This document shows positions 1 through 64,000 of a stretch of 64,000 nucleotides of DNA, in pieces (position 1 is the first letter of the stretch; each line of letters begins with the position of its first letter). The notes below the pieces were generated by a model. That model did not search any database and was not told where the DNA came from. It worked only from the letters and a program-made list of their open reading frames with translations. Source of the DNA: Rhodoglobus sp. (GTDB lineage Bacteria; Actinomycetota; Actinomycetes; Actinomycetales; Microbacteriaceae); contig JAODAQ010000027.1 in NCBI GenBank assembly GCA_025463515.1, positions 1-64,000 of the forward strand, in the 5' to 3' direction. A program made the position numbers and the translations under genes.

Positions 1-1
1 T

Positions 2-964
2 ACGGGCCAGGCCTTCGACCCGGAGTGGTTCAACCCGGCAGGCGCCTTTACCGATCCGGGCGCCGTGGTGCACGGGGTCCTGCTGGCCCTGTTCATCTAC
101 TGGGGCTGGGACACCTGCCTCGCCCTCAACGAGGAGACCAAGGACCCGGAGCACACTCCCGGCCGCGCGGCGATCCTCTCCACGCTGATCCTGCTCGTCA
201 CCTACGTCGGGGTGACCGTCGCGGCGATGGCCTACGCGGGCCTCGGCTCGAGCGGGCTCGGCCTCGGCAACGAGGACAACGCGGAGGACGTCTTCTTCGC
301 CCTCAAGGACGTGCTGTTCGGCCCCTTCGCGTGGCTGCTCGTCGTGGCGGTGCTCGTCTCGGCGGTGTCGTCGACGCAGACCACGATCCTGCCGACCGCG
401 CGCGGCACGCTGGCGATGGCGGCGTACCGGGCGCTTCCGCGGCGCTTCGGCGTCGTGCATCCCAAGTACCACACGCCGGCGTTCTCGACGATCGTCATGG
501 GCATCGTCTCGACGGTCTTCTACGTCGGGCTGACCATCGTGAGCGAGGACTTCCTCTCCGACACGATCCTGTCGCTAGGCCTCGCGATCGCCTTCTACTA
601 CGCGATCACGGGATTCTCGTGCGTCTGGTTCTTCCGCCGCGAGCTGTTCGAGAACGCCCACAACGTGTTCTTCAAGTTCCTGTTCCCGCTGCTGGGCGCC
701 CTCATGCTGTCTGCGGCCTTCATCTTCTCCGCGATCGACATGTTCAACCCGGACTACGGCTACACGGTCCTGTTCGGCGTCGGCGGCGTGTTCGTGGTGG
801 GCATCGGCTCGCTCGCCGTCGGCATCGTGCTCATGATCGTGTGGTCGTTCTTCGCGCGCTCGAAGCCCTTCTTCCGTGGCGAGGCGCTCAACGAGAAGAC
901 CGAGGTGCTCGTGCCGGAGGAGACGGTGCCGTCGCGGCGCTCGGTCGATGGGGGCCTCGCTTAG
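2..964 (+). CDS. APC-type amino-acid permease, C-terminal part (cut by window edge)
   Basis: This is the 3' part of an integral membrane transporter; the reading frame is open from base 2, so the start lies outside the window. About 320 residues are visible, with roughly seven hydrophobic segments, the short acidic loop motif NEETKDPEHTPGRA after the first one, and a hydrophilic tail. This layout resembles the second half of amino acid/polyamine/organocation (APC) family permeases, which import amino acids or amines with protons. The substrate cannot be told from this fragment. The TAG stop at 962-964 is also the start of the likely -10 box of the next gene. Confidence 0.85.
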   Translation, partial: TGQAFDPEWFNPAGAFTDPGAVVHGVLLALFIYWGWDTCLALNEETKDPEHTPGRAAILSTLILLVTYVGVTVAAMAYAGLGSSGLGLGNEDNAEDVFFALKDVLFGPFAWLLVVAVLVSAVSSTQTTILPTARGTLAMAAYRALPRRFGVVHPKYHTPAFSTIVMGIVSTVFYVGLTIVSEDFLSDTILSLGLAIAFYYAITGFSCVWFFRRELFENAHNVFFKFLFPLLGALMLSAAFIFSAIDMFNPDYGYTVLFGVGGVFVVGIGSLAVGIVLMIVWSFFARSKPFFRGEALNEKTEVLVPEETVPSRRSVDGGLA

Positions 965-967
965 GCT
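962..967 (+). promoter_or_regulatory. -10 box TAGGCT sharing the upstream stop codon
   Basis: TAGGCT lies 6 nt before the GTG start at 974. This TAnnnT hexamer with a 6-7 nt spacer recurs in front of more than twenty genes here and fits leaderless transcription. The first three bases are the permease stop codon. Inferred from spacing and recurrence; no -35 box is obvious. Confidence 0.5.
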
Positions 968-973
968 GTTGGC

Positions 974-2200
974 GTGCCACTGACCAGACGCCAGATCTAC
1001 CGGCGCCGTCGCATCACCGTCTTCGGTGGCGGGCTCGTCGTCCTCGCGACGGCGTTCTACCTGCCGTTGACACTGCTCGCACCGCTCAAGCCCGTGGCGG
1101 CGGCGCTCGAGGCGTACACGCCGCCCGCGGCCGCCCAGCCCGCGGTGGCGTTCCCCGGCTACGGCGCCTCCGGCGTGGGTGCGGTCGGCTACCCCGGAGT
1201 CCTCGCGAGCGCGGGCTCGACCGACCCGCTCCCGATCGCCTCGATCTCGAAGATCATCACGGCGCTCGTCGTGCTCGACGCGCACCCGCTCGCCCTCGGC
1301 GATTCCGGTCCGGACATCACCTTCGGCGATGTCGACCAGGGCTACTACGACGCGCAGCTCGCCGACGGGGGTGTGGTCGAGTCGGTGTCCGTGGGCCAGG
1401 TCATGACCCAGCGCAACGTCATGAACGTCATGCTCATGGAGTCCGCGAACAACTACGCGGAGTCCCTCGCCACCTGGGGCTACGGCTCCGAGCCGGCGTT
1501 CATCACCGCGGCAACCGCGTGGCTTGCGGCGAAGGGGCTCACCAGCACGACCATCGAGGAGCCGACGGGGGTCTCGCCCAACAACCGCAGCACGGTCGCG
1601 GATCTCATCGAGCTCGCGAAGCTCGCCGAGGCCAACCCGGTGATCGCGGAGATCGTCTCCACCCAGACCATGGACGTTCCGGACATCGGCACCATCGAGA
1701 ACCGCAACGGGCTCCTCGGCGTGGACGGCGTCGACGGCATCAAGACCGGCACCCTCGACGAGGCCGGCGCGTGCCTGCTCTTCTCGCAGGAGCACGCGGT
1801 CGGCACGACGACCATCACGGTCGTGGGGGTCGTGCTCGGCGGCCCGGACCACGACACGATCGACGCCGCGATCCGCTCCCTCCTCGCGGAGGTCGACGCG
1901 GGCTTCACCGAGGTCCAGCTCACGACGGCGGGCCAGGAGTTCGCGAGCTACGAGACGCCATGGGGGGATGCCGCGTCAGCAGTCGCGGCGGAGGACGCCT
2001 CGGTCGCGGTCTGGTCGGCCACGCCCGTCACCGTCGACGTGTCGGTGGACGACATCCACCTCGCCGAGTCGGGGTCGGACGTGGGCAAGCTCGTCTTCAC
2101 CGCGGGCACCCAGACGGTCACCGTGCCGCTCGAGCTGTCCGCGACGATCGACGATCCCGGGCCGTGGTGGCGGCTCACCAACCCCGGGGAACTCTTCTAG
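974..2200 (+). CDS. D-alanyl-D-alanine carboxypeptidase, peptidase S11 type
   Basis: A penicillin-binding-protein-type enzyme predicted to trim the terminal D-Ala of peptidoglycan stem peptides outside the membrane. The 408-residue product has an arginine-rich N-terminus followed by a single membrane segment at about residues 15-40. All three serine-acyl-transferase motifs are present: SISK (Ser90, Lys93), SAN (157-159) and KTG (257-259). A beta-rich C-terminal region of about 100 residues follows. The GTG start fits the -10 box 6 nt upstream. The N-terminal anchor, rather than a cleaved signal, suggests a membrane-bound form. Family assignment is firm; the physiological role is inferred. Confidence 0.88.
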   Translation: MPLTRRQIYRRRRITVFGGGLVVLATAFYLPLTLLAPLKPVAAALEAYTPPAAAQPAVAFPGYGASGVGAVGYPGVLASAGSTDPLPIASISKIITALVVLDAHPLALGDSGPDITFGDVDQGYYDAQLADGGVVESVSVGQVMTQRNVMNVMLMESANNYAESLATWGYGSEPAFITAATAWLAAKGLTSTTIEEPTGVSPNNRSTVADLIELAKLAEANPVIAEIVSTQTMDVPDIGTIENRNGLLGVDGVDGIKTGTLDEAGACLLFSQEHAVGTTTITVVGVVLGGPDHDTIDAAIRSLLAEVDAGFTEVQLTTAGQEFASYETPWGDAASAVAAEDASVAVWSATPVTVDVSVDDIHLAESGSDVGKLVFTAGTQTVTVPLELSATIDDPGPWWRLTNPGELF

Positions 2201-2300
2201 GGAATAAGCGGGGTCTTCCCAGTCTCGACCGCTACGCTTGCCGTATCGAGCACCTGCTCATCCGCTGTGGCTGTGAAGTCATTCGACCCTCTGAGGCCAC

Positions 2301-3398
2301 GTGACTACTGCTGCTGCCGAACCTTCTCGCATCATAAAGACCGGCAACCGCGGCCTGCCGAACCCCCTCTCGGAGTTCTCGGCACTGCTGCACACGGTCC
2401 GCGATGCGGGTCTGCTCCGGCGCCGCAAGCGGTTCTACGGCATCACCTTCGGGGTCATCACGACCGCGATGGTCGCGGCCTGGTTCGGTTTCGCGCTGCT
2501 CAACGACACCTGGTACATCCTGCTCATCGCGGGTGCACTGGGCATCCTGTTCACGCAGTACGCCTTCATCACGCACGAGCTCGCCCACCGCCAGGTGTTC
2601 GAGTCGGGCAAGGCCAACGACTTCGGCGGCCGCATCATGGCCGACCTCGTGGTCGGCATCAGCTACTCGTGGTGGATGAGCAAGCACACCCGCCACCACG
2701 GCAACCCGAACACCGTCGACCGCGATCCCGACATCGAGACCGACTTCATCATCTTCCAGGAGCAGAAGGCCCAGGGGCTCACCGGCCTCACGAAGCTCCT
2801 CGCCCACAAGCAGGGCTACCTGTTCTTCCCCGTGCTTCTCCTCGAGGGCATCAACCTGCACCGCCACGCCTTCATGACCGTGTTCTCCAAGGGCAAGGTC
2901 GACAAGCGCGCGCTCGAGATCGTGCTGCTCACGGTGCGCAACGTCGCCTATGTGACGGTGCTCTTCACCTTCCTCCCGATGGGAATGGCGTTCGCCTTCC
3001 TCGGTGTGCAGCTGGCCATCTTCGGCCTCTACATGGGCGCGTCCTTCGCCCCGAACCACATCGGGATGCCCATCCTCGCCAAGGGCTCCAAGGTCGACTT
3101 CCTCCGCCGCCAGGTGCTCACGAGCCGCAACATCAAGGGGGGCCACTTCATGAACCACTTCATGGGCGGGCTCAACTACCAGGTCGAGCACCACCTGTTC
3201 CCGAGCATGCCGCGACCGCACCTGCGCCGCGCGGGCGAGATCACCCGCGAGTACTGCGAGGCCAAGGGCATCCTCTACACCGAGATCGGCCTGCCCGCCG
3301 CCTACGGAACCGTCGTGCGCTACCTCAACGAGGTCGGCCGCAACACGGACCCGTTCGACTGCCCCGCCGCAGGCCGCACGGGCTACGCCGGGATCTAG
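2301..3398 (+). CDS. Membrane fatty-acid desaturase (acyl-lipid type)
   Basis: A di-iron membrane enzyme predicted to introduce a double bond into acyl chains of lipids or acyl carriers. The 365-residue protein has the three histidine boxes of the family: HELAH (92-96), HTRHH (129-133) and QVEHH (about 294-298). Hydrophobic segments lie between them (about 48-90 and 205-250). The third box in QxxHH form is typical of acyl-lipid desaturases such as mycobacterial DesA3-like and plant front-end enzymes. The GTG start is preceded by a 100-bp gap. An electron donor (ferredoxin or flavoprotein) is not encoded nearby. The regiospecificity cannot be read from sequence. Confidence 0.9.
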   Translation: MTTAAAEPSRIIKTGNRGLPNPLSEFSALLHTVRDAGLLRRRKRFYGITFGVITTAMVAAWFGFALLNDTWYILLIAGALGILFTQYAFITHELAHRQVFESGKANDFGGRIMADLVVGISYSWWMSKHTRHHGNPNTVDRDPDIETDFIIFQEQKAQGLTGLTKLLAHKQGYLFFPVLLLEGINLHRHAFMTVFSKGKVDKRALEIVLLTVRNVAYVTVLFTFLPMGMAFAFLGVQLAIFGLYMGASFAPNHIGMPILAKGSKVDFLRRQVLTSRNIKGGHFMNHFMGGLNYQVEHHLFPSMPRPHLRRAGEITREYCEAKGILYTEIGLPAAYGTVVRYLNEVGRNTDPFDCPAAGRTGYAGI

Positions 3399-3480
3399 CT
3401 CCCGGGCCTCACGCTGCCGCCCCACGGTGCTGCCGGGCCTCCCGCTGCCGTCGCCCCGCGCCGCCGCCGCGGAAAGCTGT

Positions 3481-3552
3481 AGCGCGAACCAAGCAACGGG
3501 CCGACCGGGCAGGGCGAAGCCGAGCGCGAACCGAGCAACGGGCCCACCGGGC
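3481..3552. repeat. Two imperfect 30-bp direct repeats
   Basis: Positions 3481-3510 and 3523-3552 are 30-bp copies differing at two bases (core GCGCGAACC, then AGCAACGGGCC). They lie in the 182-bp gap between the convergent desaturase and SGNH genes, where no ORF was recognised. Shorter GGGCCTCnCGCTGCCG repeats sit just before them. Function unknown. Confidence 0.6.
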
Positions 3553-3580
3553 CCCCGGCCGACCGGAAAGTAGCCCCCGG

Positions 3581-4342
3581 CTAATAGCCCGGGCGCTTCG
3601 GCGTGACGTCGTCGCCGGATGACTGGTGCCGCACGCGGCGCAATACCCACGGCACGAGGTACTCACGGGCCCAGCCGAGGTCTTCGGCACGGGCCTCGCG
3701 CCAGCGCCTGGGCGGGAGCGGATCCGGGCGGAACGGCTCGAGTGCGTGGTCGACCGCGAGCGCGTTGAGCACCATCGCGGCGATCGTGTTGTGGCCGACG
3801 GGGGAGAAGTGCAGGCGGTCCGGAGCCCACATCCTCGGGTCGGCGAGCTCGCGAAGCGCCCACATGTCCGCGACGACGCAGTCGTGGCGCTGGGCGATCG
3901 CGCGCAGGTTCTCGTTGTAGATGGCGACCTTCCCGCGCACGCGGTTGAGGACCGGGGTCATCCCGATGTCGGGGCCGTTGAACATCACGACGGTCGCGCC
4001 GTCAGAGCGCAGGCGCTCGATCATCGCCTCGAATCGGCGGGACACATCGTCCGCGTCGGTGCCGGGGCGGATGATGTCGTTGCCCCCGGCCGAGACGGTG
4101 ATCAGGTCGGGCTTGAGCTCCAGCGCGGCATCCACCTGGCTCTCGGAGATCTGCTGGAGGAGCCGCCCGCGGATCGCGAGGTTCGCGTAGGCGAAGTCCT
4201 CGGTCTGCTCGGCCAGCACCTCTGCCACACGGTCGGCCCAGCCGCGGTGCCCTCCCGGGCTCTCGGGCTCGGGGTCGCCGATCCCCTCGGTGAACGAGTC
4301 ACCGATCGCGACGTACCTGCTCCAGGGGTGCTGCTGTGCCAT
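3581..4342 (-). CDS. SGNH/GDSL-type esterase or lipase, active-site motifs intact
   Basis: A serine hydrolase of the SGNH fold, predicted cytoplasmic because no signal peptide is seen. Block I is GDSFTEG near the N-terminus (nucleophile Ser), block III is GGND, and block V is DRLHFSPVGH (Asp and His). The length, about 253 residues, is normal for the family. The ATG at 4342 begins MAQQHPW; an in-frame GTG at 4360 would add six residues, and both have weak ribosome sites. It is convergent with the desaturase. It is a useful contrast to the three degenerate SGNH paralogues at 21-27 kb. The substrate is unknown. Confidence 0.88.
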   Translation of the reverse strand: MAQQHPWSRYVAIGDSFTEGIGDPEPESPGGHRGWADRVAEVLAEQTEDFAYANLAIRGRLLQQISESQVDAALELKPDLITVSAGGNDIIRPGTDADDVSRRFEAMIERLRSDGATVVMFNGPDIGMTPVLNRVRGKVAIYNENLRAIAQRHDCVVADMWALRELADPRMWAPDRLHFSPVGHNTIAAMVLNALAVDHALEPFRPDPLPPRRWREARAEDLGWAREYLVPWVLRRVRHQSSGDDVTPKRPGY

Positions 4343-4488
4343 GACTCCAGCATTACCCACCTCGCACCCTGCCAGCTACCAGACACGGCGGTCGAGGGCA
4401 AGGGGCATCCCCAGAATGAGGGTCTGTGATTGTGTGGAGAAGGCACCGAGACCCGGCGCCGCAGTAAAAGAACGACTGGGAGGTCGTC

Positions 4489-4755
4489 ATGGGAATCATC
4501 GGCTGGATCGTACTGGGACTGGTTGCCGGTGCTATCGCAAAGGCAATCCTGCCCGGCACCCAGGGTGGTGGCTGGATCATCACCCTCATCCTCGGCGTCG
4601 TGGGTGCGCTGCTCGGAGGCTTCATCGGAAGCGCGATCTTCGGCATCGGCCTTGAGGGTTTCTTCTCCATCCAGACTTGGCTGCTGGCCATCGGCGGCGC
4701 GATCGTCGTGCTGCTGATCTACGGCCTCGTCACGCGAGGCAGTCGCAGGGCATAA
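4489..4755 (+). CDS. YeaQ/YmgE (GlsB) family small membrane protein
   Basis: An 88-residue, glycine-rich protein with three hydrophobic segments (about 3-22, 28-50 and 60-82) ending in a short basic tail. This is the size and pattern of the GlsB/YeaQ/YmgE stress-associated (transglycosylase-associated) family, whose molecular function is poorly known. An AGGTCGTC ribosome-site stretch precedes the ATG. It is followed by a strong terminator hairpin and then by a second member of the same family, so this is a tandem paralogous pair with separate transcription ends. Confidence 0.85.
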   Translation: MGIIGWIVLGLVAGAIAKAILPGTQGGGWIITLILGVVGALLGGFIGSAIFGIGLEGFFSIQTWLLAIGGAIVVLLIYGLVTRGSRRA

Positions 4756-4780
4756 CCCTGCGCCAGCGACAACACATCGG

Positions 4781-4810
4781 AAGGGCGGTGGGCTTCGGCC
4801 CCCGCCCTTC
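4781..4810 (+). terminator. Rho-independent terminator-like hairpin
   Basis: AAGGGCGG-GGGC pairs with GCCC-CCGCCCTT around a TTCG tetraloop, followed by TCTGCTGTT. It ends the transcript of the preceding small membrane protein gene. Confidence 0.75.
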
Positions 4811-4910
4811 TGCTGTTGCTGCTCCCTCTGTTGCACGAGCCCCGGGACTGCCACACTGAGGTGCGATTCGCGCCTGCGCGTCGCACCACATCACCTCTTG
4901 GAGTACTCGT

Positions 4911-5180
4911 ATGAGCTTCTTTCCCTTCCTCCTCGTCGGAATCGTCGCCGCCATCGTCGCGAAGCTGATCCTGCGCCGCAAGGTCGGTTGGTTCCTCACG
5001 ATCGTTCTCGGCCTGCTGGGTGCCGCCCTCGGCGCCTGGGTCGCTAGCGCAGTCCTCGGCTACGACGTCTTCGGAGACGGCGGCCTCACCTCACCGCTCA
5101 CCTGGGTCTTCGCGCTCGGTGGTGCCATCGTCGTCCTCCTCATCCAGGGGCTCATCTTCGGCCGTCGCAAGACGAGCTAG
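4911..5180 (+). CDS. YeaQ/YmgE (GlsB) family small membrane protein, second copy
   Basis: An 89-residue protein with the same three-segment, glycine-rich plan as its neighbour at 4489, but starting MSFFPFLLVG and carrying a basic RRK motif at the first cytoplasmic turn. The C-terminus is basic (GRRKTS). The two copies are clearly divergent, so the duplication is old. The ATG follows CTTGGAGTACTCGT, which gives a GGAG ribosome site. A hairpin terminator lies 10 bp after the stop. Confidence 0.82.
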   Translation: MSFFPFLLVGIVAAIVAKLILRRKVGWFLTIVLGLLGAALGAWVASAVLGYDVFGDGGLTSPLTWVFALGGAIVVLLIQGLIFGRRKTS

Positions 5181-5190
5181 ACCACCGGGA

Positions 5191-5216
5191 GGCGGGCGTC
5201 CCTCGGGGCGCCCGCC
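5191..5216 (+). terminator. Hairpin terminator
   Basis: GGCGGGCG (5191-5198) pairs with CGCCCGCC (5209-5216), followed by TTCC. It lies between the small membrane gene and dinB. Confidence 0.7.
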
Positions 5217-5293
5217 TTCCGCATGCCCGGGGCGTCCTTCTGGCCGAGGCACTCCTGGCCGCGCCAGTCGTTGGCAGGTGGCAGGATGACGGC

Positions 5294-6541
5294 ATGGGCA
5301 AGCAGGACGGCACGGGGCGCCACGTCACCCCGGTCGGCGTGGATGACAGCACCGCCACGATCCTCCACGTGGACATGGATGCCTTCTTCGCCTCTGTCGA
5401 GCTCCTCGACCACCCCGAGCTCGTCGGCAAGCCCGTCATCGTCGGCCACCGCTCCGCGCGCTCGATCGTGACCGCGGCCACCTACGAGGCCCGCAAGTTC
5501 GGTGTGAACTCGGCGCTGCCGATGTCGATAGCCCTCCGCCGCTGCCCGGATGCGATCGTGCTCGAGCCGCACTTCGAGCGCTACACCCACTTCTCCTCGA
5601 TGGTCATGACCATCTTCGACGAGGTGACTCCGATCGTGGAGCGCCTCGGCATCGACGAGGCCTTCCTCGATGTGGCCGGCGCGCGAACCGTGTTCGGCTC
5701 GCCGATGCGGGTGGCCGAGCTCATCCGCGCCCGCGTTCGCGCCGAGACGGGGCTCGTGTGCTCGGTGGGCGCGGCATCCACCAAGTTCGTGGCGAAGCTC
5801 GCCTCCGGCCTGTCCAAGCCGGACGGCCTGCTCGTCGTGCCCGCGGACCAGACGATCGCCCTGCTGCACCCGCTGCCGATCGCCAAGCTGTGGGGCGTCG
5901 GCGGCAAGACCGAGGAGAACCTTCGCGGTCGCGGGCTGCACACCATCGGCGACGTCGCGCGCGCGTCCCGCGAGATGCTGCTCAAGGCCGTGGGGGAGGC
6001 CGGCGCCGACCGACTGCACGACTTGGCCTGGGGCATCGACCCGCGGCCCGTGCACACCCGCGCGGAGGAGAAGAGCGTCGGCCACGAGCTCACCTTCGAG
6101 ACGAACATCACCGATCCGGCGATCATCCGCACGGAGCTGCTGCGCATGTCGAACATGGTGGCGGTGCGACTGCGCAATGCGCAGCTCGTCGGCCGCACGG
6201 TCGTGCTCAAGCTGCGGTTCGGCGACTTCACGACGATCACGCGGTCCCGCACGATCGCCGAGCCAACTGACCTGGGCCGGAAGATCTACGAGGAGGTCAG
6301 CGAGATCTACGAGGCCCTCGGCAGGCAGGACGCCCCGATCCGCCTCGTGGGCGTGCGCGCCGAGCAGCTCCAGGACGCCGCCACGGCCCAGCTGGGGCTG
6401 TGGGACGAGTCCGAGGGGTGGCGGGACGCGGAGGACGTGATGGATGCCGCTAGCGCCCGTTTCGGCCGAGGCGCCGTGAAGCCCGCCCGGCTGCTGGGGC
6501 ACTCCGCCCACGAGCGCCCGCGGCTGGGGCAGCGCGACTAG
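5294..6541 (+). CDS. dinB: DNA polymerase IV (Y-family, translesion)
   Basis: A Y-family polymerase for error-prone bypass of DNA lesions. The 415-residue product has the catalytic palm motif HVDMDAFFASVE near residue 25, the second acidic motif GIDEAFLD, the helix-hairpin region WGVGGKTEENL, and a little-finger domain to about residue 350. Near the C-terminus AQLGLWD is a plausible beta-clamp-binding motif (QLxLF-like). About 23 residues precede the first strand, longer than usual, so a later start is possible. No LexA box was found upstream, unlike the imuA locus. Confidence 0.92.
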   Translation: MGKQDGTGRHVTPVGVDDSTATILHVDMDAFFASVELLDHPELVGKPVIVGHRSARSIVTAATYEARKFGVNSALPMSIALRRCPDAIVLEPHFERYTHFSSMVMTIFDEVTPIVERLGIDEAFLDVAGARTVFGSPMRVAELIRARVRAETGLVCSVGAASTKFVAKLASGLSKPDGLLVVPADQTIALLHPLPIAKLWGVGGKTEENLRGRGLHTIGDVARASREMLLKAVGEAGADRLHDLAWGIDPRPVHTRAEEKSVGHELTFETNITDPAIIRTELLRMSNMVAVRLRNAQLVGRTVVLKLRFGDFTTITRSRTIAEPTDLGRKIYEEVSEIYEALGRQDAPIRLVGVRAEQLQDAATAQLGLWDESEGWRDAEDVMDAASARFGRGAVKPARLLGHSAHERPRLGQRD

Positions 6542-6565
6542 ATCTCGACTCCGCTCGATCACCGG
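6541..6565. repeat. 25-bp dispersed repeat, copy 1
   Basis: Bases 6541-6565 (core CTCGACTCCGCTCGATCACC) are an exact inverted copy of 10470-10494 inside dnaE2, and match 12518-12542 with two differences. Here the element sits directly after the dinB stop codon. It is probably a short dispersed palindromic element. Confidence 0.7.
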
Positions 6566-6595
6566 TGTCAGGACCCTCGGGTAAAGTCTCATCAA

Positions 6596-8365
6596 GTGAG
6601 CACCCCCTTCCCGAGCCCGACCGTCGGGACTTTCGCGGCGGAGCACCTCTCACCCTCGTACCCCGAGCGCGCGGCCCGCGGCACCGCCGACAAGCTCCGC
6701 GCCTGGCAGGCCGAGGCGCTCGACGAGTACTTCCTCCGCGAGCCGAAGGACTTCCTCGCGGCCGCGACCCCCGGCGCCGGCAAGACCACGTTCGCGCTCC
6801 GGCTCGCCGTCGAGCTCATCGCGCGCCGCGTCGTCGACCGGGTGACGGTCGTGGCGCCCACCGACCACCTCAAGCGCCAGTGGGCCGATGCCGCCCACAA
6901 AGTCGGCCTGCGCCTGAATCCCGAGTACAACAACGGGGACGGCTACGGCGGCCGGCGGTTCCACGGCATGGCGGTCACCTACGCGCAGGTCGCGGTGCGG
7001 GCATCCCTGCACCGGGAGATCACCGAGTCGGCGCGCACGCTCGTCATCCTCGACGAGGTGCACCACGGCGGTGATGCCCTGAGCTGGGGCGACGCCATCC
7101 GCGAGGCATTCGGCCCCGCCACGAAGCGGCTGTCGCTCACGGGCACGCCGTTCCGCAGCGACCTGGCCCCGATCCCGTTCGTCACCTACGCGCCCGACGA
7201 GAAGGGCATCCGGACGTCGGTCACCGACTACAACTACGGCTACGGCCGCGCTCTCGCCGACGGCGTCGTGCGGCCCGTGATCTTCATGTCCTACGCGGGC
7301 AAGATGCGCTGGCGCACGCGCATGGGCGACGAGATGGAGGCGCGACTCGGCGAGCCGGACACGAAGGACGTCACGGCGCAGGCCTGGCGCACCGCGCTCG
7401 ACCCAAAGGGCGACTGGATGTCCGCCGTGCTCCGCGCCGCCGACCGCCGCCTCACGGAGGTGCGGCACTCTGTTCCGGATGCCGGCGGCCTCGTGATCGC
7501 GACCGATCAGCAGTCCGCCCGCGCCTACGCGAAACTGCTGCGCGACATCACGGGGGAGCCGGCCACGATCGTGCTGTCCGACGAGAAGGAGTCGTCGGCG
7601 CGCATCGAGAGCTTCTCCGAGGGGGAGCAGCGCTGGATGGTCGCCGTGCGCATGGTGTCGGAGGGCGTGGACGTGCCGCGGCTCGCCGTCGGGGTGTACG
7701 CGACCTCGGCGTCGACGCCGCTGTTCTTCGCCCAGGCGGTCGGGCGCTTCGTGCGGGCACGGCGCCGGGGCGAGACCGCGTCGATCTTCCTGCCGAGCGT
7801 GCCGACCCTCGTGGGGCTCGCGGGCCTGCTCGAGCTCGAGCGCGACCACGCCATCGACCGCAAGCAGCAGGACGAGCAGCTGCTCGACGACAGTCTCCTC
7901 GACCAGGAGAACCGCGAGGAGACGACCAGCGAGGAGCTCACCGAGGAGTTCGTCTGGGAGGCGCTCGAGTCGGACGCGAACTTCGACCGGGTGTACTTCG
8001 GCAAGGAGGAGTTCGGGTTCGCCGCCGAGCCCGGGAGCGACGAGGAGCTCGACTTCATCGGGCTTCCGGGCATCCTCGAGCCGGAGCAGGTTCGGGAGCT
8101 GCTCTGGCACCGCCAGCAGCGGCAGTCCCGCCGGTCGGCGGCGAAGCCCACGGAGGAGAAGGAACCGGCGCTCTTCCGCAACCTCAAGGAGCAGCGGAAG
8201 CTCCTCAACGCGCTCGTCGGGATCCGCGCGAAGGGCTCGGGGGAGCTGCACGGGATCATCCACGCCGAGCTGCGCCGCGTCTGCGGCGGCCCGGCGGTCG
8301 CACAGGCCACCGTCACCCAGCTGCAGGCGCGCATCGACTACCTGCGCAAAGGCCTGCGCAGCTAG
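6596..8365 (+). CDS. Superfamily 2 DEAD/DEAH-box helicase
   Basis: A 589-residue ATP-dependent helicase-like protein. Motif I is TPGAGKTT near residue 60, motif II is DEVHH near 152, and motif III is LTGTPFRSD. A helicase C-terminal domain follows, with a VSEGVDVPRL motif and QAVGRFVRARR (motif VI). After about residue 430 come a strongly acidic stretch and a charged C-terminal region of unknown role. The order resembles the type III restriction/UvrB-like SF2 group that occurs as a stand-alone housekeeping gene in actinobacteria. The GTG start follows TAAAGT by 8 nt. The nucleic-acid target is unknown, and no methylase or nuclease partner is adjacent. Confidence 0.85.
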   Translation: MSTPFPSPTVGTFAAEHLSPSYPERAARGTADKLRAWQAEALDEYFLREPKDFLAAATPGAGKTTFALRLAVELIARRVVDRVTVVAPTDHLKRQWADAAHKVGLRLNPEYNNGDGYGGRRFHGMAVTYAQVAVRASLHREITESARTLVILDEVHHGGDALSWGDAIREAFGPATKRLSLTGTPFRSDLAPIPFVTYAPDEKGIRTSVTDYNYGYGRALADGVVRPVIFMSYAGKMRWRTRMGDEMEARLGEPDTKDVTAQAWRTALDPKGDWMSAVLRAADRRLTEVRHSVPDAGGLVIATDQQSARAYAKLLRDITGEPATIVLSDEKESSARIESFSEGEQRWMVAVRMVSEGVDVPRLAVGVYATSASTPLFFAQAVGRFVRARRRGETASIFLPSVPTLVGLAGLLELERDHAIDRKQQDEQLLDDSLLDQENREETTSEELTEEFVWEALESDANFDRVYFGKEEFGFAAEPGSDEELDFIGLPGILEPEQVRELLWHRQQRQSRRSAAKPTEEKEPALFRNLKEQRKLLNALVGIRAKGSGELHGIIHAELRRVCGGPAVAQATVTQLQARIDYLRKGLRS

Positions 8366-8375
8366 GTCATCCGGC

Positions 8376-9164
8376 CTAGAGCGCCGCGCGAACCTCCTCC
8401 TTGAGCGCAACGACCTCCGGATAGGCGTCGAAGAAGCGCAGCTTGTCGCCGATCACCCCGCCCGCGGGCGAGACCTCGTCGTCGAGCACCCATTCGGCGA
8501 ACGACTCGGCGACGTCCTCGTAGGGGTTCGTCGCGGCGTACTCGCTCACGAAGCCGCCCGACACGTGGCGCTCGGCGATCGCGTCGTCCGACTCGTCGAC
8601 GTCGATCTGTCCCGGCCAGAACTCGGACTCCCACGCGTACAGGTACGACGTGGGCAGCGGGCATCCGGTGCCGTCGTTGTAGACGTCGCAGTCGTAGGCG
8701 CCGAGGTTGAGCGGCACCTGGTTCTTGCGGAGGGTGAGGAGGTGGCCGAACTCGTGGATCATGGTGCGGTCGGCCTCCGACGGGCTGTCGAAGCCGGTCG
8801 TGTCGAGAGCGAGGTACTGCTCGCCCGGGTGGAGCAGGTTCGGCTGCATCGCGCCGTCGGTGTTGTCGGATGCCTCGGCGTCGATCGCCACGAACAGCGT
8901 GATCTCGGGGTGGGTCTCGGCGGGGAACAGCTCGGTGAACCGGTTCCACACCGCCTCGTACTTGGACGGGATCGAGCCGATGATCTCGTCGCCCTCGACG
9001 GCGTAGATCCCGAGAACCTCGAGCGTGTCGTCGCCGATGGGATCGCCCAGCGAGGGGTCGTAGCCGCCGGGCTCGACGGTTCGGGGGCCGAGCAGCCCGG
9101 TGCAGCCGGAGAGGGCGAGCAGGGCGGCAAGGGCGAGTGCGATCGGGGCGCGCAGGGATGTCAC
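8376..9164 (-). CDS. Predicted lipoprotein with HExxH metalloprotease signature
   Basis: The N-terminus has a lipoprotein signal peptide with lipobox LSGC (Cys near residue 21), so the mature protein should be anchored outside the membrane. The central IHEFGHLL is a zinc-binding HExxH motif. About 85 residues later NPYEDVAESFAEW supplies a plausible third ligand or catalytic glutamate, a spacing seen in putative zinc peptidases. Two cysteines (CDVYNDGTGC) may form a disulfide. The GTG start fits TAAGCT 6 nt upstream. It converges with the helicase across 10 bp. Peptidase activity is inferred only. Confidence 0.75.
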   Translation of the reverse strand: MTSLRAPIALALAALLALSGCTGLLGPRTVEPGGYDPSLGDPIGDDTLEVLGIYAVEGDEIIGSIPSKYEAVWNRFTELFPAETHPEITLFVAIDAEASDNTDGAMQPNLLHPGEQYLALDTTGFDSPSEADRTMIHEFGHLLTLRKNQVPLNLGAYDCDVYNDGTGCPLPTSYLYAWESEFWPGQIDVDESDDAIAERHVSGGFVSEYAATNPYEDVAESFAEWVLDDEVSPAGGVIGDKLRFFDAYPEVVALKEEVRAAL

Positions 9165-9234
9165 GGGCCGAGCTTAAAGCACGCCGGCAGCGCTCCGATG
9201 CGCGGAGGCTCGGGTCATGAACACCGGACATAGG

Positions 9235-9281
9235 AAAACGCCCCGGCAGATGCCTTATGAAAGGCAGTGCCGGGGCGTTTC
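9235..9281. terminator. Bidirectional terminator behind the cold-shock gene
   Basis: AAAACGCCCCGGCA pairs with TGCCGGGGCGTTT across a 19-nt loop that itself contains TGCCTT/AAGGCA. The A-rich and T-rich flanks allow it to act in either direction. It lies downstream of cspA on the minus strand. Confidence 0.8.
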
Positions 9282-9300
9282 CGTTACTGAACTATCAAGA

Positions 9301-9504
9301 TCAGAGGGGGCGGATGTTCTCCGCCTGGGGACCCTTCGGTCCCTGTGTGATGTCGAACTCGACCTTCTGGTTCTCGTCGAGAGACTTGTAACCGCTGGTC
9401 GAAATCGCCGAGTAGTGGGCGAACACGTCGGGACTTCCGTCCTCAGGGGCGATGAAACCAAAGCCCTTTTCCGCGTTGAACCACTTGACGGTGCCTAATG
9501 CCAT
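9301..9504 (-). CDS. cspA: Cold-shock domain protein
   Basis: A 67-residue single cold-shock domain that binds single-stranded nucleic acids and acts as an RNA chaperone. RNP1 is KGFGFIAPE and RNP2 is [20 protein letters not shown] at the N-terminus and the final NIRPL are typical for actinobacterial CspA. A strong GGAGGAG ribosome site lies 6 nt before the ATG. TATAGC near 9591-9596 (reverse strand) could be a -10 box, giving a leader of about 80 nt, and long leaders in this family often carry cold-responsive RNA structure. The 156-bp gap to dnaE2 holds only this leader. Confidence 0.95.
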
Positions 9505-9660
9505 TTAAAACTCCTCCAGGAGCGTTCTTCTGGCCCCGACAGTCGAGGCCACACCGACCGCTCCCGAGAGAACAGTCGATGATGAGCCAAGGCTATAGCA
9601 GGAGACCGCCGTGAGCGCCATGTATTTTGGAATCGGTGCGAGATGGTAACAAAGGTTCAT

Positions 9661-12600
9661 CTACCGGAAGTCCCGTGATCGGGTCTTCGGAGCCATCTCG
9701 AGCACCTCGAATCGGTCGGCCAGCACGTTGATCACCCCCTCCGGTGATCGCTCCAGGACGCCGCGGATGATCATGGCCGGCGCCTCCCGCGCGATGCGCC
9801 GGTAGCGGGTCCAGACCCCGACGCTGCAGATCACGTTCACGAGCCCCGTCTCGTCCTCGAGGTTGAGGAACGTGATGCCGCTCGCAGTTGCGGGCCGCTG
9901 CCGGTGGGTGACCACTCCGCCCACCTCGATGCGGCGGCCGCTCTCCGCCACCGCGAGGCCGGCGGCGGTCAGGACGCCCCGGCTCTGCAGCGCCAGGCGC
10001 AGGTGCTGCACGGGGTGGCTGTCGGTCGAGAGGCTGGTGGCCCACAGGTCGGACATGAGCTCCTCCACGGCGGAGGGGAGGCTGAACAGCGGCGGCTGCA
10101 CGGCCACGATGCTCCCGGGCAGGAACTCGGCGCGGTCCTGGGCGGCGTTGCCCGCGTTCCACATCGCCTCGCGCCGCTCGAGGCCGAACCCGTCGAACGC
10201 GCCCGCCGCTGCGAGCACCTCGAGCTGGGCGGTCGTGAGGCCCACCCGCCGCACGAGGTCGTTCATGCTCGTGAATTCTCCGCCGCGCTCGCGCTCCGCG
10301 ACGATCCGCAGCGCGACCTTCTCGCCGATGCCGCTCACCTCGTCGAGGCCGAGCCGCACGGCGTAGTTGCCGTCGCGCCGGTGGTCGTCTGTGTCGAAGT
10401 GGGCGGTGCGGTCGAACTTGTCGGGCACCGCCGGCTGCTCGCGCAGGAGGCAGCGGGGGTCGCCCGTGGCCGGTGATCGAGCGGAGTCGAGATCCGAAGC
10501 GAGGTCTCGGCTCCGCTCGACCAGCGGTTCCAGCCCCGCGTACACCCCGGACTTGAGGATGTCGGGCCGCAGCACCCGCACACCGTGGCGGCGGGCATCC
10601 GCCACCAGGCTCTGCGAGGAGTAGAAGCCCATCGGCTGGGCGCGCAGCATGGCGGCGAGGAACGCTGCCGGGTAGTGCAGCCGCAGCCACGCGCTCGCAT
10701 ACACGAGCAGGCCGAAGCTCAGGGCGTGGCTCTCGGCGAACCCGAACCCCGCGAAGGCCTGGATCGCGCCGTAGATCTTGTCTGCGTTCTCCCCGTGGAT
10801 GCCATGGCCCGCCATACCCTCGTAGAGCTTCGTGCGCAGCTTCTCGATCTTCTCAACACCGCGCTTCGAGCCCATCGCCCTGCGGAGCAAGTCGGCGTCA
10901 TCGGCAGTGCAGCCGCCGACCTCCACCGCGAGCTGCATCAGCTGCTCTTGGAAGATCGGCACTCCCAGGGTGCGCTTGAGAACCTTCTCGAGTTTCGGGT
11001 GGAGGTAGGTGATGTCTTCCTGTCCGGTCTTGCGCCTGACGTACGGATGCACCGCCCCGCCCTGGATCGGACCGGGCCGCACCAGCGCGATCTCCACCAC
11101 CAAGTGGTAGAACTCCCGGGGCTGCAGCCGGGGGAGCAGGCCCATCTGCGCGCGGGACTCCACCTGGAACACCCCGATCGCGTCGGCGCGGCAGAGCTGG
11201 TCGTAGACCCCGGCCTCCTCCTTGGGGATGCCGTCCAGGTCCCAGCTCTCGCCGAGCGAGCCGCGCACGAGGTCGAAGGTGTACTGCAGCGCGGAGAGCA
11301 TCCCCAGCCCGAGCATGTCGAACTTCACCAGGCCCATCCAGGCGCAGTCGTCCTTGTCCCACTGCACGACCGTGCGGTTCTTCATGCGCGCCCACTCGAC
11401 CGGCACCACCTCGCCGACCGGCCGCTTGGTGAGCACCATCCCGCCCGAGTGGATCCCGAGGTGCCGCGGCAGCTTCATCGTCTGCATCGCGAGGTCGATG
11501 ACGACCGGCGGGATGTCGTGGTCGTCGCTCGAGATCGTGGCGCCCCAGCGCTCGACCTGCTTCGACCAGGCATCCTGCTGGCCGGCGCTGTGCCCGAGCG
11601 CCTTGGCCATGTCGCGCACCGCGAACTTGGGGCGGTACTGGATGACGTTCGACACCTGCGCGGCGTTCTCGCGGCCGTACTTGTCGAACATGTACTGGAT
11701 GACCTCCTCGCGCCGCTCGGAGTCGAAGTCCACGTCGATGTCGGGCTCCTCCTCGCGCATGCTCGAGATGAACCGCTCGAAGGGCAGCTTGTACTTGATC
11801 GGGTCTACCGCAGTGATGTTGAGCAGGTAGCAGACGACCGAGCTCGCCGCAGAGCCCCGGCCCTGGCACAGGATGCCCAGGCCCCTGGCGTACCTGACCA
11901 TGTCCCACACGATCAGGAAGTAGCCGGCGAAGTGCTTCTTCTCGATCGCCGCTAGCTCGCCGCTGATCCGGTCGCGGTTCTCCGGCGTCAGCTCCAAGTG
12001 GCGGTCGGCTACCCCGCCCCACACGAGCTCGGCGAGGTAGCTGTCGGGCGTGTGCCCTTCCGGCACCTCCGTGTCGGGCAGCGCGGGCTTGGCCGTGCGC
12101 AGCTCGAAGGCGAGCTCGTCGGCGATGAGCACGGTGTTCTCGATCGCGCCCGGGTACCGCGCGAACCGGGCGGCCATCTCCGCCCCCGAGCGCAGGTACG
12201 CGCCGCCGGATGCGGGCAGCCAGCCGTCGAGCTCGTCGAGGCTCCGGCGCGCCCGCACCGCGGAGAGGGCGGTGTGCAGCGGGTGCTGCGCCGGGGTCGC
12301 GTAGTGCACGTTGCCGGTCGCGACCACGCGCAGGCCGCGCTCCACGGCCAGGTCGTACAGCGCGTCGTTGTTGTCGCTGTCGAGCGGGTCGCCGTGGTCG
12401 AACAGCTCCACGACCACGTTCTCGGCGCCGAACAGCGCGACGAGGCGGTCCAGCTCGGCGCCTGCGGCTTCGCTACGCGCTAGCGCGCTACTCGGCCCGC
12501 CTGATCCCGACCCGCCTGATCCCGACTCCGCTCGATCACCGAGCGCCTGCCGCACGGCGCCCTTGCGGCATCCCGTCAGCACCAGCCAGTGCCCGCCAGC

Positions 12601-13185
12601 CTGCCGCGCGAGCTCCTCGAGGTAGTAGACCGGCCTGCCCTTCTCCCTGCCGTGCAGCTGGGCGGTGGTGATGGCCAGCGCGAGCCGGTGGTAGCCCTCC
12701 TCGCCGCGGGCGAGCACCAGCAGGTGGGTGCCCTCGGGGTCGGGGATGCCGTTCTGCGGCGTGCGCAGGCCGAGCGAGAGCTCAGCCCCGAAGATCGTCG
12801 TCGTCGGCCGGCGCCCCGCCCGGCCGTCGCGCTGGGCGATCGCGGCCGCCGCCTCCGCCATGCGCGCGATGCCGTAGAAGCCGTCGTGGTCGGTGAGGGC
12901 GAGGGCGTGCAGGCCGAGACGGGAGGCCTCCTCGATGAGCGACTCGGGCATGCTGGCCCCGTCGAGGAAGCTGAAGCTCGAGTGGGCGTGCAGCTCGGCG
13001 TACGGCACGATGCTGCCGGGGGCTGGAGCCGCGGCATCCGGCGCCCGATAGGCCTTGCGCTTGAGCGACCAGGCCGGGCTGTCGCCGCCGTCCGCGCCGA
13101 TGGGCGGGGCGGTGCCCGGGCGGGAGGCGTCGCTGAGCTTCTTCTCGAACTCCGACCACGAGATCGGCGGGTTGCTCCAGCCCAT
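9661..13185 (-). CDS. dnaE2: Error-prone DNA polymerase III alpha subunit (DnaE2/ImuC)
   Basis: The replicative-type C-family polymerase of the SOS mutasome, working with ImuA and ImuB in damage-induced mutagenesis. The 1174-residue protein starts with a PHP domain (YAELHAHSSFSFLDG; TDHDGFYG). The polymerase core has CQGRGSAASS and the acidic motif PDIDVDFDSERR. An OB-fold region ends the protein (GVVTHRQRP; FLNLEDETG). The ATG at 13185 lies 13 bp after imuB. Two low-complexity inserts coincide with copies of a dispersed 25-bp repeat: one in the PHP region (12518-12542) and one at 10470-10525. Homology should extend across both, so they look like tolerated insertions. Confidence 0.93.
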   Translation of the reverse strand: MGWSNPPISWSEFEKKLSDASRPGTAPPIGADGGDSPAWSLKRKAYRAPDAAAPAPGSIVPYAELHAHSSFSFLDGASMPESLIEEASRLGLHALALTDHDGFYGIARMAEAAAAIAQRDGRAGRRPTTTIFGAELSLGLRTPQNGIPDPEGTHLLVLARGEEGYHRLALAITTAQLHGREKGRPVYYLEELARQAGGHWLVLTGCRKGAVRQALGDRAESGSGGSGSGGPSSALARSEAAGAELDRLVALFGAENVVVELFDHGDPLDSDNNDALYDLAVERGLRVVATGNVHYATPAQHPLHTALSAVRARRSLDELDGWLPASGGAYLRSGAEMAARFARYPGAIENTVLIADELAFELRTAKPALPDTEVPEGHTPDSYLAELVWGGVADRHLELTPENRDRISGELAAIEKKHFAGYFLIVWDMVRYARGLGILCQGRGSAASSVVCYLLNITAVDPIKYKLPFERFISSMREEEPDIDVDFDSERREEVIQYMFDKYGRENAAQVSNVIQYRPKFAVRDMAKALGHSAGQQDAWSKQVERWGATISSDDHDIPPVVIDLAMQTMKLPRHLGIHSGGMVLTKRPVGEVVPVEWARMKNRTVVQWDKDDCAWMGLVKFDMLGLGMLSALQYTFDLVRGSLGESWDLDGIPKEEAGVYDQLCRADAIGVFQVESRAQMGLLPRLQPREFYHLVVEIALVRPGPIQGGAVHPYVRRKTGQEDITYLHPKLEKVLKRTLGVPIFQEQLMQLAVEVGGCTADDADLLRRAMGSKRGVEKIEKLRTKLYEGMAGHGIHGENADKIYGAIQAFAGFGFAESHALSFGLLVYASAWLRLHYPAAFLAAMLRAQPMGFYSSQSLVADARRHGVRVLRPDILKSGVYAGLEPLVERSRDLASDLDSARSPATGDPRCLLREQPAVPDKFDRTAHFDTDDHRRDGNYAVRLGLDEVSGIGEKVALRIVAERERGGEFTSMNDLVRRVGLTTAQLEVLAAAGAFDGFGLERREAMWNAGNAAQDRAEFLPGSIVAVQPPLFSLPSAVEELMSDLWATSLSTDSHPVQHLRLALQSRGVLTAAGLAVAESGRRIEVGGVVTHRQRPATASGITFLNLEDETGLVNVICSVGVWTRYRRIAREAPAMIIRGVLERSPEGVINVLADRFEVLEMAPKTRSRDFR
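10470..10525. repeat. Dispersed palindromic repeat inside dnaE2, copy 2
   Basis: Bases 10470-10494 match 6541-6565 exactly in inverted orientation. A second arm (GGTCTCGGCTCCGCTC, to about 10523) makes the element a palindrome. It is read through in frame and codes for roughly 18 residues containing ERSRD and DSARSP. Confidence 0.7.
12518..12542. repeat. Dispersed repeat inside dnaE2, copy 3
   Basis: This copy matches 6541-6565 at 23 of 25 bases in the same orientation. It is preceded by a CGCCTGATCCCGAC duplication and is translated as a Gly/Ser-rich stretch in the PHP-domain region of dnaE2. Confidence 0.65.
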
Positions 13186-13198
13186 CAGCGGCCGCCCA

Positions 13199-14863
13199 TC
13201 AGTCGTACCTCGCTTCGGCCCACCAGCCGCCCGCGTCGAGCACCAGGAGCCAGGCGCATCCGGTCTCGTCGACGGCCTGGAACCGCCAGGCGCTGCGCGC
13301 GTCGGCCGACCACCAGCGCTCGTCGATCGCCCACGGCCCAGCCCACGCGGTGAGCCGCCGCACCTCGCTGCTGTTGGCGGAGAACCGCACGGGCGGCGCC
13401 GACACCGTGCCGCGGTCGCCGACCTCGACGCTCGCGCCGTCGGCCGAGAGCACGTGCACCGGATGCCGCGGCGAGAACACGGTGCCGGGCAGCGGGTCGG
13501 GCAGCCGCCCCGGCCACGGCTGGTCGACGGGCTTCGCCCCCGGCGCTCGTCCATCCGGCGGCCGGTCGCCCCACGCCACGAGCTGCTGCCGGTCGGAGAG
13601 CGTGCGCCCACCGCCCACCGAGGGCATGAGCACGGCGCCGTGGCCGAGCATGCTCTGCACGCGCGAGAGGCCGTGGTGCACCCGTTCGTCCGGCCCCGCG
13701 CCCCACAGCCCGCCCTCGTGGTTGCCGATCGCGTCGACGGACTCTGGCGAGACCCGCACGCGCGTGACACCGGACTTGAGCCCGACCTCGCCCGCGCCCT
13801 GCAACTGCCACCGCACCCGGTCGACGACGTCGGCGGGGGTGAACGAGCGCGGGTGCAGCCATACCCGCTCCGAGAGCTCGCCCGAGTCGGAGTCGAGCTC
13901 CACCCGGATCGCCGTGCACACGAGCTTCGCGGCCGTGAGCGCGTCGATGAACCCCTCGGCGGCGGTGCGCACGCCGAACGCGACCTGGTCGACGCGGTCG
14001 AGCGCGGGCTCGAACTGCACCACGGCGTCGAGGTCGCGCGGGGGAGTGCGAGGCGTGAGCGGCCACGAGTCCCGCCCGCTCGCGAGGGAGTGCAGCCGCG
14101 CGCCGCCGGGCCCGAAGCGGGTGAACACGTCGGCGGCGTCGAGCTGGGCGAAAGCCCCGAGCGTCCGGATGCCCAGCCGCCGCAGCAGCGTCACGAGCTG
14201 CTCGTCGTCCAGCAGTCCGATGCCGAGGGGCTCGAGGAAGCTCGCGGCCTCGCCCGCGGGCACTATGCGCACTGCCTGCCCGCTGCCGGCACCAGCACTG
14301 GCTCGCCGCGCCGCCTGGTCGGCCGTGAAGATGCCGTCGGCGATGCCCACGCGCGCGCCGCCCGCGCCCTCCTCGTCGGCGCGCCCGGCGAGGAACAGCC
14401 CAGCGGCCCTCTCGCCGCCGTAGTAGCGCGCAGCCCCGCGCACGCGGACCGCGCAGAGCCCGGGCCGCAGCACCTGTACTCCGGGGACGAGCTCCTCCAT
14501 CGCGGCGATGATCGGCTCGAACGCGCGGCTGTCGAGTGCGGGGTCGTAGTCGAGCACGACGAGGCCGGGCTGGCGCGCCTGGGCCTCGCGCACGCGGAGC
14601 CCGCGCACGACGCCCTCGGCCCTAGCCGATCCGGAGGAGGCGAACACGAGGTTCTTCGTGACCAGGGCGATGGGGGCATCCGGCGGGAGCTTCTCGTGCT
14701 GGGCGGCGGCAGTGACAGGCCAGTCCGGGCACCAGAGCACGGCGACCCTGGGCGGTTCGGCGCCCGGGAGCTCTGCGCCCACGGTGCTGGCGGGGAAGGC
14801 ACTGCCGGAGGAGGGCCTGCGGTCGAGCCGCAGAACCGGCGCGCGCCGGGTGTGGGGGCTCAT
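13199..14863 (-). CDS. imuB: ImuB, Y-family polymerase-like mutasome protein
   Basis: A 554-residue Y-family relative that in other actinobacteria bridges ImuA, DnaE2 and the sliding clamp rather than acting as a polymerase. The palm begins VAVLWCPDWPVTAA in place of the usual DxDxFFASVE, so the first catalytic Asp motif is altered, as expected for ImuB. LGIGLLDDEQLVTLLRRLGI is the helix-hairpin region. A long C-terminal domain ends GCAWLLVLDAGGWWAEARYD. The ATG overlaps the imuA stop (ATGA, 14860-14863), so translation is coupled. It belongs to the LexA-controlled imuA-imuB-dnaE2 unit. Confidence 0.9.
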   Translation of the reverse strand: MSPHTRRAPVLRLDRRPSSGSAFPASTVGAELPGAEPPRVAVLWCPDWPVTAAAQHEKLPPDAPIALVTKNLVFASSGSARAEGVVRGLRVREAQARQPGLVVLDYDPALDSRAFEPIIAAMEELVPGVQVLRPGLCAVRVRGAARYYGGERAAGLFLAGRADEEGAGGARVGIADGIFTADQAARRASAGAGSGQAVRIVPAGEAASFLEPLGIGLLDDEQLVTLLRRLGIRTLGAFAQLDAADVFTRFGPGGARLHSLASGRDSWPLTPRTPPRDLDAVVQFEPALDRVDQVAFGVRTAAEGFIDALTAAKLVCTAIRVELDSDSGELSERVWLHPRSFTPADVVDRVRWQLQGAGEVGLKSGVTRVRVSPESVDAIGNHEGGLWGAGPDERVHHGLSRVQSMLGHGAVLMPSVGGGRTLSDRQQLVAWGDRPPDGRAPGAKPVDQPWPGRLPDPLPGTVFSPRHPVHVLSADGASVEVGDRGTVSAPPVRFSANSSEVRRLTAWAGPWAIDERWWSADARSAWRFQAVDETGCAWLLVLDAGGWWAEARYD

Positions 14864-15627
14864 GCGAGCTGCCGCTCGGGGAGGGGCTGGACAGCCCGGT
14901 TCTCGGCCCGCCGCACGGCCTCGCCCGCGTCGGGCAGCCACAGCCGCGCACTGCGGGGGCGGCCGGCCGTGCGGCTCGTGACGGTCACCGTGACCTCGCG
15001 GGCGGCGAGGTGCCCGTGACCCTCGCCGATGCCGTGCCACTCGCTCTGCGACAGCGAGAGCATGGCCTCCGTCTGCGGCCACGGGCCGAGGACCAGCAGT
15101 GTGGTGCCGCGCTGCCGCAGCCGTGCCGCGAGGCGGGCCACGCTCGAGTCGGTAGCGCGCTTCGGCGGGCGGGTGACGACGACCTCCATGACGTCGGCGA
15201 CCGCGGCGGTGACGGCGAGCCACTGGTCGCCGGGGTGCGGCACGAGCACGAGCCGGTCGAGATCCACACCGAAGTGCTGGGCTGCCTCGACGCCGAACTC
15301 GGGCATGCCGACGATGCCGCACCAGGTGCCGGCGGCGGAGGGCGCGGCGAGCAGAGTCATGAGCAGCATCGCCGACCGGTCGATCGAGTAGGCGGCACCC
15401 TGCTGCAGGCCGCCGCCCGGCAGCAGCCCCGCGATGGCGGGGTGGGTGGGGATGAGCTTCGAGTCGAGCTTGGTGGCCTGCATGGCCTTGATGCGCGCCT
15501 GCAGCTGCGCCACCGTGTCCTGTTCCCCGACGGACTCCAGCACAGTGCTTCTGTCCAGCACTGCGCTTCTGTCAAGCACAGCGCTTTTATTAGGCACAGT
15601 GGCAGTCAACGAGGTAGCAGGGGACAC
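14860..15627 (-). CDS. imuA: ImuA-type RecA-like mutasome accessory protein
   Basis: The first gene of the SOS mutasome cassette. It is a RecA/SulA-like protein of about 255 residues that needs ImuB and DnaE2 for mutagenesis. The core begins LQARIKAMQ and continues LPGGGLQQGAAYSID, followed by strands WCGIVGM and LVLVPHP. The open frame runs back to 15675, but the LexA box covers that region, so an internal start is more likely. The GTG at 15627 lies just past the predicted start of transcription; GTG at 15513 or ATG at 15483 are alternatives. Three tandem 18-bp repeats code for the N-terminal AVLDRS-type hexapeptides if the longer form is made. Confidence 0.8.
   Translation of the reverse strand: MSPATSLTATVPNKSAVLDRSAVLDRSTVLESVGEQDTVAQLQARIKAMQATKLDSKLIPTHPAIAGLLPGGGLQQGAAYSIDRSAMLLMTLLAAPSAAGTWCGIVGMPEFGVEAAQHFGVDLDRLVLVPHPGDQWLAVTAAVADVMEVVVTRPPKRATDSSVARLAARLRQRGTTLLVLGPWPQTEAMLSLSQSEWHGIGEGHGHLAAREVTVTVTSRTAGRPRSARLWLPDAGEAVRRAENRAVQPLPERQLA
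15532..15585. repeat. Three tandem 18-bp repeats at the imuA N-terminus
   Basis: Three 18-bp units, read on the minus strand as SAVLDR, SAVLDR and STVLES, lie 50-100 bp downstream of the LexA box. The first two differ at two bases and the third is more divergent. One unit contains TTGACA. They could be coding, or a repeated leader element. Confidence 0.7.
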
Positions 15628-15637
15628 CTGTCCATAT

Positions 15638-15653
15638 TCGAACATATGTTCGA
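15638..15653 (-). promoter_or_regulatory. LexA (SOS) box of the imuA-imuB-dnaE2 operon
   Basis: TCGAACATATGTTCGA is a perfect 16-bp palindrome matching the actinobacterial/Gram-positive SOS box (TCGAACN4GTTCGA). TATGTT inside it is a plausible -10 hexamer, so LexA binding would block RNA polymerase directly. The HNH gene at 32280 has a near copy with its -10 in the same place. Confidence 0.9.
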
Positions 15654-15696
15654 GTGTGTCAATTGCCGCCGACATCCGACGGCGTGTCGTGCGGGG

Positions 15697-16035
15697 CTAG
15701 CGGTTCCAGAGCGTGAACGCCGCCGCCACGTACAGAACCACGCCCACCGCGGCCAGCAGCAGCACCACGAACGCGGCGATACCGAGCGTCTTCCCGCGCC
15801 TGAGCGCCACCGCGAGGATGCCCAGCGCGACCGCCCCGAGGAGCGCGAGCGGCACCACGAACCAGCCCCAGGCGAAGACGTTGGCGAGCACGACCACCGC
15901 GGTCGGCGCCGTATCCGCCATGGCGAGCACCACGAGCGCGAACCCCGCCCCCAGCCACACCGGAGCGAGAATGGCGCACACGAGCGCCCAGGCACCGAGA
16001 GCCCTGCTCGGGCGGGGCGCTGGCGCGGTCGACAT
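15697..16035 (-). CDS. Small three-helix membrane protein, unknown
   Basis: The 112-residue product starts MSTAPAPRPSRALG and then has three long hydrophobic segments (about residues 15-40, 50-72 and 85-108). No family was recognised; the pattern resembles short DUF4190-like membrane proteins. The ATG at 16035 fits TACCGT 7 nt upstream. The gene points toward the imuA LexA box and ends 44 bp before it, so readthrough into the SOS operon is possible because no terminator is visible. Confidence 0.65.
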   Translation of the reverse strand: MSTAPAPRPSRALGAWALVCAILAPVWLGAGFALVVLAMADTAPTAVVVLANVFAWGWFVVPLALLGAVALGILAVALRRGKTLGIAAFVVLLLAAVGVVLYVAAAFTLWNR

Positions 16036-16099
16036 GCGGCCAACGGTAGCGGCGCGCGCGGGCATCCCGACACAGGGAAAGCGCTGAACCGTGCTGGCG

Positions 16100-16435
16100 C
16101 TACCGCTCCCCGTGCCCCAGCGAGTGCGGCCGGCCCGCACGGCGCAGGTTGGGCCCGAAGCGGTGCGCGAGCGGGTCGGCGGCGAGCGGCTCGACGAACG
16201 AGCCCTCGATGATGCCGCGCACCTTCGGGCCGCTCCGGGCGTAGTCGCGCTCGAGGGTGCTCAGCAGACGCGTGACGGGCTCCGTGGGGCCCTGGCGCGC
16301 GGCCCAGCGGCTCGCCATGCCGAGGAACACCTCGCCGTCGAGGCTGCCGTTCGCGCGCACGTGCGATTCGTACAGCGGCGTGAGTTCGGGCACGGCAGAG
16401 ACGACCCCGAACACCCACATCTCGATGGCCCTCAT
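16100..16435 (-). CDS. Hypothetical protein, translationally coupled
   Basis: A 111-residue protein of unknown function, predicted soluble and mostly helical. It starts MRAIEMWVFGVVSAVPELTP and ends in a basic tail. Its ATG overlaps the stop of the upstream gene (ATGA at 16432-16435), so the two are probably made together. No motif was recognised. Confidence 0.6.
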   Translation of the reverse strand: MRAIEMWVFGVVSAVPELTPLYESHVRANGSLDGEVFLGMASRWAARQGPTEPVTRLLSTLERDYARSGPKVRGIIEGSFVEPLAADPLAHRFGPNLRRAGRPHSLGHGER

Positions 16436-17700
16436 GCGGAGTCCGGGTCCCGGTAGCCGAACTGCACCTGCCCGCCCAGCATCATCGATGAGGGGACGTC
16501 GATCCAGCCGGCCTGCGTGCGCATGAGCGGGCGGCCGCTGAGGCGTGGCGACGGCGGATCCCCGGTCGGCACGTAGCGCTGCGCCACCGAGAACGACACG
16601 CGCGTGGCGTACTCCCAGACCTCGACGATCACGGCCGGCACGGCGATGTCGCCCACGGGCACCGTGCCGTCGACGGCGAACGCGATGAACTCCGCGTCGG
16701 TGCGGCTGCTGGCATAGGCGCGCACGGATGCCGCGGCATCCGCGAGGCTCGCATCGGTCATGGTCACCTGCTCCCAGGCTCCGCCCTTCTGCACGATTGC
16801 GAAGGCGGGGAAGGAGCGGCCCTTCGTGGCGAGCTCCATGATCCCGGCGAACATCGCGCGGTTGCCGAGCGGGGTCTCACTGCGCTGGATCGGGACGGGC
16901 GTGTAGCTCGGGAGGGCGGACGGTCCCGACGGGACCTCGACGGGATGCGCCGCCGCGGGCGGGGCGGTGTCGATGACGGGACTGGGAGCAGGTGCGGGGG
17001 ATGCCACGGCTTGGGGCTCGGGCGAGGGCTCGGGCAGCACGGGCGGGGCTGACGCCGGCGGGTCGAATCCCAGTACCGGCGCCGTGGTCGGCGGCGGCCC
17101 GAAATCAGGCGCGGCAAGCGCAGGCGCGGCAGGTGCGGGCGCTGCAGGCGCAGGCTCGACGGGTGCAGGCGGAACCGGCACCACCTCGACCGGCGGCACC
17201 ACTTCGACCGGCGGCGCCGAGAACACGCGCGGGAGCGCCGGAGGCTCCACGCGCGCAGCCAGCTCCTCCGGGAAGGTCGGCACCTCGGGCGGCTCGCCGT
17301 CCTCCGGGTCGTACCAGCCGGCGCGGCCGAGGTGCAGGGGGCTGCCGAGCAGCGTCGGCCTCTTCCGCAGGCCCTTGAGCTCGTAGCGCAGTCCGATGCG
17401 GGCACCGCGCTGCAGGCGGAAGTTCCACGCCTCGACGATGATGCCCTTCGTCGTGGCGCCGTTGTAGCTGATGACTCCGTCGACCGCGTAGGCCGTGGCA
17501 TCCGCCCCCTCTTGGTCTGATGCCATCTGCTTGGCGACCGCCGCCGGATCCTCCGTGCGCGCCGCCGCGACGCGACGGGGCTCGTGCCTGCCCTCCTTCG
17601 CGACGAAGACGAGGGGTGCGACCGGCGAGCCCTTGCTCATGAGCGAATCGATGGCCGCAGCGAGCGTCCGGTTCGCGAGTTCGAGCGCCTGGGGGTCCAC
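16432..17700 (-). CDS. Protein with two copies of one domain joined by a Pro/Ala linker
   Basis: A 422-residue protein of unknown function. Two halves of about 120 residues share an order of landmarks: an N-terminal ANR/GNR helix, a strand with PLVFVAKEG or PAFAIVQKG, YAVDGVISY or FAVDGTVPV, IIVEAW or VIVEVW, and a final GSPLHLGRAGW or GRPLMRTQAGW. They are joined by about 150 residues rich in Pro, Ala and Val, including PPVEVVPPVEVVP. No signal peptide or membrane segment is seen. The GTG at 17700 fits TACTCT 6 nt upstream; upstream codons (ATG at 17757) are less likely. Confidence 0.65.
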   Translation of the reverse strand: MDPQALELANRTLAAAIDSLMSKGSPVAPLVFVAKEGRHEPRRVAAARTEDPAAVAKQMASDQEGADATAYAVDGVISYNGATTKGIIVEAWNFRLQRGARIGLRYELKGLRKRPTLLGSPLHLGRAGWYDPEDGEPPEVPTFPEELAARVEPPALPRVFSAPPVEVVPPVEVVPVPPAPVEPAPAAPAPAAPALAAPDFGPPPTTAPVLGFDPPASAPPVLPEPSPEPQAVASPAPAPSPVIDTAPPAAAHPVEVPSGPSALPSYTPVPIQRSETPLGNRAMFAGIMELATKGRSFPAFAIVQKGGAWEQVTMTDASLADAAASVRAYASSRTDAEFIAFAVDGTVPVGDIAVPAVIVEVWEYATRVSFSVAQRYVPTGDPPSPRLSGRPLMRTQAGWIDVPSSMMLGGQVQFGYRDPDSA

Positions 17701-17815
17701 GGAGCCAGAGTAGTCGGACTGTCGTGCGCGGCCGGGTAGCGCAACCCCCTCCTGCATTTCCGGCACCCGACATAGCGTCGAAAGCACAACGGCAAACCTA
17801 GGAAAAGAGGAAGCA

Positions 17816-18271
17816 ATGTCACAGGTAGTCCAGACCGTCGACGTGGAGGTTCCCGTCACCGTCTCCTACAACCAGTGGACGCAGTTCGAGGAGTTCCCGC
17901 AGTTCCTGAGCTTCGTGAAGGAGATCACCCAGCAGGACGACACCCACAACCACTGGACCGTCAACATCGCGGGCGGCGAGCGCGAGTTCGACACCGTGAT
18001 CACCGAGCAGCTGCCTGACGAGCGCATCGCCTGGACGAGCACGGGGGGCGAGGTCGACCACGCCGGCGTCGTGACCTTCCACAAGCTGAGCGACACCTCC
18101 TCGCGGGTGGCCGTGCAGATCGACTGGCAGCCCGAGGGCTTCGTGGAGCGCGTGGGAGCCGCCCTCGACGTGCCCGACCGCGCCGTGAAGGCCGAGCTCG
18201 AGAACTTCAAGAAGTTCGTCGAGGCCCAGGGCACGGCCGACGGAGCGTGGCGCGGGACCGTCGAGAACTAG
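17816..18271 (+). CDS. SRPBCC (START-like) family protein
   Basis: A 151-residue protein of the polyketide cyclase/dehydrase-like SRPBCC fold, which forms a deep hydrophobic ligand pocket. Typical landmarks are VSYNQWTQFEEFPQFLSFVKEI at the N-terminus, then WTVNIAGGEREFDTVITEQLPDERIAW and a long C-terminal helix (ELENFKKFVE). A GAGGAAGC ribosome site precedes the ATG. It is divergent from the duplicated-domain gene. The ligand is unknown; small proteins like this are often stress-associated in actinobacteria. Confidence 0.85.
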   Translation: MSQVVQTVDVEVPVTVSYNQWTQFEEFPQFLSFVKEITQQDDTHNHWTVNIAGGEREFDTVITEQLPDERIAWTSTGGEVDHAGVVTFHKLSDTSSRVAVQIDWQPEGFVERVGAALDVPDRAVKAELENFKKFVEAQGTADGAWRGTVEN

Positions 18272-18302
18272 CTCGGTCACCGGCTGGGCCTAGCCTCGAG
18301 GC

Positions 18303-19418
18303 GTGGGCACCACCTGGGCAGACGTGACAGCGCGCCGGATGTCGCGGCAGCACCTGACCGCTGCGGCGCCCGGCGTCGAGGCCGCCGTCGTCGCCATGGC
18401 CGCGGCCCACGCCCAGGTGGCCTCCGCCGCGGAGCTCTCGATCGGCATCCGCACGGAGGGGACGACCCGGGCCGACGTGCGGGCGGCGCTGGCCGACGGG
18501 ACTCTTACGAAGACCATCGGCCCCCGCGGCACTGTGCACCTCCTGCCCACGCGCGACCTGGGGCTATGGCTCGGCGCCCTCGACTCCCTCCCGGTGTCGA
18601 ACGGCCTCCCTGCTGCGGCGCGGCTGAGCGATGAGCAGCAGGACCAAGTCATCGCCGCCATCGGCGCGGCCCTCGACGACGGCGCCGACCTGACCGCCGA
18701 TGAGCTCGACGACCGGGTCGTTGCCGCGACGGGGGCGTGGGCGGCCGACCCGGTAGTTCCCGCCTTCGGCGGCTGGTGGCCGCGCTGGCGGCAGGCGATC
18801 GCGCGCGCCGCGAGTGCGGGCGCGCTCGCGTACGGCGCAGGTCGAGGCCCGAAGGCCACCTACGCCCGCCCGCCCGCGTTCACCCTCCCGGACGACCCCG
18901 CAGCGGACCTGCTGCGCGAGTACCTGCACAGCTACGGCCCGGCCACGCATCGCGAGTTCGCGCAGTGGCTCGCCGCGCCGCTCGGCTGGGCGGCCTCCGT
19001 GTTCGAGCGGGCTGAGATCGAGGCGGTGCACGTGGAGGGCGGGGAGCGCTGGGTGAACCACGGGGACACGGGCTTCGCGGATGCCCCGGCCACGGGCATC
19101 CGGCTGCTTCCGTACTTCGACCCCTACGCGGTGGGCTCGCACCCGAGGGCGCTCCTGTTCCCGGGCCACGCGGCGGAGCGGGCGCTCGGTCGCGGCCAGG
19201 CGGGGGTGTTCCCGGTGCTGCTGGTCGACGGGGCCGTCGGGGGAGTGTGGCACCAGAAGCGGTCGGGCAAGCGCATCGCGGTGACCGTCGAGCCGCTCCG
19301 CGCCCTCCGCGCGGCGCAGGTGCGAGAGCTGGAGGAGCGCGTCGAGCGGATCGGCGAGATCCTGGAGGGTGCGGCATCCCTGACCGTCGGCGAGGTCTCG
19401 GTGGGGCCGCACGCCTAG
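18303..19418 (+). CDS. Winged-helix DNA-binding protein, AlkZ/HTH_42-like
   Basis: A 371-residue protein whose layout resembles the winged-helix DNA-binding (HTH_42) superfamily that includes the AlkZ and YcaQ DNA glycosylases. Seen: an N-terminal helix-rich region (ARRMSRQHL), the central segment GTVHLLPTRD, PRWRQAIARAASAGAL, a wing region (GPATHREFAQWL), and LLPYFDPYAVGSHPR followed by GVWHQKRSGKR. The last two match the conserved C-terminal part of this family. The catalytic QxD/QxQ motif was not identified with confidence, so DNA-repair activity is unproven. The GTG start fits TAGCCT 6 nt upstream. Confidence 0.75.
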   Translation: MGTTWADVTARRMSRQHLTAAAPGVEAAVVAMAAAHAQVASAAELSIGIRTEGTTRADVRAALADGTLTKTIGPRGTVHLLPTRDLGLWLGALDSLPVSNGLPAAARLSDEQQDQVIAAIGAALDDGADLTADELDDRVVAATGAWAADPVVPAFGGWWPRWRQAIARAASAGALAYGAGRGPKATYARPPAFTLPDDPAADLLREYLHSYGPATHREFAQWLAAPLGWAASVFERAEIEAVHVEGGERWVNHGDTGFADAPATGIRLLPYFDPYAVGSHPRALLFPGHAAERALGRGQAGVFPVLLVDGAVGGVWHQKRSGKRIAVTVEPLRALRAAQVRELEERVERIGEILEGAASLTVGEVSVGPHA

Positions 19419-19502
19419 CAAAGCCGAGCCCCCGGTACAACCCCCGGTGCCGACCGATCCGTTTCCCTATCCTGAAACGAACCCACTGGGGAGGGAGGCG
19501 TC

Positions 19503-20993
19503 ATGATCGACGACAGCGCGACTGACGAGCTGAGGCTTCAGGGCAGGTACCGTCTGGGGAGCCTCATCGCCAACGGCGGCATGGCAGAGGTGTTCCGTGC
19601 CCACGACGACTTCCTGGGGCGTGATGTCGCGGTCAAGGTGTTCCGCGCCAGCGCGACCGCCGAGGTCGACTTCCAGCGCCAGGAGGACGAGGTCAACGTC
19701 CTCGCGCGCCTCAACCACCCGAACCTCGTGACGCTGCTCGATGCGTCGGTGGACCGCACAGACCCGACCGCCACCCGGATCTACTACGTCATGGAGCTCG
19801 TCGAGGGCACCGACCTGAAGCGCCGCCTCGACGAGGGCCCGCTCGTGCCGCGCCAGGTCGCGCAACTCGGCTACTACGCGGCCTCCGGGCTCGAGTACGT
19901 GCACGCGCAGGGCATCGTGCACCGGGACATCAAGCCGGCGAACATCCTGCTGACCTTCAACGAGGACGGCACGCGGGTGACCGCCAAGCTCGGCGACTTC
20001 GGCATCGCCTCGATCGGGCCGGCCGAGCCGATCGCCGACGACGAGATCGTCACGGGAACCGTCGCCTACCTGAGCCCCGAGCAGGCGCGCGGTGAGGAGG
20101 TCGGCGCGGCGAGCGACGTCTACTCGCTCGGGCTCGTGCTCCTGCAGTGCTTCACGGGCGTGCTCGCGTTCCCGGGCCCCGCCGAAGACTCGGCGAGGAG
20201 CCGGCTGCTCGAGGATCCCGCGCTGCCCGACAGCGTTCCCGCGGACTGGGCCCCACTGCTGCGGGCGATGACCGCCCGCGAGCCGCGCGAGCGACCGGAC
20301 ATCCACGACGTCGCTGTCGCGCTGCGGCAGATGTTCGCGGCGGAGAGCGGCAGGCACCGCGCCCCCGTTCTCGAGCAGCTTCCCGCCGAGCGTTCGCCGG
20401 CGGAGCACGAGGCCGCCCGTCTCGACGCCGTGCAGCGCTACGACCTGCTGGGCGCGCCGTCCGAGGACGCGTTCGCCCGCATCACGTCGCTGGCGTCGCG
20501 CGTGCTGCGCACCCCGGTGGCGATCGTGAGCGTCGTCGACCACGACCGCATCTGGTTCACCTCGGCGCACGGCATCCGGGTCACCGACATCGCGCGCGAC
20601 CCTGGACTGTGCGCCTCCGCGATCCTGAGTGACGAGCCGTGGGTGATCGAGGATGCCCGCGCCGACCCCCGGGCTCTCGACAACCCGCTCGTAGCGGGGG
20701 ACTTCGGCCTGCAGTTTTACGCGGGCGTTCCCCTCGCCACGCCCGACGGCTTCAACCTCGGAACCCTGTGCGTGCTCGACTTCGAGCCGCGCACCATCTC
20801 CGCGGACGAGCTCGCCACTCTCCGCGACCTTGCCGCGATGGTCATGCACGAGCTCGAGCTGCGCCGGGAGGCGAAGTCGCTCCTGCGCGTCAACGAGGCG
20901 GACTGGCTAGGAACTCCGGACACCGACGAGGACGGCGCCCTGATCACCAACCGCTCGTCAACGGGCCCGATCGAGGTCAGCGCCGTTTCGTGA
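19503..20993 (+). CDS. Serine/threonine protein kinase fused to a GAF domain
   Basis: A 496-residue signalling protein. Residues about 14-285 form a Hanks-type kinase: glycine loop IANGGMAEVF, VAVKVF (Lys), catalytic loop HRDIKPAN, DFG, and SPEQARG. A short linker leads to a GAF domain (about 305-460: YDLLGAPSEDAF, VSVVDHDRIWF, FYAGVPLATPDG, GTLCVLD). There is no transmembrane segment and no PASTA repeat, so it is a cytoplasmic kinase, perhaps controlled by a ligand bound to GAF. A GGGAGGGAGG ribosome site precedes the ATG. Two GAF-containing pseudo-SGNH proteins follow within 5 kb. Confidence 0.9.
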   Translation: MIDDSATDELRLQGRYRLGSLIANGGMAEVFRAHDDFLGRDVAVKVFRASATAEVDFQRQEDEVNVLARLNHPNLVTLLDASVDRTDPTATRIYYVMELVEGTDLKRRLDEGPLVPRQVAQLGYYAASGLEYVHAQGIVHRDIKPANILLTFNEDGTRVTAKLGDFGIASIGPAEPIADDEIVTGTVAYLSPEQARGEEVGAASDVYSLGLVLLQCFTGVLAFPGPAEDSARSRLLEDPALPDSVPADWAPLLRAMTAREPRERPDIHDVAVALRQMFAAESGRHRAPVLEQLPAERSPAEHEAARLDAVQRYDLLGAPSEDAFARITSLASRVLRTPVAIVSVVDHDRIWFTSAHGIRVTDIARDPGLCASAILSDEPWVIEDARADPRALDNPLVAGDFGLQFYAGVPLATPDGFNLGTLCVLDFEPRTISADELATLRDLAAMVMHELELRREAKSLLRVNEADWLGTPDTDEDGALITNRSSTGPIEVSAVS

Positions 20994-20998
20994 GTGTT

Positions 20999-21015
20999 GC
21001 CCCCGTGGCGGGGGC
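20999..21015 (+). terminator. Short GC hairpin after the kinase gene
   Basis: GCCCCC pairs with GGGGGC around a 5-nt loop, 5 bp after the kinase stop codon. There is no U-tract, so termination is only tentative. Confidence 0.45.
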
Positions 21016-21106
21016 GTGGGCGTCTAGCATGGTGTGACGAGGCACCGGGGTACGACCGGTGCGGCGCAAGCTCGCGGCAGGCCGGTCTGACGTTCGAAGG
21101 GGAGCG

Positions 21107-22300
21107 ATGCTGGGGTACATAGCGCACGGCATCGCCAACCCGATGGCCCGCTTCTGGCTCGCCACCTCCGAGCAGTCCTGGCGGCACCTGCCGACGCCGA
21201 GCGACCCGCCGCTCGTGCACGCGCCGGGCTCCGACTCCGACCGGGTGCTGCTGCTGGGATCGGGCATCGCGGTCGGCTACGGCGTGATGTCGCACGATCT
21301 GGCCCTGGGCGGGTATCTCGCGCGCGAGCTGAGCGCCATCACGCGGCGCGGGGCCTCCGTCGACATCGTGGGGCGCTCCGACCTGTCACCGGCGAGCACG
21401 CGCGCCATCCTCTCCGGCCTCGACCTCTCCCGGTTCGACGCTCTCGTGCTCACACTCGGCGGCCTCGAGTCGCTCACGCTGATGCCCCAGGCGCAGTGGC
21501 GCCGCCAGATGCGCGGGCTGCTCGAGGAGGTGCACAGCGTCGCACCCGCGAGCCTCGCCGTCTTCGTCGTGGAGACCGGCGCTCCGCTGCTCGCGGGGCT
21601 GCCCGCCCTCGTCGGCAGGCTGGTGTGGCGCGCGATGGGCCGGATCAACGCCGCCACCGCCGAGCTCTGCGCAGAGTTCGACAACACGACGTTCGTGGCC
21701 TTCGCCCCCGTGCAGGGCGATGTGAGCACGCTCACCGGCCGCAACACCTACCAGGGGTGGGCCGAGTTGATCGCGCCGGCGGTGGCACGGGTTCTCGACG
21801 AGGAGGTCCGCACGCGGCATCCGGACACCGTCGATGAGGCGCAGCGCCAGCACGCGCTCGACGCGCTCGACGTCGACAGCCTGCCGAACGACGAGCTCGA
21901 GCAGATCGTCGCCAACGCGCGGGACCTGTTCGGCGCGGCAGGCGCGGCGGTGACGCTCATCGACCACGACCTGCAGCGCACGAAGGCGGCGATCGGGATG
22001 TCCACGAGCCCCATCCCGCGGGCGGTGTCGATCTGCGACCTGACCATCCGGCGGGCCGGTCTGCTCGTCGTCGAGGACACCATGACCGACCCGAGGTTCG
22101 CCAACTCGCCCTGGTCGGACGGCGCGCACGGCCGCTTCTACGCCGGGTACCCGGTCGAGTCGCCCGACGGCCAGCGCATCGGCGCGCTGTGCGTCGTCGA
22201 TACCGCTCCGCGGCACTTCAGCGACACGGATGCCGCCCTGCTGCGCCAGCTCGCCCTGCGGGTGCAGTCTGCGCTGTGGGGCAACCGGGTGTCGCGCTAG
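21107..22300 (+). CDS. Degenerate SGNH-like domain fused to GAF (paralogue A)
   Basis: A 397-residue protein with no recognised catalytic function. Residues about 1-235 follow the SGNH-hydrolase order of strands and helices, but each active-site block is altered. GDS is replaced by GSG (LLLGSGIAVGYGV), GxND by GGLE, and the DxxH block by a TYQGWAELIAP sequence. Residues about 245-395 are a GAF domain (FGAAGAAVTLIDHD; FYAGYPVESPDGQRIGALCVVD). GGGGAGCG precedes the ATG at 21107. Paralogues lie at 24770 and 26043. It is probably a sensor or scaffold, and may work with the adjacent kinase. Confidence 0.78.
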   Translation: MLGYIAHGIANPMARFWLATSEQSWRHLPTPSDPPLVHAPGSDSDRVLLLGSGIAVGYGVMSHDLALGGYLARELSAITRRGASVDIVGRSDLSPASTRAILSGLDLSRFDALVLTLGGLESLTLMPQAQWRRQMRGLLEEVHSVAPASLAVFVVETGAPLLAGLPALVGRLVWRAMGRINAATAELCAEFDNTTFVAFAPVQGDVSTLTGRNTYQGWAELIAPAVARVLDEEVRTRHPDTVDEAQRQHALDALDVDSLPNDELEQIVANARDLFGAAGAAVTLIDHDLQRTKAAIGMSTSPIPRAVSICDLTIRRAGLLVVEDTMTDPRFANSPWSDGAHGRFYAGYPVESPDGQRIGALCVVDTAPRHFSDTDAALLRQLALRVQSALWGNRVSR

Positions 22301-22926
22301 CGGCGCCTGGGCTTTCTCGGGCCGGTGGGGCGCTTCGCCCGCGCGGGTCGCGGTGCCTTCGCGGGCTTCGGCGTCTTCGGAGTGGGCTCGCCGCGGGAGC
22401 TGTTCGCGGTGCGGCCGCGCACGATGCCGATGAACTCCTCGACCTCGGGGGTCGTCGTGAGCCACGCGAGGGCCACCTGGGTCTCGGCGCCGTCGGAGAC
22501 GGGGCGGGCCACGACATCGCGGCGGCTCAGCGCCCGCGCCACCGACTGCGGCATCACGGCGACGCCGACGTTCGCGGCGACGAGCTCCACATCGGCAGCC
22601 CAGTCGGTGTCGAGCAGGGTCTCGCCCACGAGGTCGCCGAGTGCCACGGAGTCGAGTGCCTCGACGGCGTGGTCCTTCGGGACCACCACCACCGGCTTCT
22701 CGAAGTAGAGCGGGATGGAGCTGAGGGCCTCGTCCGCGAGCGGCAGCCTCAGCAGGGCGACCTGGGCCTCGCCCGAGAGGAGGGCGGCGACGGCCTCGGC
22801 GGGGGAGCAGGGGCGAAGGGCCAGGGGATGCCGCGGCATCCGGTCGTTCCAGATCCCGGCCCACTTGCCGGGGGTGACGCCGAGCACGTACGCGACCACG
22901 AAGGTCTCGTGCGGGGGTTCGGCCAT
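22297..22926 (-). CDS. LysR-type substrate-binding domain protein without HTH
   Basis: A 209-residue protein matching the effector-binding half of LysR regulators: FVVAYVLGVTPGKWAGIW, PCSPAEAVAALLSGEAQVALLRLP, and LYFEKPVVVVPKDH. The N-terminal DNA-binding helix-turn-helix is missing, and the C-terminus is a 40-residue Lys/Arg/Pro tail that could bind nucleic acid. It is divergent from the DUF5997 gene with only 23 bp between start codons, and overlaps paralogue A by 4 bp at its 3' end. The ATG at 22926 fits TAGCCT 6 nt upstream; GTG 22932 is an alternative. The ligand is unknown. Confidence 0.75.
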   Translation of the reverse strand: MAEPPHETFVVAYVLGVTPGKWAGIWNDRMPRHPLALRPCSPAEAVAALLSGEAQVALLRLPLADEALSSIPLYFEKPVVVVPKDHAVEALDSVALGDLVGETLLDTDWAADVELVAANVGVAVMPQSVARALSRRDVVARPVSDGAETQVALAWLTTTPEVEEFIGIVRGRTANSSRGEPTPKTPKPAKAPRPARAKRPTGPRKPRRR

Positions 22927-22932
22927 GGGCAC

Positions 22933-22942
22933 AGGCTACCCT
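22933..22942. promoter_or_regulatory. Overlapping divergent -10 boxes
   Basis: Reverse -10 TAGCCT (22938-22933) serves the start at 22926, and forward -10 TACCCT (22937-22942) serves the start at 22950. They share two bases, so the two promoters cannot be occupied together. Both genes would be leaderless. Confidence 0.6.
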
Positions 22943-22949
22943 TGGACCC

Positions 22950-23360
22950 GTGCCAGACCAGACCATGAAGCCCGCGACCGCGGCCAAGAAGCTCAACATC
23001 TACCTGCCGGCGACCCCGCAGGAGTTCCAGGACGGCGAGGTCACGCGCAGCCAGTTCGCCGAGCTCGAGAAGAACCCGCCGGAGTGGCTGCTCGAGCTGC
23101 GCAAGAACGGGCCGCACCCGCGCCAGGAGGTCGCGCGCAAGCTCGGCATCTCCACCTCGGGCCTCGCCCGCGCCGGCGCGGCCGACGTCATGACGAGTGC
23201 CGAGATCAAGGCCCTGCTGGAGAAGAAGCCCGAGTGGCTCGTCGTCGAGCGCTCGACCCACGCTGCCGTGCAGGAGGACAACGCGCGCATCAAGACGGAG
23301 CGCGCGGCGAAGGAAGAGACCCGCGGCACCCGTGAATCCGGTGGGGGTCGGGGACGCTGA
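22950..23360 (+). CDS. DUF5997 family protein
   Basis: A 136-residue actinobacterial protein of unknown function. The family hallmarks are MKPATAAKKLNIYLPATP near the start, the repeated PPEWL and KPEWLV motifs, and HPRQEVARKLGISTSGLARAG, which looks like a helix-turn-helix. The charged C-terminus ends in a Gly/Arg tail. A gene for a LysR-type substrate domain is divergently paired with it; the HTH-like segment here and the effector domain there might form one regulator split in two. That link is inference. Confidence 0.8.
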   Translation: MPDQTMKPATAAKKLNIYLPATPQEFQDGEVTRSQFAELEKNPPEWLLELRKNGPHPRQEVARKLGISTSGLARAGAADVMTSAEIKALLEKKPEWLVVERSTHAAVQEDNARIKTERAAKEETRGTRESGGGRGR

Positions 23361-23426
23361 TCCACCGCGGCCGCTGAGCGGCCACTAGGGTGGGGTCACC
23401 GTTCGCAGGACCCGCCGGGAGCCGCC

Positions 23427-24659
23427 ATGTCCTTTCTCAGCTCGCCCCACGAGGCGTTCAGCGCGGGGTTCTACCGCGATAGCGACTTCGACTTCGCGGT
23501 GCGCGGCCTCCTGGGGCACGCGGCATCGGGCGGCTCGGAGCCCGGAGAGGTGCTCGCGACCATCGCGGGCGTCAAGGACGGCGACCACGCGGCGTGGTTC
23601 ACGGCGTGGCACGCGCTGGGGCAGCGGCTGCTGGGGCTCGCGGGCGAGCTGCGCGAGTCTGACCACTTCGACAGCGCCTCCGGCACCTACCTGCGCGCTG
23701 CGAGCTACCTCTCGCTCGCCGTGGACTCGGCCTCCGACTCCGAGCGGCTCGAGGTCTTCCGGCAGCACCGCGCGGCCTGGGACGGCTTCATCGACACCAC
23801 GGTCTACTCGGCCGACCGCGTTGCAATTCCGTACGAGGGCGGCGAACTGCCGGGCTACCTCATCCGGCCGAGCGATGACGAGGAGCCCCGCGCGACGCTC
23901 ATCCTCAACAACGGCAGCGACGGATCGCACAGCTCGATGTGGGGCGACGGGGCCTACGGCGCCCTCGCCCGCGGCTACAACGTCCTGTTCTTCGACGGGC
24001 CCGGGCAGCAGTCGCTCCTGTTCGAGCGGGGCATCCCGTTCCGCCACGACTGGGAGAAGGTCGTGACCCCTATCGTCGACTTCCTCCTCGCCCGGCCGGA
24101 CGTCGACGGCGAGCGGCTCGCGGTGTACGGCATCAGCCAGGGCGGCTACTGGGTGCCCCGCGCCCTCGCGTTCGAGAAGCGGCTCGCGGCGGCGATCGTC
24201 GACCCCGCTGTCGTGGATGTCTCGACCTCGTGGCTCGGCCAGCTGCCGTCCCCGCTCCGGAAGCTGTTCGAGGAGGGCAAGCGCGAGTCGTTCGACCGGG
24301 ACATGGCGATCGGGATGCGCTTCGGGGCCAGCACGGCGCGCACCTGGGCCTTCCGAGCGCGGCCGTTCCGTGCGGGCTCGTCACACACCGACAGCTACTT
24401 CGACACGCTCACCGAGGTGCAGCGGTACGCCCTCGGCGATCTTCCGGCGCAGATCACCACTCCGCTGTTCATCACGGCGCCGGAGGACGAGCAGTTCTGG
24501 CCGGGGCAGTCCGAGCAGTTCGCCGGCGCGCTGACCGGTGAGAAGGTGCTCCAGCCCTTCACCGCGGCCGAGGGCGCGAACTTCCACTGCCAGCCACTCG
24601 CGCGCACGCTCACCGACCAGCGCATGTTCGACTGGCTCGACGCAACCCTCGCGCGATAG
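23427..24659 (+). CDS. Alpha/beta hydrolase with N-terminal helical domain
   Basis: A 410-residue hydrolase similar in layout to FrsA-like and 2,6-dihydroxypseudooxynicotine-type hydrolases. A helical N-terminal region (about 1-125) precedes a typical alpha/beta fold. The nucleophile elbow is YGISQGGYW, the acid is in TAPEDEQFWPG, and the histidine in EGANFHCQP. NNGSDGSHSSMW supplies the oxyanion loop. The ATG follows GGGAGCCGCC. It lies between two pseudo-SGNH paralogues but has no clear functional tie. The substrate is unknown. Confidence 0.85.
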   Translation: MSFLSSPHEAFSAGFYRDSDFDFAVRGLLGHAASGGSEPGEVLATIAGVKDGDHAAWFTAWHALGQRLLGLAGELRESDHFDSASGTYLRAASYLSLAVDSASDSERLEVFRQHRAAWDGFIDTTVYSADRVAIPYEGGELPGYLIRPSDDEEPRATLILNNGSDGSHSSMWGDGAYGALARGYNVLFFDGPGQQSLLFERGIPFRHDWEKVVTPIVDFLLARPDVDGERLAVYGISQGGYWVPRALAFEKRLAAAIVDPAVVDVSTSWLGQLPSPLRKLFEEGKRESFDRDMAIGMRFGASTARTWAFRARPFRAGSSHTDSYFDTLTEVQRYALGDLPAQITTPLFITAPEDEQFWPGQSEQFAGALTGEKVLQPFTAAEGANFHCQPLARTLTDQRMFDWLDATLAR

Positions 24660-24769
24660 CTTTTCGCTGGTCGGACGGATATTCTGGTTCCCACCCGGGG
24701 AGCATCGGATCCTGCGACCCGGCATCGGTCGGGGGACCATGCAGCACCTCACAGTTCTTCGGGGGCATC

Positions 24770-25969
24770 GTGTTTAAGGCCGCCGCGCGGATCGTCGCGG
24801 GCCCGTTCGTCGAGCGCATCCTGGTGGGCGCCGCGCACTCGATGGGCGAACTGCCGCGGCCGGATGGCGCGCCGCGCGTCCACGCCATGGGCCCCGACCC
24901 TGACCGCGTGCTCATGCTCGGCGCCGGCATCGTCAGCGGCATCGGCGTCGCGTCCCACGAACTCGGCATCGGCGGCCACCTCGCGCGCCGGCTCTCGGCA
25001 CTCACCGGCAGGGGAGCGGACGTCGAGCTCGTCGGCGCCCCCGAGCTCACGGTCTCGGGCGCGCGACGGCTCCTCGCCGACGTGGACCTCGGCCGGTTCG
25101 ACGCGGTGGTGGTGATGCTGGGCTCCCGTGAGGCGATCGGCCTGCGTGCCGCGTCGGCGTGGGGCCGCGACATCCGGGGCCTGCTCGACCAGATCACCGC
25201 GAGCGCGCCGCCCGCGCTGCCCGTGTTCATGGTCGCTATCGCGCCACTGCCCAGGGCACTGCCGTTCGGCCGGATCCTCGGCCCGGCTGTGACCCGCCAC
25301 ATCGACCGCCTCAACGCCGTGACGCGGGAGGCCTCCTCGGCGACAGCGCACTACGTGCGGTTCGGCGCGACCCACGCACCGGACTTCAGCGGGCTCAGCG
25401 ACGCGTCCACCTATGCCGGCTGGGCCAACCAGATCGCGGTGCAGATGCAGCCGGTGCTCGACGCCGCAGTACCGGTGCGCGGGTCGATGGGCACCGACGA
25501 GGAGCTTCGGCTCGCATCGCTCCATGCGATGGGCCTGCTCGACAGCCCGCCGACCGCCGAGCTCGACGCTCTCGCCCGCACCGCAAAGGACCTCTTCGGT
25601 GTGATGGGCGCGGCCGTCAACCTCATCGACCGCGACCGGCAGTTCATGAAGAGCGCTGCGGGAATCCCGCGCAACGACATGCCCCGGTCTGAGTCCTTCT
25701 GCTCGACAACCGTCGACCTGGGTGGCGCCCTCGTTCTCGAGGACACCCGCCTCGACCCGAGGTTCAGCGGGTTCGCGGCGGTGCAGCAGGGGATCCTGTT
25801 CTATGCGGGATATCCGGTCGAAGCGCCGAACGGCCAGCGCATCGGCACACTGTGCCTCTTCGACGATCGCCCCCGCATCTTCACGAGCGCGGACGAGTCG
25901 CTGCTGCGAGAACTGGCGCTGCGCGTGCAGGCGGAACTCTGGGCGAGCCCGCGCGTGGCGGTCAGATAG
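24770..25969 (+). CDS. Degenerate SGNH-like domain fused to GAF (paralogue B)
   Basis: A 399-residue paralogue of the gene at 21107. The SGNH-like half has GAG in place of GDS (LMLGAGIVSGIGV), GSRE in place of GxND, and a TYAGWANQIAV stretch at the position of the DxxH block. The GAF half reads LLDSPPTAELDALART, VNLIDRDRQFMKS, FYAGYPVEAPNGQRIGTLCLFDD. The SxxGIG and GRGADVELVG landmarks are kept. GTG at 24770 follows a GGGGG run. No catalytic triad is visible, so this is likely a non-enzymatic ligand-binding or signalling protein. Confidence 0.76.
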   Translation: MFKAAARIVAGPFVERILVGAAHSMGELPRPDGAPRVHAMGPDPDRVLMLGAGIVSGIGVASHELGIGGHLARRLSALTGRGADVELVGAPELTVSGARRLLADVDLGRFDAVVVMLGSREAIGLRAASAWGRDIRGLLDQITASAPPALPVFMVAIAPLPRALPFGRILGPAVTRHIDRLNAVTREASSATAHYVRFGATHAPDFSGLSDASTYAGWANQIAVQMQPVLDAAVPVRGSMGTDEELRLASLHAMGLLDSPPTAELDALARTAKDLFGVMGAAVNLIDRDRQFMKSAAGIPRNDMPRSESFCSTTVDLGGALVLEDTRLDPRFSGFAAVQQGILFYAGYPVEAPNGQRIGTLCLFDDRPRIFTSADESLLRELALRVQAELWASPRVAVR

Positions 25970-26042
25970 CACGAGCCGCGTTTGGGGGATTACTCCCTGA
26001 GTGATACTCGCCATATGCTGACCTCCGAGGGGGAGGCAGTCC

Positions 26043-26759
26043 ATGTTGGATGCACTGAGGACGACCGTGATCACGCCGATGGTAGAGCGCTGGCTGGTGG
26101 GCTCCGACGCGTCCTGGCGCACCCTGCCCGTGCCCTCCGGCCCGCCCGTCGCCAACTCCGAGGGCCCGGACCCCGACCGGGTCCTGCTGTTCGGCTCCGG
26201 CATCGCCATGGGCTACGGCATGAAGTCCCACGACCTCGCGCTGGCCGGCCAGCTGGCCCGCCAGGTCTCCGATCTCACGGGCCGCGGAGTGCAGGTCGAC
26301 GTCGTCACGGGGGAGAACCTCACCGTCGACAACGCGCTCAAGAACCTCACCGTCAGCCGCCTGCGCGAGCTCGACGTCATCGTCACCACGCCGGGCACTC
26401 TCGAGAAGCTCCTCCTCATGCCGCTGCCGATCTGGCGGGCGCGCATCGAGTACCTCCTCGACCACTTCGCCGTCAACGCGCCGGCGAGTCTGCGGGTGGT
26501 GTTCGTCGCCGTGCCCGAGATGTCCAAGGTCGTCCGGATGCCGCGGCTCCTGGGCTGGGTGGCGGACCGGTCCGCCCGGGCCCTCAACACGGTGCTCGAG
26601 GCCTCGTGCGCGGCGCGGCCGTACACCGAGTTCATCCCGTTCCGGCCCACCGAGCGCTCCGGGAGGGACGGCACCGGCCGCACCTACCAGCACTGGGCGT
26701 CGTTGATCGCTCCGCGGGTCGCGCTCGCGCTGGACGAGCACCAGAAGGTGTCGCACTAG
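26043..26759 (+). CDS. Stand-alone degenerate SGNH-like protein (paralogue C)
   Basis: A 238-residue paralogue lacking GAF. It has GSG instead of GDS (LLFGSGIAMGYGM), GTLE instead of GxND, and TYQHWASLIAP instead of the DxxH block. As in paralogues A and B it starts with a WLVGSDASWRTLP-like leader and keeps SHDLAL. GGGGGAGG, 6 nt before the ATG, is a strong ribosome site. The TYxxWAxxIA and GxxE residues common to all three copies are probably functional replacements for the lost triad. Confidence 0.76.
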   Translation: MLDALRTTVITPMVERWLVGSDASWRTLPVPSGPPVANSEGPDPDRVLLFGSGIAMGYGMKSHDLALAGQLARQVSDLTGRGVQVDVVTGENLTVDNALKNLTVSRLRELDVIVTTPGTLEKLLLMPLPIWRARIEYLLDHFAVNAPASLRVVFVAVPEMSKVVRMPRLLGWVADRSARALNTVLEASCAARPYTEFIPFRPTERSGRDGTGRTYQHWASLIAPRVALALDEHQKVSH

Positions 26760-26885
26760 CCAGAACGTGCCGCACTAGGGTCCGTCCGACCTCGAGATCC
26801 TGTTTCTCGCAGAACCAGAAGGCCCTGCCGGGGTAGCGTTGTACTCGGCGCAGGTGCGCCCGCTGAACAGGAAGACTCCCAACAC

Positions 26886-27614
26886 GTGCCAGAGTGCATC
26901 CACGGTCTCGAGATTCCGCTCTGCGACGCGTGCTATCCCAAAGCCCAGCCGGTCAAGCCGGTAGTCGCCCGCGTGACCCGTCCGGCCGCGCCCCGTGCGA
27001 TCCGCGGCTCGGTGGCGACCAGTTCGCGCAAGTCGATCGACCCGGCCAGGCAGCGGGTCTACCACGTCACCCACATCGGCAATCTCGAGGCGATCCTGGC
27101 CTCCGGCGAGCTCGGCGCCCGGGCGACTCCGCTCGTCGACCTGAGCACCGACCTGACCCGAGAACTGCGACTGACGGCCGAAGTGAGCGGCGGCCGCTCC
27201 GTTGCGGACTTCGTCTCCTTCTACCTCGCGCCGAGCGCGAACCTGTGGGACGACCTCCGTCGTGGCGCGGACGACGAGACCCGGTGGTCGGCTGCCGCGC
27301 GCTCCGCGGCCTCTGCCGACTTCGTCGTGCTCGTGACCACGGTCGCCGAACTCGGGCCGGAGGCGGTCGTGACCGACGGCGACGCAGCGGGGAGCCTCAC
27401 CCGGTTCTCGACGGGCGACGACATCACCCGCGCACTCACCAAGCTGCACGACAGTGAGGCGCTCGGCGTCGCGGAGGTTCTCGCACCGGACTCGGTGCCC
27501 TTCTCCTCGATCCAGCTCATCGGCGTGGCGAACGATCCCGTCCGCGACCGCGTGCGCGAGCTGACGTCGGCCAAGGTGGCGGTGTACCCGCCGTGGTTCC
27601 AGGCTGAGCTGTAG
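26886..27614 (+). CDS. DarT-like ADP-ribosyltransferase (DUF4433) with N-terminal Zn-type motif
   Basis: A 242-residue protein resembling DarT, which ADP-ribosylates thymidine in single-stranded DNA. YHVTHIGNLEAIL (His60, His63) and RSVADFVSFYLAPSANLW match the conserved NAD-binding and ARTT-type segments, and LGVAEVLAPDSVP supplies the catalytic Glu near residue 196. DarT toxins are usually coupled to a macrodomain antitoxin DarG; none lies on either side. The N-terminus adds Cys4, His6, Cys13 and Cys16, a likely metal site not in classic DarT. The GTG start follows AGGAAG. Confidence 0.72.
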   Translation: MPECIHGLEIPLCDACYPKAQPVKPVVARVTRPAAPRAIRGSVATSSRKSIDPARQRVYHVTHIGNLEAILASGELGARATPLVDLSTDLTRELRLTAEVSGGRSVADFVSFYLAPSANLWDDLRRGADDETRWSAAARSAASADFVVLVTTVAELGPEAVVTDGDAAGSLTRFSTGDDITRALTKLHDSEALGVAEVLAPDSVPFSSIQLIGVANDPVRDRVRELTSAKVAVYPPWFQAEL

Positions 27615-27650
27615 CTGAGCTGTAACTGAGCTTGTCAGGCGGCGCCCGGC

Positions 27651-27962
27651 TCACGCCGCGAGCGTGCCGATCAGACGCCAGACCGTGCTCGTCAGCGCAG
27701 GGTGCTCGAGCGCGATCTGGCGCAGCACCCGGTACTCCCGAGTCGGGCCGGGCCGCACACCGTCGTTCGCGCTGATGGCCTCCGCGCGCAGCAGGTAGAC
27801 CACGAGCTCGTCGACGCTCGGCAGCTCCTCCATGAAGTCCCACGGGTCCTCCCCGGCGAGCAGCCGCTCGTGCACGACGGTCTCGAGCTCCTGCGCCGCC
27901 TCCGCCCGCAGCACCTCCAGGCTCGCGCGCCGTCCCACCCGGTACTCGCGAAACTCAGCCAC
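27651..27962 (-). CDS. Hypothetical protein
   Basis: A 103-residue acidic, mostly helical protein (MAEFREYRVGRRASLEVLRAEAAQ). No family was recognised. The GTG start fits TAGGGT 6 nt upstream, which supports it being a real gene. It is convergent with the DarT-like gene and divergent from the acetyltransferase. It is not a macrodomain, so it is not an obvious DarG; a role as an unrelated antitoxin cannot be excluded. Confidence 0.6.
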   Translation of the reverse strand: MAEFREYRVGRRASLEVLRAEAAQELETVVHERLLAGEDPWDFMEELPSVDELVVYLLRAEAISANDGVRPGPTREYRVLRQIALEHPALTSTVWRLIGTLAA

Positions 27963-28038
27963 TCATCGACCCTACGTCGGGCTCCCGACGAGCCCAAACG
28001 CACCCGCCGGATGCTCGGCAACCCCATAGCCTTTAACC

Positions 28039-29349
28039 ATGAGCGACGCCCGCGACTACACCAGCCTGCCCATCGACGCGGTCTCCGCAGCCGCCCTCGC
28101 GTCGCACGACTTGCGGCTGGGACTCGTGGACACCGCTGACGCCGCTGCCTTCACCGCGTGGCTGCGCGCCGACCATCGCGGGTTCCACCTCGCCGAGGCC
28201 GGCGACGAGATCATCGCGGCGAGCCTCACTGGCCTCGCGTATCGCCGCACCACCGGGGTGTGGGATGAGAGCGCGCGGGACGCGGCATCCCCGGTCGCGA
28301 CCGTCAACTCCTGGACGGCGGGCATGACCGTCCCGGGCGGCAGCCGGATCGAGGCGTGGGCGATCAGCTCCGTGACGGTGGCGCCGACGCACCGCCGCAA
28401 GGGCATCGCGCGGGCGCTGCTCGAGGCGGAGCTGCGCACGGCTGCGGCGCTGGGCATCCCGCTCGCCACCCTGACCGTCAGCGAGTCGACGATCTACGGC
28501 CGCTTCGGCTTCGCCCCGGCCGCGTTCGCCAACGAGCTGACCATCGACACCCGCCGTGCCGCGTGGACCGGGCCCGCCAGCCCCGGGCGCCTGCACTTCT
28601 TGACCGCCGCCGAGTTCCGTGCGGAGCTTCCGGCTCTGCACGAGCGGATCCGCGCGACCGGTGTCGGCCAGCTCGACGCGTGGGACCTGCGCTGGGACGC
28701 CCTCGCCGGCCTCATCACGGAGGACAAGGAGCGCGCCAAGAACCTGCGGGCGATCCGCTACGACGACGCCGACGGAGCGCTGCGCGGTCTCGCGCTGTAC
28801 CGCGTCTCGGGCGGGGATCCTGATTTCGCGGCCCACACCCTCACAGTCGAGTACTTGGCGAGCGAGACGGATGACGCCTACGCCGCCCTCTGGCGCTACC
28901 TTCTCGAGGTCGACCTGGTGAGCATGGTCAAGGCCTTCGACCGCCCCGTGGACGAGCCGCTCGTGTGGCAGGTCGCTGACATGCGCGCCGTCAAGCAGGC
29001 GCCCTACGACCACGTGTGGACGCGCATCCTCGACGTGCCGCGCGCGCTGTCCGCCCGCAGCTACGCAGCGCCGCTCGAGACGGTGATCGAGGTCTCCGAC
29101 GACCTGGACTTCACCGCGGGCCGCTATTCCCTGTCGATCGCGGACGGCGCGGCAGTCATCGAGCGAACGGATGCCCCGGCCGACCTCGCCCTGCGCATCA
29201 ACGAGCTCTCCGCCCTGCACCTGGGCGGAGTCTCGGCCGCGGCCCTGACTGCGGCCGGCCGGATCACCGAACTGCGCGCCGGCGCGGCCGCGGCCCTGGA
29301 GCTCGCCTTCCGGACCAGTAGAGCGCCCTGGCTCTCGTTCTGGTTCTAG
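28039..29349 (+). CDS. Eis-like GNAT N-acetyltransferase
   Basis: A 436-residue acetyltransferase built like mycobacterial Eis: an N-terminal GNAT domain with the acetyl-CoA loop VAPTHRRKGIARALL (about residue 115-130) and YGRFGFAPA, a second GNAT-like domain, and a C-terminal sterol-carrier-like domain. The final residues WLSFWF leave a C-terminal aromatic carboxylate, which acts as the catalytic base in Eis enzymes. Eis proteins acetylate amines, including aminoglycosides; the substrate here is not known. The ATG fits TAGCCT 6 nt upstream. Confidence 0.87.
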   Translation: MSDARDYTSLPIDAVSAAALASHDLRLGLVDTADAAAFTAWLRADHRGFHLAEAGDEIIAASLTGLAYRRTTGVWDESARDAASPVATVNSWTAGMTVPGGSRIEAWAISSVTVAPTHRRKGIARALLEAELRTAAALGIPLATLTVSESTIYGRFGFAPAAFANELTIDTRRAAWTGPASPGRLHFLTAAEFRAELPALHERIRATGVGQLDAWDLRWDALAGLITEDKERAKNLRAIRYDDADGALRGLALYRVSGGDPDFAAHTLTVEYLASETDDAYAALWRYLLEVDLVSMVKAFDRPVDEPLVWQVADMRAVKQAPYDHVWTRILDVPRALSARSYAAPLETVIEVSDDLDFTAGRYSLSIADGAAVIERTDAPADLALRINELSALHLGGVSAAALTAAGRITELRAGAAAALELAFRTSRAPWLSFWF

Positions 29350-29393
29350 ATCTCCCGGGAATTCCGAGTCACCCGCCCGTGGTTGTTCCGACC

Positions 29394-30428
29394 ATGCGCG
29401 CCATCGTCTACTCCCGCCCCGGTGATTCCTCCGTCCTCGAGCTCGTCGACCGCGACGTGCCTGAACCCGGACCGGGGGAGGTGCGCGTCCGGGTTGTCGT
29501 CTCCGGCGTGAATCCCACCGACTGGAAGTCGCGCAAGGGATCGAGCACGGTGCCGACCGAGGCCCAGGAGACTGTTCCCAACCAGGACGGCTCCGGCGTG
29601 ATCGACGCCGTGGGTTCCGGTGTGACCTCGTTCGCCCCGGGTGACCGGGTGTGGCTCGGCATCTCCGGCTGGCAGCGCCCCACCGGCGGCACGGCGCAGG
29701 AGTACACGATCGCCCTCGAGTCGCGCGTCTTCGCCCTGCCCGAGGAGGCCGACTTCGACCTGGGCGCGAGCCTCGGCGTGCCGGCGGTCACGGCGCACCG
29801 CGCGCTCACGGTGGGCGAACTGCTTCCGAACCGGCTCGCGAAGGGCTCGCTCACGGGACGCCACGTGCTCATCGCCGGGGGAGCCGGCGCTGTCGGCCAC
29901 GCCGCCATCCAGCTCGCGCGCTGGGCCGGCGCGAACGTCATCACCACGGTCAGCTCGCCGGCGAAGGCTGCGCTCGCGCGCGATGCCGGGGCCCACCATG
30001 TGATCAACTACCGCGATGCCGACGTGATCGAGCAGATCCGCGCGATCGCCCCCGACGGCGTCGACCACGTGGTCGAGGTCGCGGCATCCGCCAACTCGGC
30101 CCTCGACCTCGCCGTCGCAAAGCCGCGCGCGACGATCGCCTCCTACGCGAACGATCGCGGCGGCCCCGTCACCATCGACGTCGGTGCGAGCATGCGCCTC
30201 AACATCCGCTACCAGTGGGTGCTGATCTACACGATGGGCGCGGACCCGTGGCGGGCCGCGGGCGAAGACATCTTCGCAGCGCTCAAGGATGCCGCTCTGC
30301 CGATCGGCGTCGGTGCCGGAATGCCGCTGCACCGGTTCCCGCTCGAGCAGACCGCCGCCGCGCACGATGCAGTGGAAGGCGACGCGATCGGCAAAGTGCT
30401 GATCGACGTAGCGCCAGCGTTGGGCTAG
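29394..30428 (+). CDS. Zinc-free alcohol dehydrogenase/quinone oxidoreductase (MDR family)
   Basis: A 344-residue NADPH-dependent medium-chain reductase. The N-terminal catalytic domain has VVSGVNPTDWKSRKG and GSGVIDAVGSGVTSFAPGDRV, and the Rossmann domain has HVLIAGGAGAVGHAAIQLA. The zinc-ligand cysteines of alcohol dehydrogenases are absent, which points to quinone reductase-like activity. The ATG at 29394 begins MRAIVYSRPG as in homologues; a GTG at 29379 would add five residues. The next gene starts 15 bp after the stop. Confidence 0.88.
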   Translation: MRAIVYSRPGDSSVLELVDRDVPEPGPGEVRVRVVVSGVNPTDWKSRKGSSTVPTEAQETVPNQDGSGVIDAVGSGVTSFAPGDRVWLGISGWQRPTGGTAQEYTIALESRVFALPEEADFDLGASLGVPAVTAHRALTVGELLPNRLAKGSLTGRHVLIAGGAGAVGHAAIQLARWAGANVITTVSSPAKAALARDAGAHHVINYRDADVIEQIRAIAPDGVDHVVEVAASANSALDLAVAKPRATIASYANDRGGPVTIDVGASMRLNIRYQWVLIYTMGADPWRAAGEDIFAALKDAALPIGVGAGMPLHRFPLEQTAAAHDAVEGDAIGKVLIDVAPALG

Positions 30429-30443
30429 CGCTATACCTGTCTC

Positions 30444-30902
30444 ATGTACATCGCCCTCGTGCTCCTGCAGACGCTGATCCTGCCCGTCGTCTCCGGAATC
30501 GTCGAGCTGATCGTGGCCCCCAGCGACCCGATCCCGGTGTTCGGCCGCTGGTTCCTGTTCTGGGGCGTCGGCACCCGGCTGCTGGTCGCCGGGGCGAGCC
30601 AGGTCGTGCGCCCGCAGTTCACGGTGCAGAACATCCTGGGCTCGCCCAACGACGGCGCCGCGCAGATCGCCCAGGAGCTCGGGTTCGCGAACCTCTCCTT
30701 CGGCGTGCTGGGAATCGTAGGCTTCTTCGTCCCCGGCTGGGATGTGCCCGCCGCCATCGCAGGCGGTCTCTTCCTGGGCCTAGCGGGCTTCCGCCATCTC
30801 CCGAAGAAGCACCCGAACCTCAAGGAGAGCGTCGCCACCTGGAGCGACCTGCTGATCTTCGCCGTTATGGCGGTCTTCGTGGTGTGGTCGCTTTTGCACT
30901 GA
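30444..30902 (+). CDS. DUF6790-like membrane protein
   Basis: A 152-residue protein with about four hydrophobic segments. Landmarks FGRWFLFWGVGTRLLVAGASQ, GSPNDGAAQIAQELGFANLSFGVLG and a final WSDLLIFAVMAVFVVW resemble DUF6790 proteins, whose function is unknown. It follows the reductase closely and may be cotranscribed. Confidence 0.72.
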   Translation: MYIALVLLQTLILPVVSGIVELIVAPSDPIPVFGRWFLFWGVGTRLLVAGASQVVRPQFTVQNILGSPNDGAAQIAQELGFANLSFGVLGIVGFFVPGWDVPAAIAGGLFLGLAGFRHLPKKHPNLKESVATWSDLLIFAVMAVFVVWSLLH

Positions 30903-30921
30903 GCGCCCCTCCCGCGCCGCG

Positions 30922-32280
30922 CTAGAGCACGCGGGCCAACTCCTTAGCCGCCTCCTTCCACGCGAGGCTCTTGCTCATCAACTCGATCGGCGGCACCTCG
31001 CCGCCCAGGCGCGACTCAATCCAGTACCGATCACCCTTTCGTCGTATTCGCAATGTGTTGTTGTGCAGGAACATGTGATGGAACCGGCAGAGCAGCACGC
31101 CGTCGCAGATATCGGTCCTGCCTCCGTCTTGCTCCCACTCGTTGATGTGATGCGTCTCGCACTGTGAGGGCGGCCGATTGCAGCCGCCGACAATGCACCC
31201 ACCGTCTCGGGCGGCGAGAGCGATGCGCTGTGCGGCGCTGAAGTTGCGCCGCTTGCGACCGAGGGTGAGGGGCTGGCCGTTCTCATGACGTATGCCGAGG
31301 ACCCCGGTGTCGCACAGCTGCCGTTCGATGGTCTCGAAACTCACCGGCTCGTTGCTGCTCTCGAGATACCCGTTGCCTCGACGCTGGAGGCTGGACTCCG
31401 TGACGATCACGCGCACGGCCGGGCGGTGCTTTCCGAAGAGCGTGCCGGGGTCAGCGTCGATCGCGAGCCGCACCATGGCCACCAGGGCGTCGGCTGCCAG
31501 TTGGTCGTTGCTGCGCGGGTCGGCGACAAGCCGCTCGGCCGCGGCGGCCTCCTCTGGGTCGGAGAAGCGCGGGCCTCCCCGCCGCGGGCTCAGCACGTGG
31601 TCGAGCGCGCCGAGCACCAGTTCGCCATCCTCCGGGCCCAGCAGAAACGAACCGCCGATCATGCCATCGGGCCGACGATTGACGCGAACGTAGCGCTGGT
31701 CATGACGAGCCTTCTCGCGGTCAGCGATTCCACGCTCATCGATCTCGTCACGAAGATCACGAGCGCGCTTGTACAACTGATCGGCGTTGAGAGTGAGCGC
31801 GGCGGCAATGAGCTGGTGGGCCGCGCGAGTCAGGTCGGCGGCGGCGACTGCCGCATCGGGCTCACCCAGGCCGCGCCGAATCGCATCGGCTGCGTCGATG
31901 GAGAGCGAACCAGCCGAGAGTGCAACGCCGAGCGGGGAGTGCCATTCGTCTGGCGCGGCGTCGACGAGGGCAGCGCCGACTCTCACGAGCTTCGTGGCAT
32001 CCGTGCGCGTAGACCCGGTCACGGACTGCACGAATTCCTCAGCCGAGCGAAACCCCTGGGTCTGGGCGAGGCCGGAGTACCCGTGCTCCCGTGTGGAGCG
32101 GCCCTTCACCTCACCGGCGGTGAGCCCGAGCAGAGCATCCGTCGCCCGTCGGAGCTGGGAAAGCGAACGCTGAAGCTCCACGAGATCGGCATCCGCTAGC
32201 GCAGCGACTGCCGATCGAGAGTTCTCGACGTCAGGCAGACCCCGCGTTGCCGCGGCGATCGTGTCGAGAAGGGGAGTCAT
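30922..32280 (-). CDS. DUF222 (13E12 repeat type) HNH-endonuclease domain protein
   Basis: A 452-residue protein with an N-terminal helical DUF222 region and a C-terminal HNH nuclease-like domain (CIVGGCNRPPSQCETHHINEW, then CRFHH). The cysteines and histidines needed for the zinc/metal site are present. Mycobacterial 13E12 relatives are LexA-regulated, and a near-consensus SOS box lies 19-34 bp upstream. The ATG at 32280 has GGGAG 9 nt upstream; ATG at 32298 directly touches the box and is less likely. Its role in DNA damage response is inferred. No phage or transposon genes lie next to it. Confidence 0.85.
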   Translation of the reverse strand: MTPLLDTIAAATRGLPDVENSRSAVAALADADLVELQRSLSQLRRATDALLGLTAGEVKGRSTREHGYSGLAQTQGFRSAEEFVQSVTGSTRTDATKLVRVGAALVDAAPDEWHSPLGVALSAGSLSIDAADAIRRGLGEPDAAVAAADLTRAAHQLIAAALTLNADQLYKRARDLRDEIDERGIADREKARHDQRYVRVNRRPDGMIGGSFLLGPEDGELVLGALDHVLSPRRGGPRFSDPEEAAAAERLVADPRSNDQLAADALVAMVRLAIDADPGTLFGKHRPAVRVIVTESSLQRRGNGYLESSNEPVSFETIERQLCDTGVLGIRHENGQPLTLGRKRRNFSAAQRIALAARDGGCIVGGCNRPPSQCETHHINEWEQDGGRTDICDGVLLCRFHHMFLHNNTLRIRRKGDRYWIESRLGGEVPPIELMSKSLAWKEAAKELARVL

Positions 32281-32298
32281 ACATATATTCTCCCACAT

Positions 32299-32314
32299 TC
32301 GAAGCTATGTTCGA
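32299..32314 (-). promoter_or_regulatory. LexA-type SOS box of the HNH gene
   Basis: Minus strand reads TCGAACATAGCTTCGA, one mismatched pair from the perfect palindrome of imuA. TAGCTT occupies the same place inside the box as TATGTT in the imuA box, so both boxes would cover the -10 hexamer. Confidence 0.75.
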
Positions 32315-32320
32315 CGGCAT

Positions 32321-32350
32321 TGTGGAGAACTCGCCTCCACAGATCTGTGG
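32321..32350. repeat. Overlapping palindromes after ggt
   Basis: TGTGGAG (32321-32327) pairs with CTCCACA (32335-32341), and CCACAGATCTGTGG (32337-32350) is a perfect 14-bp palindrome. They lie in the gap between the ggt stop and the HNH promoter and could be a minus-strand terminator for ggt. Confidence 0.55.
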
Positions 32351-32360
32351 CGGAGAGGAG

Positions 32361-34124
32361 CTACCGCCCGGCCGCGTACCCCTGCGCGCCCCGCGGGTTC
32401 GCCGCGCCGAACAGGAGGCCGTCCGGGGTGACGCCCACAGCCGAGAGGCGCCCGAGATCCCAGTCGCCCGCGACGGTGACAGCATGCCCGCGCTCCCGCA
32501 GCTCCGCGATCACGGATGCCCCGAGCCGCCCTTCGACGACGGCGCCCCCGGGCACCCACTCGCGGGGCCAGAACGAGTCGGGGAACGCCGTGGAGTGCAG
32601 CGCGGGCGCATCGATCGCCTGCTGCGGGCTGTAGCCGCCGACGATCGTGCGGAGTAGGTAGAGCAGCTGCCAGGTGTCCTGCTGGTCGCCGCCGGGGGAG
32701 CCGAGCGCCGTGACGGGCTTGCCGTCGCGGAGGACGAGCGTCGGCGTGAGCGTCGTGCGCGGCCGCGCTCCCGGACGCAGGGCGGAGGGTGCGGCCGGGT
32801 CGAGCCACGCCATCTGCAGGCGGGTGCCGAGGGCGAACCCGAGGCCGGGGATGGCGGGTGAGGACTGCAGCCAGCCGCCCGACGGGGTCACTGACGCGAT
32901 GTTGCCCCAGCGGTCGACGACGTCGATGTGGCAGGTGTCGCCGCGCGTCTGGCCGGTGGGCGCGACCGGGAGGGCTCCGCCGGTGAGTCCGGATGACTCG
33001 GTGGACTGCGACGCGCGCAGCGGGGGTTGGAACGTGTCGGCGAGCCCCGGACGGAACTCGAGCGACGCGGCATCCGTAATCAGGTCACGCCGCGACGCGG
33101 CGTACTCGGCCGACAGCAGCTCGTCGAGCGGCACCGACGTATCGCCGTACCAGGCGTCGCGGTCGGCGAGGGCGAGCTTCTCGGCCTCGAGGATGGTGTG
33201 CGCGCCGAGGGCCGTCGAGGGGTCGAGCCGGGCATCCTCGAAGCCGTCAAGGATGCCGAGCATCTGCAGTAGTGCAGGTCCCTGGCCCCACGCGCCCGAC
33301 TTCGCGATGACGTGCCCCCGGAACTCCGCGGTCACCGCGGGCTCCCACGTGGCGCGGAACTGCTCGAGGTCGGCCCGGCGGATCACCCCGGCGTGGTCGC
33401 CGCCCGTCGAGTGCCGGTGCGGGGTGCGCACGAAGGTGTCGATGGCCTCCGCGACGAAGCCTGCGCTCCACGACGTCCGGGCGCCCTCGATGCGGTCCTC
33501 CCGGGTCGAGCCGCGCGCGGCCAGCACGAGCCGCTCGTAGGTGGTGGCGAGCTCGAGGTTCGTGCCGATGGCGCGCCCGTCGCCGTAGCTCGACCAGAGC
33601 GCGTGCGAGGTCGGCCAGTGCTCCTCGAAGAGCTCCGAGACCCGCGCGATGGTCGCGCGAACAGCGGGCAGCACCGGATGCCCGTCCCGCGCGTACCCGA
33701 TGGCGTACTCCAGCACCTCCGAGAGCTCCCAGGTGCCGTGGTCACGCAGCAGCAGCAGCCACGCGTCGACCGCCCCGGGAACCGCCGCCGCGAGCGCACC
33801 CGCCCCGGGCACGAGGTCGAGGCCCTCCGAGCGGTAGTGCTCGATGGTCGCTCCGGCCGGCGCGGGACCCTGCCCGACGAGCACCCGCGGCTCGCCGCCG
33901 GCGACCGAGACGATGCCGACGAGGTCGCCGCCGGGACCGTTCAGGTGCGGCTCGACGACGTGGAGGACGAAGGCCCCGGCCACGATGGCATCGAACGCGT
34001 TGCCGCCGCGCTCGAGCACGGACTGCGCCGACGCAGTGGCTAGCCAGTGCGTCGAGGCGGCCATGCCGAAGCTGCCGGTGAGTGTGGGGCGAGTGGTGAA
34101 CGCGGCTGGCGGAGTGAAAGTCAT
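32361..34124 (-). CDS. ggt: Gamma-glutamyltransferase family protein
   Basis: A 587-residue Ntn-hydrolase predicted to self-cleave into two subunits and act on gamma-glutamyl peptides. The cleavage/catalytic threonine lies in RGDTCHIDVVDRWGNIAS. Upstream parts include GGNAFDAIVAGAFVLHVVEPHLNGPGGD and PGAVDAWLLLL, downstream PTLVLRDGKPVTALGSPGGDQQ. No signal peptide is evident, and since the host makes mycothiol rather than glutathione the substrate may differ. The ATG fits TAGCCT 7 nt upstream. It starts 26 bp from the glutaredoxin-like gene, in the same orientation. Confidence 0.9.
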   Translation of the reverse strand: MTFTPPAAFTTRPTLTGSFGMAASTHWLATASAQSVLERGGNAFDAIVAGAFVLHVVEPHLNGPGGDLVGIVSVAGGEPRVLVGQGPAPAGATIEHYRSEGLDLVPGAGALAAAVPGAVDAWLLLLRDHGTWELSEVLEYAIGYARDGHPVLPAVRATIARVSELFEEHWPTSHALWSSYGDGRAIGTNLELATTYERLVLAARGSTREDRIEGARTSWSAGFVAEAIDTFVRTPHRHSTGGDHAGVIRRADLEQFRATWEPAVTAEFRGHVIAKSGAWGQGPALLQMLGILDGFEDARLDPSTALGAHTILEAEKLALADRDAWYGDTSVPLDELLSAEYAASRRDLITDAASLEFRPGLADTFQPPLRASQSTESSGLTGGALPVAPTGQTRGDTCHIDVVDRWGNIASVTPSGGWLQSSPAIPGLGFALGTRLQMAWLDPAAPSALRPGARPRTTLTPTLVLRDGKPVTALGSPGGDQQDTWQLLYLLRTIVGGYSPQQAIDAPALHSTAFPDSFWPREWVPGGAVVEGRLGASVIAELRERGHAVTVAGDWDLGRLSAVGVTPDGLLFGAANPRGAQGYAAGR

Positions 34125-34149
34125 CCTTTCGAGGCTAACCCCGAATCAG

Positions 34150-34407
34150 CTAGACGAGCGCTCCGACTTCGCGCAGCTTCGTCTCGAGGTCGGCATTGCT
34201 GGGCTCCACCTGGTGCGATCCGTCCGGGAAGACGATGACCGGGATGTTCGTGCGCCCGCTGATCGCCAGGGCGGCGTTCGCGCCCTCGACGACGGCGTCG
34301 ACATCCACGTAGGTGTACGCGATCTCATGGGCGTCGATCACGCCCTTGGCGCGGCGGCAGTCGATGCACCAGTCGGCGCCGTACATGGTGATCTCGGGGG
34401 AAGTCAT
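34150..34407 (-). CDS. Glutaredoxin-like (mycoredoxin/NrdH-type) protein
   Basis: An 85-residue thioredoxin-fold protein with the redox motif WCIDC near residue 13 and NIPVIVFPDGSH later (the cis-Pro strand). Size and CxxC motif fit the actinobacterial glutaredoxin-like proteins that act with mycothiol or with ribonucleotide reductase. The ATG fits TAGCCT 6 nt upstream. The substrate is not clear. Confidence 0.87.
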   Translation of the reverse strand: MTSPEITMYGADWCIDCRRAKGVIDAHEIAYTYVDVDAVVEGANAALAISGRTNIPVIVFPDGSHQVEPSNADLETKLREVGALV

Positions 34408-34427
34408 CCCTCAAGGCTAAGCGTGTC

Positions 34428-35345
34428 CTAGGTGTCACACGCGATCCCGTCCCCGTCGCGGTCCAGTTCGTAGATGTCGGTGCCCACGATGTAGACCGGT
34501 CCGCTCACATACGCGGGGCCGTTTCCGCTCCCGCCCGCGCAGTCGACGTCGCTCGCGATCGGGACGCAGGCGCCCGAGTAGTTGCCGTCGCACCCCGACC
34601 CAGCGTCGGCGAACGGGACGGGCGCAGCGGGCGGCGGCTCGACGTAGGTGCCGTTGGAGGTCACTTGGGAGACGGGCGGAACGCTGATCACATCGCTGAC
34701 TACAGTCCTCTTGGTCTCGCGCCCGTCCGTCGTCGTGACGCGGTAGGTGATGGTGCGGGTTCCTGCTTGCCCAGCCGTGGTCACTTGCGTCGTTCCTGCC
34801 GCTAGGTCTGGGTCTTCGACCGTGGTCGCCTCGAACGGCACTGATTCCGTGACGACAACATCCTCCGTTTTGACGACCGGAGCGCGAGTAGCGGTGGGGG
34901 AAGGGCTCTGCTCCTCCGAGCCAGAAGTGAACTGCAGAGCTGAGGGCTCGACTCTCTTGGGCGCGAGGCTCCCGCCGATCCCGAGGGCGACGACAGCACC
35001 GACCAGGACCAGTACGCCCAGCTTGCGGGAGGGGATCATCGCCCAAGAGCGCTTGCCAGTTACCAGCACGAAGGCGGCGGTAAAGAACGCAATCGATCCA
35101 GCTGCGGCGAAGAATCCAGGGATGCCCGAGCTAATCAGGAACGCGGGCAGCACCAATCCGCTCAGGATGAGGCCCACCTTCGTCCAGGTGCCGAGCGTCA
35201 TGACAGGCGGAACCAGCGCGGGCGTGTCGGGCGAGAGTCTGCCGGTCCAGCGCGTGCCGTCCCAATATTCAAGCCTCCCCGGATTGCGAGGACTTGCATA
35301 CCAGGCGGCGGGAGGGAGCGGAGGCACACCAGTGGAGTCGTTCAT
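34428..35345 (-). CDS. DUF2510 - membrane - G5 - excalibur protein
   Basis: A 305-residue protein made of parts typical of actinobacterial surface proteins. Residues about 10-35 are DUF2510 (WYASPRNPGRLEYWDGTRW). About three hydrophobic segments span residues 48-130. A G5 domain follows (about 175-250; TRTITYRVTTTDGRETKR), which often binds sugars or accompanies peptidoglycan remodelling. The C-terminus is an excalibur calcium-binding module ending DRDGDGIACDT with paired cysteines. DUF2510 should be cytoplasmic and G5/excalibur external. The ATG at 35345 has GAAGAAGG upstream. Base composition is slightly lower in GC than its neighbours. Confidence 0.85.
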   Translation of the reverse strand: MNDSTGVPPLPPAAWYASPRNPGRLEYWDGTRWTGRLSPDTPALVPPVMTLGTWTKVGLILSGLVLPAFLISSGIPGFFAAAGSIAFFTAAFVLVTGKRSWAMIPSRKLGVLVLVGAVVALGIGGSLAPKRVEPSALQFTSGSEEQSPSPTATRAPVVKTEDVVVTESVPFEATTVEDPDLAAGTTQVTTAGQAGTRTITYRVTTTDGRETKRTVVSDVISVPPVSQVTSNGTYVEPPPAAPVPFADAGSGCDGNYSGACVPIASDVDCAGGSGNGPAYVSGPVYIVGTDIYELDRDGDGIACDT

Positions 35346-35451
35346 CGTTGAACCTTCTTCGGGTTGCCTGAGCGTACTCGTCGGCAACATCCTCGCGCTA
35401 GGGCGTTCGACGCCGATCGTGGGTTTGTCAGAGGGGAAGCGCACACTGCAT

Positions 35452-35470
35452 TAGCGAAGTCGATTCGCTA
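35452..35470. promoter_or_regulatory. Inverted repeat TAGCGAA / TTCGCTA
   Basis: Two 7-bp arms separated by 5 bp lie 107 bp upstream of the DUF2510-G5 start. This could be an operator or a small hairpin; no regulator is known. The rest of the 194-bp gap shows no ORF. Confidence 0.35.
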
Positions 35471-35520
35471 TCGAGCTGGACAACCCGAAGGAGCAAAAGC
35501 GAAATGTCGTAGTTCCGCTA

Positions 35521-35550
35521 GTGGCGGGTGAGTTCAGACTCACCTGCCAC
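35521..35550. terminator. Hairpin over the 3' end of pcp
   Basis: GTGGCGGGTGAG pairs with CTCACCTGCCAC around a 6-nt loop, with one G-U pair. The pcp stop codon (35542-35540) is inside the stem. On the plus strand it is followed by CCCTTTTCTTC, a better tail than on the minus strand. Confidence 0.5.
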
Positions 35551-36106
35551 CCTTTTCTTCGCTAACCCGCACCGCGATCTCCAACCCACGGGCGATGTCC
35601 TCCACGGGCATGTCCCGCTCGCTCGGCACGTGGATGAACCCCGCCACCGGAACCGCCGCGCCGGCCAGCAGCCGGTACATCACCGAGTTGCACACGAAGG
35701 CGCCCGCCGAGAGCGACACCTGCGAGGGGATGCCCGCCGCCGAGATCGCGTCGGCGATGGCTCGCACCGGCAGACCGCTGAAGTACGCCGCAGGGCCGTT
35801 CACGTCGATCGGCTGCTCGCGCGGCTGCGTGCCCGCGTTGTCGGGGATCCGGGCATCCTCGAGGTTCACCGCCACGCGCTCGGGCGTGATCGCCGTGCGG
35901 CCGTCTGCGAGACCGACCGCGATCACCACGTCGGGCCGGTGCTGCTCGATCAGGGCGTCGAGCACCGCGGAGGCCCGCCCGAACTCGACAGGGAGCATAG
36001 CGGCGACAACGCCGGGCACCCGCTGGACAGCCTCCCATGACGAGTTCACGGCAGCGCCGTCGAACGGCTCGAAACCGGTGAGGAGCGCAAACGGATGCGC
36101 CCGCAC
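35540..36106 (-). CDS. pcp: Pyroglutamyl-peptidase I
   Basis: A C15-family cysteine peptidase of about 188 residues that removes N-terminal pyroglutamate. ALLTGFEPFDG is the N-terminal signature. The catalytic residues are the Glu in VNLEDARIPDN, the Cys in SAGAFVCNSVMY and the His in GFIHVPSE. It is somewhat shorter than the usual 200-215. The only good start is GTG at 36106, just 8 bp after the stop of the low-GC cassette; longer frames run into that cassette. The original upstream region may have been replaced when the cassette arrived. Confidence 0.88.
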   Translation of the reverse strand: MRAHPFALLTGFEPFDGAAVNSSWEAVQRVPGVVAAMLPVEFGRASAVLDALIEQHRPDVVIAVGLADGRTAITPERVAVNLEDARIPDNAGTQPREQPIDVNGPAAYFSGLPVRAIADAISAAGIPSQVSLSAGAFVCNSVMYRLLAGAAVPVAGFIHVPSERDMPVEDIARGLEIAVRVSEEKGGR

Positions 36107-36114
36107 ATTCGAGC

Positions 36115-37146
36115 TCAAGGTTCGAAGTCCGGGATTCTGAAATCGTTGTGACGAACAATTGATGCTAACTGCACCTTTTGTGAAGGTCCCACCCAATAGT
36201 GAACATGCCATTCATGATCAATGTCATGTCTTTGAGCCCCAAATCCACCCTGCCTACGCTGGGCGCTTGCCCCACCAGAGCTAACGCGGAGCGCGTGGCT
36301 GCGTGCCAAATTCGTCCGATTGATTACCTCTATGGCGCTTCCGATCGCCCTTTCCATCAGGTTGCCTTCAGAGAGGACCCCCTCTAGGCGAATTGAATCT
36401 GCGAAGTTGGATCCGATGGTCCAATCGGTTTGATAGCGGCGCATCGCAAAGCTGTTAGCGCTCGTGAACCTCTCGTCGGCGATCGACAGCGCCTCAGTCA
36501 GGAATGAATCGAGTGTCTCCATTGTGAGGAGCGCTGCCTCGGCGCGTCTGAGGAGAATCGCCTGGCGTGGTGAAATGTATGTTTCGAAGTTGGTGTCGAA
36601 TACGCATGGGCAGAAGAACTCGCCCGAATCCGATAGTTCCGCCTCGTGTAGTTCGCATCGGAAGCGTGCGGGAACAGCAAGATCCTCGATTATCAATGGG
36701 TCTTCGTCGGCCCGATGTTGCGCCACCGTCGCCACAGCATTCCAAAATCTCACCTGAACGGCATTCAGCTCTGGTTCATGCTCTGGACGCTCGCAGTTTG
36801 GCGCAGGTGTGAGCTGATCCACGAGAAGGTCAGCTATGCCGAAGAACAGATCCAGGTCGACGGCTCGGTCCATGAGGGCATACATCTGTGTTTCTACGTC
36901 TGCAGCAGAGAAGAGTCCCTCACCTCGGGAGGCCAACACCTTTCTGAGTTCGCTTGCCACGGGTAGCCGACCCGTCGATGCCAACACCGCAAAGGTTTCA
37001 TTCTGGACGAGTACTTTCGCGCCAATCGAACCGGATAGGTCCTTCAAAGACACCAGACGCGCAACTAAGTCAGCGATCTGATCTGAAGTCGACAACGCGC
37101 TCAGTGAGAGCGCCGCCGGACTTACGGCAAAGGTTGGACCACTCAC
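36115..37146 (-). CDS. Unrecognised 343-residue partner of the ATPase (low-GC cassette)
   Basis: No family was recognised. The N-terminal 160 residues look helical. A possible metal site follows at Cys164, His167, Cys179 and Cys181 (RCELHEAELSDSGEFFCPC). A helical section with LLRRAEAALLTMETLDSF comes next. The C-terminal 39 residues contain a cluster of His and Trp (HDIDHEWHVHYW, 307-318) that may form an active site. The ATG overlaps the ATPase stop by 4 bp, so the two proteins are likely made in a fixed ratio. GC is well below the flanks. By analogy with two-gene ATPase/effector defence modules this may be the effector; that is inference. Confidence 0.7.
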   Translation of the reverse strand: MSGPTFAVSPAALSLSALSTSDQIADLVARLVSLKDLSGSIGAKVLVQNETFAVLASTGRLPVASELRKVLASRGEGLFSAADVETQMYALMDRAVDLDLFFGIADLLVDQLTPAPNCERPEHEPELNAVQVRFWNAVATVAQHRADEDPLIIEDLAVPARFRCELHEAELSDSGEFFCPCVFDTNFETYISPRQAILLRRAEAALLTMETLDSFLTEALSIADERFTSANSFAMRRYQTDWTIGSNFADSIRLEGVLSEGNLMERAIGSAIEVINRTNLARSHALRVSSGGASAQRRQGGFGAQRHDIDHEWHVHYWVGPSQKVQLASIVRHNDFRIPDFEP

Positions 37147-38957
37147 TGCGAGTTCGCTCGCCGTCGCTCAAGTGCCGCGCGAAGTATGGCCGAGGACTCA
37201 TGCGATGACGTGTCGAAGAAACCTTCAGGCCAATCGTCAATCGACCCATATTCGTTGAGCTGAAGAGCTCGGTAGTGGGTCTCACCCGACTTCACTTCGG
37301 TGAACAACAAAACTGCATCGCGCGCCGGATCTACTTTGGTTTCCGCTACTCGGAGTCGAATGCGGCTTATCAAGTACTCGCTGTGCGTCTCGACTACGCA
37401 CTGCACGCCTGATTTCGTTACCGCAAGAAGAAAGTCTGCCAAAAGTGCCTGCACACGAGGGTGCATGTGCAATTCAGGCTGTTCCAAGATCACGACCGAT
37501 CCCGGTGAAGCCAACAGGCACATCACCACGATCGGCAGAAGCTGGCTGACTCCAACTCCGACTTGAGTCATGTCCAGACTCTTGCCGCCCGTCGATTGCG
37601 TAACCTTCAGTGTGTGACCTTGTGAACCAAGGTCCGCGGACTCAGCCGTAGACGCAACGCCGAGATAGCTGAGCCAGGCGTCGACAGCCTCTCCCAGAGT
37701 TCCGAGGCGGCGTGTTTTTAGGGTTCCCGACGGGCCCGGAGGAGCGATGTAACGAATTCGCGCGTTGGAGTTGGCGCTCAGCACAGCCGCCGTGAACTCG
37801 CCTTTCGTCCCAACGCTCGTCGGGTCGACTTCCGCGCTCAATGAGTAGATGGGCCGCGGCTCCTCTCGAAGCGGCCCCAAATATCGAACTCGAGACCCAA
37901 GAAACGCCTCGACTCGATCCATCGACATTGCGAGCTGACGCGGAAGAGGTCTTGTGCCCGGCTCCTCTCTGGGTAGACCCGTAGCATCGATGGCGGTTTG
38001 AAAGAGCTGCTGCACTTCCGCAAATAGGGCAGGCCGAACGATCGACCTCTGGTCCTCGGACAACGTCGAGAACCATTTGGCCCAAGTATCCGCATCAAGC
38101 TCGGCGCCCCGCGGGAAATCGGCCTCCTTGCTTGCGTTCAAGACGATGTGTCGGAGAGCAGACACAAGCGCCTTTGGGAAAATCGAACGCGTTCCCCGAC
38201 CCGGATTGCTTCGCCCGGAGTCTCCAAGCAGAAGCAACGAAAGCACCCATTCGTTGGCCAGCTCAAGCGCGGGATTGGATCTAATGAGCAATCTGCGCGG
38301 GAGAAAGTGATTCGAAAGCATGCCCTCCACCTCAACCCCCGTATTTGCGCGGTTCATGTCTGCGTTGGACTGAGAATCCAATTTGACGTTGAAGCTCTGC
38401 CCAATGTCACCAAAGGGAGTATCTAGGGCTGGGCCGGCCTTGGTTTGACGAGCCTTCGCGCTCATCGAAGCAGTCGCAGAACTCCGAGGCTCAGGCAAAG
38501 ATGTAGATGTCGTCATCCGGAAGGAGTTAAGTTGCGGCTGCTGGGGATCGAGGTGGTTCTCAGCCGCGAACTTTCGCGTCGGCTTAGAAAACTCGACGTC
38601 CATGGTTATGTTTCGTGTCGAGATTGCGGAACCTAAACCGGTCGATACTTGAGCAATTGAGGTGCCCGAAGATCCGACGTTGGACAAGTCCATGTCCATA
38701 CCAATCCTGATCATTCGACCTCGACTGCCGTAGGAATGTACCTCGTCGAAAGTTCCGAGTCGCACCAAATTACCGTTGAGTACGAGCGCGCGAGAACTTG
38801 CCTTGCTTGCAAGAGTTTGAGACAGCAAGAGAATGCTTTGCAGAAGCGTGCTCTTACCGCTGCTATTCGGTCCAGCCACGATCGTAAGAGGCGCGAACTC
38901 TATTTCGACGTCGTTGACGGCAGACTTGAATGCTCGAAGACGTACACGCTTGATCAT
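37143..38957 (-). CDS. AAA15/DUF3696-type ATPase (low-GC cassette)
   Basis: A 604-residue SMC/ABC-like ATPase, first gene of a two-gene unit. Walker A is GPNSSGKST (29-37), a signature-like GVGVSQLLPIVV precedes Walker B VVILEQPELHMHP, and VVETHSEYLISR is the H-loop region. The end DDWPEGFFDTSS fits DUF3696. Such ATPases are common in anti-phage modules of OLD/PARIS/Septu type, but no TOPRIM, HNH or reverse transcriptase is seen here. The ATG fits TAGGAT 6 nt upstream. GC is about 50-57% by eye against about 70% in neighbouring genes. Confidence 0.82.
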   Translation of the reverse strand: MIKRVRLRAFKSAVNDVEIEFAPLTIVAGPNSSGKSTLLQSILLLSQTLASKASSRALVLNGNLVRLGTFDEVHSYGSRGRMIRIGMDMDLSNVGSSGTSIAQVSTGLGSAISTRNITMDVEFSKPTRKFAAENHLDPQQPQLNSFRMTTSTSLPEPRSSATASMSAKARQTKAGPALDTPFGDIGQSFNVKLDSQSNADMNRANTGVEVEGMLSNHFLPRRLLIRSNPALELANEWVLSLLLLGDSGRSNPGRGTRSIFPKALVSALRHIVLNASKEADFPRGAELDADTWAKWFSTLSEDQRSIVRPALFAEVQQLFQTAIDATGLPREEPGTRPLPRQLAMSMDRVEAFLGSRVRYLGPLREEPRPIYSLSAEVDPTSVGTKGEFTAAVLSANSNARIRYIAPPGPSGTLKTRRLGTLGEAVDAWLSYLGVASTAESADLGSQGHTLKVTQSTGGKSLDMTQVGVGVSQLLPIVVMCLLASPGSVVILEQPELHMHPRVQALLADFLLAVTKSGVQCVVETHSEYLISRIRLRVAETKVDPARDAVLLFTEVKSGETHYRALQLNEYGSIDDWPEGFFDTSSHESSAILRAALERRRANSQ

Positions 38958-39026
38958 GCGTGCATCCTATTGCTGGGTATGCAGTACCTCTGCCGCTGGG
39001 TCGTCAGAATCCTTCTGGCAGCACCG

Positions 39027-39197
39027 TCACGGCAGCGGCGCCGTCCCGTCCGCCGGCTCGCCCTTCGGCAGCAGCTCCTCGACCTCGTCCAATTCGTCCT
39101 CGGGCTTGTCCGAGACCGGGTCAGTCAGCGGATCCGGCGACGGCGCGAACGAGTTCGTGAACATCCGGTCGTCGCTCTCGTCGGGCCGCTCGCTCAT
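39027..39197 (-). CDS. Small acidic hypothetical protein
   Basis: A 56-residue acidic protein (DDRMFTNSFAPSPDPLTDP, then EDELDEVEELLPKGEP) of unknown function. Its ATG overlaps the stop of the upstream gene (ATGA, 39194-39197). It has host-like GC, so the low-GC cassette ends between 38957 and this gene. Confidence 0.5.
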   Translation of the reverse strand: MSERPDESDDRMFTNSFAPSPDPLTDPVSDKPEDELDEVEELLPKGEPADGTAPLP

Positions 39198-39385
39198 GAA
39201 CGGTCCCGATCGCTGATCGCGGCACCCGTGTCGAGGTCGTCTCCGGCCTCGAGGTCGGGGCCGTCGCTCTCGGTGATGTCGATCCCGTCGAACTCGTCGA
39301 CGTCGGGGTCGGCGTCGAACGAGGCATCGACGTGGTCGTAGCTGAGCAGCTGCTCGGCATCGGGGTCTGGGTTCTCGCGTTCCAT
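39194..39385 (-). CDS. Small acidic hypothetical protein
   Basis: A 63-residue, strongly acidic protein (about one third Asp and Glu), starting MERENPDPDAEQLLSYDHVDA. GAGAGGAAGCC before the ATG gives a ribosome site. Coupled to the next small gene by a 4-bp overlap, and 30 bp downstream of phosphoketolase on the same strand, so it may be part of that transcript. No family was recognised. Confidence 0.5.
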   Translation of the reverse strand: MERENPDPDAEQLLSYDHVDASFDADPDVDEFDGIDITESDGPDLEAGDDLDTGAAISDRDRS

Positions 39386-39415
39386 GGCTTCCTCTCGTGG
39401 TTGGATTACGTGGCT

Positions 39416-41851
39416 TCAGGCGTTGTCGTCGCCCGTGTCCTGGCCGGCCGCTACACCCTGGTCGCCCCACGCCCACTGGGCGACCTCGGGGATGTCCTCA
39501 CCGTGCTCGCGGGTCCAGGCGCGGGCCCGCAGCCGGGCATCCTGCATCTCCTGGCGCACGGATGCCGCGGTCTCGCCCAGCCCCGGAACGCGATCGATCA
39601 CGTCCATGACGAGCCGGTACCGGTCGAGGTCGTTGAGCATGACCATGTCGAAGGGCGTTGTGGTGGTGCCCTCCTCCTTGTAGCCGCGCACGTGGAAGTT
39701 GTCGTGGCCGGTGTGCTTGTACGCGAGCCGGTGGATGAGCCACGGATAGCCGTGGTACGCGAAGATCACCGGGCGGTTCGTTGTGAAGATCGCGTCGAAC
39801 TCGCCGGTCGCGAGCCCGTGCGGGTGCTCCGTGTCGCTCTGCAGCCGCATGAGGTCGATCACATTGACGACGCGCACCTTGAGCGACGGGATGTGCTCCC
39901 GGAGCAGGGATGCCGCGGCGAGCGTCTCGAGCGTCGGGACATCCCCGGCACAGCCGAGCACGACGTCCGGCTCCTCGCCGTCGACCTCGGTGCCCGCCCA
40001 GTCCCAGATGCCGACGCCGCGCGTGCAGTGCGCGACCGCGTCATCCATCGACAGCCAGTTCGGCGCCACCTGCTTGCCCGCGACGACGACATTCACGTAG
40101 TCGACGGTGCGCAGGCAGTGGTCGTACGTCGACAGCAGGGTGTTGGCATCCACCGGCAGGTAGACCCGCACGATGTCTGCCTTCTTGTTCATGACGTAGT
40201 CGATGAAGCCCGGGTCCTGGTGGCTGAATCCGTTGTGGTCCTGGCGCCACACGTGCGACGAGAGCAGGTAGTTCAGCGAGGCGATCGGCCTGCGCCACGG
40301 GATGTCACCGGAGACCTTGAGCCACTTGGCGTGCTGGTTGAGCATCGAGTCGATGATGTGGATGAACGCCTCGTAGCAGTTGAACAGCCCGTGCCGACCG
40401 GTGAGCAGGTAGCCCTCGAGCCAGCCCTGGCACTGGTGCTCGCTCAGCATCTCCATCACGCGGCCGGCGCGGGCGAGGTGCTCGTCGACCGGCCAGATCG
40501 GCGCGTTCCACTGCTTGTCGGTCTCGGTGTAGACGCTCTGCAGCCGGTTCGAGGCGGTCTCGTCCGGCCCGAAGATGCGGAAATTCGTCGGGTTGTTCCG
40601 GATGACCCCCGCCAGCCAGTCACCGAGCACCTTCGTGGCCTCGCCCTCCGACCCACCGGGGGAGGGCACGTCCACGGCGAAGTCGCGGAAGTCGGGCAGC
40701 TCGAGGTCGCGGCGCAGGAGCCCGCCGTTGGCGTGCGGGGTGGCGCTCATCCGCAGTTCGCCCTCCGGAGCCAGGGCAGAGATGCTGGCGATCGGCACCC
40801 CCGCGGAGTCGAACAGCTCCTCGGGCCGGTAGCTCTTCAGCCAGTCCTCGAGGATCCGCGTGTGCTCCTCGGTGTCCCGGGCGTTCGCGAGGGGCACCTG
40901 GTGGGCGCGCCAGGTGTTCTCGACGGGCAGTCCGTCGATGTACGCCGGGCAGGTCCAGCCCTTGGGGGTGCGGAGGATGATCATCGGCCAGCGCGGGGTG
41001 CCCTCGATCGTGCCATCCGCCGCCTGCTGCTTGATCGCCGCGATCTCGTTGAGCACGACGTCGAGCTCGGCGGCGAAGCGCTGGTGCACGAGCAGCGGGT
41101 CCTCCCCGTCGAAGCCGCCCGACACGAGGTGCGGCTCGTGGCCGTAGCCGCGCATGAGGTCGAGCAGCTCCTCCTCGGGGATGCGCGCGAGCACGCTCGG
41201 ATTGGCGATCTTGTAGCCGTTGAGGTGCAGGATCGGCAGCACGACGCCGTCCTGCAGCGGGTCGATGAACTTGTTCGAATGCCAGCTCGTCGCGAGCGGC
41301 CCGGTCTCGGCCTCGCCGTCTCCCACCACGGTGGCGACCAGGAGCTCGGGGTTGTCGAAGGCCGCGCCGTACGCGTGGCTGAGCGAGTAGCCGAGCTCGC
41401 CGCCCTCGTGGATCGACCCGGGGGTCTCCGGCGCGACGTGGCTCGGGATGCCGCCGGGGAAGGAGAACTGGCGGAAGAGCCGCTGCATCCCGCGCTCATC
41501 ACGGGTGATGGGGGAGTAGACCTCGGAGTACGTGCCGTCGAGCCACGCGTTGGCGACCATGCCGGGGCCGCCGTGGCCGGGCCCGGTCACGTAGAGCGTG
41601 GGCTGCTGGCGCTGCCGGATGGCGCGGTTGAGGTGGGCGTAGATGAAGTTGAGGCCGGGCGTCGTGCCCCAGTGGCCCAGCAGGCGCGGCTTGATGTGGT
41701 CTTTGACGAGCGGCTCGCGCAGCAGCGGATTGGCGAGCAGGTAGATCTGCCCGATCGACAGGTAGTTGGCGGCGCGCCACCAGCAGTCGACTTGGTCGAG
41801 CGCTGCGTTGTCGAGCTGCTCGGGTTCCCGGTGCATCCACGTGTGCGTCAT
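39416..41851 (-). CDS. xfp: Phosphoketolase (xylulose-5-P/fructose-6-P)
   Basis: A thiamine-diphosphate enzyme of 811 residues that cleaves xylulose 5-phosphate or fructose 6-phosphate with phosphate to give acetyl phosphate. [36 protein letters not shown] and [19 protein letters not shown] are diagnostic, and length is typical (790-830). The ATG at 41851 fits TATCGT 6 nt upstream; a longer frame upstream reads through the divergent ABC gene and is not real. No acetate kinase or phosphotransacetylase is in the window. Confidence 0.95.
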
Positions 41852-41896
41852 GTCCCCACGATACGCACGGCGAATGCCGCACCATAGGGTGGAAGT

Positions 41897-42664
41897 ATGG
41901 CCACCACGTCGACTCCCGCCCTCGAGATCAGGCACCTCACCAAGCGCTTCGGCACCAATGCCGCCGTCGACGACCTCGATCTGGTCGTTCCGAGCGGCTC
42001 GTTCTTCGGGCTCGTCGGCCCCAATGGCGCCGGCAAGACCACCACGCTCTCGATGGCCACCGGCCTGCTGCGGCCCGATGCCGGCACCGTCAGCATCCAC
42101 GGCGTGGACGTCTGGACCAACCTCGTGAAGGCCAAGAGCCTGGTCGGCAACCTCAGCGACGGGGTCCGGCTCTTCGACCGCCTGACCGGCACCCAGCTCG
42201 TCACCTACGCGGGCCTGCTCTACGGCATGGACCGTGATGTCGTCACCGCCCGCGCGGCCGACCTGCTGACGATGCTCGACCTCGAGGGCGCGGGCAGCAC
42301 GCTCGTCGTCGACTACTCCGCGGGCATGACCAAGAAGATCGCTCTGGCCTGCGCGCTCGTCCACGCCCCGCAGCTCCTCGTCCTCGACGAGCCGTTCGAG
42401 TCGGTGGACCCCGTGAGCGCGGCGAACATCCGCGACATCCTCGAGGGCTTCGTGAAGTCCGGCGGCACGGTCATCGTCTCGAGCCACGTCATGGACCTGG
42501 TGCAGCGCATGTGCGACCACGTCGCCGTCATCGACAAGGGCCGGGTGATCGCCGCCGGGACTACCGACGAGGTGCGCGCGGGCTCGACTCTGGAAGACCG
42601 CTTCGTCGAGCTCGTGGGCGGCCGCAACAAGGGGGAGGGGCCGGAATGGTTGCGACTCTCGTAA
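41897..42664 (+). CDS. ABC transporter ATP-binding protein
   Basis: A 255-residue ABC ATPase, ABC-2 exporter type. Walker [10 protein letters not shown] (near residue 40), signature YSAGMTKK, Walker [13 protein letters not shown] and the H-loop VSSHVMD are all present. The signature SAGM is a variant of the usual SGGQ. The ATG fits TAGGGT 6 nt upstream. The gene overlaps its permease by 19 bp. The substrate is not known. Confidence 0.93.
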
Positions 42665-44217
42665 GGCTGCGGTTCCTGCTGCTCGCGAACGGGCTCAGGA
42701 AGAGCCCGTGGCAGATCGTCGCCGTCATCCTCGGCGGGCTGTACGGCCTGTTCCTGCTCGGCATCGTGATCGTCGGGCTCATCGCCCTGCGCGCCGCACC
42801 GATCGACTTCGCGCGCACCCTCGTCGTGCTCGCCGGTGCCGCGACGATCCTCGGCTGGACCTTCCTGCCCGTCCTGACCTCGGGCATCGACCAGACCGTC
42901 GACACTGCCCGGCTCGCCCCCTTCCCCGTGCCGATCAACACCCTCGTGCTCGCCCTCGCGGTGAGCGGGGTCCTCGGCGTCCCCGGTATCGTCACCTCGA
43001 TCGCGGCCCTCGGCACCGTGGTCACGTGGAGCCGCGACCCGCTCGCGGCGTTCGCCGCGCTCGTGAGCGCCGCGATCGGCGTCTTCACGGCGGTAGTGGG
43101 CTCCCGGATGCTCGCCGCTCTCGCCTCGCGGATCGGCGCCGGGCGCCGCGCCCGCGAGGCCCGCACGCTCATCGTGTTCATCCCGCTACTGCTCCTCGGC
43201 CCGATCATCTTCCTCGTGTCCAACCTGCTGCGGGAGGCCTCGGACATCCTGCCGACCATCGCCCAGGTCGTCGGCTGGACCCCGTTCGGCGCGGTGTGGG
43301 CGGTGCCGGCGGATGTGGCATCCGGCGATTTCGCCAAGGCCGGGTTCGAGCTGCTGATCGCCCTCGCGACCCTCGTGCTGTTCGTCGCCCTGTGGCGCTG
43401 GGGGCTGGGCCGCGCACTCGAGCGCCCCGCGCGCGCCGCCACCGCCCAGGTGTCCAAGCGCGGCAGCGGCCTGTTCGGCATCTTCCCCGGTACGCCCACC
43501 GGAGCCGTCGCCGCGCGCGCCCTGACCTACTGGGTTCGCGACCCGCGCTACGCCCAGTCGCTGATCACGATCCCGATCGTGCCGGCGCTGCTGTTCTTCT
43601 GGGGCGGCTTCGGGGAGAACCTCGCGATCCTCGTCTGGGTCGGCCCCGTTGTCGCCGTCCTGCTCGCGATGTCGATCTACACGGACGTGTCGTACGACAA
43701 CACCGCGTTCGCGCTGCACGTCCAGACCGGCGTGAGCGGTATCGCCGACCGGCTCGGCAGGGTGATCGCGCTTGCCGTCTTCGCGGTGCCCCTGTCGCTC
43801 GCGCTGGTGGTGGCGAGCGTGGCCGTCTCCAACACGTGGCAGTTGCTCCCGGGGCTCCTCGGAATCACGATCGGCATCCTGCTCTCCGGGTTCGCCGTGT
43901 CGTCACTGATCTCGGGCCGGCTCACCTTCCCGGTGCCGGCACCGGGCGAGAGCCCGTTCAAGGCCCGGCCGGGCGGCGGGTTCAGCCTCATGCTCACGAC
44001 GTTCGCGTCGTGGGCGGTGCTCGGGGTGCTCATCCTGCCGGAGCTCGTGCTCGCGCTTGTCGGCTTCGCCACCGACAACCCTCTGCTCGGATGGCTGTCC
44101 ATCCCGGTCGGCCTGATCGTGGGCACCGCGCTGCTCGTACTCGGCGTTCGCCTCGGCGGCCGCATCCTCGACCGACGCGCCCCCGAGCTGCTCGCGCAGC
44201 TGCAGAAGCAGAAGTAG
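42646..44217 (+). CDS. ABC transporter permease
   Basis: A 523-residue membrane protein with about twelve hydrophobic segments, paired with the ATPase at 41897. The GGGGGAGG ribosome site lies inside the ATPase gene, 8 nt before the ATG at 42646. Two similar blocks of segments suggest a full-size exporter subunit (ABC-2 group) that works with two ATPase copies. The substrate is unknown; neither resistance nor antibiotic genes lie nearby. Confidence 0.87.
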
Positions 44218-44236
44218 CGGGGCCGCCTCACGCCCC

Positions 44237-44288
44237 AGTCGTCAAAATGTGCTCCCCATCTGCATTTTCATAGCAGATTTTGACGACT
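44237..44288. repeat. 12-bp perfect inverted repeat between convergent genes
   Basis: AGTCGTCAAAAT (44237-44248) and ATTTTGACGACT (44277-44288) flank 28 nt, with inner GCT/AGC pairing. The local stretch is AT-richer than the surroundings. It lies 20 bp past the permease stop and 20 bp before the end of the opposing gene, so it may act as a bidirectional terminator. Confidence 0.65.
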
Positions 44289-44308
44289 CGCGCCGCTATT
44301 GAAGGTCG

Positions 44309-44977
44309 TTAGGGGAGCAGCGTGGGGTTCATCGCGGCCAGGATCGCGTAGACCGCTAGCGCGATCACCGCGAGGAACAGCAGCTGCAGCAGGATGTGGG
44401 TGACGAGCAGGCCTGCCCCGCGCCAGCCCGTCCTGACCGTGCGGATGATCAAGTAGACGATCGGCAGCAGCGCCCAGGCCGGCGCGACCGGGCGGTAGTT
44501 CCTGTCGTACAGCCTTGAGCGGTCGACGCGCGCGAACGCGAAGAGTATGAGCGCGAATGCGACGAGGGAAGGTCCTGCGAGCAGTTCGCGGTTCACACCG
44601 GGCACGAGCAGTGACGAGACGAAGCCGACCAGTATGCCGACGCCGGCGTACCAGAGCGGCGACAGCGCGATGAACCACGCGGGCAGGGTGTGCGGGCTCC
44701 CCAACCTGAGGGGATTGCTGGCGTAGTCCCCGGGGGCCATCATCCCGGTGTGCCCGGCTGGCGCGCTCCTGGTCACGTCATATCCCGCCGCGAGACGCGC
44801 GGAGTCGAACGACGACAGGGTGGCAGGGCGGTCGAGCACGGCGACGGCTGGTGCCGCAGCCTCCAGCGGCGCGACGTGCGCCGTCCACGCGGCGCCGTCC
44901 CACCAGCGACGGCGAGTCAGATCGAAGGAATCGGGGTACCACCCCGCCGGCGGCAGCGCTGCTCCACCCTCGTGCAT
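44309..44977 (-). CDS. DUF2510 membrane protein
   Basis: A 222-residue protein with DUF2510 at the N-terminus (PPAGWYPDSFDLTRRRWWDGAAW) and four to five hydrophobic segments between residues about 98 and 218. It has the plan of the gene at 46162 but without its external domain: WFIALSPLWYAGVGIL and RPVAPAWALLPIVYLIIRTVR have counterparts there. DUF2510 is a short Trp-rich domain of unknown function common in actinobacteria. Confidence 0.78.
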   Translation of the reverse strand: MHEGGAALPPAGWYPDSFDLTRRRWWDGAAWTAHVAPLEAAAPAVAVLDRPATLSSFDSARLAAGYDVTRSAPAGHTGMMAPGDYASNPLRLGSPHTLPAWFIALSPLWYAGVGILVGFVSSLLVPGVNRELLAGPSLVAFALILFAFARVDRSRLYDRNYRPVAPAWALLPIVYLIIRTVRTGWRGAGLLVTHILLQLLFLAVIALAVYAILAAMNPTLLP

Positions 44978-45058
44978 CTGCTTCCCCCGTCGCCCGAACT
45001 GACTCTTCGACGGTAGTCGAGGGATGCTCGCGGGGCGTCCCCCCGTTGACGGGGTGGG

Positions 45059-45580
45059 TTAGAAGAGCGTCTCGGGAGCCTGCCGGGTCTCGAGCGGCTC
45101 GACCACCGAGGTCGCGCCGCCGGGGTAGCCCGGGCCCGTGTCTGGCTGGTCGCCGCGGGCGAAGGCCTCCGCCGCACCCCGGGCACGGGCATCCGCCGCC
45201 TCGTTCATAATGTGGCCGATGTGCCCCTTGACCCACTCGAAGCGATAGCGGCGGCCGACCAGCGCGGCGTCGATCTGCTTGAGCAGCTCGAGGTTCATGA
45301 CGGGCTTGCCGTCGCCCTTGCGCCAGCCCTTGGCCTTCCAGCCGGGCATCCACTTGGTCACGGAGTTGATGACGTACTGGCTGTCGCACAGGATGTGCAG
45401 GTCGTCGTCGACGTGCGCGGTCGCGCGGAACAGGTCGAGAACGGCCATGAGCTCGCCCTGGTTGTTCGTCGCGTGCTTCCAGCCGCCCGCCGCCCAGGTG
45501 TTGTCGTCGACGTACCAGGCCCAGCCTGCGGGCCCGGGGTTGCCGAGAGCGGATCCATCGGCGGCAGCGGTGATAGTCAT
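45059..45580 (-). CDS. rnhA: Ribonuclease H
   Basis: Type 1 RNase H of about 173 residues, which degrades RNA in RNA-DNA hybrids. The four acidic catalytic residues are seen: Asp in ADGSALGNPGPAGW, Glu in NNQGELMAV, Asp in CDSQYVINS and Asp in NEAADARAR. The Trp/Lys-rich handle (KAKGWRKGDGK) is present. A C-terminal tail of about 35 residues is rich in Pro and Gly. The ATG at 45580 fits TACCCT 7 nt upstream; the ATG at 45601 is a longer alternative that would lie across the divergent promoter. Confidence 0.93.
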   Translation of the reverse strand: MTITAAADGSALGNPGPAGWAWYVDDNTWAAGGWKHATNNQGELMAVLDLFRATAHVDDDLHILCDSQYVINSVTKWMPGWKAKGWRKGDGKPVMNLELLKQIDAALVGRRYRFEWVKGHIGHIMNEAADARARGAAEAFARGDQPDTGPGYPGGATSVVEPLETRQAPETLF

Positions 45581-45586
45581 CACGTC

Positions 45587-45593
45587 TAGGGTA
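45587..45593. promoter_or_regulatory. Overlapping divergent -10 boxes (rnhA / 92-residue gene)
   Basis: Forward TAGGGT (45587-45592) is 7 nt before the ATG at 45600, and reverse TACCCT (45593-45588) is 7 nt before the ATG at 45580. They overlap by five bases, with 19 bp between the start codons. Only one direction can be used at a time. Confidence 0.6.
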
Positions 45594-45599
45594 TCGACC

Positions 45600-45878
45600 A
45601 TGCCCTCCTACCGAGTGACCATGGCCGTCGGGGCGCTCCACGGCGCGGCGGATGCCGTACTCCCCGCCGCGCGGGCCGCGACCCTCGAGCTCGCGGTGCT
45701 CGAGGCGTCGGACCTCCAGGTAGTGCGGGGCGAGGCGCGCATCGTCGTGCGGTTCACGGCCGACGACCGCGAGGTCGCGAACCAGGTGGCAGCACACGTC
45801 GTCGCGGCCTCCACCTCGCGCGCCGCAGAGGTCACCGGCTGGCGGGTCACCGAGCGCGTCGGCGGACGCTGGGAGTAG
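45600..45878 (+). CDS. Hypothetical protein
   Basis: A 92-residue protein (MPSYRVTMAVGALHGAADAVLPAARAAT) with an alternating strand-helix pattern but no recognised domain. The segment ARIVVRFTADDREVANQVAAHVV resembles small alpha/beta ferredoxin-like folds. The start is supported by the -10 box 7 nt upstream that overlaps the rnhA promoter. Confidence 0.6.
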   Translation: MPSYRVTMAVGALHGAADAVLPAARAATLELAVLEASDLQVVRGEARIVVRFTADDREVANQVAAHVVAASTSRAAEVTGWRVTERVGGRWE

Positions 45879-45944
45879 TACGCCTCTCAGGGACGATCCG
45901 CAAGCCCCCGCCGCTGCGCGCGGTCCCGATCTACCGTGGAGGAC

Positions 45945-46103
45945 ATGGGACTCATCATTGGACTGCTCGTACTCTGGCTGATCATCTCCGTGGTCGGATT
46001 CACGGTGAAGGGGCTGATCTGGCTCGCCATCATCGGCCTCGCGCTCTTCGTGATTACGGGGATCATCGGCTTCGTCCGCCGGAAGGCCGGCGGCGCAGCG
46101 TAG
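45945..46103 (+). CDS. 52-residue hydrophobic membrane protein
   Basis: A short ORF with GTGGAGG immediately upstream of the ATG. It codes for two hydrophobic stretches (MGLIIGLLVLWLIISVVG and LIWLAIIGLALFVITGIIG) joined by FTVKG, with a basic end VRRKAGGAA. No family was identified. A perfect 13-bp-stem terminator 17 bp after its stop supports it being a transcribed gene. Confidence 0.65.
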   Translation: MGLIIGLLVLWLIISVVGFTVKGLIWLAIIGLALFVITGIIGFVRRKAGGAA

Positions 46104-46120
46104 GCACCCGCACAGGAGAC

Positions 46121-46156
46121 GGTGAGGGGCGGACGCTCGGGCATCCGCCCCTCACC
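46121..46156. terminator. Strong bidirectional terminator hairpin
   Basis: GGTGAGGGGCGGA (46121-46133) pairs perfectly with TCCGCCCCTCACC (46144-46156) around a 10-nt loop, between the converging small membrane gene and the DUF2510 gene at 46162. Confidence 0.8.
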
Positions 46157-46161
46157 GAGCT

Positions 46162-47316
46162 TTACGGGACGGGCAGCATGCCCGTGAGAAGGAACGCCGC
46201 GCCAGGCTGGTCGGGCGTGACCTCGAGGCCCGCGTTGTAGCTGACCCCGTCGAGCTGCACGACGCACGTCGTCGTGGTTCCGGCGTCGGTCGAGGGGAAC
46301 GGCACGCACTCGACTGTTCCCACCTCCCACGTCTTGGCGAGTTCGAGCCGGAGCTCGGCCTCGGTGCCTGCCTGCGTGAGGCTTGTCGCGCGCTCCTGCG
46401 CCGTCAGCGTGATGACGGGAGTCGGGATCGCTGTGCTGTCGGCGGGCACAGACGGCGTGATAGCCGACAGCAGCGCGAGGTTGCCCATGAGGGCGAAGTA
46501 GAGCAGCCCGCTCAGGGCGACCGCAGAGATCAGGTACGTGACGACCATCCCGGCGCCACGCAGGCCGACACGCACCATGCGCACGACGAAGTACAGCAGC
46601 GGCAGCAGCACCCACCACAGCGACGGCGGTCGGTAGCCGCTGTCCTTCAGCTGCCGGATGTCCTGGCGCGCCAGGAGGAACGTCATCGCGAACCCCACCA
46701 TCGCGAGCCCGGCCTGCACGAGCAGCGGGTTGACGATCGAGAAGACGGTCATGCCCGCGATCAGCAGGGCGCCGAGCCACAGCGGGGATGCCGCGTACAG
46801 CCAGCCCGCGAAGGTCTGCGAGCTGCCCGTGGGCTGCGCGGCATTCTGCGCGAAGGACTCCTGCCACGTCTGCTGCTGGCGGATCGGGGCGTAGCCGCCG
46901 GCCGCGCGCGCACGGGCGACGCTCGAGAGCGCGGGGTTGGGCTCGGGGGCGGATGCGACGGGCGCGGGCTCAGGCGCAGGCTGGGGCTCGACCGGGGTCT
47001 CGAGCACTACCGGCTGGGGCGTGGCACGGGCCATCGGCTCGATGCCCGCCGCGGGAGTGTCGGGCTCGCCCTGCGCGAGCGTGCCCACCTGCGCGCGAAG
47101 CTCGCGGCGGGAGCGAGCCTGGTCGGTCGTCTCGCGGACCGGAGCATCCTTGGGAACCACGGCGACAGCGGGCGCTGCATCGGGCGCCGGAGCCGGGGTC
47201 GCGTCGATCGGCCTGAACTCGTTGGTCCAGCCCGCGCCGGTCCAGTGCCTCAGCCGAGCGGCATTGGGTCGATCGGGATACCAGCCCTCCGGCGGTAGCC
47301 CTGAAGTGTCTGCCAT
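46162..47316 (-). CDS. DUF2510 membrane protein with C-terminal external domain
   Basis: A 384-residue protein. DUF2510 is at the N-terminus (PPEGWYPDRPNAARLRHWTGAGW), followed by a Pro/Ala/Glu-rich linker to about residue 165, four hydrophobic segments (about 168-275), and a C-terminal domain of about 110 residues with two cysteines (VGTVECVPFPS; TTTCVVQLDG) that resembles small DUF4333-like external domains. Similar in design to the neighbour at 44309. Function unknown. Confidence 0.78.
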   Translation of the reverse strand: MADTSGLPPEGWYPDRPNAARLRHWTGAGWTNEFRPIDATPAPAPDAAPAVAVVPKDAPVRETTDQARSRRELRAQVGTLAQGEPDTPAAGIEPMARATPQPVVLETPVEPQPAPEPAPVASAPEPNPALSSVARARAAGGYAPIRQQQTWQESFAQNAAQPTGSSQTFAGWLYAASPLWLGALLIAGMTVFSIVNPLLVQAGLAMVGFAMTFLLARQDIRQLKDSGYRPPSLWWVLLPLLYFVVRMVRVGLRGAGMVVTYLISAVALSGLLYFALMGNLALLSAITPSVPADSTAIPTPVITLTAQERATSLTQAGTEAELRLELAKTWEVGTVECVPFPSTDAGTTTTCVVQLDGVSYNAGLEVTPDQPGAAFLLTGMLPVP

Positions 47317-47331
47317 TCGTCTTTCTGTCCG

Positions 47332-47616
47332 CTAGTAGCGCGTCTGGTCCGTGGTCGGCTCAGTGGTGAGCGGTCCTCCGAGCATCTCACGCAGTTGCCT
47401 GCGGGTGAGAGTCTCGGACAGGTGAGGAGCCGGCGCCGACCGTTCGGGGGTCGACGCCAGCCTGCTTTGAGAAGTACGAGAGGTGACGAAATCGGGCACC
47501 ATGTCGATGACCAGCGGGCGCACCTCGGATGACCATGCTTCGCCATCCCACCAGCGGAGCTGTTCAGCTCCGGACTGGTCCGGGTACCATCCCGCGGGAA
47601 TGGTCCCGCGCTCCAT
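47332..47616 (-). CDS. Short DUF2510 protein
   Basis: A 94-residue protein with DUF2510 (IPAGWYPDQSGAEQLRWWDGEAW) and a polar C-terminal tail (SETLTRRQLREMLGG) but no membrane segment. ATG 47616 is preferred; TTG at 47625 would add three residues. It is 15 bp upstream of the larger DUF2510 gene and likely cotranscribed with it. It could be a truncated relative, or an interaction partner. Confidence 0.65.
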   Translation of the reverse strand: MERGTIPAGWYPDQSGAEQLRWWDGEAWSSEVRPLVIDMVPDFVTSRTSQSRLASTPERSAPAPHLSETLTRRQLREMLGGPLTTEPTTDQTRY

Positions 47617-47710
47617 GAGTGACAATGTCGGCCCCCCGCCGTACTAAGTAACACCCTGACTGTAGCCACGGGCATCCGGGCCGAGTCAGTCCCACTACGG
47701 GGATGACCCG

Positions 47711-48007
47711 TTAGCGGGTCAGCAGTCCCGATCGGCTCGGGTGCTCGTCGAACCACTGGGCGACGTACCAGCACATCGGGACGATGCGGCGGGTGGAGTT
47801 GTTCTCGACGTCATCGACGGCGAAGGCGACCACCTCGCCGGCGTAGCCGTTGCCGCGCAGGCTCGGCTGGGTGAAGGTGTGGTGGAACGAGATCGAATTG
47901 CCGTTGACCGCGTAGTCGGCAACCGCGGCGAGGTGCCCGTCGACCATGAGCGTGTAGCGCTTGGCGTCGGGCTCGTGGGCAAGCTGTTTGCGGGCAACGT
48001 CCTTCAT
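47711..48007 (-). CDS. GNAT-type short N-acetyltransferase (YjdJ/NATD1-like)
   Basis: A 98-residue short acetyltransferase fold. YTLMVDGHLAAVADYAVNGNSISFHHTFTQPSLRGNGYAG contains the strand pair and pyrophosphate-binding loop (RGNGYAG), and MCWYVAQWFDEHP is the characteristic end. The ATG fits TAGGCT 6 nt upstream. The substrate is not known. Confidence 0.87.
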   Translation of the reverse strand: MKDVARKQLAHEPDAKRYTLMVDGHLAAVADYAVNGNSISFHHTFTQPSLRGNGYAGEVVAFAVDDVENNSTRRIVPMCWYVAQWFDEHPSRSGLLTR

Positions 48008-48078
48008 GCCCTAAGCCTAAAGAGTTCGCTCGCGGGATGCGCGGGAATATCAATGCGAACGCATGCGCTGTACCCGGC

Positions 48079-49083
48079 ATGAAGCGCATCGGATTCCTCT
48101 CCTTCGGCCACTACCAGCCGGTGCCGGGCTCGGTGGCGCGCACGGCGGGCGACGCGCTCCTGCAGAGCGTCGAGCTCGCGGTCGCCGCGGAGGAGCTCGG
48201 AGTCGACGGTGCCTACGTGCGCGTGCACCACTTCGCCAACCAGCTCGCGAGCCCGTTCCCGCTGCTCGCCGCGATGGGCGTGCGCACCTCGACGATCGAG
48301 CTCGGCACCGCCGTGATCGACATGCGCTACGAGAACCCGCTCTACATGGCGGAGGACGCGGCTGCCGCCGACCTCCTCAGCGGGGGCAGGCTGCAGCTCG
48401 GCCTGAGCCGCGGGTCGCCCGAGACTGCCCTCAACGGCTACGAGGCGTTCGGCTACGTGCCTGCAGAGGGCCGGGATGCCGCAGACGACGCCCGCGCGAA
48501 GACCGAGCTGTTCCGTGCCGCGATCGGCGGCGCGCCCGTCGCGCGCACCGCCCGTGGCAACGGCCTGCTGGCCGTCCAGCCCCAGTCACCGGGCCTCTCC
48601 GAGCGCATCTGGTGGGGGTCGGGAACCCGTGCCACCGCGAAGTGGACGGGGGAGCAGGGCATGAACCTCATGAGCTCGACGCTGCTCACCGAGGACACGG
48701 GCGTGCCGTTCGATGAGCTGCAGGCCGAGCAGATCGAGATCTTCCGCAGTGCCTGGCGCGAGGCCGGCCACGAGGGCGTGCCTCGGGTGTCGGTGAGCCG
48801 CAGCATCCTGCCGATCACCGACGACGTCGACCGCCGCTACTTCGGCGGCGAGCGCAATAGCGAGGACCAGGTCGGCTACCTCGACGGCGGCCTCGCGCGC
48901 TTCGGCAAGAGCTACGTGGGCGCGCCCGACGAGATCGTCGAGCAGCTGCGAACGGATGCAGCGGTCCAGGCAGCGGACACCGTGCTGGTGACGGTGCCGA
49001 ACCAGCTGGGCGTCGAGTACAACGCGAAACTGCTCGGCTCGATCGTGCAGGACGTTGCGAAGCCCCTGGGGTGGCGCGACTAG
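48079..49083 (+). CDS. LLM-class flavin-dependent oxidoreductase
   Basis: A 334-residue luciferase-like monooxygenase family enzyme using FMN or F420. N-terminal MKRIGFLSFGHYQPVPGS, then LASPFPLLAAMGVRTSTIELGTAV, DLLSGGRLQLGLSRGSP, and near the end FVGAPDEIVEQLR-like FGKSYVGAPDEIVEQL. The substrate is unknown. The ATG at 48079 is the best start by homology; an in-frame codon at 48037 is possible. Confidence 0.88.
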   Translation: MKRIGFLSFGHYQPVPGSVARTAGDALLQSVELAVAAEELGVDGAYVRVHHFANQLASPFPLLAAMGVRTSTIELGTAVIDMRYENPLYMAEDAAAADLLSGGRLQLGLSRGSPETALNGYEAFGYVPAEGRDAADDARAKTELFRAAIGGAPVARTARGNGLLAVQPQSPGLSERIWWGSGTRATAKWTGEQGMNLMSSTLLTEDTGVPFDELQAEQIEIFRSAWREAGHEGVPRVSVSRSILPITDDVDRRYFGGERNSEDQVGYLDGGLARFGKSYVGAPDEIVEQLRTDAAVQAADTVLVTVPNQLGVEYNAKLLGSIVQDVAKPLGWRD

Positions 49084-49084
49084 G

Positions 49085-49108
49085 AGTGGTACGCTTTCCG
49101 GTACCACT
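49085..49108 (+). promoter_or_regulatory. Operator palindrome of the YefM-YoeB pair
   Basis: AGTGGTAC and GTACCACT are perfect 8-bp arms with an 8-bp spacer, ending 15 bp before the antitoxin ATG. Phd/YefM-type antitoxins bind such palindromes for self-control. Confidence 0.75.
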
Positions 49109-49123
49109 GGAAGGAGCGTCCTG

Positions 49124-49375
49124 ATGTCTGCGATCACCGCGAGCGATGCTCGGCGCAACCTGTTCGGACTCATTCAGCAGGTAAATGAAGATCATTCTGC
49201 CGTCGAGGTCGTCTCGAAGCACGGCAACGCCGTACTCCTCTCCAAAGACGACTACGACGCCATCACGGAGACGGCCTATCTACTGCGGAATGCCAAGGGG
49301 GCCGAGCGGCTGCTCACATCTTTGGAGCGCGCCCGCCGCGGTGAGTTCGAGACGCACGACCTGCTTGAGGGGTGA
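49124..49375 (+). CDS. yefM: Phd/YefM-type antitoxin
   Basis: An 83-residue antitoxin. The N-terminal part (MSAITASDARRNLFGLIQQVNED) is the DNA-binding and dimer region; VLLSKDDYDAITETAYLL is conserved in YefM; and the acidic C-terminus should wrap the toxin. AAGGAG lies 7 nt before the ATG. The stop overlaps the toxin start (GTGA), the usual arrangement for translationally coupled pairs. Confidence 0.92.
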   Translation: MSAITASDARRNLFGLIQQVNEDHSAVEVVSKHGNAVLLSKDDYDAITETAYLLRNAKGAERLLTSLERARRGEFETHDLLEG

Positions 49376-49632
49376 GCCGGCAACGCGCCTTCGACCGCAG
49401 CGGGTGGGAGGACTACACCCACTGGCAGGGCCAGGACCGAAAGGCGCTGAAGCGGGTGAACGCGCTAATCCAGGAGATTCTTCGGGATCCGTTCATCGGG
49501 ACTGGCAAACCGGAACCGCTCAAGCACATCCTCTCCGGCGCTTGGTCGCGGCGAATCGATGAGGCTAACCGGCTCGTGTACCTCGTGACTGACACGCACG
49601 TCGTCATCCTGCAGGCTCGCGACCACTACTGA
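49372..49632 (+). CDS. yoeB: YoeB/Txe-type mRNA-cleaving toxin
   Basis: An 86-residue RelE-superfamily toxin that cuts mRNA in the ribosome. The conserved segments are GKPEPLKHILSGAWSRRI and RLVYLV, ending DHY. The Glu of PEPL, an Arg of SRRI and the final His-Tyr match the YoeB catalytic residues. The gene has a GTG start overlapping the antitoxin stop. Confidence 0.93.
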   Translation: MSRQRAFDRSGWEDYTHWQGQDRKALKRVNALIQEILRDPFIGTGKPEPLKHILSGAWSRRIDEANRLVYLVTDTHVVILQARDHY

Positions 49633-49657
49633 CAGGCGACTGACCTAGGCTCGACCC

Positions 49658-51487
49658 GTGCGCCGACTCCTTGGTCCAGTCATCCTGCTCGCCCTAGCGT
49701 TCGTCGCGGTCCCGATCGCCGCGCACGCCGACACCTCGGACTTCACCTTCGACTCGTTCCACGCCGACTACACGCTCACGCGCGCGGCCGACGGCACCTC
49801 TGAGCTCGCGGTCGTGGAGACCATCGTGGCGGTGTTCCCCGACTTCGATCAGAACCGGGGGATCATCCGCGCGATCCCGAACGACTACGACGGAGTCGAC
49901 CTCAACACGGATGTCACCGCCGTCGTCGACGAGAACGGCAGCCCGGTCGCGTACGAGCTCTATGCCGACGGTGACTTCCTGAATGTCTCGCTCGGCACCG
50001 ACGAGTTCGTGCACGGCACGACCACCTACGTGATCACGTATACGCAGGAGAACGTCGTGCGGCACTTCGACGACACGGACTCCGACGAGTTCTACTGGGA
50101 TCTCAACGGCACCGGCTGGGACCAGCCCTTCGGCACGGTCTCGGGCGTGCTGCACGTCGACCCGGCGCTCGAGGCATCCCTCTCCGGCAACACCGCCTGC
50201 TACTCGGGGCCGCAGGATTCGACAGACACCTGCCCCGTGACGACGGAGTCGCCCACGGACTTCTCGGTCTCCGTCGACGGGCTCGGCGCGAGGGAGAACG
50301 TGACCCTGGTCGTCGGCTTCGACACGGGCACCTTCGTCACGCCGGTGCCCACGCGCGGGGTGGTCGTGCCCATCCCGTGGTACATCGACCTCCTCTCCGG
50401 CGCACTGGGCGTGCTGGGCCTCGGCACGCTGGGCGCGGCGATCGCGGCCCGCGTGCGCTCGAGCAGGGGAGCTGCCGGCCGCGGGACGGTCATCGCGCAG
50501 TACTCCGAGCCCGAGGGCATCACCATCCTGCAGTCCGCCTACCTCGAATCCCGGTCGATGGCCGCGATTCCCGCCGCCCTCGTGCGCCTCGCGGTGCGCA
50601 AGAACATCCGGATCCTCGCCTACGCGGTCGAGGGCACCGACGAGCCGTACTCCCTGCAGTACCTAGGCTCCGACCGCACGAACGCCGAGGACCAGGCGAT
50701 CCTCGCCATCCTCTTCGGGGAGAACCCCGAGCCCGGCGTCACAGCGCCGTTCGGCGAATCCCAGCAGACCGAGGCCCGAGAGCTCTTCGCGCTCGGGACG
50801 AAGGCCAACGAGTCGCTCGAGAGCGCCGGGTTCAAGGAGCGCCCGCCCGGCCGCGGAGCGGGCATCGCTCTCCTCGCGGCGCAGATCGTGCTCGGGCTCG
50901 TCGCCCTCGGCACCCTCGTGGTCTCGGCGGGCACCTTCAACAACGTCAGCGGCTTCCTGTGGCCCACCCTGCTCGTCGGCACGATCGCGTTCATCATCAC
51001 GGCCGTACTGTCGCGCCGGCCCCTGCGACTCACGGCGAAGGGCGCGGAGGCCCACGAGTTCCTGCTCGGCATGAAGCTCTACCTGACCGTCGCCGAGGAG
51101 GAGCGGCTGAAGTTCCTGCAGAGCCCGACTGGCGCCGAGCGCATCGATGTCGGCAACAACCAGGAGATGATCAAGCTCTACGAGAAGCTCCTGCCCTGGG
51201 CGGTGCTGTGGGGCGTCGAGGACCAATGGTCCAAGGAGCTCGCGGTGCGGATCGAGGCCGATCCGTCGCAGCAGCCAGACTGGTTCGTGGGCCAGTCGGC
51301 CTTCAACGCCGTCGTGTTCTCGAACGCCGTCGGCGGCTTCCAGTCGGCCGTCTACGCGCCCATCTCGGGCAGCGGCACGAGCTGGTCGAGCAGCGGGAGC
51401 AGCTTCGGCTCGACGTTCAGCGGCGGCTCGATGGGCGGCGGCTTCTCCGGCGGTGGCGGCGGAGGAGGCGGGGGCGGAGGGCGCTAG
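49658..51487 (+). CDS. DUF2207 membrane protein with glycine-rich tail
   Basis: A 609-residue membrane protein. A cleavable signal-like N-terminus (residues about 5-24) precedes a large external DUF2207 domain (to about 235), one membrane segment (near 245-268), a cytoplasmic domain, a second hydrophobic pair (near 408-455), and a C-terminal region ending in a Ser/Gly run and 11 consecutive Gly. DUF2207 function is unknown. The GTG fits TAGGCT 6 nt upstream. The TA pair ends 25 bp before it. Confidence 0.88.
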   Translation: MRRLLGPVILLALAFVAVPIAAHADTSDFTFDSFHADYTLTRAADGTSELAVVETIVAVFPDFDQNRGIIRAIPNDYDGVDLNTDVTAVVDENGSPVAYELYADGDFLNVSLGTDEFVHGTTTYVITYTQENVVRHFDDTDSDEFYWDLNGTGWDQPFGTVSGVLHVDPALEASLSGNTACYSGPQDSTDTCPVTTESPTDFSVSVDGLGARENVTLVVGFDTGTFVTPVPTRGVVVPIPWYIDLLSGALGVLGLGTLGAAIAARVRSSRGAAGRGTVIAQYSEPEGITILQSAYLESRSMAAIPAALVRLAVRKNIRILAYAVEGTDEPYSLQYLGSDRTNAEDQAILAILFGENPEPGVTAPFGESQQTEARELFALGTKANESLESAGFKERPPGRGAGIALLAAQIVLGLVALGTLVVSAGTFNNVSGFLWPTLLVGTIAFIITAVLSRRPLRLTAKGAEAHEFLLGMKLYLTVAEEERLKFLQSPTGAERIDVGNNQEMIKLYEKLLPWAVLWGVEDQWSKELAVRIEADPSQQPDWFVGQSAFNAVVFSNAVGGFQSAVYAPISGSGTSWSSSGSSFGSTFSGGSMGGGFSGGGGGGGGGGGR

Positions 51488-52152
51488 TCCGTCGCGTCGG
51501 CGAGCGTCTCGCCCGTCGGGTCTTCCGCGGTGGCATCCGCGAGCTGTGCTCCGCCCACGGGCGTGCCCTGCCAGCTGACCAGAGTCCAGCCCGCCTCGGG
51601 GGATCCCTCGAGCTCGATCACGCCCGTGTTGTCGATGTCGTGCTCGCCCGCGTACGACGGCGGCACGTTGGTCGCGCGCCCGGCCACCCACACCCGGATC
51701 GCCGCGCCGTGGCTCACCATGACGGCGCTCCCGTGGGCCGCGGCGACGGTCGCGATGTCCGCGTCAAACCGGCGGAAGAACGCGTGCCCGTCTGTGCCCC
51801 CGGGCATCACGGGGTCGAGGTCGCCCAGGCCCCACGCGAACGCGGTCTCGAGGTAGGTGCGCACGCTCGCGCGGTCGCGCAGATCTTCCAGGTCGCCAGC
51901 CTCGATCTCATGGATGCCCTCCAGCACCGCCACCTCGAGCCCCCGGTCTTCGGCGAGCGGACGGGCCGTGAGCTGCGTCCGTACCAGCAGGCTCGCGTAG
52001 ATCGCGTCGATCGGCGTTCCCCGCAGAGCGCGCGGGATCATGACCGCCTGCCGCTCCCCGAGTGTGGTGAGCCCGGGGCCGGGTACTGCTGTGTTGAGCC
52101 GCCCGTCGACGTTCGCGGGAGTCTGGCCGTGGCGGATGAGAAGGAGACGCAC
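51484..52152 (-). CDS. Histidine phosphatase family protein
   Basis: A 222-residue phosphoglycerate-mutase-like phosphatase. LLLIRHGQTPANVDG supplies the catalytic His and Arg, and VMVSHGAAIRVW is the second His motif. The GTG at 52152 fits TAGGCT 6 nt upstream; a GTG at 52155 is possible. The 3' end overlaps the convergent DUF2207 gene by 4 bp. The substrate is unknown. Confidence 0.87.
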   Translation of the reverse strand: MRLLLIRHGQTPANVDGRLNTAVPGPGLTTLGERQAVMIPRALRGTPIDAIYASLLVRTQLTARPLAEDRGLEVAVLEGIHEIEAGDLEDLRDRASVRTYLETAFAWGLGDLDPVMPGGTDGHAFFRRFDADIATVAAAHGSAVMVSHGAAIRVWVAGRATNVPPSYAGEHDIDNTGVIELEGSPEAGWTLVSWQGTPVGGAQLADATAEDPTGETLADATD

Positions 52153-52187
52153 CACACAAGCCTAGGTCGCTCGCTAGGCTCGGACCG

Positions 52188-52742
52188 ATGAACGTCCGAG
52201 GAACACTCACCGTCCTGGTCGCCGTGCTCGCACTCTCCGGCTGCTCGCTGCTGCCGGCGCCGGGCCCGGTGGTCACCCCGGAGACGAGCACCCCCACGGC
52301 GGAGGCCGTCCAGGACGGCCCGCCCCTCGACTCCGAGATCGTGACCCTCACCCCCGAGCAGGTGCTGCCCGAGGACGTCTACACCCGCTCCGAGCCGAAC
52401 GGCTCGTTCCCGATGGGCGCCGACCTGCCGCGCGGCTTCCCCGCCGGAGTTCCCGCCTTCGCGAATCGCTGGGTGAAGTCGAACTTCCTCTCATTCGTCA
52501 ACAGCGACGGCAGGAAGTCGTACTCGGCGATGTTCGTGGGCGGCTACGACGACGTGGATGCCCTGCTCGCCGAGTTCGCCCGCCAGGGCTGGTCGGAGGA
52601 GGGCTCAGACGAACTGCCCACCCGGCGGGTGTACATCGTGCAGAACGCGGCCTACCGCGTGATCATCACCGCGAGCGAGTCCGCCCAGAGCCAGGGCGAG
52701 CCGATCGATCCGGCCTACAGCTACACGATCGTGGTGCTCTAG
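52188..52742 (+). CDS. Predicted lipoprotein
   Basis: A 184-residue secreted lipoprotein: lipobox LSGC (Cys at about residue 19) in an N-terminal hydrophobic segment, then a short Pro/Thr-rich stretch and a domain with FANRWVKSNFLSFVNSDGRKSYSAM. No family was recognised. The ATG fits TAGGCT 7 nt upstream. Confidence 0.75.
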   Translation: MNVRGTLTVLVAVLALSGCSLLPAPGPVVTPETSTPTAEAVQDGPPLDSEIVTLTPEQVLPEDVYTRSEPNGSFPMGADLPRGFPAGVPAFANRWVKSNFLSFVNSDGRKSYSAMFVGGYDDVDALLAEFARQGWSEEGSDELPTRRVYIVQNAAYRVIITASESAQSQGEPIDPAYSYTIVVL

Positions 52743-52752
52743 GCCCGGAAGA

Positions 52753-53235
52753 CTAAGAGCCGAGCGACTCTTCGATCAGGGAGACGATCTCAGGGGCATC
52801 CGGCTCGGTCTTCGGGCGGAAGCGGTGCACGACACCGTTGGCGACGACGAACTTCTCGAAGTTCCACTGCACCTTGCCAGCCTTGCCGGAGGCGTCCTCG
52901 GTCTTGGTGAGCTCCTTGTAGAGCGGGTGCGCGTTCTTGCCGTTGACCTTCACCTTGTCGAACATGGGGAACGTCACGCCCCACGTGAGGGAGCAGTACT
53001 CCTTGATGGCGTCGGTGCTGCCGAGCTCCTGGAGGAACTGGTTGCTGGGGAAGCCGAGCACGGTGAAACCGCGGTCGCCGTAGGTCTTCTGCAGCTCCTC
53101 GAGCTTCTCGTACTGGGGAGCGAGGCCGCAGCGCGAGGCGACGTTGACGATGAGCACGACCTTGTCGTCGAACTCGGCGAGGGAGGTGGTGCCTCCGTCG
53201 ATGGTGGTGAGGGGAATCTCGGAAATAGTGGTCAC
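52753..53235 (-). CDS. Glutathione peroxidase-type thiol peroxidase
   Basis: A 160-residue thiol peroxidase of the GPx fold. The peroxidatic residue is Cys in NVASRCGLAPQYEKL (not selenocysteine), the Gln in GFPSNQF and Trp/Asn in WNFEKFVV complete the catalytic tetrad. In hosts with mycothiol such enzymes usually use thioredoxin. The GTG at 53235 fits TATGTT 6 nt upstream; the long open frame beyond is the complement of the next gene. Confidence 0.9.
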   Translation of the reverse strand: MTTISEIPLTTIDGGTTSLAEFDDKVVLIVNVASRCGLAPQYEKLEELQKTYGDRGFTVLGFPSNQFLQELGSTDAIKEYCSLTWGVTFPMFDKVKVNGKNAHPLYKELTKTEDASGKAGKVQWNFEKFVVANGVVHRFRPKTEPDAPEIVSLIEESLGS

Positions 53236-53286
53236 GTCCACAACATACGCCCGCGAAGCTGGGAACGGCGCGGGTATTGTTGCGTG

Positions 53287-54195
53287 GTGCCCGACAGTCC
53301 TCTCTCCGCGAGCCCGTACGAGATTCTCGGGGTTCCGGCAACGGCCACTGACGACGAGCTGCGCCGGGCGTTCCGCAAGGCCCTGCGCGACACCCACCCC
53401 GACACCGGCGGCGACCCGCAGCGCTTCAACGCCGTGCAGCTCGCGTGGGACCGCGTGAGCTCGCCGCAGAAGCGGGCGGCGTACGACGCGGGCCGGGGGG
53501 CTTCCCAGGACCGCGCCGCGTTCACCGCGCAGGCCGCCCGACCGCGGCAGGACACCAGGCCGAGCACGCGCTCGTACGGGCACCCGGGCGGCTGGCGGCG
53601 CGAGCGCTACCTGGACCAGCTGCGCGAGTGGGTCGGCCGTGGCGTCACGGTCGACGACCCCTACGACCCCGTGCTGGTGCGCAGCGCGCCCCGCGAGATC
53701 CGCCGCACACTCGCCGACGCCCTGGCGGAGGAGGCCACCGCGCGCACGCTCAACACCCTCGGCATCGGCTTCACGGCCTGGCACGACGTGGCCACCGAGG
53801 ACTCCGAGCGCAAGATCGACCACATCGTGCTCGGGCCCACCGGCCTCTTCGCGATGCTCTCCGAGGACTTCGGCGGCCCGGTCCGGGTGCGGCGCGGCGA
53901 GCTCATCGGCGACGCCCTCGCGGGGGAGCAGCCCGTGCACGAGCTCGCCGCCCGCGCGAGGTCGCTGTCGCGCTCGCTCAGGGTCCATTTCACTGCTCTC
54001 GTGATCGTGCTTCCGGATGCCGCGATCGAGGAGCCCGTGACCGAGCTGGGGAAGGTGCGCGGCACACCCGCCCTCGCCGTCCAGCAGTCGTACCTGGGGA
54101 TGCTCCTGCGCCAGGGGCTCGACGGCGCGCAGCCCATCGGCGGCAACGAGCTGTTCGACGTCCGCACCCGATTGGGAAGTGTTCGCTACGCCTGA
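53287..54195 (+). CDS. J-domain protein fused to a NERD-like domain
   Basis: A 302-residue protein. Residues about 8-70 form a J domain (SPYEILGVPATATDDEL; DTHPDTGGDPQRF with the HPD motif). After a linker a NERD-like region follows: ATARTLNTLGIGFTAWHDV, KIDHIVLGPTGLFAMLSEDFGG. NERD domains are nuclease-related and often found in DNA-processing proteins. This is not a full DnaJ, because Gly/Phe and zinc-finger domains are absent. The GTG at 53287 fits TATTGT 6 nt upstream. Confidence 0.8.
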   Translation: MPDSPLSASPYEILGVPATATDDELRRAFRKALRDTHPDTGGDPQRFNAVQLAWDRVSSPQKRAAYDAGRGASQDRAAFTAQAARPRQDTRPSTRSYGHPGGWRRERYLDQLREWVGRGVTVDDPYDPVLVRSAPREIRRTLADALAEEATARTLNTLGIGFTAWHDVATEDSERKIDHIVLGPTGLFAMLSEDFGGPVRVRRGELIGDALAGEQPVHELAARARSLSRSLRVHFTALVIVLPDAAIEEPVTELGKVRGTPALAVQQSYLGMLLRQGLDGAQPIGGNELFDVRTRLGSVRYA

Positions 54196-54212
54196 TGGTT
54201 CACTGGAACCAT
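54195..54212 (+). repeat. Inverted repeat over the start codon of the PPOX gene
   Basis: ATGGTTC and GAACCAT form perfect 7-bp arms with a 4-nt spacer. The right arm includes the first bases of the ATG at 54211, so an RNA hairpin could hide the translation start. The hairpin also starts at the stop codon of the J-domain gene. Confidence 0.5.
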
Positions 54213-54603
54213 GAGCACCGTCATCCCCGAGCACCTCGTCCCACTCCTCCAGAACCCGAACTACGCGTACCTGGGTACGATCCGGCCGGATGACACGGTG
54301 CAGGTGAACCCGATGTGGTTCCTGTACGACGGCGAGAGCATCCGCTTTACCCACACGACGAAGCGGGCGAAGTACCGCAACCTCATGCACAACCCGTCCA
54401 TGAGCCTCGCCATCATCGACCCCGTGAACCCGTTCCACTACCTCGAGGTTCGCGGCAGGCTCGTCGAGGTCATCCCCGACCCCGAGGGCGAGTTCTACGT
54501 CGTCCTCGGCAAGCGCTACGGCAACGCCGAGCAGCAGCCGCCGAAAGACAGCCCCGACCGCGTCGTGCTCGTCATGAGCATCGAGAGCACGACCACGCAG
54601 TAG
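54211..54603 (+). CDS. PPOX-class F420-dependent enzyme
   Basis: A 130-residue split-barrel flavin/deazaflavin-binding protein. YAYLGTIRPDDTVQVNPMWFLYDG, HTTKRAKYRNLMHNPSMSLAIID and YLEVRGRLVEVIPD fit the family TIGR03618-type F420-dependent enzymes. It follows the J-domain gene by 15 bp. An inverted repeat spans its start codon. Confidence 0.9.
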   Translation: MSTVIPEHLVPLLQNPNYAYLGTIRPDDTVQVNPMWFLYDGESIRFTHTTKRAKYRNLMHNPSMSLAIIDPVNPFHYLEVRGRLVEVIPDPEGEFYVVLGKRYGNAEQQPPKDSPDRVVLVMSIESTTTQ

Positions 54604-54606
54604 CGT
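54601..54606 (+). promoter_or_regulatory. -10 box TAGCGT sharing the upstream stop codon
   Basis: TAGCGT begins with the TAG stop of the PPOX gene and lies 6 nt before the ATG at 54613, as at 962-967. Confidence 0.45.
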
Positions 54607-54612
54607 CGGACC

Positions 54613-55371
54613 ATGGACTTCGAGGAGCAGCTCGCAGCCGGCCAGGCCGTGCCGGTGGACGGCTGGGACTTCTCCTGGTTCGCGGGGCACGCAACCGAGG
54701 AGCGGCCGTCCTGGGGCTATTCAGGCCTCCTTGCCGCCGCCCTGGGCAGCGCGGCCGCGAGCCTCGATATCGAGACCGGCGGCGGGGAGGTCTACTCCCG
54801 CGCCCTCCGCGCGGCCGAGCGCCTGCCCGACCGGATCGCCGCCACCGAGTCGTGGCCCCCCAACCTCGCCATCGCGCGCCGCAACCTCGAGCCGCTCGGG
54901 GCGACGGTCGCGCACGTCGACGACGCCGCACCGCTGCCGTTCGACGCCGGCGCCTTCGACCTCGTCGTCTCGCGCCTCCCCGAGATCACGCCGTGGGCGG
55001 AGATCTCCCGTGTGCTCGCTCCGGGTGGCACGTTCCTCTCGCAGCAGGTGGTGCACGGTACCAACCGGGAGCTGTACGAGTTCATGATGGGGCCGCAGCC
55101 GATCGACACGGTCCCCGCCGCCGAGCGCCTGCGCGCGGGCGCGGAGGACGTGGGGCTCGAGGTCCTCGACGTGCAGCAGGAGTCCCTCCGGGTCGAGTTC
55201 TTCGACGTGGAATCCGTCGTCGTCTTCCTGCGCAAGGTGATCTGGACCGTGCCCGACTTCAGCGTCGAGAAGTACCGCGACCGCCTTGAGGCCCTGTACG
55301 ACCACATCGCCGAGCACGGCTCGTTCCTCTCGCAGTCCCGCCGCGCGCTCATCGTGGCGCGCAAGCCGTGA
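54613..55371 (+). CDS. Class I SAM-dependent methyltransferase
   Basis: A 252-residue methyltransferase-like protein. Motif I is SLDIETGGGEVYSRAL, a variant of the usual ExGxGxG, and LPFDAGAFDLVVSRL is the motif IV region; LAPGGTFLSQQVVHGTNRELYEF follows. The substrate is unknown. The ATG fits TAGCGT 6 nt upstream. Its stop overlaps the next gene (GTGA), so the two are translationally linked. Confidence 0.82.
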   Translation: MDFEEQLAAGQAVPVDGWDFSWFAGHATEERPSWGYSGLLAAALGSAAASLDIETGGGEVYSRALRAAERLPDRIAATESWPPNLAIARRNLEPLGATVAHVDDAAPLPFDAGAFDLVVSRLPEITPWAEISRVLAPGGTFLSQQVVHGTNRELYEFMMGPQPIDTVPAAERLRAGAEDVGLEVLDVQQESLRVEFFDVESVVVFLRKVIWTVPDFSVEKYRDRLEALYDHIAEHGSFLSQSRRALIVARKP

Positions 55372-56174
55372 TCCCGCCGCGCTCGCGCCGGTACTCGGGC
55401 GCAGACGGAGCCGAGGTCGAGTTGCCGAAGGGCGACGTGACCGAGGGCGTCGTGCGCGTCGGCGGTACCGTGCGCCGGCCGCACCAGGAGCAGTCCTGGG
55501 CGGTAGCCGCGTACCTCGACCACCTCGAGGCCGTCGGGTTCGACGGCAGCCCGCGGTTCCTCGGCCTCGACGAGCAGGGCCGCGACGTGCTCACCTTCCT
55601 CGACGGCGACGTCGCGGGAGACGACCTGCCGCCCTGGGCGCTCACGGATGCCCTGCTGGCGTCGGTCGCCCGCCTGGTCCGGCGGCTCCACGAGGCATCC
55701 GCCGGCTACGTGCCCGTGGAGCCCTTCCCGCAGCAGTCCGTCGCACAGGACGAGTTCGAGCTCGTGAGCCACCTCGACGTCACGCCGCAGAACACCGTGG
55801 TGCGCGGGGGAGAGGCGGTCGGCCTCGTCGACTTCGACCTCGCCGGCCCGACGACGCGGCTCATCGACTCGTTCAACACCGCGATGCACTGGGTGCCGCT
55901 GCGCGCGCCTGCCGACCTGCGCCACGACCTCGACCAGCTCGCGCGGTTGCGCGTGTTCGCGGACGCCTACGGCTGGACCGCCGAGGAGCGGGCCGGACTC
56001 GCCGAGTTCGGCGCCCAGCGTGCGGACCTGAGCTACCGGCGCATGAAGCTGCGGGCCGAGACCCTCGGCGGCGGGTGGGAGCGGATGTGGCGCGAGGGCG
56101 TGGGCGACCTCATCCGGCGGCGCGGGGAGTGGCTGCGCGCGAACGCGGAGGGGATCGCGCGCGCCCTCCGCTGA
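55368..56174 (+). CDS. Aminoglycoside-phosphotransferase-like kinase
   Basis: A 268-residue APH-fold phosphotransferase. The Brenner motif is SHLDVTPQNTVV and the Mg-binding Asp is in GLVDFDLAGP. A Gly-rich first loop and RRPHQEQSWAVAAYLDHLE at the N-terminus are seen. GTG start overlapping the methyltransferase stop. Such kinases also act on choline, sugars and hydroxyurea-like substrates, so antibiotic resistance should not be assumed. Confidence 0.82.
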   Translation: MIPPRSRRYSGADGAEVELPKGDVTEGVVRVGGTVRRPHQEQSWAVAAYLDHLEAVGFDGSPRFLGLDEQGRDVLTFLDGDVAGDDLPPWALTDALLASVARLVRRLHEASAGYVPVEPFPQQSVAQDEFELVSHLDVTPQNTVVRGGEAVGLVDFDLAGPTTRLIDSFNTAMHWVPLRAPADLRHDLDQLARLRVFADAYGWTAEERAGLAEFGAQRADLSYRRMKLRAETLGGGWERMWREGVGDLIRRRGEWLRANAEGIARALR

Positions 56175-56199
56175 GTCGGGCCGCACGTAGGATCGGCAG

Positions 56200-56649
56200 A
56201 TGACCGAGTGGCTGGACGACGCGCAGCAGGCGGCCTGGCGCAAGCTCATCGAGGTCGTCGAAGTGCTGCCCGGCGCGCTCGACTCGCAGCTGCGCAGGGA
56301 TGCCGAGCTCAGCCACTTCGACTACTTCACGCTCGCCATGCTCTCCGAGGCGCCGGGCCGAACGCTCCGGATGACGGCCCTCGCCGAGCTCACGAACTCT
56401 TCCCTGCCGCGGCTCTCGCACGTGGCATCCCGCCTCGAGCAGCGCGGATACCTCGAACGGGCGCAGTGCCCCGACGACCGGCGCGCGACGGTCGCGACAC
56501 TCACCGAGGCAGGCTGGCAGAAGGTCGTCGCGACCGCGCCCGGCCACGTCGGCACCGTGCGCGACCTGGTGTTCGCCGACCTGGACGCGTCGGATGTCGC
56601 CGACCTCGACCGCATCATGGCCAGAGTCCTGGGGCGCCTGAACCGGTAG
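56200..56649 (+). CDS. MarR-family transcriptional regulator
   Basis: A 149-residue winged-helix repressor. The recognition region is RMTALAELTNSSLPRLSHVASRLEQRGYLER and the wing DDRRATVATLTEAG. DYFTLAMLSEAPG is the N-terminal helix. The ATG fits TAGGAT 6 nt upstream. It may control the preceding kinase/methyltransferase genes or an unlinked target. Confidence 0.92.
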   Translation: MTEWLDDAQQAAWRKLIEVVEVLPGALDSQLRRDAELSHFDYFTLAMLSEAPGRTLRMTALAELTNSSLPRLSHVASRLEQRGYLERAQCPDDRRATVATLTEAGWQKVVATAPGHVGTVRDLVFADLDASDVADLDRIMARVLGRLNR

Positions 56650-56668
56650 CCGTCGAGCTTCCCGACGG
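56650..56668 (+). terminator. Hairpin after the marR-type gene
   Basis: CCGTCG pairs with CGACGG around a 7-nt loop directly at the stop codon. No U-tract follows, so termination is tentative. Confidence 0.35.
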
Positions 56669-56788
56669 AATTCACCGTGCGTTCGCCGGGACATGGGCGA
56701 AGGTTAGGCCTGTCGTATCCGGCGATGACGTCGAATACCCGTCACGGCACTTAGGCTGGTGTCTTCGTTCGGGAAGGTAAGCAGGTCA

Positions 56789-57487
56789 TTGATCAGAGTC
56801 ATCAGCTACAACCTCCGCAAGAACCGCGCCATGAAGGAGCTCGTCGAGCTCGCGAAGACGCCGGGCCTCGACGCGCTGTGCCTTCAGGAGTGCATCGCGG
56901 CGGAGCTGCCCGCGGAGATCGGCGACCTGCACCTCGCTGATGCGACCAAGAGCAACCGCCTCGGCCTCGCCGTCTACTACCGCAAAGACCGGTACGAGCA
57001 GGTGGCCAGCCAGTCGTTCGAGCTCAAGAAGTCGCTGCACGACCTGATCTTCTCGCCGACCCCGGAGCGCCTGGTGGGCGCCAAGCTCGTCGACCGTGAG
57101 ACGGGCCACGAGCTGGTGCTCGCCTCCTTCCACGCGGCGCCGCTGACCGCCCTCAACTCCCTGCGCCGCAAGCAGATCAAGGCGGCCCACGAACTCCTGC
57201 AGCAGCTCGGCAACGGCGTTCCGATCATCATGGTCGGCGACTACAACTACCCGCTCTTCCAGGACGGCCTCTCCGACAAGGTCGCGAAGACCGGCTACGA
57301 CCTGACGCTGAGCGACCGCCGCACCTACACCGCGTACAAATTCTTCCGCGGGCACTTCGACTTCGTCACCTCGCAGGGCTTCACGATCGAGAACGTCGAG
57401 ACCATGCCTCGCGGCTCGTCCGACCACATCCCGATCCTGGTCACCGCGGCCTACGGCACGCCCGTCGACAAGGATGCCGCGGCCTGA
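56789..57487 (+). CDS. Endonuclease/exonuclease/phosphatase (EEP) family protein
   Basis: A protein of about 232 residues with the EEP catalytic set: Asn in ISYNLRKNRA, Glu in LCLQECIAA, His in SFHAAPL, Asp and Asn in VGDYNYP, and Asp-His in GSSDHIPI. The family includes DNA repair nucleases, phospholipases and inositol phosphatases. TTG at 56789 gives LIRVISYNLRKN at the start, the normal length; GTG at 56759 would add ten residues. TAGGCT near 56753 is probably its -10. Confidence 0.8.
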   Translation: MIRVISYNLRKNRAMKELVELAKTPGLDALCLQECIAAELPAEIGDLHLADATKSNRLGLAVYYRKDRYEQVASQSFELKKSLHDLIFSPTPERLVGAKLVDRETGHELVLASFHAAPLTALNSLRRKQIKAAHELLQQLGNGVPIIMVGDYNYPLFQDGLSDKVAKTGYDLTLSDRRTYTAYKFFRGHFDFVTSQGFTIENVETMPRGSSDHIPILVTAAYGTPVDKDAAA

Positions 57488-57489
57488 GC

Positions 57490-58095
57490 ATGTCGGTCGC
57501 CCACGTCGTCCACCTGCTGCAGGAGTGGGGACCTGAGACCCCGCCGGAAGACCTCCGCCTCAGCGGCGCGATGAAGGCCTCGGCTCGGGCCCTCTTCGCA
57601 GCGCTGCTGGTCATCGAGAGCCTCGCCACCTGCTTCTTCGTGTGGGTGCTCTGGACCAGCGAGACCCCCGGCTGGTGGTTCTCCCTCCTGTTCACCGTGA
57701 TCCTCCTCGGGATGAGCGTCGCCCTCTGGGCGGTCTATGTCTCAGCCATCGGCACCGGCAGGGAGCGCGCGCTCGCCCAGGCCCGCTGGACCGCGTCGCT
57801 GGGCAGCGTCCGGCTGACCACGGGCACAGTCGCCGCCCGCGACGTGTCGACCATCGAAGACGGCTCCGTGAGCAGATTCGAGCTCACAGTCGATGCGGAT
57901 GACTCGCTCCTGGCCACCTGGCAGCGCCGTACGAGCTCGGCCCGGATGCTGCTGCAGACCCAGGTTCCCGGCGTCGGTGCTGCGGTCCGCGTGTGGCGAT
58001 CGCCCGGCGCCCCCGCGGACTTCCCGCTCGTGATCGAGGCCCTCGACCCGAGCGTCGTGCCCGGTAGCACACGGCTTGACAAGTACGCCAGCTGA
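57490..58095 (+). CDS. Two-helix membrane protein, unknown
   Basis: A 201-residue protein with hydrophobic segments at about residues 33-55 and 62-85, then a 110-residue C-terminal domain with WTASLGSVRLTTGTVAARDV. No family was recognised. The ATG lies 2 bp after the EEP stop, so the pair is cotranscribed. Confidence 0.68.
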   Translation: MSVAHVVHLLQEWGPETPPEDLRLSGAMKASARALFAALLVIESLATCFFVWVLWTSETPGWWFSLLFTVILLGMSVALWAVYVSAIGTGRERALAQARWTASLGSVRLTTGTVAARDVSTIEDGSVSRFELTVDADDSLLATWQRRTSSARMLLQTQVPGVGAAVRVWRSPGAPADFPLVIEALDPSVVPGSTRLDKYAS

Positions 58096-58130
58096 GAGCC
58101 TTCTCCACAGGTCCGACCCGGCTGTCTTCT

Positions 58131-58157
58131 TTCTTACCGTGAGTCGTAAGAATTACG
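58131..58157 (+). promoter_or_regulatory. Operator-like palindromes before the VapBC pair
   Basis: TTCTTAC (58131-58137) and GTAAGAA (58146-58152) form one palindrome, and CGTAA/TTACG (58145-58157) a second overlapping one. Both reach the -10 hexamer TACGAT (58154-58159). AbrB-type antitoxins commonly autoregulate from such sites. Confidence 0.65.
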
Positions 58158-58165
58158 ATGTGAAC

Positions 58166-58408
58166 ATGCGCATCACTTCCAAGGGCCAGGTCACCATCCC
58201 TCGCGCGATCCGAGAGCGCTACGGATTCATGCCTGAGACCGATGTCGAGTTCGTCGAGCAAGACGGCTGGATCGGCATCCAGCGAACAGACTCGAGCAAG
58301 CCGCACGCCATCGACGAGGTGATCGCGAACCTGACAGGGTCGGGGTCAGGCGCCCTCACCACTGACGAGATCATGGAACTGACCCGAAGCTACTCCGACG
58401 ATGCTTGA
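58166..58408 (+). CDS. AbrB/VapB-type antitoxin
   Basis: An 80-residue SpoVT/AbrB-fold antitoxin. MRITSKGQVTIPRAIRERYGF is the classic swapped-hairpin DNA-binding domain. The C-terminal part (TDEIMELTRSYSDDA) is a typical toxin-binding tail. The ATG fits TACGAT 6 nt upstream. It overlaps the toxin gene by 8 bp. Confidence 0.92.
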   Translation: MRITSKGQVTIPRAIRERYGFMPETDVEFVEQDGWIGIQRTDSSKPHAIDEVIANLTGSGSGALTTDEIMELTRSYSDDA

Positions 58409-58814
58409 GTCGGGCGGCTATCTCGTTGACTCGAATGTTCTGCTCGACATCGTCACCGAGGATTCGAACTGGTTCACGTGGTCGTCGTCGGCGCTTGCAG
58501 ACGCGGCACGACGGTCGCCCCTCTTCATCAATCCGCTGATCTACTCGGAAGTCTCGACCAGGTTCCGCGACATCGACGCGCTCGACCGGTTGTTGCCACC
58601 CCGCGTACTGAGGCGCGCAACACTGCCGTACCCGGCCGGCTTCCTCGCGGGCAAGGCGTTCGAGGCCTACCGACGGCGTGGAGGGCAGCGCAGGTCGCCT
58701 CTTCCTGACTTCTACATCGGTGCCCACGCAGTCGTCTCCGGCCTGACACTGCTCACGAGGGACGCGCGGCGCTACGCCACGTACTTCCCGACAATTCGGC
58801 TGCGGACTCCCTGA
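58401..58814 (+). CDS. PIN-domain toxin (VapC type)
   Basis: A 137-residue PIN-domain RNase, partner of the AbrB-type antitoxin. YLVDSNVLLDIV provides the first Asp, IYSEVSTRF the Glu, SPLPDFYIGAHA the second Asp and LLTRDARRY the third. All four acidic residues are present, so it is likely active. VapC toxins cut tRNA or rRNA; the target is not known. Confidence 0.92.
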   Translation: MLESGGYLVDSNVLLDIVTEDSNWFTWSSSALADAARRSPLFINPLIYSEVSTRFRDIDALDRLLPPRVLRRATLPYPAGFLAGKAFEAYRRRGGQRRSPLPDFYIGAHAVVSGLTLLTRDARRYATYFPTIRLRTP

Positions 58815-58865
58815 GACCCAACTCCCAATCGGTGCCGCCTGCAGAGCGCCGATTGATCGACGGCC

Positions 58866-58902
58866 TGGTTTCGATACGGCCGCGGGCGGCCTACTCAACC
58901 CA
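58866..58902. repeat. Dispersed palindromic repeat, copy 1
   Basis: TGGTTTCGATACGGCC, a GC-rich core, then GGCCTACTCAACC. The inverted counterpart lies at 63901-63934 with most bases conserved. It lies in the VapC-tRNA gap. Confidence 0.75.
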
Positions 58903-58908
58903 CCGTTT

Positions 58909-58950
58909 AAACGAAAGAAGACGCCCTCGTAAGAGCGTCTTCATTCGTTT
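58909..58950. terminator. Terminator hairpin of tRNA-Leu and VapBC
   Basis: AAACGAA-GAAGACGC pairs with GCGTCTTC-TTCGTTT around a 10-nt loop, with one A-A mismatch. It is placed to end both the minus-strand tRNA transcript and the plus-strand vapBC transcript. Confidence 0.8.
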
Positions 58951-58952
58951 GT

Positions 58953-59036
58953 GCGCGAAGGGGGACTTGAACCCCCACGCCCTATACGGGCACTAGCACC
59001 TCAAGCTAGCGCGTCTGCCATTTCCGCCATCCGCGC
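58953..59036 (-). tRNA. tRNA-Leu (GAG anticodon)
   Basis: An 84-nt tRNA with a long variable arm. The acceptor stem is GCGCGGA with TTCGCGC, the anticodon loop TTGAGGT flanked by CTAGC/GCTAG gives anticodon GAG (leucine CUC), and the T arm is GGGGGTTCAAGTCCCCC. The 3' CCA is not encoded. Confidence 0.95.
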
Positions 59037-59098
59037 GCAGTGGATTTCCTTCGCAGGAGCACCGAGGTAAGAGAATAGCACGCTGATAGCGTGGTCGA

Positions 59099-60403
59099 AT
59101 GACGCAGCCCGAAGACCTCGAAGAGACTGCCCGCATCGCCCGCGATCTGATCCGGTTCGATACCACGAACTACGGGGAGGGGAACTCGAACGGCGAGACC
59201 GAGGCCGCCGAGTATCTCGGCGCGCTCCTCGAGGGCATGGGCCTGAAGACGGAGTATGTGGATGCCGCGCCCGGCCGCACGAGCGTCATCACCCGCATCG
59301 AGGGTGCCGATAGGGCCAAGCCCGCGCTCGTCATCCACGGCCACACGGACGTCGTGCCTGCCGATCCCGCGAACTGGAGTGTCGACCCCTTCGGCGGCGT
59401 GGTGAAGGACGGGCTCCTCTGGGGCCGGGGCGCCGTTGACATGAAGAACATGGACGCCATGGTCATCACCGCCCTCCAAGACATCCTGGGCGGGGGAGGG
59501 CAGCCGCAGCGCGACCTCATCGTCGCGTTCTTCTCGGACGAGGAGAACGGCGGCGTGTTCGGCGCCCACCACATCGTGGACACGCGGCCCGAGCTGTTCG
59601 CGGGGGCGACGGAGGCGATCAGCGAGGTTGGCGGCTACTCGGTCCACCTGAACGGGCGGCGCTCGTACCTGCTGCAGACCGGCGAGAAGGCCCTGGTCTG
59701 GATCAAGCTCGTGGCGCGGGGGACCGCCGCGCACGGCAGCCGCGTCATCCGGAACAATGCCGTCACGAAGCTCGCCCGCGCGGTCGCGACGATCGGCGAG
59801 CAGGAGTGGCCGGTGCAGCTCACCGCCACCACCGAGCAGCTCGTCGCCGAGATCGCGGAGCTGATGGGCCTCGACGCGCAGCGCACCGGACCGGATGAGA
59901 TCGTGCTGAGTACCGGCTCAGCGGCCGGGTTCATCCAGGCGACGCTGCGCACCACGACCAACCCGACCCTGCTGAAGGCGGGCTACAAGCACAACGTGAT
60001 TCCGGATGTTGCGGAGGCGCTCATCGACATCCGCACCCTCCCGGGCGACGAGGATGCCGTGCTCGAGCGCGTCCGCGAGCTCGTGGGCGACGACATCGAG
60101 ATCGTCGTGCTGCACCGCGATGTCGGTCTCGAGAACACGTTCGACGGGCCGCTCGTCGACGCCATGGTCGGAGCGCTCACGACGGCCGACCCGGGTGCGC
60201 CCGTGCTGCCGTACCTGCTCTCCGGGGGCACCGACAACAAGGCCCTGTCGAAGCTCGGCATCACCGGCTACGGCTTCGCGCCGCTCCAGCTGCCCCCCGA
60301 CCTCGACTTTCCCGGCATGTTCCACGGCGTTGACGAAAGGGTGCCGCTCGACGCATTAGTCTTTGGCAGGCGGGTTCTCGGAGACCTGCTCGCGAACTAC
60401 TGA
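59099..60403 (+). CDS. M20-family metallopeptidase
   Basis: A 434-residue dinuclear zinc peptidase. VIHGHTDVVP and GRGAVDMKNMDAM provide the first ligands, FFSDEENGG the catalytic Glu pair, and a dimerisation domain follows (about 190-310). The final ligand His lies in FPGMFHGVDERV. Similar proteins are dipeptidases or N-acyl amino acid hydrolases. The ATG fits TAGCGT 6 nt upstream. Confidence 0.9.
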   Translation: MTQPEDLEETARIARDLIRFDTTNYGEGNSNGETEAAEYLGALLEGMGLKTEYVDAAPGRTSVITRIEGADRAKPALVIHGHTDVVPADPANWSVDPFGGVVKDGLLWGRGAVDMKNMDAMVITALQDILGGGGQPQRDLIVAFFSDEENGGVFGAHHIVDTRPELFAGATEAISEVGGYSVHLNGRRSYLLQTGEKALVWIKLVARGTAAHGSRVIRNNAVTKLARAVATIGEQEWPVQLTATTEQLVAEIAELMGLDAQRTGPDEIVLSTGSAAGFIQATLRTTTNPTLLKAGYKHNVIPDVAEALIDIRTLPGDEDAVLERVRELVGDDIEIVVLHRDVGLENTFDGPLVDAMVGALTTADPGAPVLPYLLSGGTDNKALSKLGITGYGFAPLQLPPDLDFPGMFHGVDERVPLDALVFGRRVLGDLLANY

Positions 60404-60414
60404 CGGAGGGCCGC

Positions 60415-61266
60415 ATGGGCTTCATCGAGGCGATCATCCTCGGTCTTATCCAAGGCCTTACGGAGTTCCTGCCGATCTCGTCGAGCGCCCATCTGCGCAT
60501 CGCGGGGACGTTCCTGCCGGGCGCGGTCGACCCGGGCGCGACCTTCACGGCGATCACGCAGATCGGCACGGAGCTCGCCGTCATCCTGTACTTCCGCAAG
60601 GACATCGCGCGCATCATCGGCCGCTGGTTCCGCCACTTCGGCACGAGCAAGGGCTCGCACGCGGTGGCCATCCCCAAGGACGACCCGGACGTGCGCCTGG
60701 GCTGGCTCATCATCATCGGCACGATCCCGATCGTGATCGTGGGGTTCCTCCTGCAGGACACGATCCGCAGCACCTTCCGCTCGCTGTGGCTCATCGCGAT
60801 CGTGCTGATCGTGTTCGGCGTCATCCTTGGTCTGGCCGACTACTTCGGCCGCAAGGTGAAGCCGCTCGAGCAGCTGACCTTCCGCGACGGCATCCTCATC
60901 GGCCTCGCGCAGATCCTCTCGCTCGTGCCGGGCGTCTCGCGCTCGGGCGCGACGATGTCCGCGGGCCTGGGCCTCGGCTACACCCGGCCGGCAGCGGCAC
61001 GGTACGGCTTCCTGCTCGCGATCCCCGCGGTGTTCGGCAGCGGGCTGTACGAGCTCGTGCACAGCTTCGGAGAGCCCGAGGGCGCCTACGGCTACCCCGA
61101 GACCCTGCTCGCCACGGTCGTCGCGTTCGGCGTGGGCTACGCCGTCATCGCCTTCCTGATGCGCTACATCGAGAAGCGGTCGTTCCTGCCGTTCGTCATC
61201 TACCGCATCCTCCTGGGTGTCGCGCTCATCGTGCTGCTGTCGCTGGGGATCATCCAGCCGCTCTAG
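60415..61266 (+). CDS. uppP: Undecaprenyl-diphosphatase (bacitracin resistance type)
   Basis: A 283-residue polytopic membrane phosphatase that recycles undecaprenyl pyrophosphate, the carrier for peptidoglycan. EFLPISSSAHL and PGVSRSGATMSAGL are the two active-site motifs, with about eight hydrophobic segments. GGAGGG precedes the ATG, 11 bp after the peptidase stop. Confidence 0.96.
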   Translation: MGFIEAIILGLIQGLTEFLPISSSAHLRIAGTFLPGAVDPGATFTAITQIGTELAVILYFRKDIARIIGRWFRHFGTSKGSHAVAIPKDDPDVRLGWLIIIGTIPIVIVGFLLQDTIRSTFRSLWLIAIVLIVFGVILGLADYFGRKVKPLEQLTFRDGILIGLAQILSLVPGVSRSGATMSAGLGLGYTRPAAARYGFLLAIPAVFGSGLYELVHSFGEPEGAYGYPETLLATVVAFGVGYAVIAFLMRYIEKRSFLPFVIYRILLGVALIVLLSLGIIQPL

Positions 61267-61281
61267 GAATAGGGTGAGAGT

Positions 61282-61980
61282 ATGTCCATCCGGCGCGCGT
61301 TCTCCGACGCCCGCGGGGAGATCCTCGAGGCCCAGGGCAGCGAGCTCGCCGCACCTTTCGTCGCGGCCTTCCCTGTTGACGGAGCGTCGGTCTCCGTCCT
61401 CGCCGGCCCCGTGTCGGGCCTCACAGTCGCCGCCAGCGACGACGTCGCGAACCGCCTCGACGAGCTGCAGTTCGACCTCGGCGAGGGGCCGTGCTGGACG
61501 GCTCTCGCGCACCGGCTGCCGGTCCTCATGGATGCCCGCGCGCAGAACGCCGACTGGCCGATGTTCCGCGAGGCGGTGGCCTCCGATGCCATCGCCGGGC
61601 GGGTGAGAACGATGTTCGCGTTCCCGCTCGCGATCGGCGCCCTCGACATCGGCGCCATCGACCTCTACAGCGGGGACAGCTCCCCGCTCTCGCCCGAGCT
61701 CGTGTCCGAGGCATCCTCTCTCGCAGACATCGCGGCCTGGCGGGTGCTGCGCACGATCCTGAACGACCACACCCAGGGCTACGACTCGGAGTCGATCGGG
61801 TACTCCCGCCGCGAGGTGCACCAGGCGACGGGCATGATCATCGTGCAGCTGGGGGTCACGCCGGAGGACGCGGAGCTGCTGTTGCGCGCCCACGCCTTCG
61901 CCGGCAGCCGGACCGTGCGCGACGTGGCCAAGGATGTCGTCGAGCGCCGGCTCGACTTCGCGACCAGGGGGACCGACTGA
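61282..61980 (+). CDS. GAF-ANTAR antiterminator-type regulator (1)
   Basis: A 232-residue protein. GAF-like domain at about 25-160 (QFDLGEGPCWTALAHRLPV; FAFPLAIGALDIGAIDLY) and ANTAR at about 175-227 (REVHQATGMIIVQLGVTPEDAELLLRAHA). ANTAR domains bind tandem RNA hairpins to prevent termination. The ATG fits TAGGGT 6 nt upstream. Confidence 0.9.
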   Translation: MSIRRAFSDARGEILEAQGSELAAPFVAAFPVDGASVSVLAGPVSGLTVAASDDVANRLDELQFDLGEGPCWTALAHRLPVLMDARAQNADWPMFREAVASDAIAGRVRTMFAFPLAIGALDIGAIDLYSGDSSPLSPELVSEASSLADIAAWRVLRTILNDHTQGYDSESIGYSRREVHQATGMIIVQLGVTPEDAELLLRAHAFAGSRTVRDVAKDVVERRLDFATRGTD

Positions 61981-62693
61981 TGACCGAGACGCCGCGGGAG
62001 TACGAGCTCGCCCGCGCGTTCGTGAGCCTCGCCGACACCCTCGTCGCCGACTACGACGTCGTCGACCTGCTCCAGAACCTCGTCGACACGAGCGTCTCCC
62101 TGCTGCGCAGCAGCGCGGGCGGCCTACTGCTCTCCGACAAGTTCGGCGTGCTCACCCTCGTCGCGTCCACCAGCGAGGAGACGAGCCTCGTCGAGCTCCT
62201 GCAGCTCGAGAGCGGCCAGGGGCCGTGCGTGGAGGCGTTCCGGTCGGGAGAGGTCGTGGAGATCGGCGACATCGAATCGGCTGGGGACGCCTGGCCCGAC
62301 TTCCGCGATGCGGCGCTCGCCCAGGGCTTCCTCTCCGTGCTCGCGGTTCCGATGCGACTGCGCGAAGACACGATCGGAACACTCAACCTGTTCCGCAGCA
62401 CGAGCGGCGCGATGGATCCGGCCGACGTCGCCATCGCCCGGGGCCTCGCCGACATCGCGACCATCGGCATCATGCACGAGCGGGCGGTGCGCGAGAGCGA
62501 CCTCGCGCGCGAGCAGCTGCAGCACGCGCTCAGCAGCCGAGTCGTCATCGAGCAGGCAAAGGGCGTCATCGCGCAGCAGCACGCCGTGAACATGGATGAC
62601 GCGTTCCGCACGCTGCGCGAGTACTCCCGCAACAACAACGTCGCGCTCCGCGATGTGGCCGACCTCGTCGTGCGCCGCTCGCTGTCGCTGTGA
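61980..62693 (+). CDS. GAF-ANTAR antiterminator-type regulator (2)
   Basis: A 237-residue protein with GAF (about 20-165; [38 protein letters not shown]) and a C-terminal ANTAR domain ([30 protein letters not shown]). Its start overlaps the previous stop by one base (TGATG), and its stop overlaps mshC (GTGA). Two diverged paralogues in tandem could sense different signals or form a heterodimer. Confidence 0.9.
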
Positions 62694-63910
62694 GGTCCTG
62701 GAACGGTCCCGAGGTGCCGCGCCTCCCCGGCCACGGCCCGCTGCCGCGACTCTGGGACACACCGTCGCGGTCCCTCGTCGAGGCGCGCCCGCTCGCCATC
62801 GCGAACCTCTACGTGTGCGGCATCACCCCCTACGACGCGACCCACCTCGGCCACGCCGCGACCTACCTCGCCTACGACACGCTCGTGCGGCTCTGGCGCG
62901 ATGCCGGCTACGACGTGACCTACGTGCAGAACGTGACCGACGTCGACGACCCGCTCCTCGAGCGCGCGACGGCCACCGGGGTCGACTGGCGCGATCTCGC
63001 CGCCTCGCAGATCGAGCTGTTCCGTGGCGACATGCAGAGCCTCGGGATCATCCCGCCCGACCACTACCTCGCCGTGACTGAGCTGATCCCGTCGATCGTC
63101 GGAGCCGTGGAGCGCCTGGTCGAGAGCGGCATCGCCTACACCGTCGGCACGGATGTCTACTTCGACAGTGCTGCGGCGGCAGCGGCATCCCCGTGGCATC
63201 TGGGCCAGGAGAGCCGACTCGACCGCGACACCATGCTCGTCCTCTCCGCCGAGCGCGGCGGTGACCCGGGCACCCCCGGCAAGCGCGACCCGCTCGACCC
63301 TGTGCTCTGGCGCGGCGAACGCCCGGGGGAGCCCAGCTGGCCCGGCGGCGACCTCGGCCAGGGCAGACCCGGCTGGCACATCGAGTGCTCGGTGATCGCG
63401 CAGGACTTCATGGATGTGCCGCTGACCGTGCAGGGCGGCGGGCACGACCTCGTCTTCCCGCACCACGAGTTCACGGCGGGCCACACCGCCGCCCTGACCG
63501 GGAGGGACCACGCGGCGCTCTACTCCCACGCCGGGCTCGTCGCCTACCGCGGCGAGAAGATGAGCAAGTCGCTCGGCAACCTCGTGCTCGTGTCACAGCT
63601 CACCGGCGCAGGAGTCGACCCCCGCGCCATCCGGCTCGCCCTTCTCGCCCAGCACTACCGGTCGGACTGGGAGTGGACGGACGCCGTGCTCGACGCCGGC
63701 ATCGCGCGCCTGCACGCGTGGGCAGAATGGGCGTCGCGGCCGAGTGCGGGCACGCCCCTGCTGACGGACCTGCGGGATGCCCTCGCACGCGACCTCGACG
63801 CTCCTGCCGCCCTTGCCGTCGTCGACGCGGCAGTGCTCGCGGGCGCGGGCCCAGCGACCGGAGACCTAGCCGCGATCCAGGCCCTGCTGGGAGTCAGGCT
63901 GGTTGAGTAG
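62690..63910 (+). CDS. mshC: Cysteine:GlcN-inositol ligase of mycothiol synthesis
   Basis: A 406-residue class I aminoacyl-tRNA-synthetase-like enzyme that joins cysteine to 1-D-myo-inosityl-2-amino-2-deoxyglucopyranoside. [20 protein letters not shown] holds the zinc Cys and the HIGH motif, and [10 protein letters not shown] is the KMSKS loop. The GTG at 62690 overlaps the ANTAR gene. The last codons (VE stop) are supplied by the repeat at 63901. Together with the other mycothiol-dependent genes this places the organism among mycothiol-producing actinobacteria. Confidence 0.95.
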
Positions 63911-63974
63911 GCCCCCGAGGGCCGTATCGAAACCAAGGCTTCGATACGGGCGCCTGAGCGCCCTACCCGACCCG
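63901..63974. repeat. Dispersed palindromic repeat, inverted double copy
   Basis: GGTTGAGTAGGC...GCCGTATCGAAACC (63901-63934) is an inverted relative of 58866-58902. A second copy in the opposite sense (TTCGATACGGGCGCC, then CCCTACCCGACCC) runs from 63940. GTATCGAA and TTCGATAC are perfect 8-bp arms around an 8-nt loop. It contains the mshC stop and could act as a terminator. Confidence 0.75.
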
Positions 63975-64000
63975 CTCTACTCGGGCTTCGGCCGCCACGG

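Follow-up and report, generated by a model that had tools for sequence, protein, structure and literature searches.

The window, a 64,000-nucleotide stretch of a Rhodoglobus sp. contig (JAODAQ010000027.1, assembly GCA_025463515.1), encodes three paralogues (A, B and C; Table 1) that are real SGNH-fold proteins without the SGNH catalytic residues. The nucleophile, the oxyanion-hole residues and the DxxH motif are absent from all three, A and B are fused to GAF domains, and the paralogues are part of a large, conserved pseudo-SGNH family found in Microbacteriaceae, in bacteria related to Salinibacterium. A hydrolase-shaped family under selection and often fused to a sensor domain suggests that an enzyme fold was reused for sensing or regulation. 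Dead enzymes with new roles are well known among kinases; to our knowledge, they are much less known among SGNH hydrolases, and our literature search found no description of GAF-fused dead SGNH proteins. In this case an enzyme fold lost its catalytic blocks, is present as many paralogues in one bacterial family and gained a sensory domain that, in the same genomes, is found on a Ser/Thr kinase too.

Locus and fold of the three paralogues

The reading frames of the kinase-GAF gene and of A, B and C are open throughout. The ORFs were called mechanically, so the N-termini are uncertain; for A, the ATG at 21107 is the likely start and was preferred over the GTG at 21059 of the listed ORF. The original prediction had a Ser/Thr kinase-GAF as the first gene, next to the three paralogues. 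The kinase is indeed intact and directly upstream of A, but three unrelated genes separate A from B (the LysR-substrate-domain gene, on the minus strand and convergent with A, the DUF5997 gene and an alpha/beta hydrolase gene), so the stretch is not a single run of module genes. Pfam gave no HTH match in the LysR-substrate-domain protein, whose gene recurs as a neighbour in the neighbourhood survey, and in region L040 the alpha/beta hydrolase is likewise flanked by two pseudo-SGNH-GAF genes. Neither a sigma-70-type promoter nor a terminator-like site was found in 19300-28100. The 19-residue hydropathy maxima of the kinase, A and B are 1.6-1.8, with the peaks lying within folded domains.

Table 1. 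Features of the locus (positions in the window)
Feature	Position	Strand	Basis or detail
Kinase-GAF Ser/Thr kinase	19503..20993	+	PF00069 147 bits, PF01590 53.8 bits
Kinase domain of kinase-GAF	about 19551-20312	+	VAVK, HRDIKPAN, DFG, SPE all found
GAF of kinase-GAF	about 20463-20849	+	C-terminal; PF01590
Paralogue A, pseudo-SGNH + GAF	21107..22300	+	GAF about 21893-22276
A block I, GSG replacing GDS (Ser to Gly)	21257..21265	+	Alignment with intact relatives
A His63	21293..21295	+	Alignment
A block III, GGLE replacing GxND	21458..21469	+	Alignment with intact relatives
A YxxW of inherited GYxxWA, 3' of lost DxxH	21749..21760	+	Alignment
LysR substrate-binding-domain protein	22297..22932	-	PF03466 68.1 bits, sole Pfam match
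DUF5997 protein	22950..23360	+	PF19460 166 bits
Alpha/beta hydrolase, S9-like, outside pseudo-SGNH family	23427..24659	+	Pfam, neighbourhood
Paralogue B, pseudo-SGNH + GAF	24770..25969	+	GAF about 25556-25933
B block I, GAG for GDS	24920..24928	+	Alignment
B block III, GSRE for GxND	25121..25132	+	Alignment
Paralogue C, pseudo-SGNH only, no GAF	26043..26759	+	AF2 model, Foldseek, tree
C block I, GSG for GDS	26193..26201	+	Alignment
C block III, GTLE for GxND	26394..26405	+	Alignment
DarT-like protein	26886..27614	+	PF14487 61.7 bits

Lipase_GDSL_2 (PF13472) matches B at 33.0 bits (cut-off 32.9) and A at 27.2 bits, under the cut-off; for C, Pfam gave no SGNH match with E up to 1. The AF2 model of A (pLDDT 82.8) matched the SGNH esterases 8ik1 and 7e16 and the GAF 4zmu in Foldseek, and that of C (pLDDT 83.9, pTM 0.83) had SGNH hydrolases as its top matches. 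E values to SGNH esterases were 2.7e-6 for A and 1.5e-5 for C, with a TM score by target of 0.60-0.64. The three-layer SGNH fold is thus seen in A and C from models and Foldseek, and supported in B by Lipase_GDSL_2 just above its cut-off. When a profile of 16 pseudo domains was compared by hhalign with one of 8 intact domains, the result was 99.5% (E 3.8e-22), and Lipase_GDSL_2 was matched in 16 of the 21 GAF-fused members tested (E up to 0.01). The predicted SGNH-like layout is therefore borne out, and the non-SGNH fold that would have spoken against it did not appear in Foldseek (A and C) or hhalign. Weak matches of C to a dehydrogenase model (NF045814, E 1.3e-5, 25 bits where the cut-off is 450) and a uridylate kinase (3nwy, E 0.0024) were rejected, as Foldseek ranks SGNH hydrolases first.

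Catalytic blocks across the family

The window proteins have the fold, the block order and the GYxxWA after block V in common with the SGNH/GDSL superfamily, whereas the catalytic Ser, the block II Gly, the Asn and the DxxH are gone. The replacements predicted for block I (GDS to G-S/A-G) and block III (GxND to GxxE) are exactly those seen in the alignment (Table 1). The claim that all three active-site blocks were replaced holds as far as these losses go, but it omitted the block II Gly of the oxyanion hole, which became Asp in A, Glu in B and Asn in C. The proposed change of DxxH into TYxxWAxxIA was misregistered: in the intact relatives the order of block V is D-x-F-H-P-x-x-x-G-Y-R-D-W, so TYxxWA is the ancestral GYxxWA and the DxxH itself was lost.

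To survey the family we aligned 167 domains from one genus and its family, from regions picked out of search listings in seven batches of 20, together with the window; the search profile had been started from the SGNH domains of A, B and C themselves. Four of 171 hits (L095, two pieces of L164 and one of L097) covered fewer than 150 columns and were dropped, and 10 "third" domains were separated by eye from the 147 pseudo domains. Among these 147, the block I Ser position holds Gly in 133 and Ser in 2, and the block II Gly is retained in 12, against 10 of 10 intact domains. The block III Asn persists in 44, so the change of the pocket is not uniform. At block V the Asp column is gapped in 140 domains and the His column holds His in 17; a DxxH occurs anywhere near the end in 14, and lies 5-7 residues ahead of the Tyr in 5, all GAF-fused. 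Ser, Asn and DxxH occur together in none of the 147, and none of the 111 GAF-fused domains among them has the complete catalytic set. His63 (A numbering) is a new residue conserved in 127 pseudo domains, where 9 of the 10 intact domains have Gln, and D or E follows the Asn position in 141.

The dN/dS values, 0.02-0.46, indicate purifying selection. Because the residue changes also recur over the 147 domains, they are beyond chance, and the prediction of a conserved function instead of decay is upheld. With catalytic residues lost under purifying selection, A, B and C have the sequence pattern of pseudoenzymes. One GAF-fused relative (region L205), among the 5 with DxxH at the block V place, lacks the Asn and the block II Gly and keeps the Ser and the DxxH (as DRFH), so at least one family member may still be an enzyme.

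Intact homologues, which had been named as potential evidence against this reading, do exist, but the 10 examined group apart from the pseudo domains and are all without a GAF domain, in contrast to A and B. The window's genome also has an intact relative (L038), on a different contig. In the phylum search, with 7 candidates scored per genome, only 2 of 396 genomes passed E <= 1e-15, that of the window and one other, whose protein (L125, outside the family) is an intact SGNH with GDS, GVND and DGFH and no GAF match. In a quick tree with SH-aLRT support only, 145 of the 147 pseudo domains form one group, with L094 and one L166 domain outside it. C sits in a GAF-less group nested inside the GAF-fused tree, and members of this kind imply that the GAF is not always required. 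"GAF-fused" here means a match to a purpose-built GAF profile; Pfam GAF detects 19 of the 21 tested.

GAF domains, the kinase and gene neighbourhoods

The predicted fusion of two paralogues to GAF is confirmed by Pfam (A 50.7 bits, B 45.3 bits, kinase 53.8 bits, cut-off 22.4) and, for the fold, by the Foldseek match of the GAF of A to 4zmu (E 1.8e-13). GAFs of this kind also occur in diguanylate cyclases and in phosphodiesterases (4zmu; plasmid-borne EAL/GGDEF proteins), but there the output domain is GGDEF or EAL, whereas here the partner is either a Ser/Thr kinase domain or a dead SGNH domain. The kinase has a Pkinase domain with VAVK, HRDxKxxN and DFG, intact motifs that it has in common with PknB-like Ser/Thr kinases. 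Unlike those, no PASTA was matched in it by Pfam and it bears a GAF of the pseudo-SGNH kind; its score with the NCBIfam Stk1/PknB model is 221.6 bits, below the cut-off of 450.

At E up to 0.01, the only GAFs in the genome of the window that match that of the kinase are the two belonging to A and B. Quick trees (SH-aLRT only) place the kinase GAFs as one group among the pseudo-SGNH GAFs, and with modest support this points to a probable nesting. Strong pseudo-SGNH-GAF matches were found in 39 of 63 genomes with a kinase-GAF and in 37 of 236 others (among the matches listed and with phylogeny ignored), leaving 24 of the 63 without one among the matches listed. The genome sets for this co-occurrence and the neighbourhood coordinates were transcribed by hand from search listings.

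In 7 of the 27 genus genomes the kinase and a pseudo-SGNH gene are at most 5 kb apart. For this count kinases were entered from the nine genomes whose kinase matches had E values no higher than 5.4e-109, and weaker kinase-domain matches were left out, such as one in genome G004 (L083) that is some 5.1 kb away from a pseudo-SGNH-GAF gene. The 60 regions from other genera (L160-L219) include one (L196) where a pseudo-SGNH-GAF gene has a kinase-GAF beside it and another (L193) with a GAF-less kinase at 4.6 kb. The absence of a kinase from related genomes, proposed as a counterargument, is therefore half true. As the kinase is nearby in few related genomes, the coordinated sensory module of the original prediction is supported in that the kinase GAF is of the same kind, but it is lineage-limited and unproven. 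The steadiest neighbour in the genus is DUF5997: 23 of 27 genomes have it no further than 5 kb from a pseudo-SGNH gene. Neighbour clustering, which overlooks some short genes (direct search finds DUF5997 more often), put a DarT-like gene near pseudo-SGNH genes in 20 loci. Across much of the genus, DUF5997, LysR-like and DarT-like genes accompany the pseudo-SGNH genes in a stable order.

Possible function and alternative readings

We give roughly even weight to the reading that A, B and C are non-catalytic SGNH-fold proteins acting as soluble intracellular sensors or adaptors, with signalling through GAF and coupling to the kinase in some lineages; the ligand and the kinase coupling are what we infer. 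The former active-site pocket, with its glycine loop (GxGxxxGxG), His63, the acidic residue that follows the former Asn position, and YxxW, would bind a small molecule without hydrolysis. The ligand state would be relayed via the GAF domain, which may also dimerise. In lineages with a kinase-GAF, pairing of like GAFs could put kinase activity under the control of a pseudo-SGNH-GAF protein, and in other lineages these proteins would work with different, unlinked partners. More tentatively, and with some doubt, the family may be a large, lineage-specific Microbacteriaceae receptor class derived from a hydrolase, in which a reshaped pocket (GxG loop, His63, D/E, YxxW) binds an intracellular ligand and exchangeable GAFs signal to partners, including a Ser/Thr kinase that acquired a GAF from this family.

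The dead SGNH domains could instead be scaffolds or allosteric partners controlling an active enzyme (an intact SGNH, the kinase or a neighbouring regulator) with no small ligand, which we consider unlikely. The intact relative in the window's genome and the stable gene order in much of the genus are consistent with it, but that relative is on another contig, in some genus genomes with pseudo-SGNH genes, such as G001, G005 and G010, the listed matches include just the "third" set and no close relative that is intact, and outside the genus the neighbours recur in a minority of the 60 regions (DarT-like 4, GNAT 4, DUF5997 3).

The chance that the proteins are still enzymes, in which His63, the D/E and other pocket residues form a new active site for hydrolysis, acyl transfer or another reaction, seems to us rather small. 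Both conserved positions lie within or adjoining the old active-site blocks, the GAF-bearing L205 keeps Ser and DxxH, and SGNH enzymes tolerate some loss, e.g. of the block V Asp (PMC9487903). However, no nucleophile candidate occupies the place of the Ser, which is mostly Gly in the family and Gly in each of A, B and C; the block II Gly and the DxxH are lost too; and the D/E position is acidic in the 10 intact domains as well, so it may be structural.

The OSK domain of insect Oskar binds RNA and is not known to be catalytic, and a similar nucleic-acid binding by the window proteins is a very improbable reading. L104, a relative belonging to the "third" set, scores 27.8 bits with the OSK model, above its cut-off of 27, and is the only match among the 19 of set A2, against none among the 21 of the GAF-fused set A1. 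A, B and C do not match it at E up to 1, and an OSK kinship was rejected for them. OSK resembles our proposal as an SGNH-like fold in a non-hydrolytic role, but A, B and C are bacterial and without OSK match, and A and B are GAF-fused. The likeness of OSK to SGNH and its derivation from bacterial GDSL-like sequences have been described (PMC7250577).

Finally, decay of the genes into remnants of SGNH hydrolases, which the lost residues, the low Pfam scores, a broken relative in two pieces (L164) and a second long match with an inner stop (genome G641) could favour, is rejected for A, B and C as extremely improbable, given the dN/dS values and the conservation of the new, shared residues, besides the long matches without inner stop in many genera (among the matches listed, GAF-only matches included and at most 6 candidates scored per genome). 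The sole annotated long match that we encountered was named just "GAF domain-containing protein", so the SGNH half may escape routine annotation.

Locus layout and SGNH fold

The window (69% G+C) carries the kinase-GAF gene P0001, whose kinase motifs are intact, and three pseudo-SGNH paralogues, two of them (A and B) fused to GAF and one (C) without it. These four genes were correctly placed by the original prediction, but its title omits the LysR-like, DUF5997 and alpha/beta hydrolase genes that lie between A and B. The LysR-like gene is divergent from DUF5997, and this pair adjoins pseudo-SGNH genes across much of the genus; DUF5997 is also found apart from them (genome G022).

Genes of the pseudo-SGNH locus in the window
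Feature	Position	Strand	Evidence
AlkZ-like DNA glycosylase domain protein, immediately upstream of the kinase	18303-19418	+	PF06224, 173 bits
Kinase-GAF (P0001)	19503-20993	+	ORF, domain match
Pseudo-SGNH-GAF A	21107-22300	+	ORF, domain match
LysR substrate-binding-domain gene, HTH unmatched	22297-22932	-	domain match
DUF5997 gene	22950-23360	+	domain match
Alpha/beta hydrolase	23427-24659	+	domain match
Pseudo-SGNH-GAF B	24770-25969	+	ORF, Pfam
Pseudo-SGNH C	26043-26759	+	ORF
DarT-like gene	26886-27614	+	61.7 bits to PF14487; 50 bits to the DarT toxin model of NCBIfam, under its cut-off of 150

The three proteins have the SGNH fold. In Pfam, Lipase_GDSL_2 was matched by B (33.0 bits, cut-off 32.9), scored 27.2 bits in A and was not found in C. 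Among 21 GAF-fused relatives, 16 have a Lipase_GDSL_2 match with E up to 0.01. A profile comparison of 16 pseudo with 8 intact domains gave a probability of 99.5% (E 3.8e-22, 218 columns). AlphaFold2 models cover A (pLDDT 82.8, pTM 0.65) and C (pLDDT 83.9, pTM 0.83), the fold evidence for B being that from Pfam. Structure searches with the A model recovered the SGNH hydrolases 8ik1 (E 2.7e-6) and 7e16 (E 3.4e-6) among many GAF structures. The same two were the top matches of C (E 1.5e-5, identity 10-13%, TM 0.55 by query and 0.62-0.63 by target), followed by other SGNH hydrolases and then some alpha/beta-hydrolase, Rossmann-like and GTPase folds.

Loss of the catalytic residues

Intact relatives of the same genus have the blocks GDSTAAGVG, GANDA and D-x-F-HP...GYRDW, and the window proteins have G(S/A)GxxxGxG, GxxE and a DxxH-free segment followed by TYxxWA. 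The replacement of DxxH by TYxxWA originally proposed was misregistered, since GYRDW lies downstream of D-x-F-H in the intact relatives: TYxxWA descends from the ancestral GYxxWA, and DxxH was lost.

Of 171 domain hits, 4 were dropped and the other 167 were aligned: 147 pseudo domains, 10 intact domains and 10 belonging to a 'third' set (GDx ... GPPD). GAF is fused to 111 of the 147 and absent from all 10 intact members. At the catalytic Ser position the pseudo domains have Gly (133), Ala (7), Asp (3), Ser (2) or Pro (2), and the block II Gly is retained in 12. The block III Asn persists in 44. The position after it holds Asp in 75 domains and Glu in 66, so that GxxE, predicted as a shared change, applies to the window proteins and to these 66. 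His63 (protein A numbering) is present in 127/147, with Gln in 9/10 intact and His in 9/10 'third' domains. The DxxH Asp column is a gap in 140/147, and 17/147 have His in the His column. Because the gap may be an alignment effect, DxxH was also sought alignment-free: the string occurs near the C-terminal end of 14/147 and at canonical spacing (5-7 residues before Tyr) in 5/147, all GAF-fused. None of the 147 combines Ser, Asn and DxxH. Given these varying counts, the catalytic-site change is common yet not uniform. One of the five with canonical spacing, the GAF-fused L205 protein from another genus (5235-6503, - strand), has DRFH ahead of TYxxWA and also retains Ser in block I, but lacks Asn and the block II Gly; it could hold a working Ser-His-Asp set and is perhaps a still active SGNH-GAF protein.

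The 'third' set, from the same genus (L098-L104, L106, L108, L115), is a second SGNH line that has lost catalytic residues, with block I Asp in 10/10, Ser in 5/10, Pro replacing the block III Asn and no DxxH. One member, L104, barely exceeds the Pfam OSK cut-off (27.8 vs 27 bits).

Constraint and family history

The paralogues are under constraint. By a simple Nei-Gojobori count, dN/dS of A, B and C against genes of seven relatives is 0.18-0.46, that between close relative pairs 0.02-0.14 and that of the kinase 0.22-0.28. Broken copies also exist, one in two pieces (L164) and one a match with an inner stop (G641). A quick tree with the intact set as root places 145/147 pseudo domains in one group (SH-aLRT 95; intact set 100, third set 99), with C inside it in a GAF-less subgroup. 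The GAF label requires 15 changes on this tree, so GAF was repeatedly lost or gained.

With A as query, 144/299 family genomes match at E <= 1e-12, GAF-only matches included, and in 76 of the 299 the best match reaches E 1e-38 or lower. The domain profile matched 2/396 genomes of the phylum (E <= 1e-15), the window's own and another whose match is an intact SGNH protein. From these frequencies, the pseudo-SGNH family looks like an expansion inside Microbacteriaceae. Genus genomes carry up to five such genes in a hand-compiled list.

Kinase link and neighbours

The observation is real and conserved, in part as originally proposed, and its value is in the family of dead SGNH domains more than in any fixed kinase module. 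In 7/27 genus genomes, a P0001-related kinase and a pseudo-SGNH gene are no more than 5 kb apart (four gaps of 104-117 bp, among them G003, whose kinase has no GAF match; two of ~1.2 kb; one of 3.2 kb); in two more genomes the kinase is on another contig. DUF5997 lies within 5 kb in 23/27 but is present in all 27, so the gene is old and the family is placed next to it. Neighbour clustering gave DarT-like genes at 20 loci, GNAT-type acetyltransferases at 13, an ABC-ATPase-like cluster at 13 (class from the start of the sequence), DUF5997 at 12, and kinase and LysR-like genes at 10 each; loci from L160 on (other genera) contribute 0 to 3 per cluster, and 5 for the ATPase.

In other genera, L196 has a kinase-GAF 153 bp from a pseudo-SGNH-GAF gene. 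In L092, a 695-aa kinase without GAF match (8617-10704, +) starts 91 bp after one, with another kinase 2.4 kb away, and in L193 a kinase, also without GAF, lies 4.6 kb away. Among the matches listed, by-eye comparison gave a single case in other genera of a kinase-GAF gene and a pseudo-SGNH-GAF gene less than 5 kb apart (G658, the L196 genome). Kinase-GAF proteins are widespread in their own right, with long matches in 63/299 family genomes, and strong pseudo-SGNH-GAF matches in 39 of these 63 vs 37 of the 236 others (Fisher p 2e-12, phylogeny ignored).

At E up to 0.01, the kinase GAF matches no GAFs of the window's genome other than those of A and B. In trees, the GAFs of the kinases cluster together (SH-aLRT 99 with 7 rows, 100 with 10 rows in a second tree) and are placed among pseudo-SGNH GAFs with modest nesting support; in the second tree, two of four other GAF rows are also placed there. 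This grouping points to one GAF pool on which kinase and pseudo-SGNH proteins would both draw, and perhaps to a single GAF transfer from a pseudo-SGNH-GAF protein to a kinase.

We suggest that the old SGNH pocket may bind a ligand, that the GAF domains would dimerise and relay the signal and, as the weakest step, that GAF-GAF contact could couple the pseudo-SGNH proteins to the kinase where one is present. The 19-residue hydropathy maxima (1.28-1.78) fall inside the kinase and SGNH domains, which is compatible with soluble proteins without being proof.

Judged by titles and abstract starts, none of the papers listed in a search of mainly open-access literature deals with SGNH-GAF fusions or this family, and 'GAF' does not occur in the main text of an SGNH review (PMC9487903). 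Oskar is covered in PMC7250577 and bacterial pseudokinases in PMC12599244, and PMC3779223 contains both terms, SGNH and GAF. The single plasmid record that matches over 80% of A, from Frondihabitans sp. PAMC 28766, annotates the protein as 'GAF domain-containing protein'.
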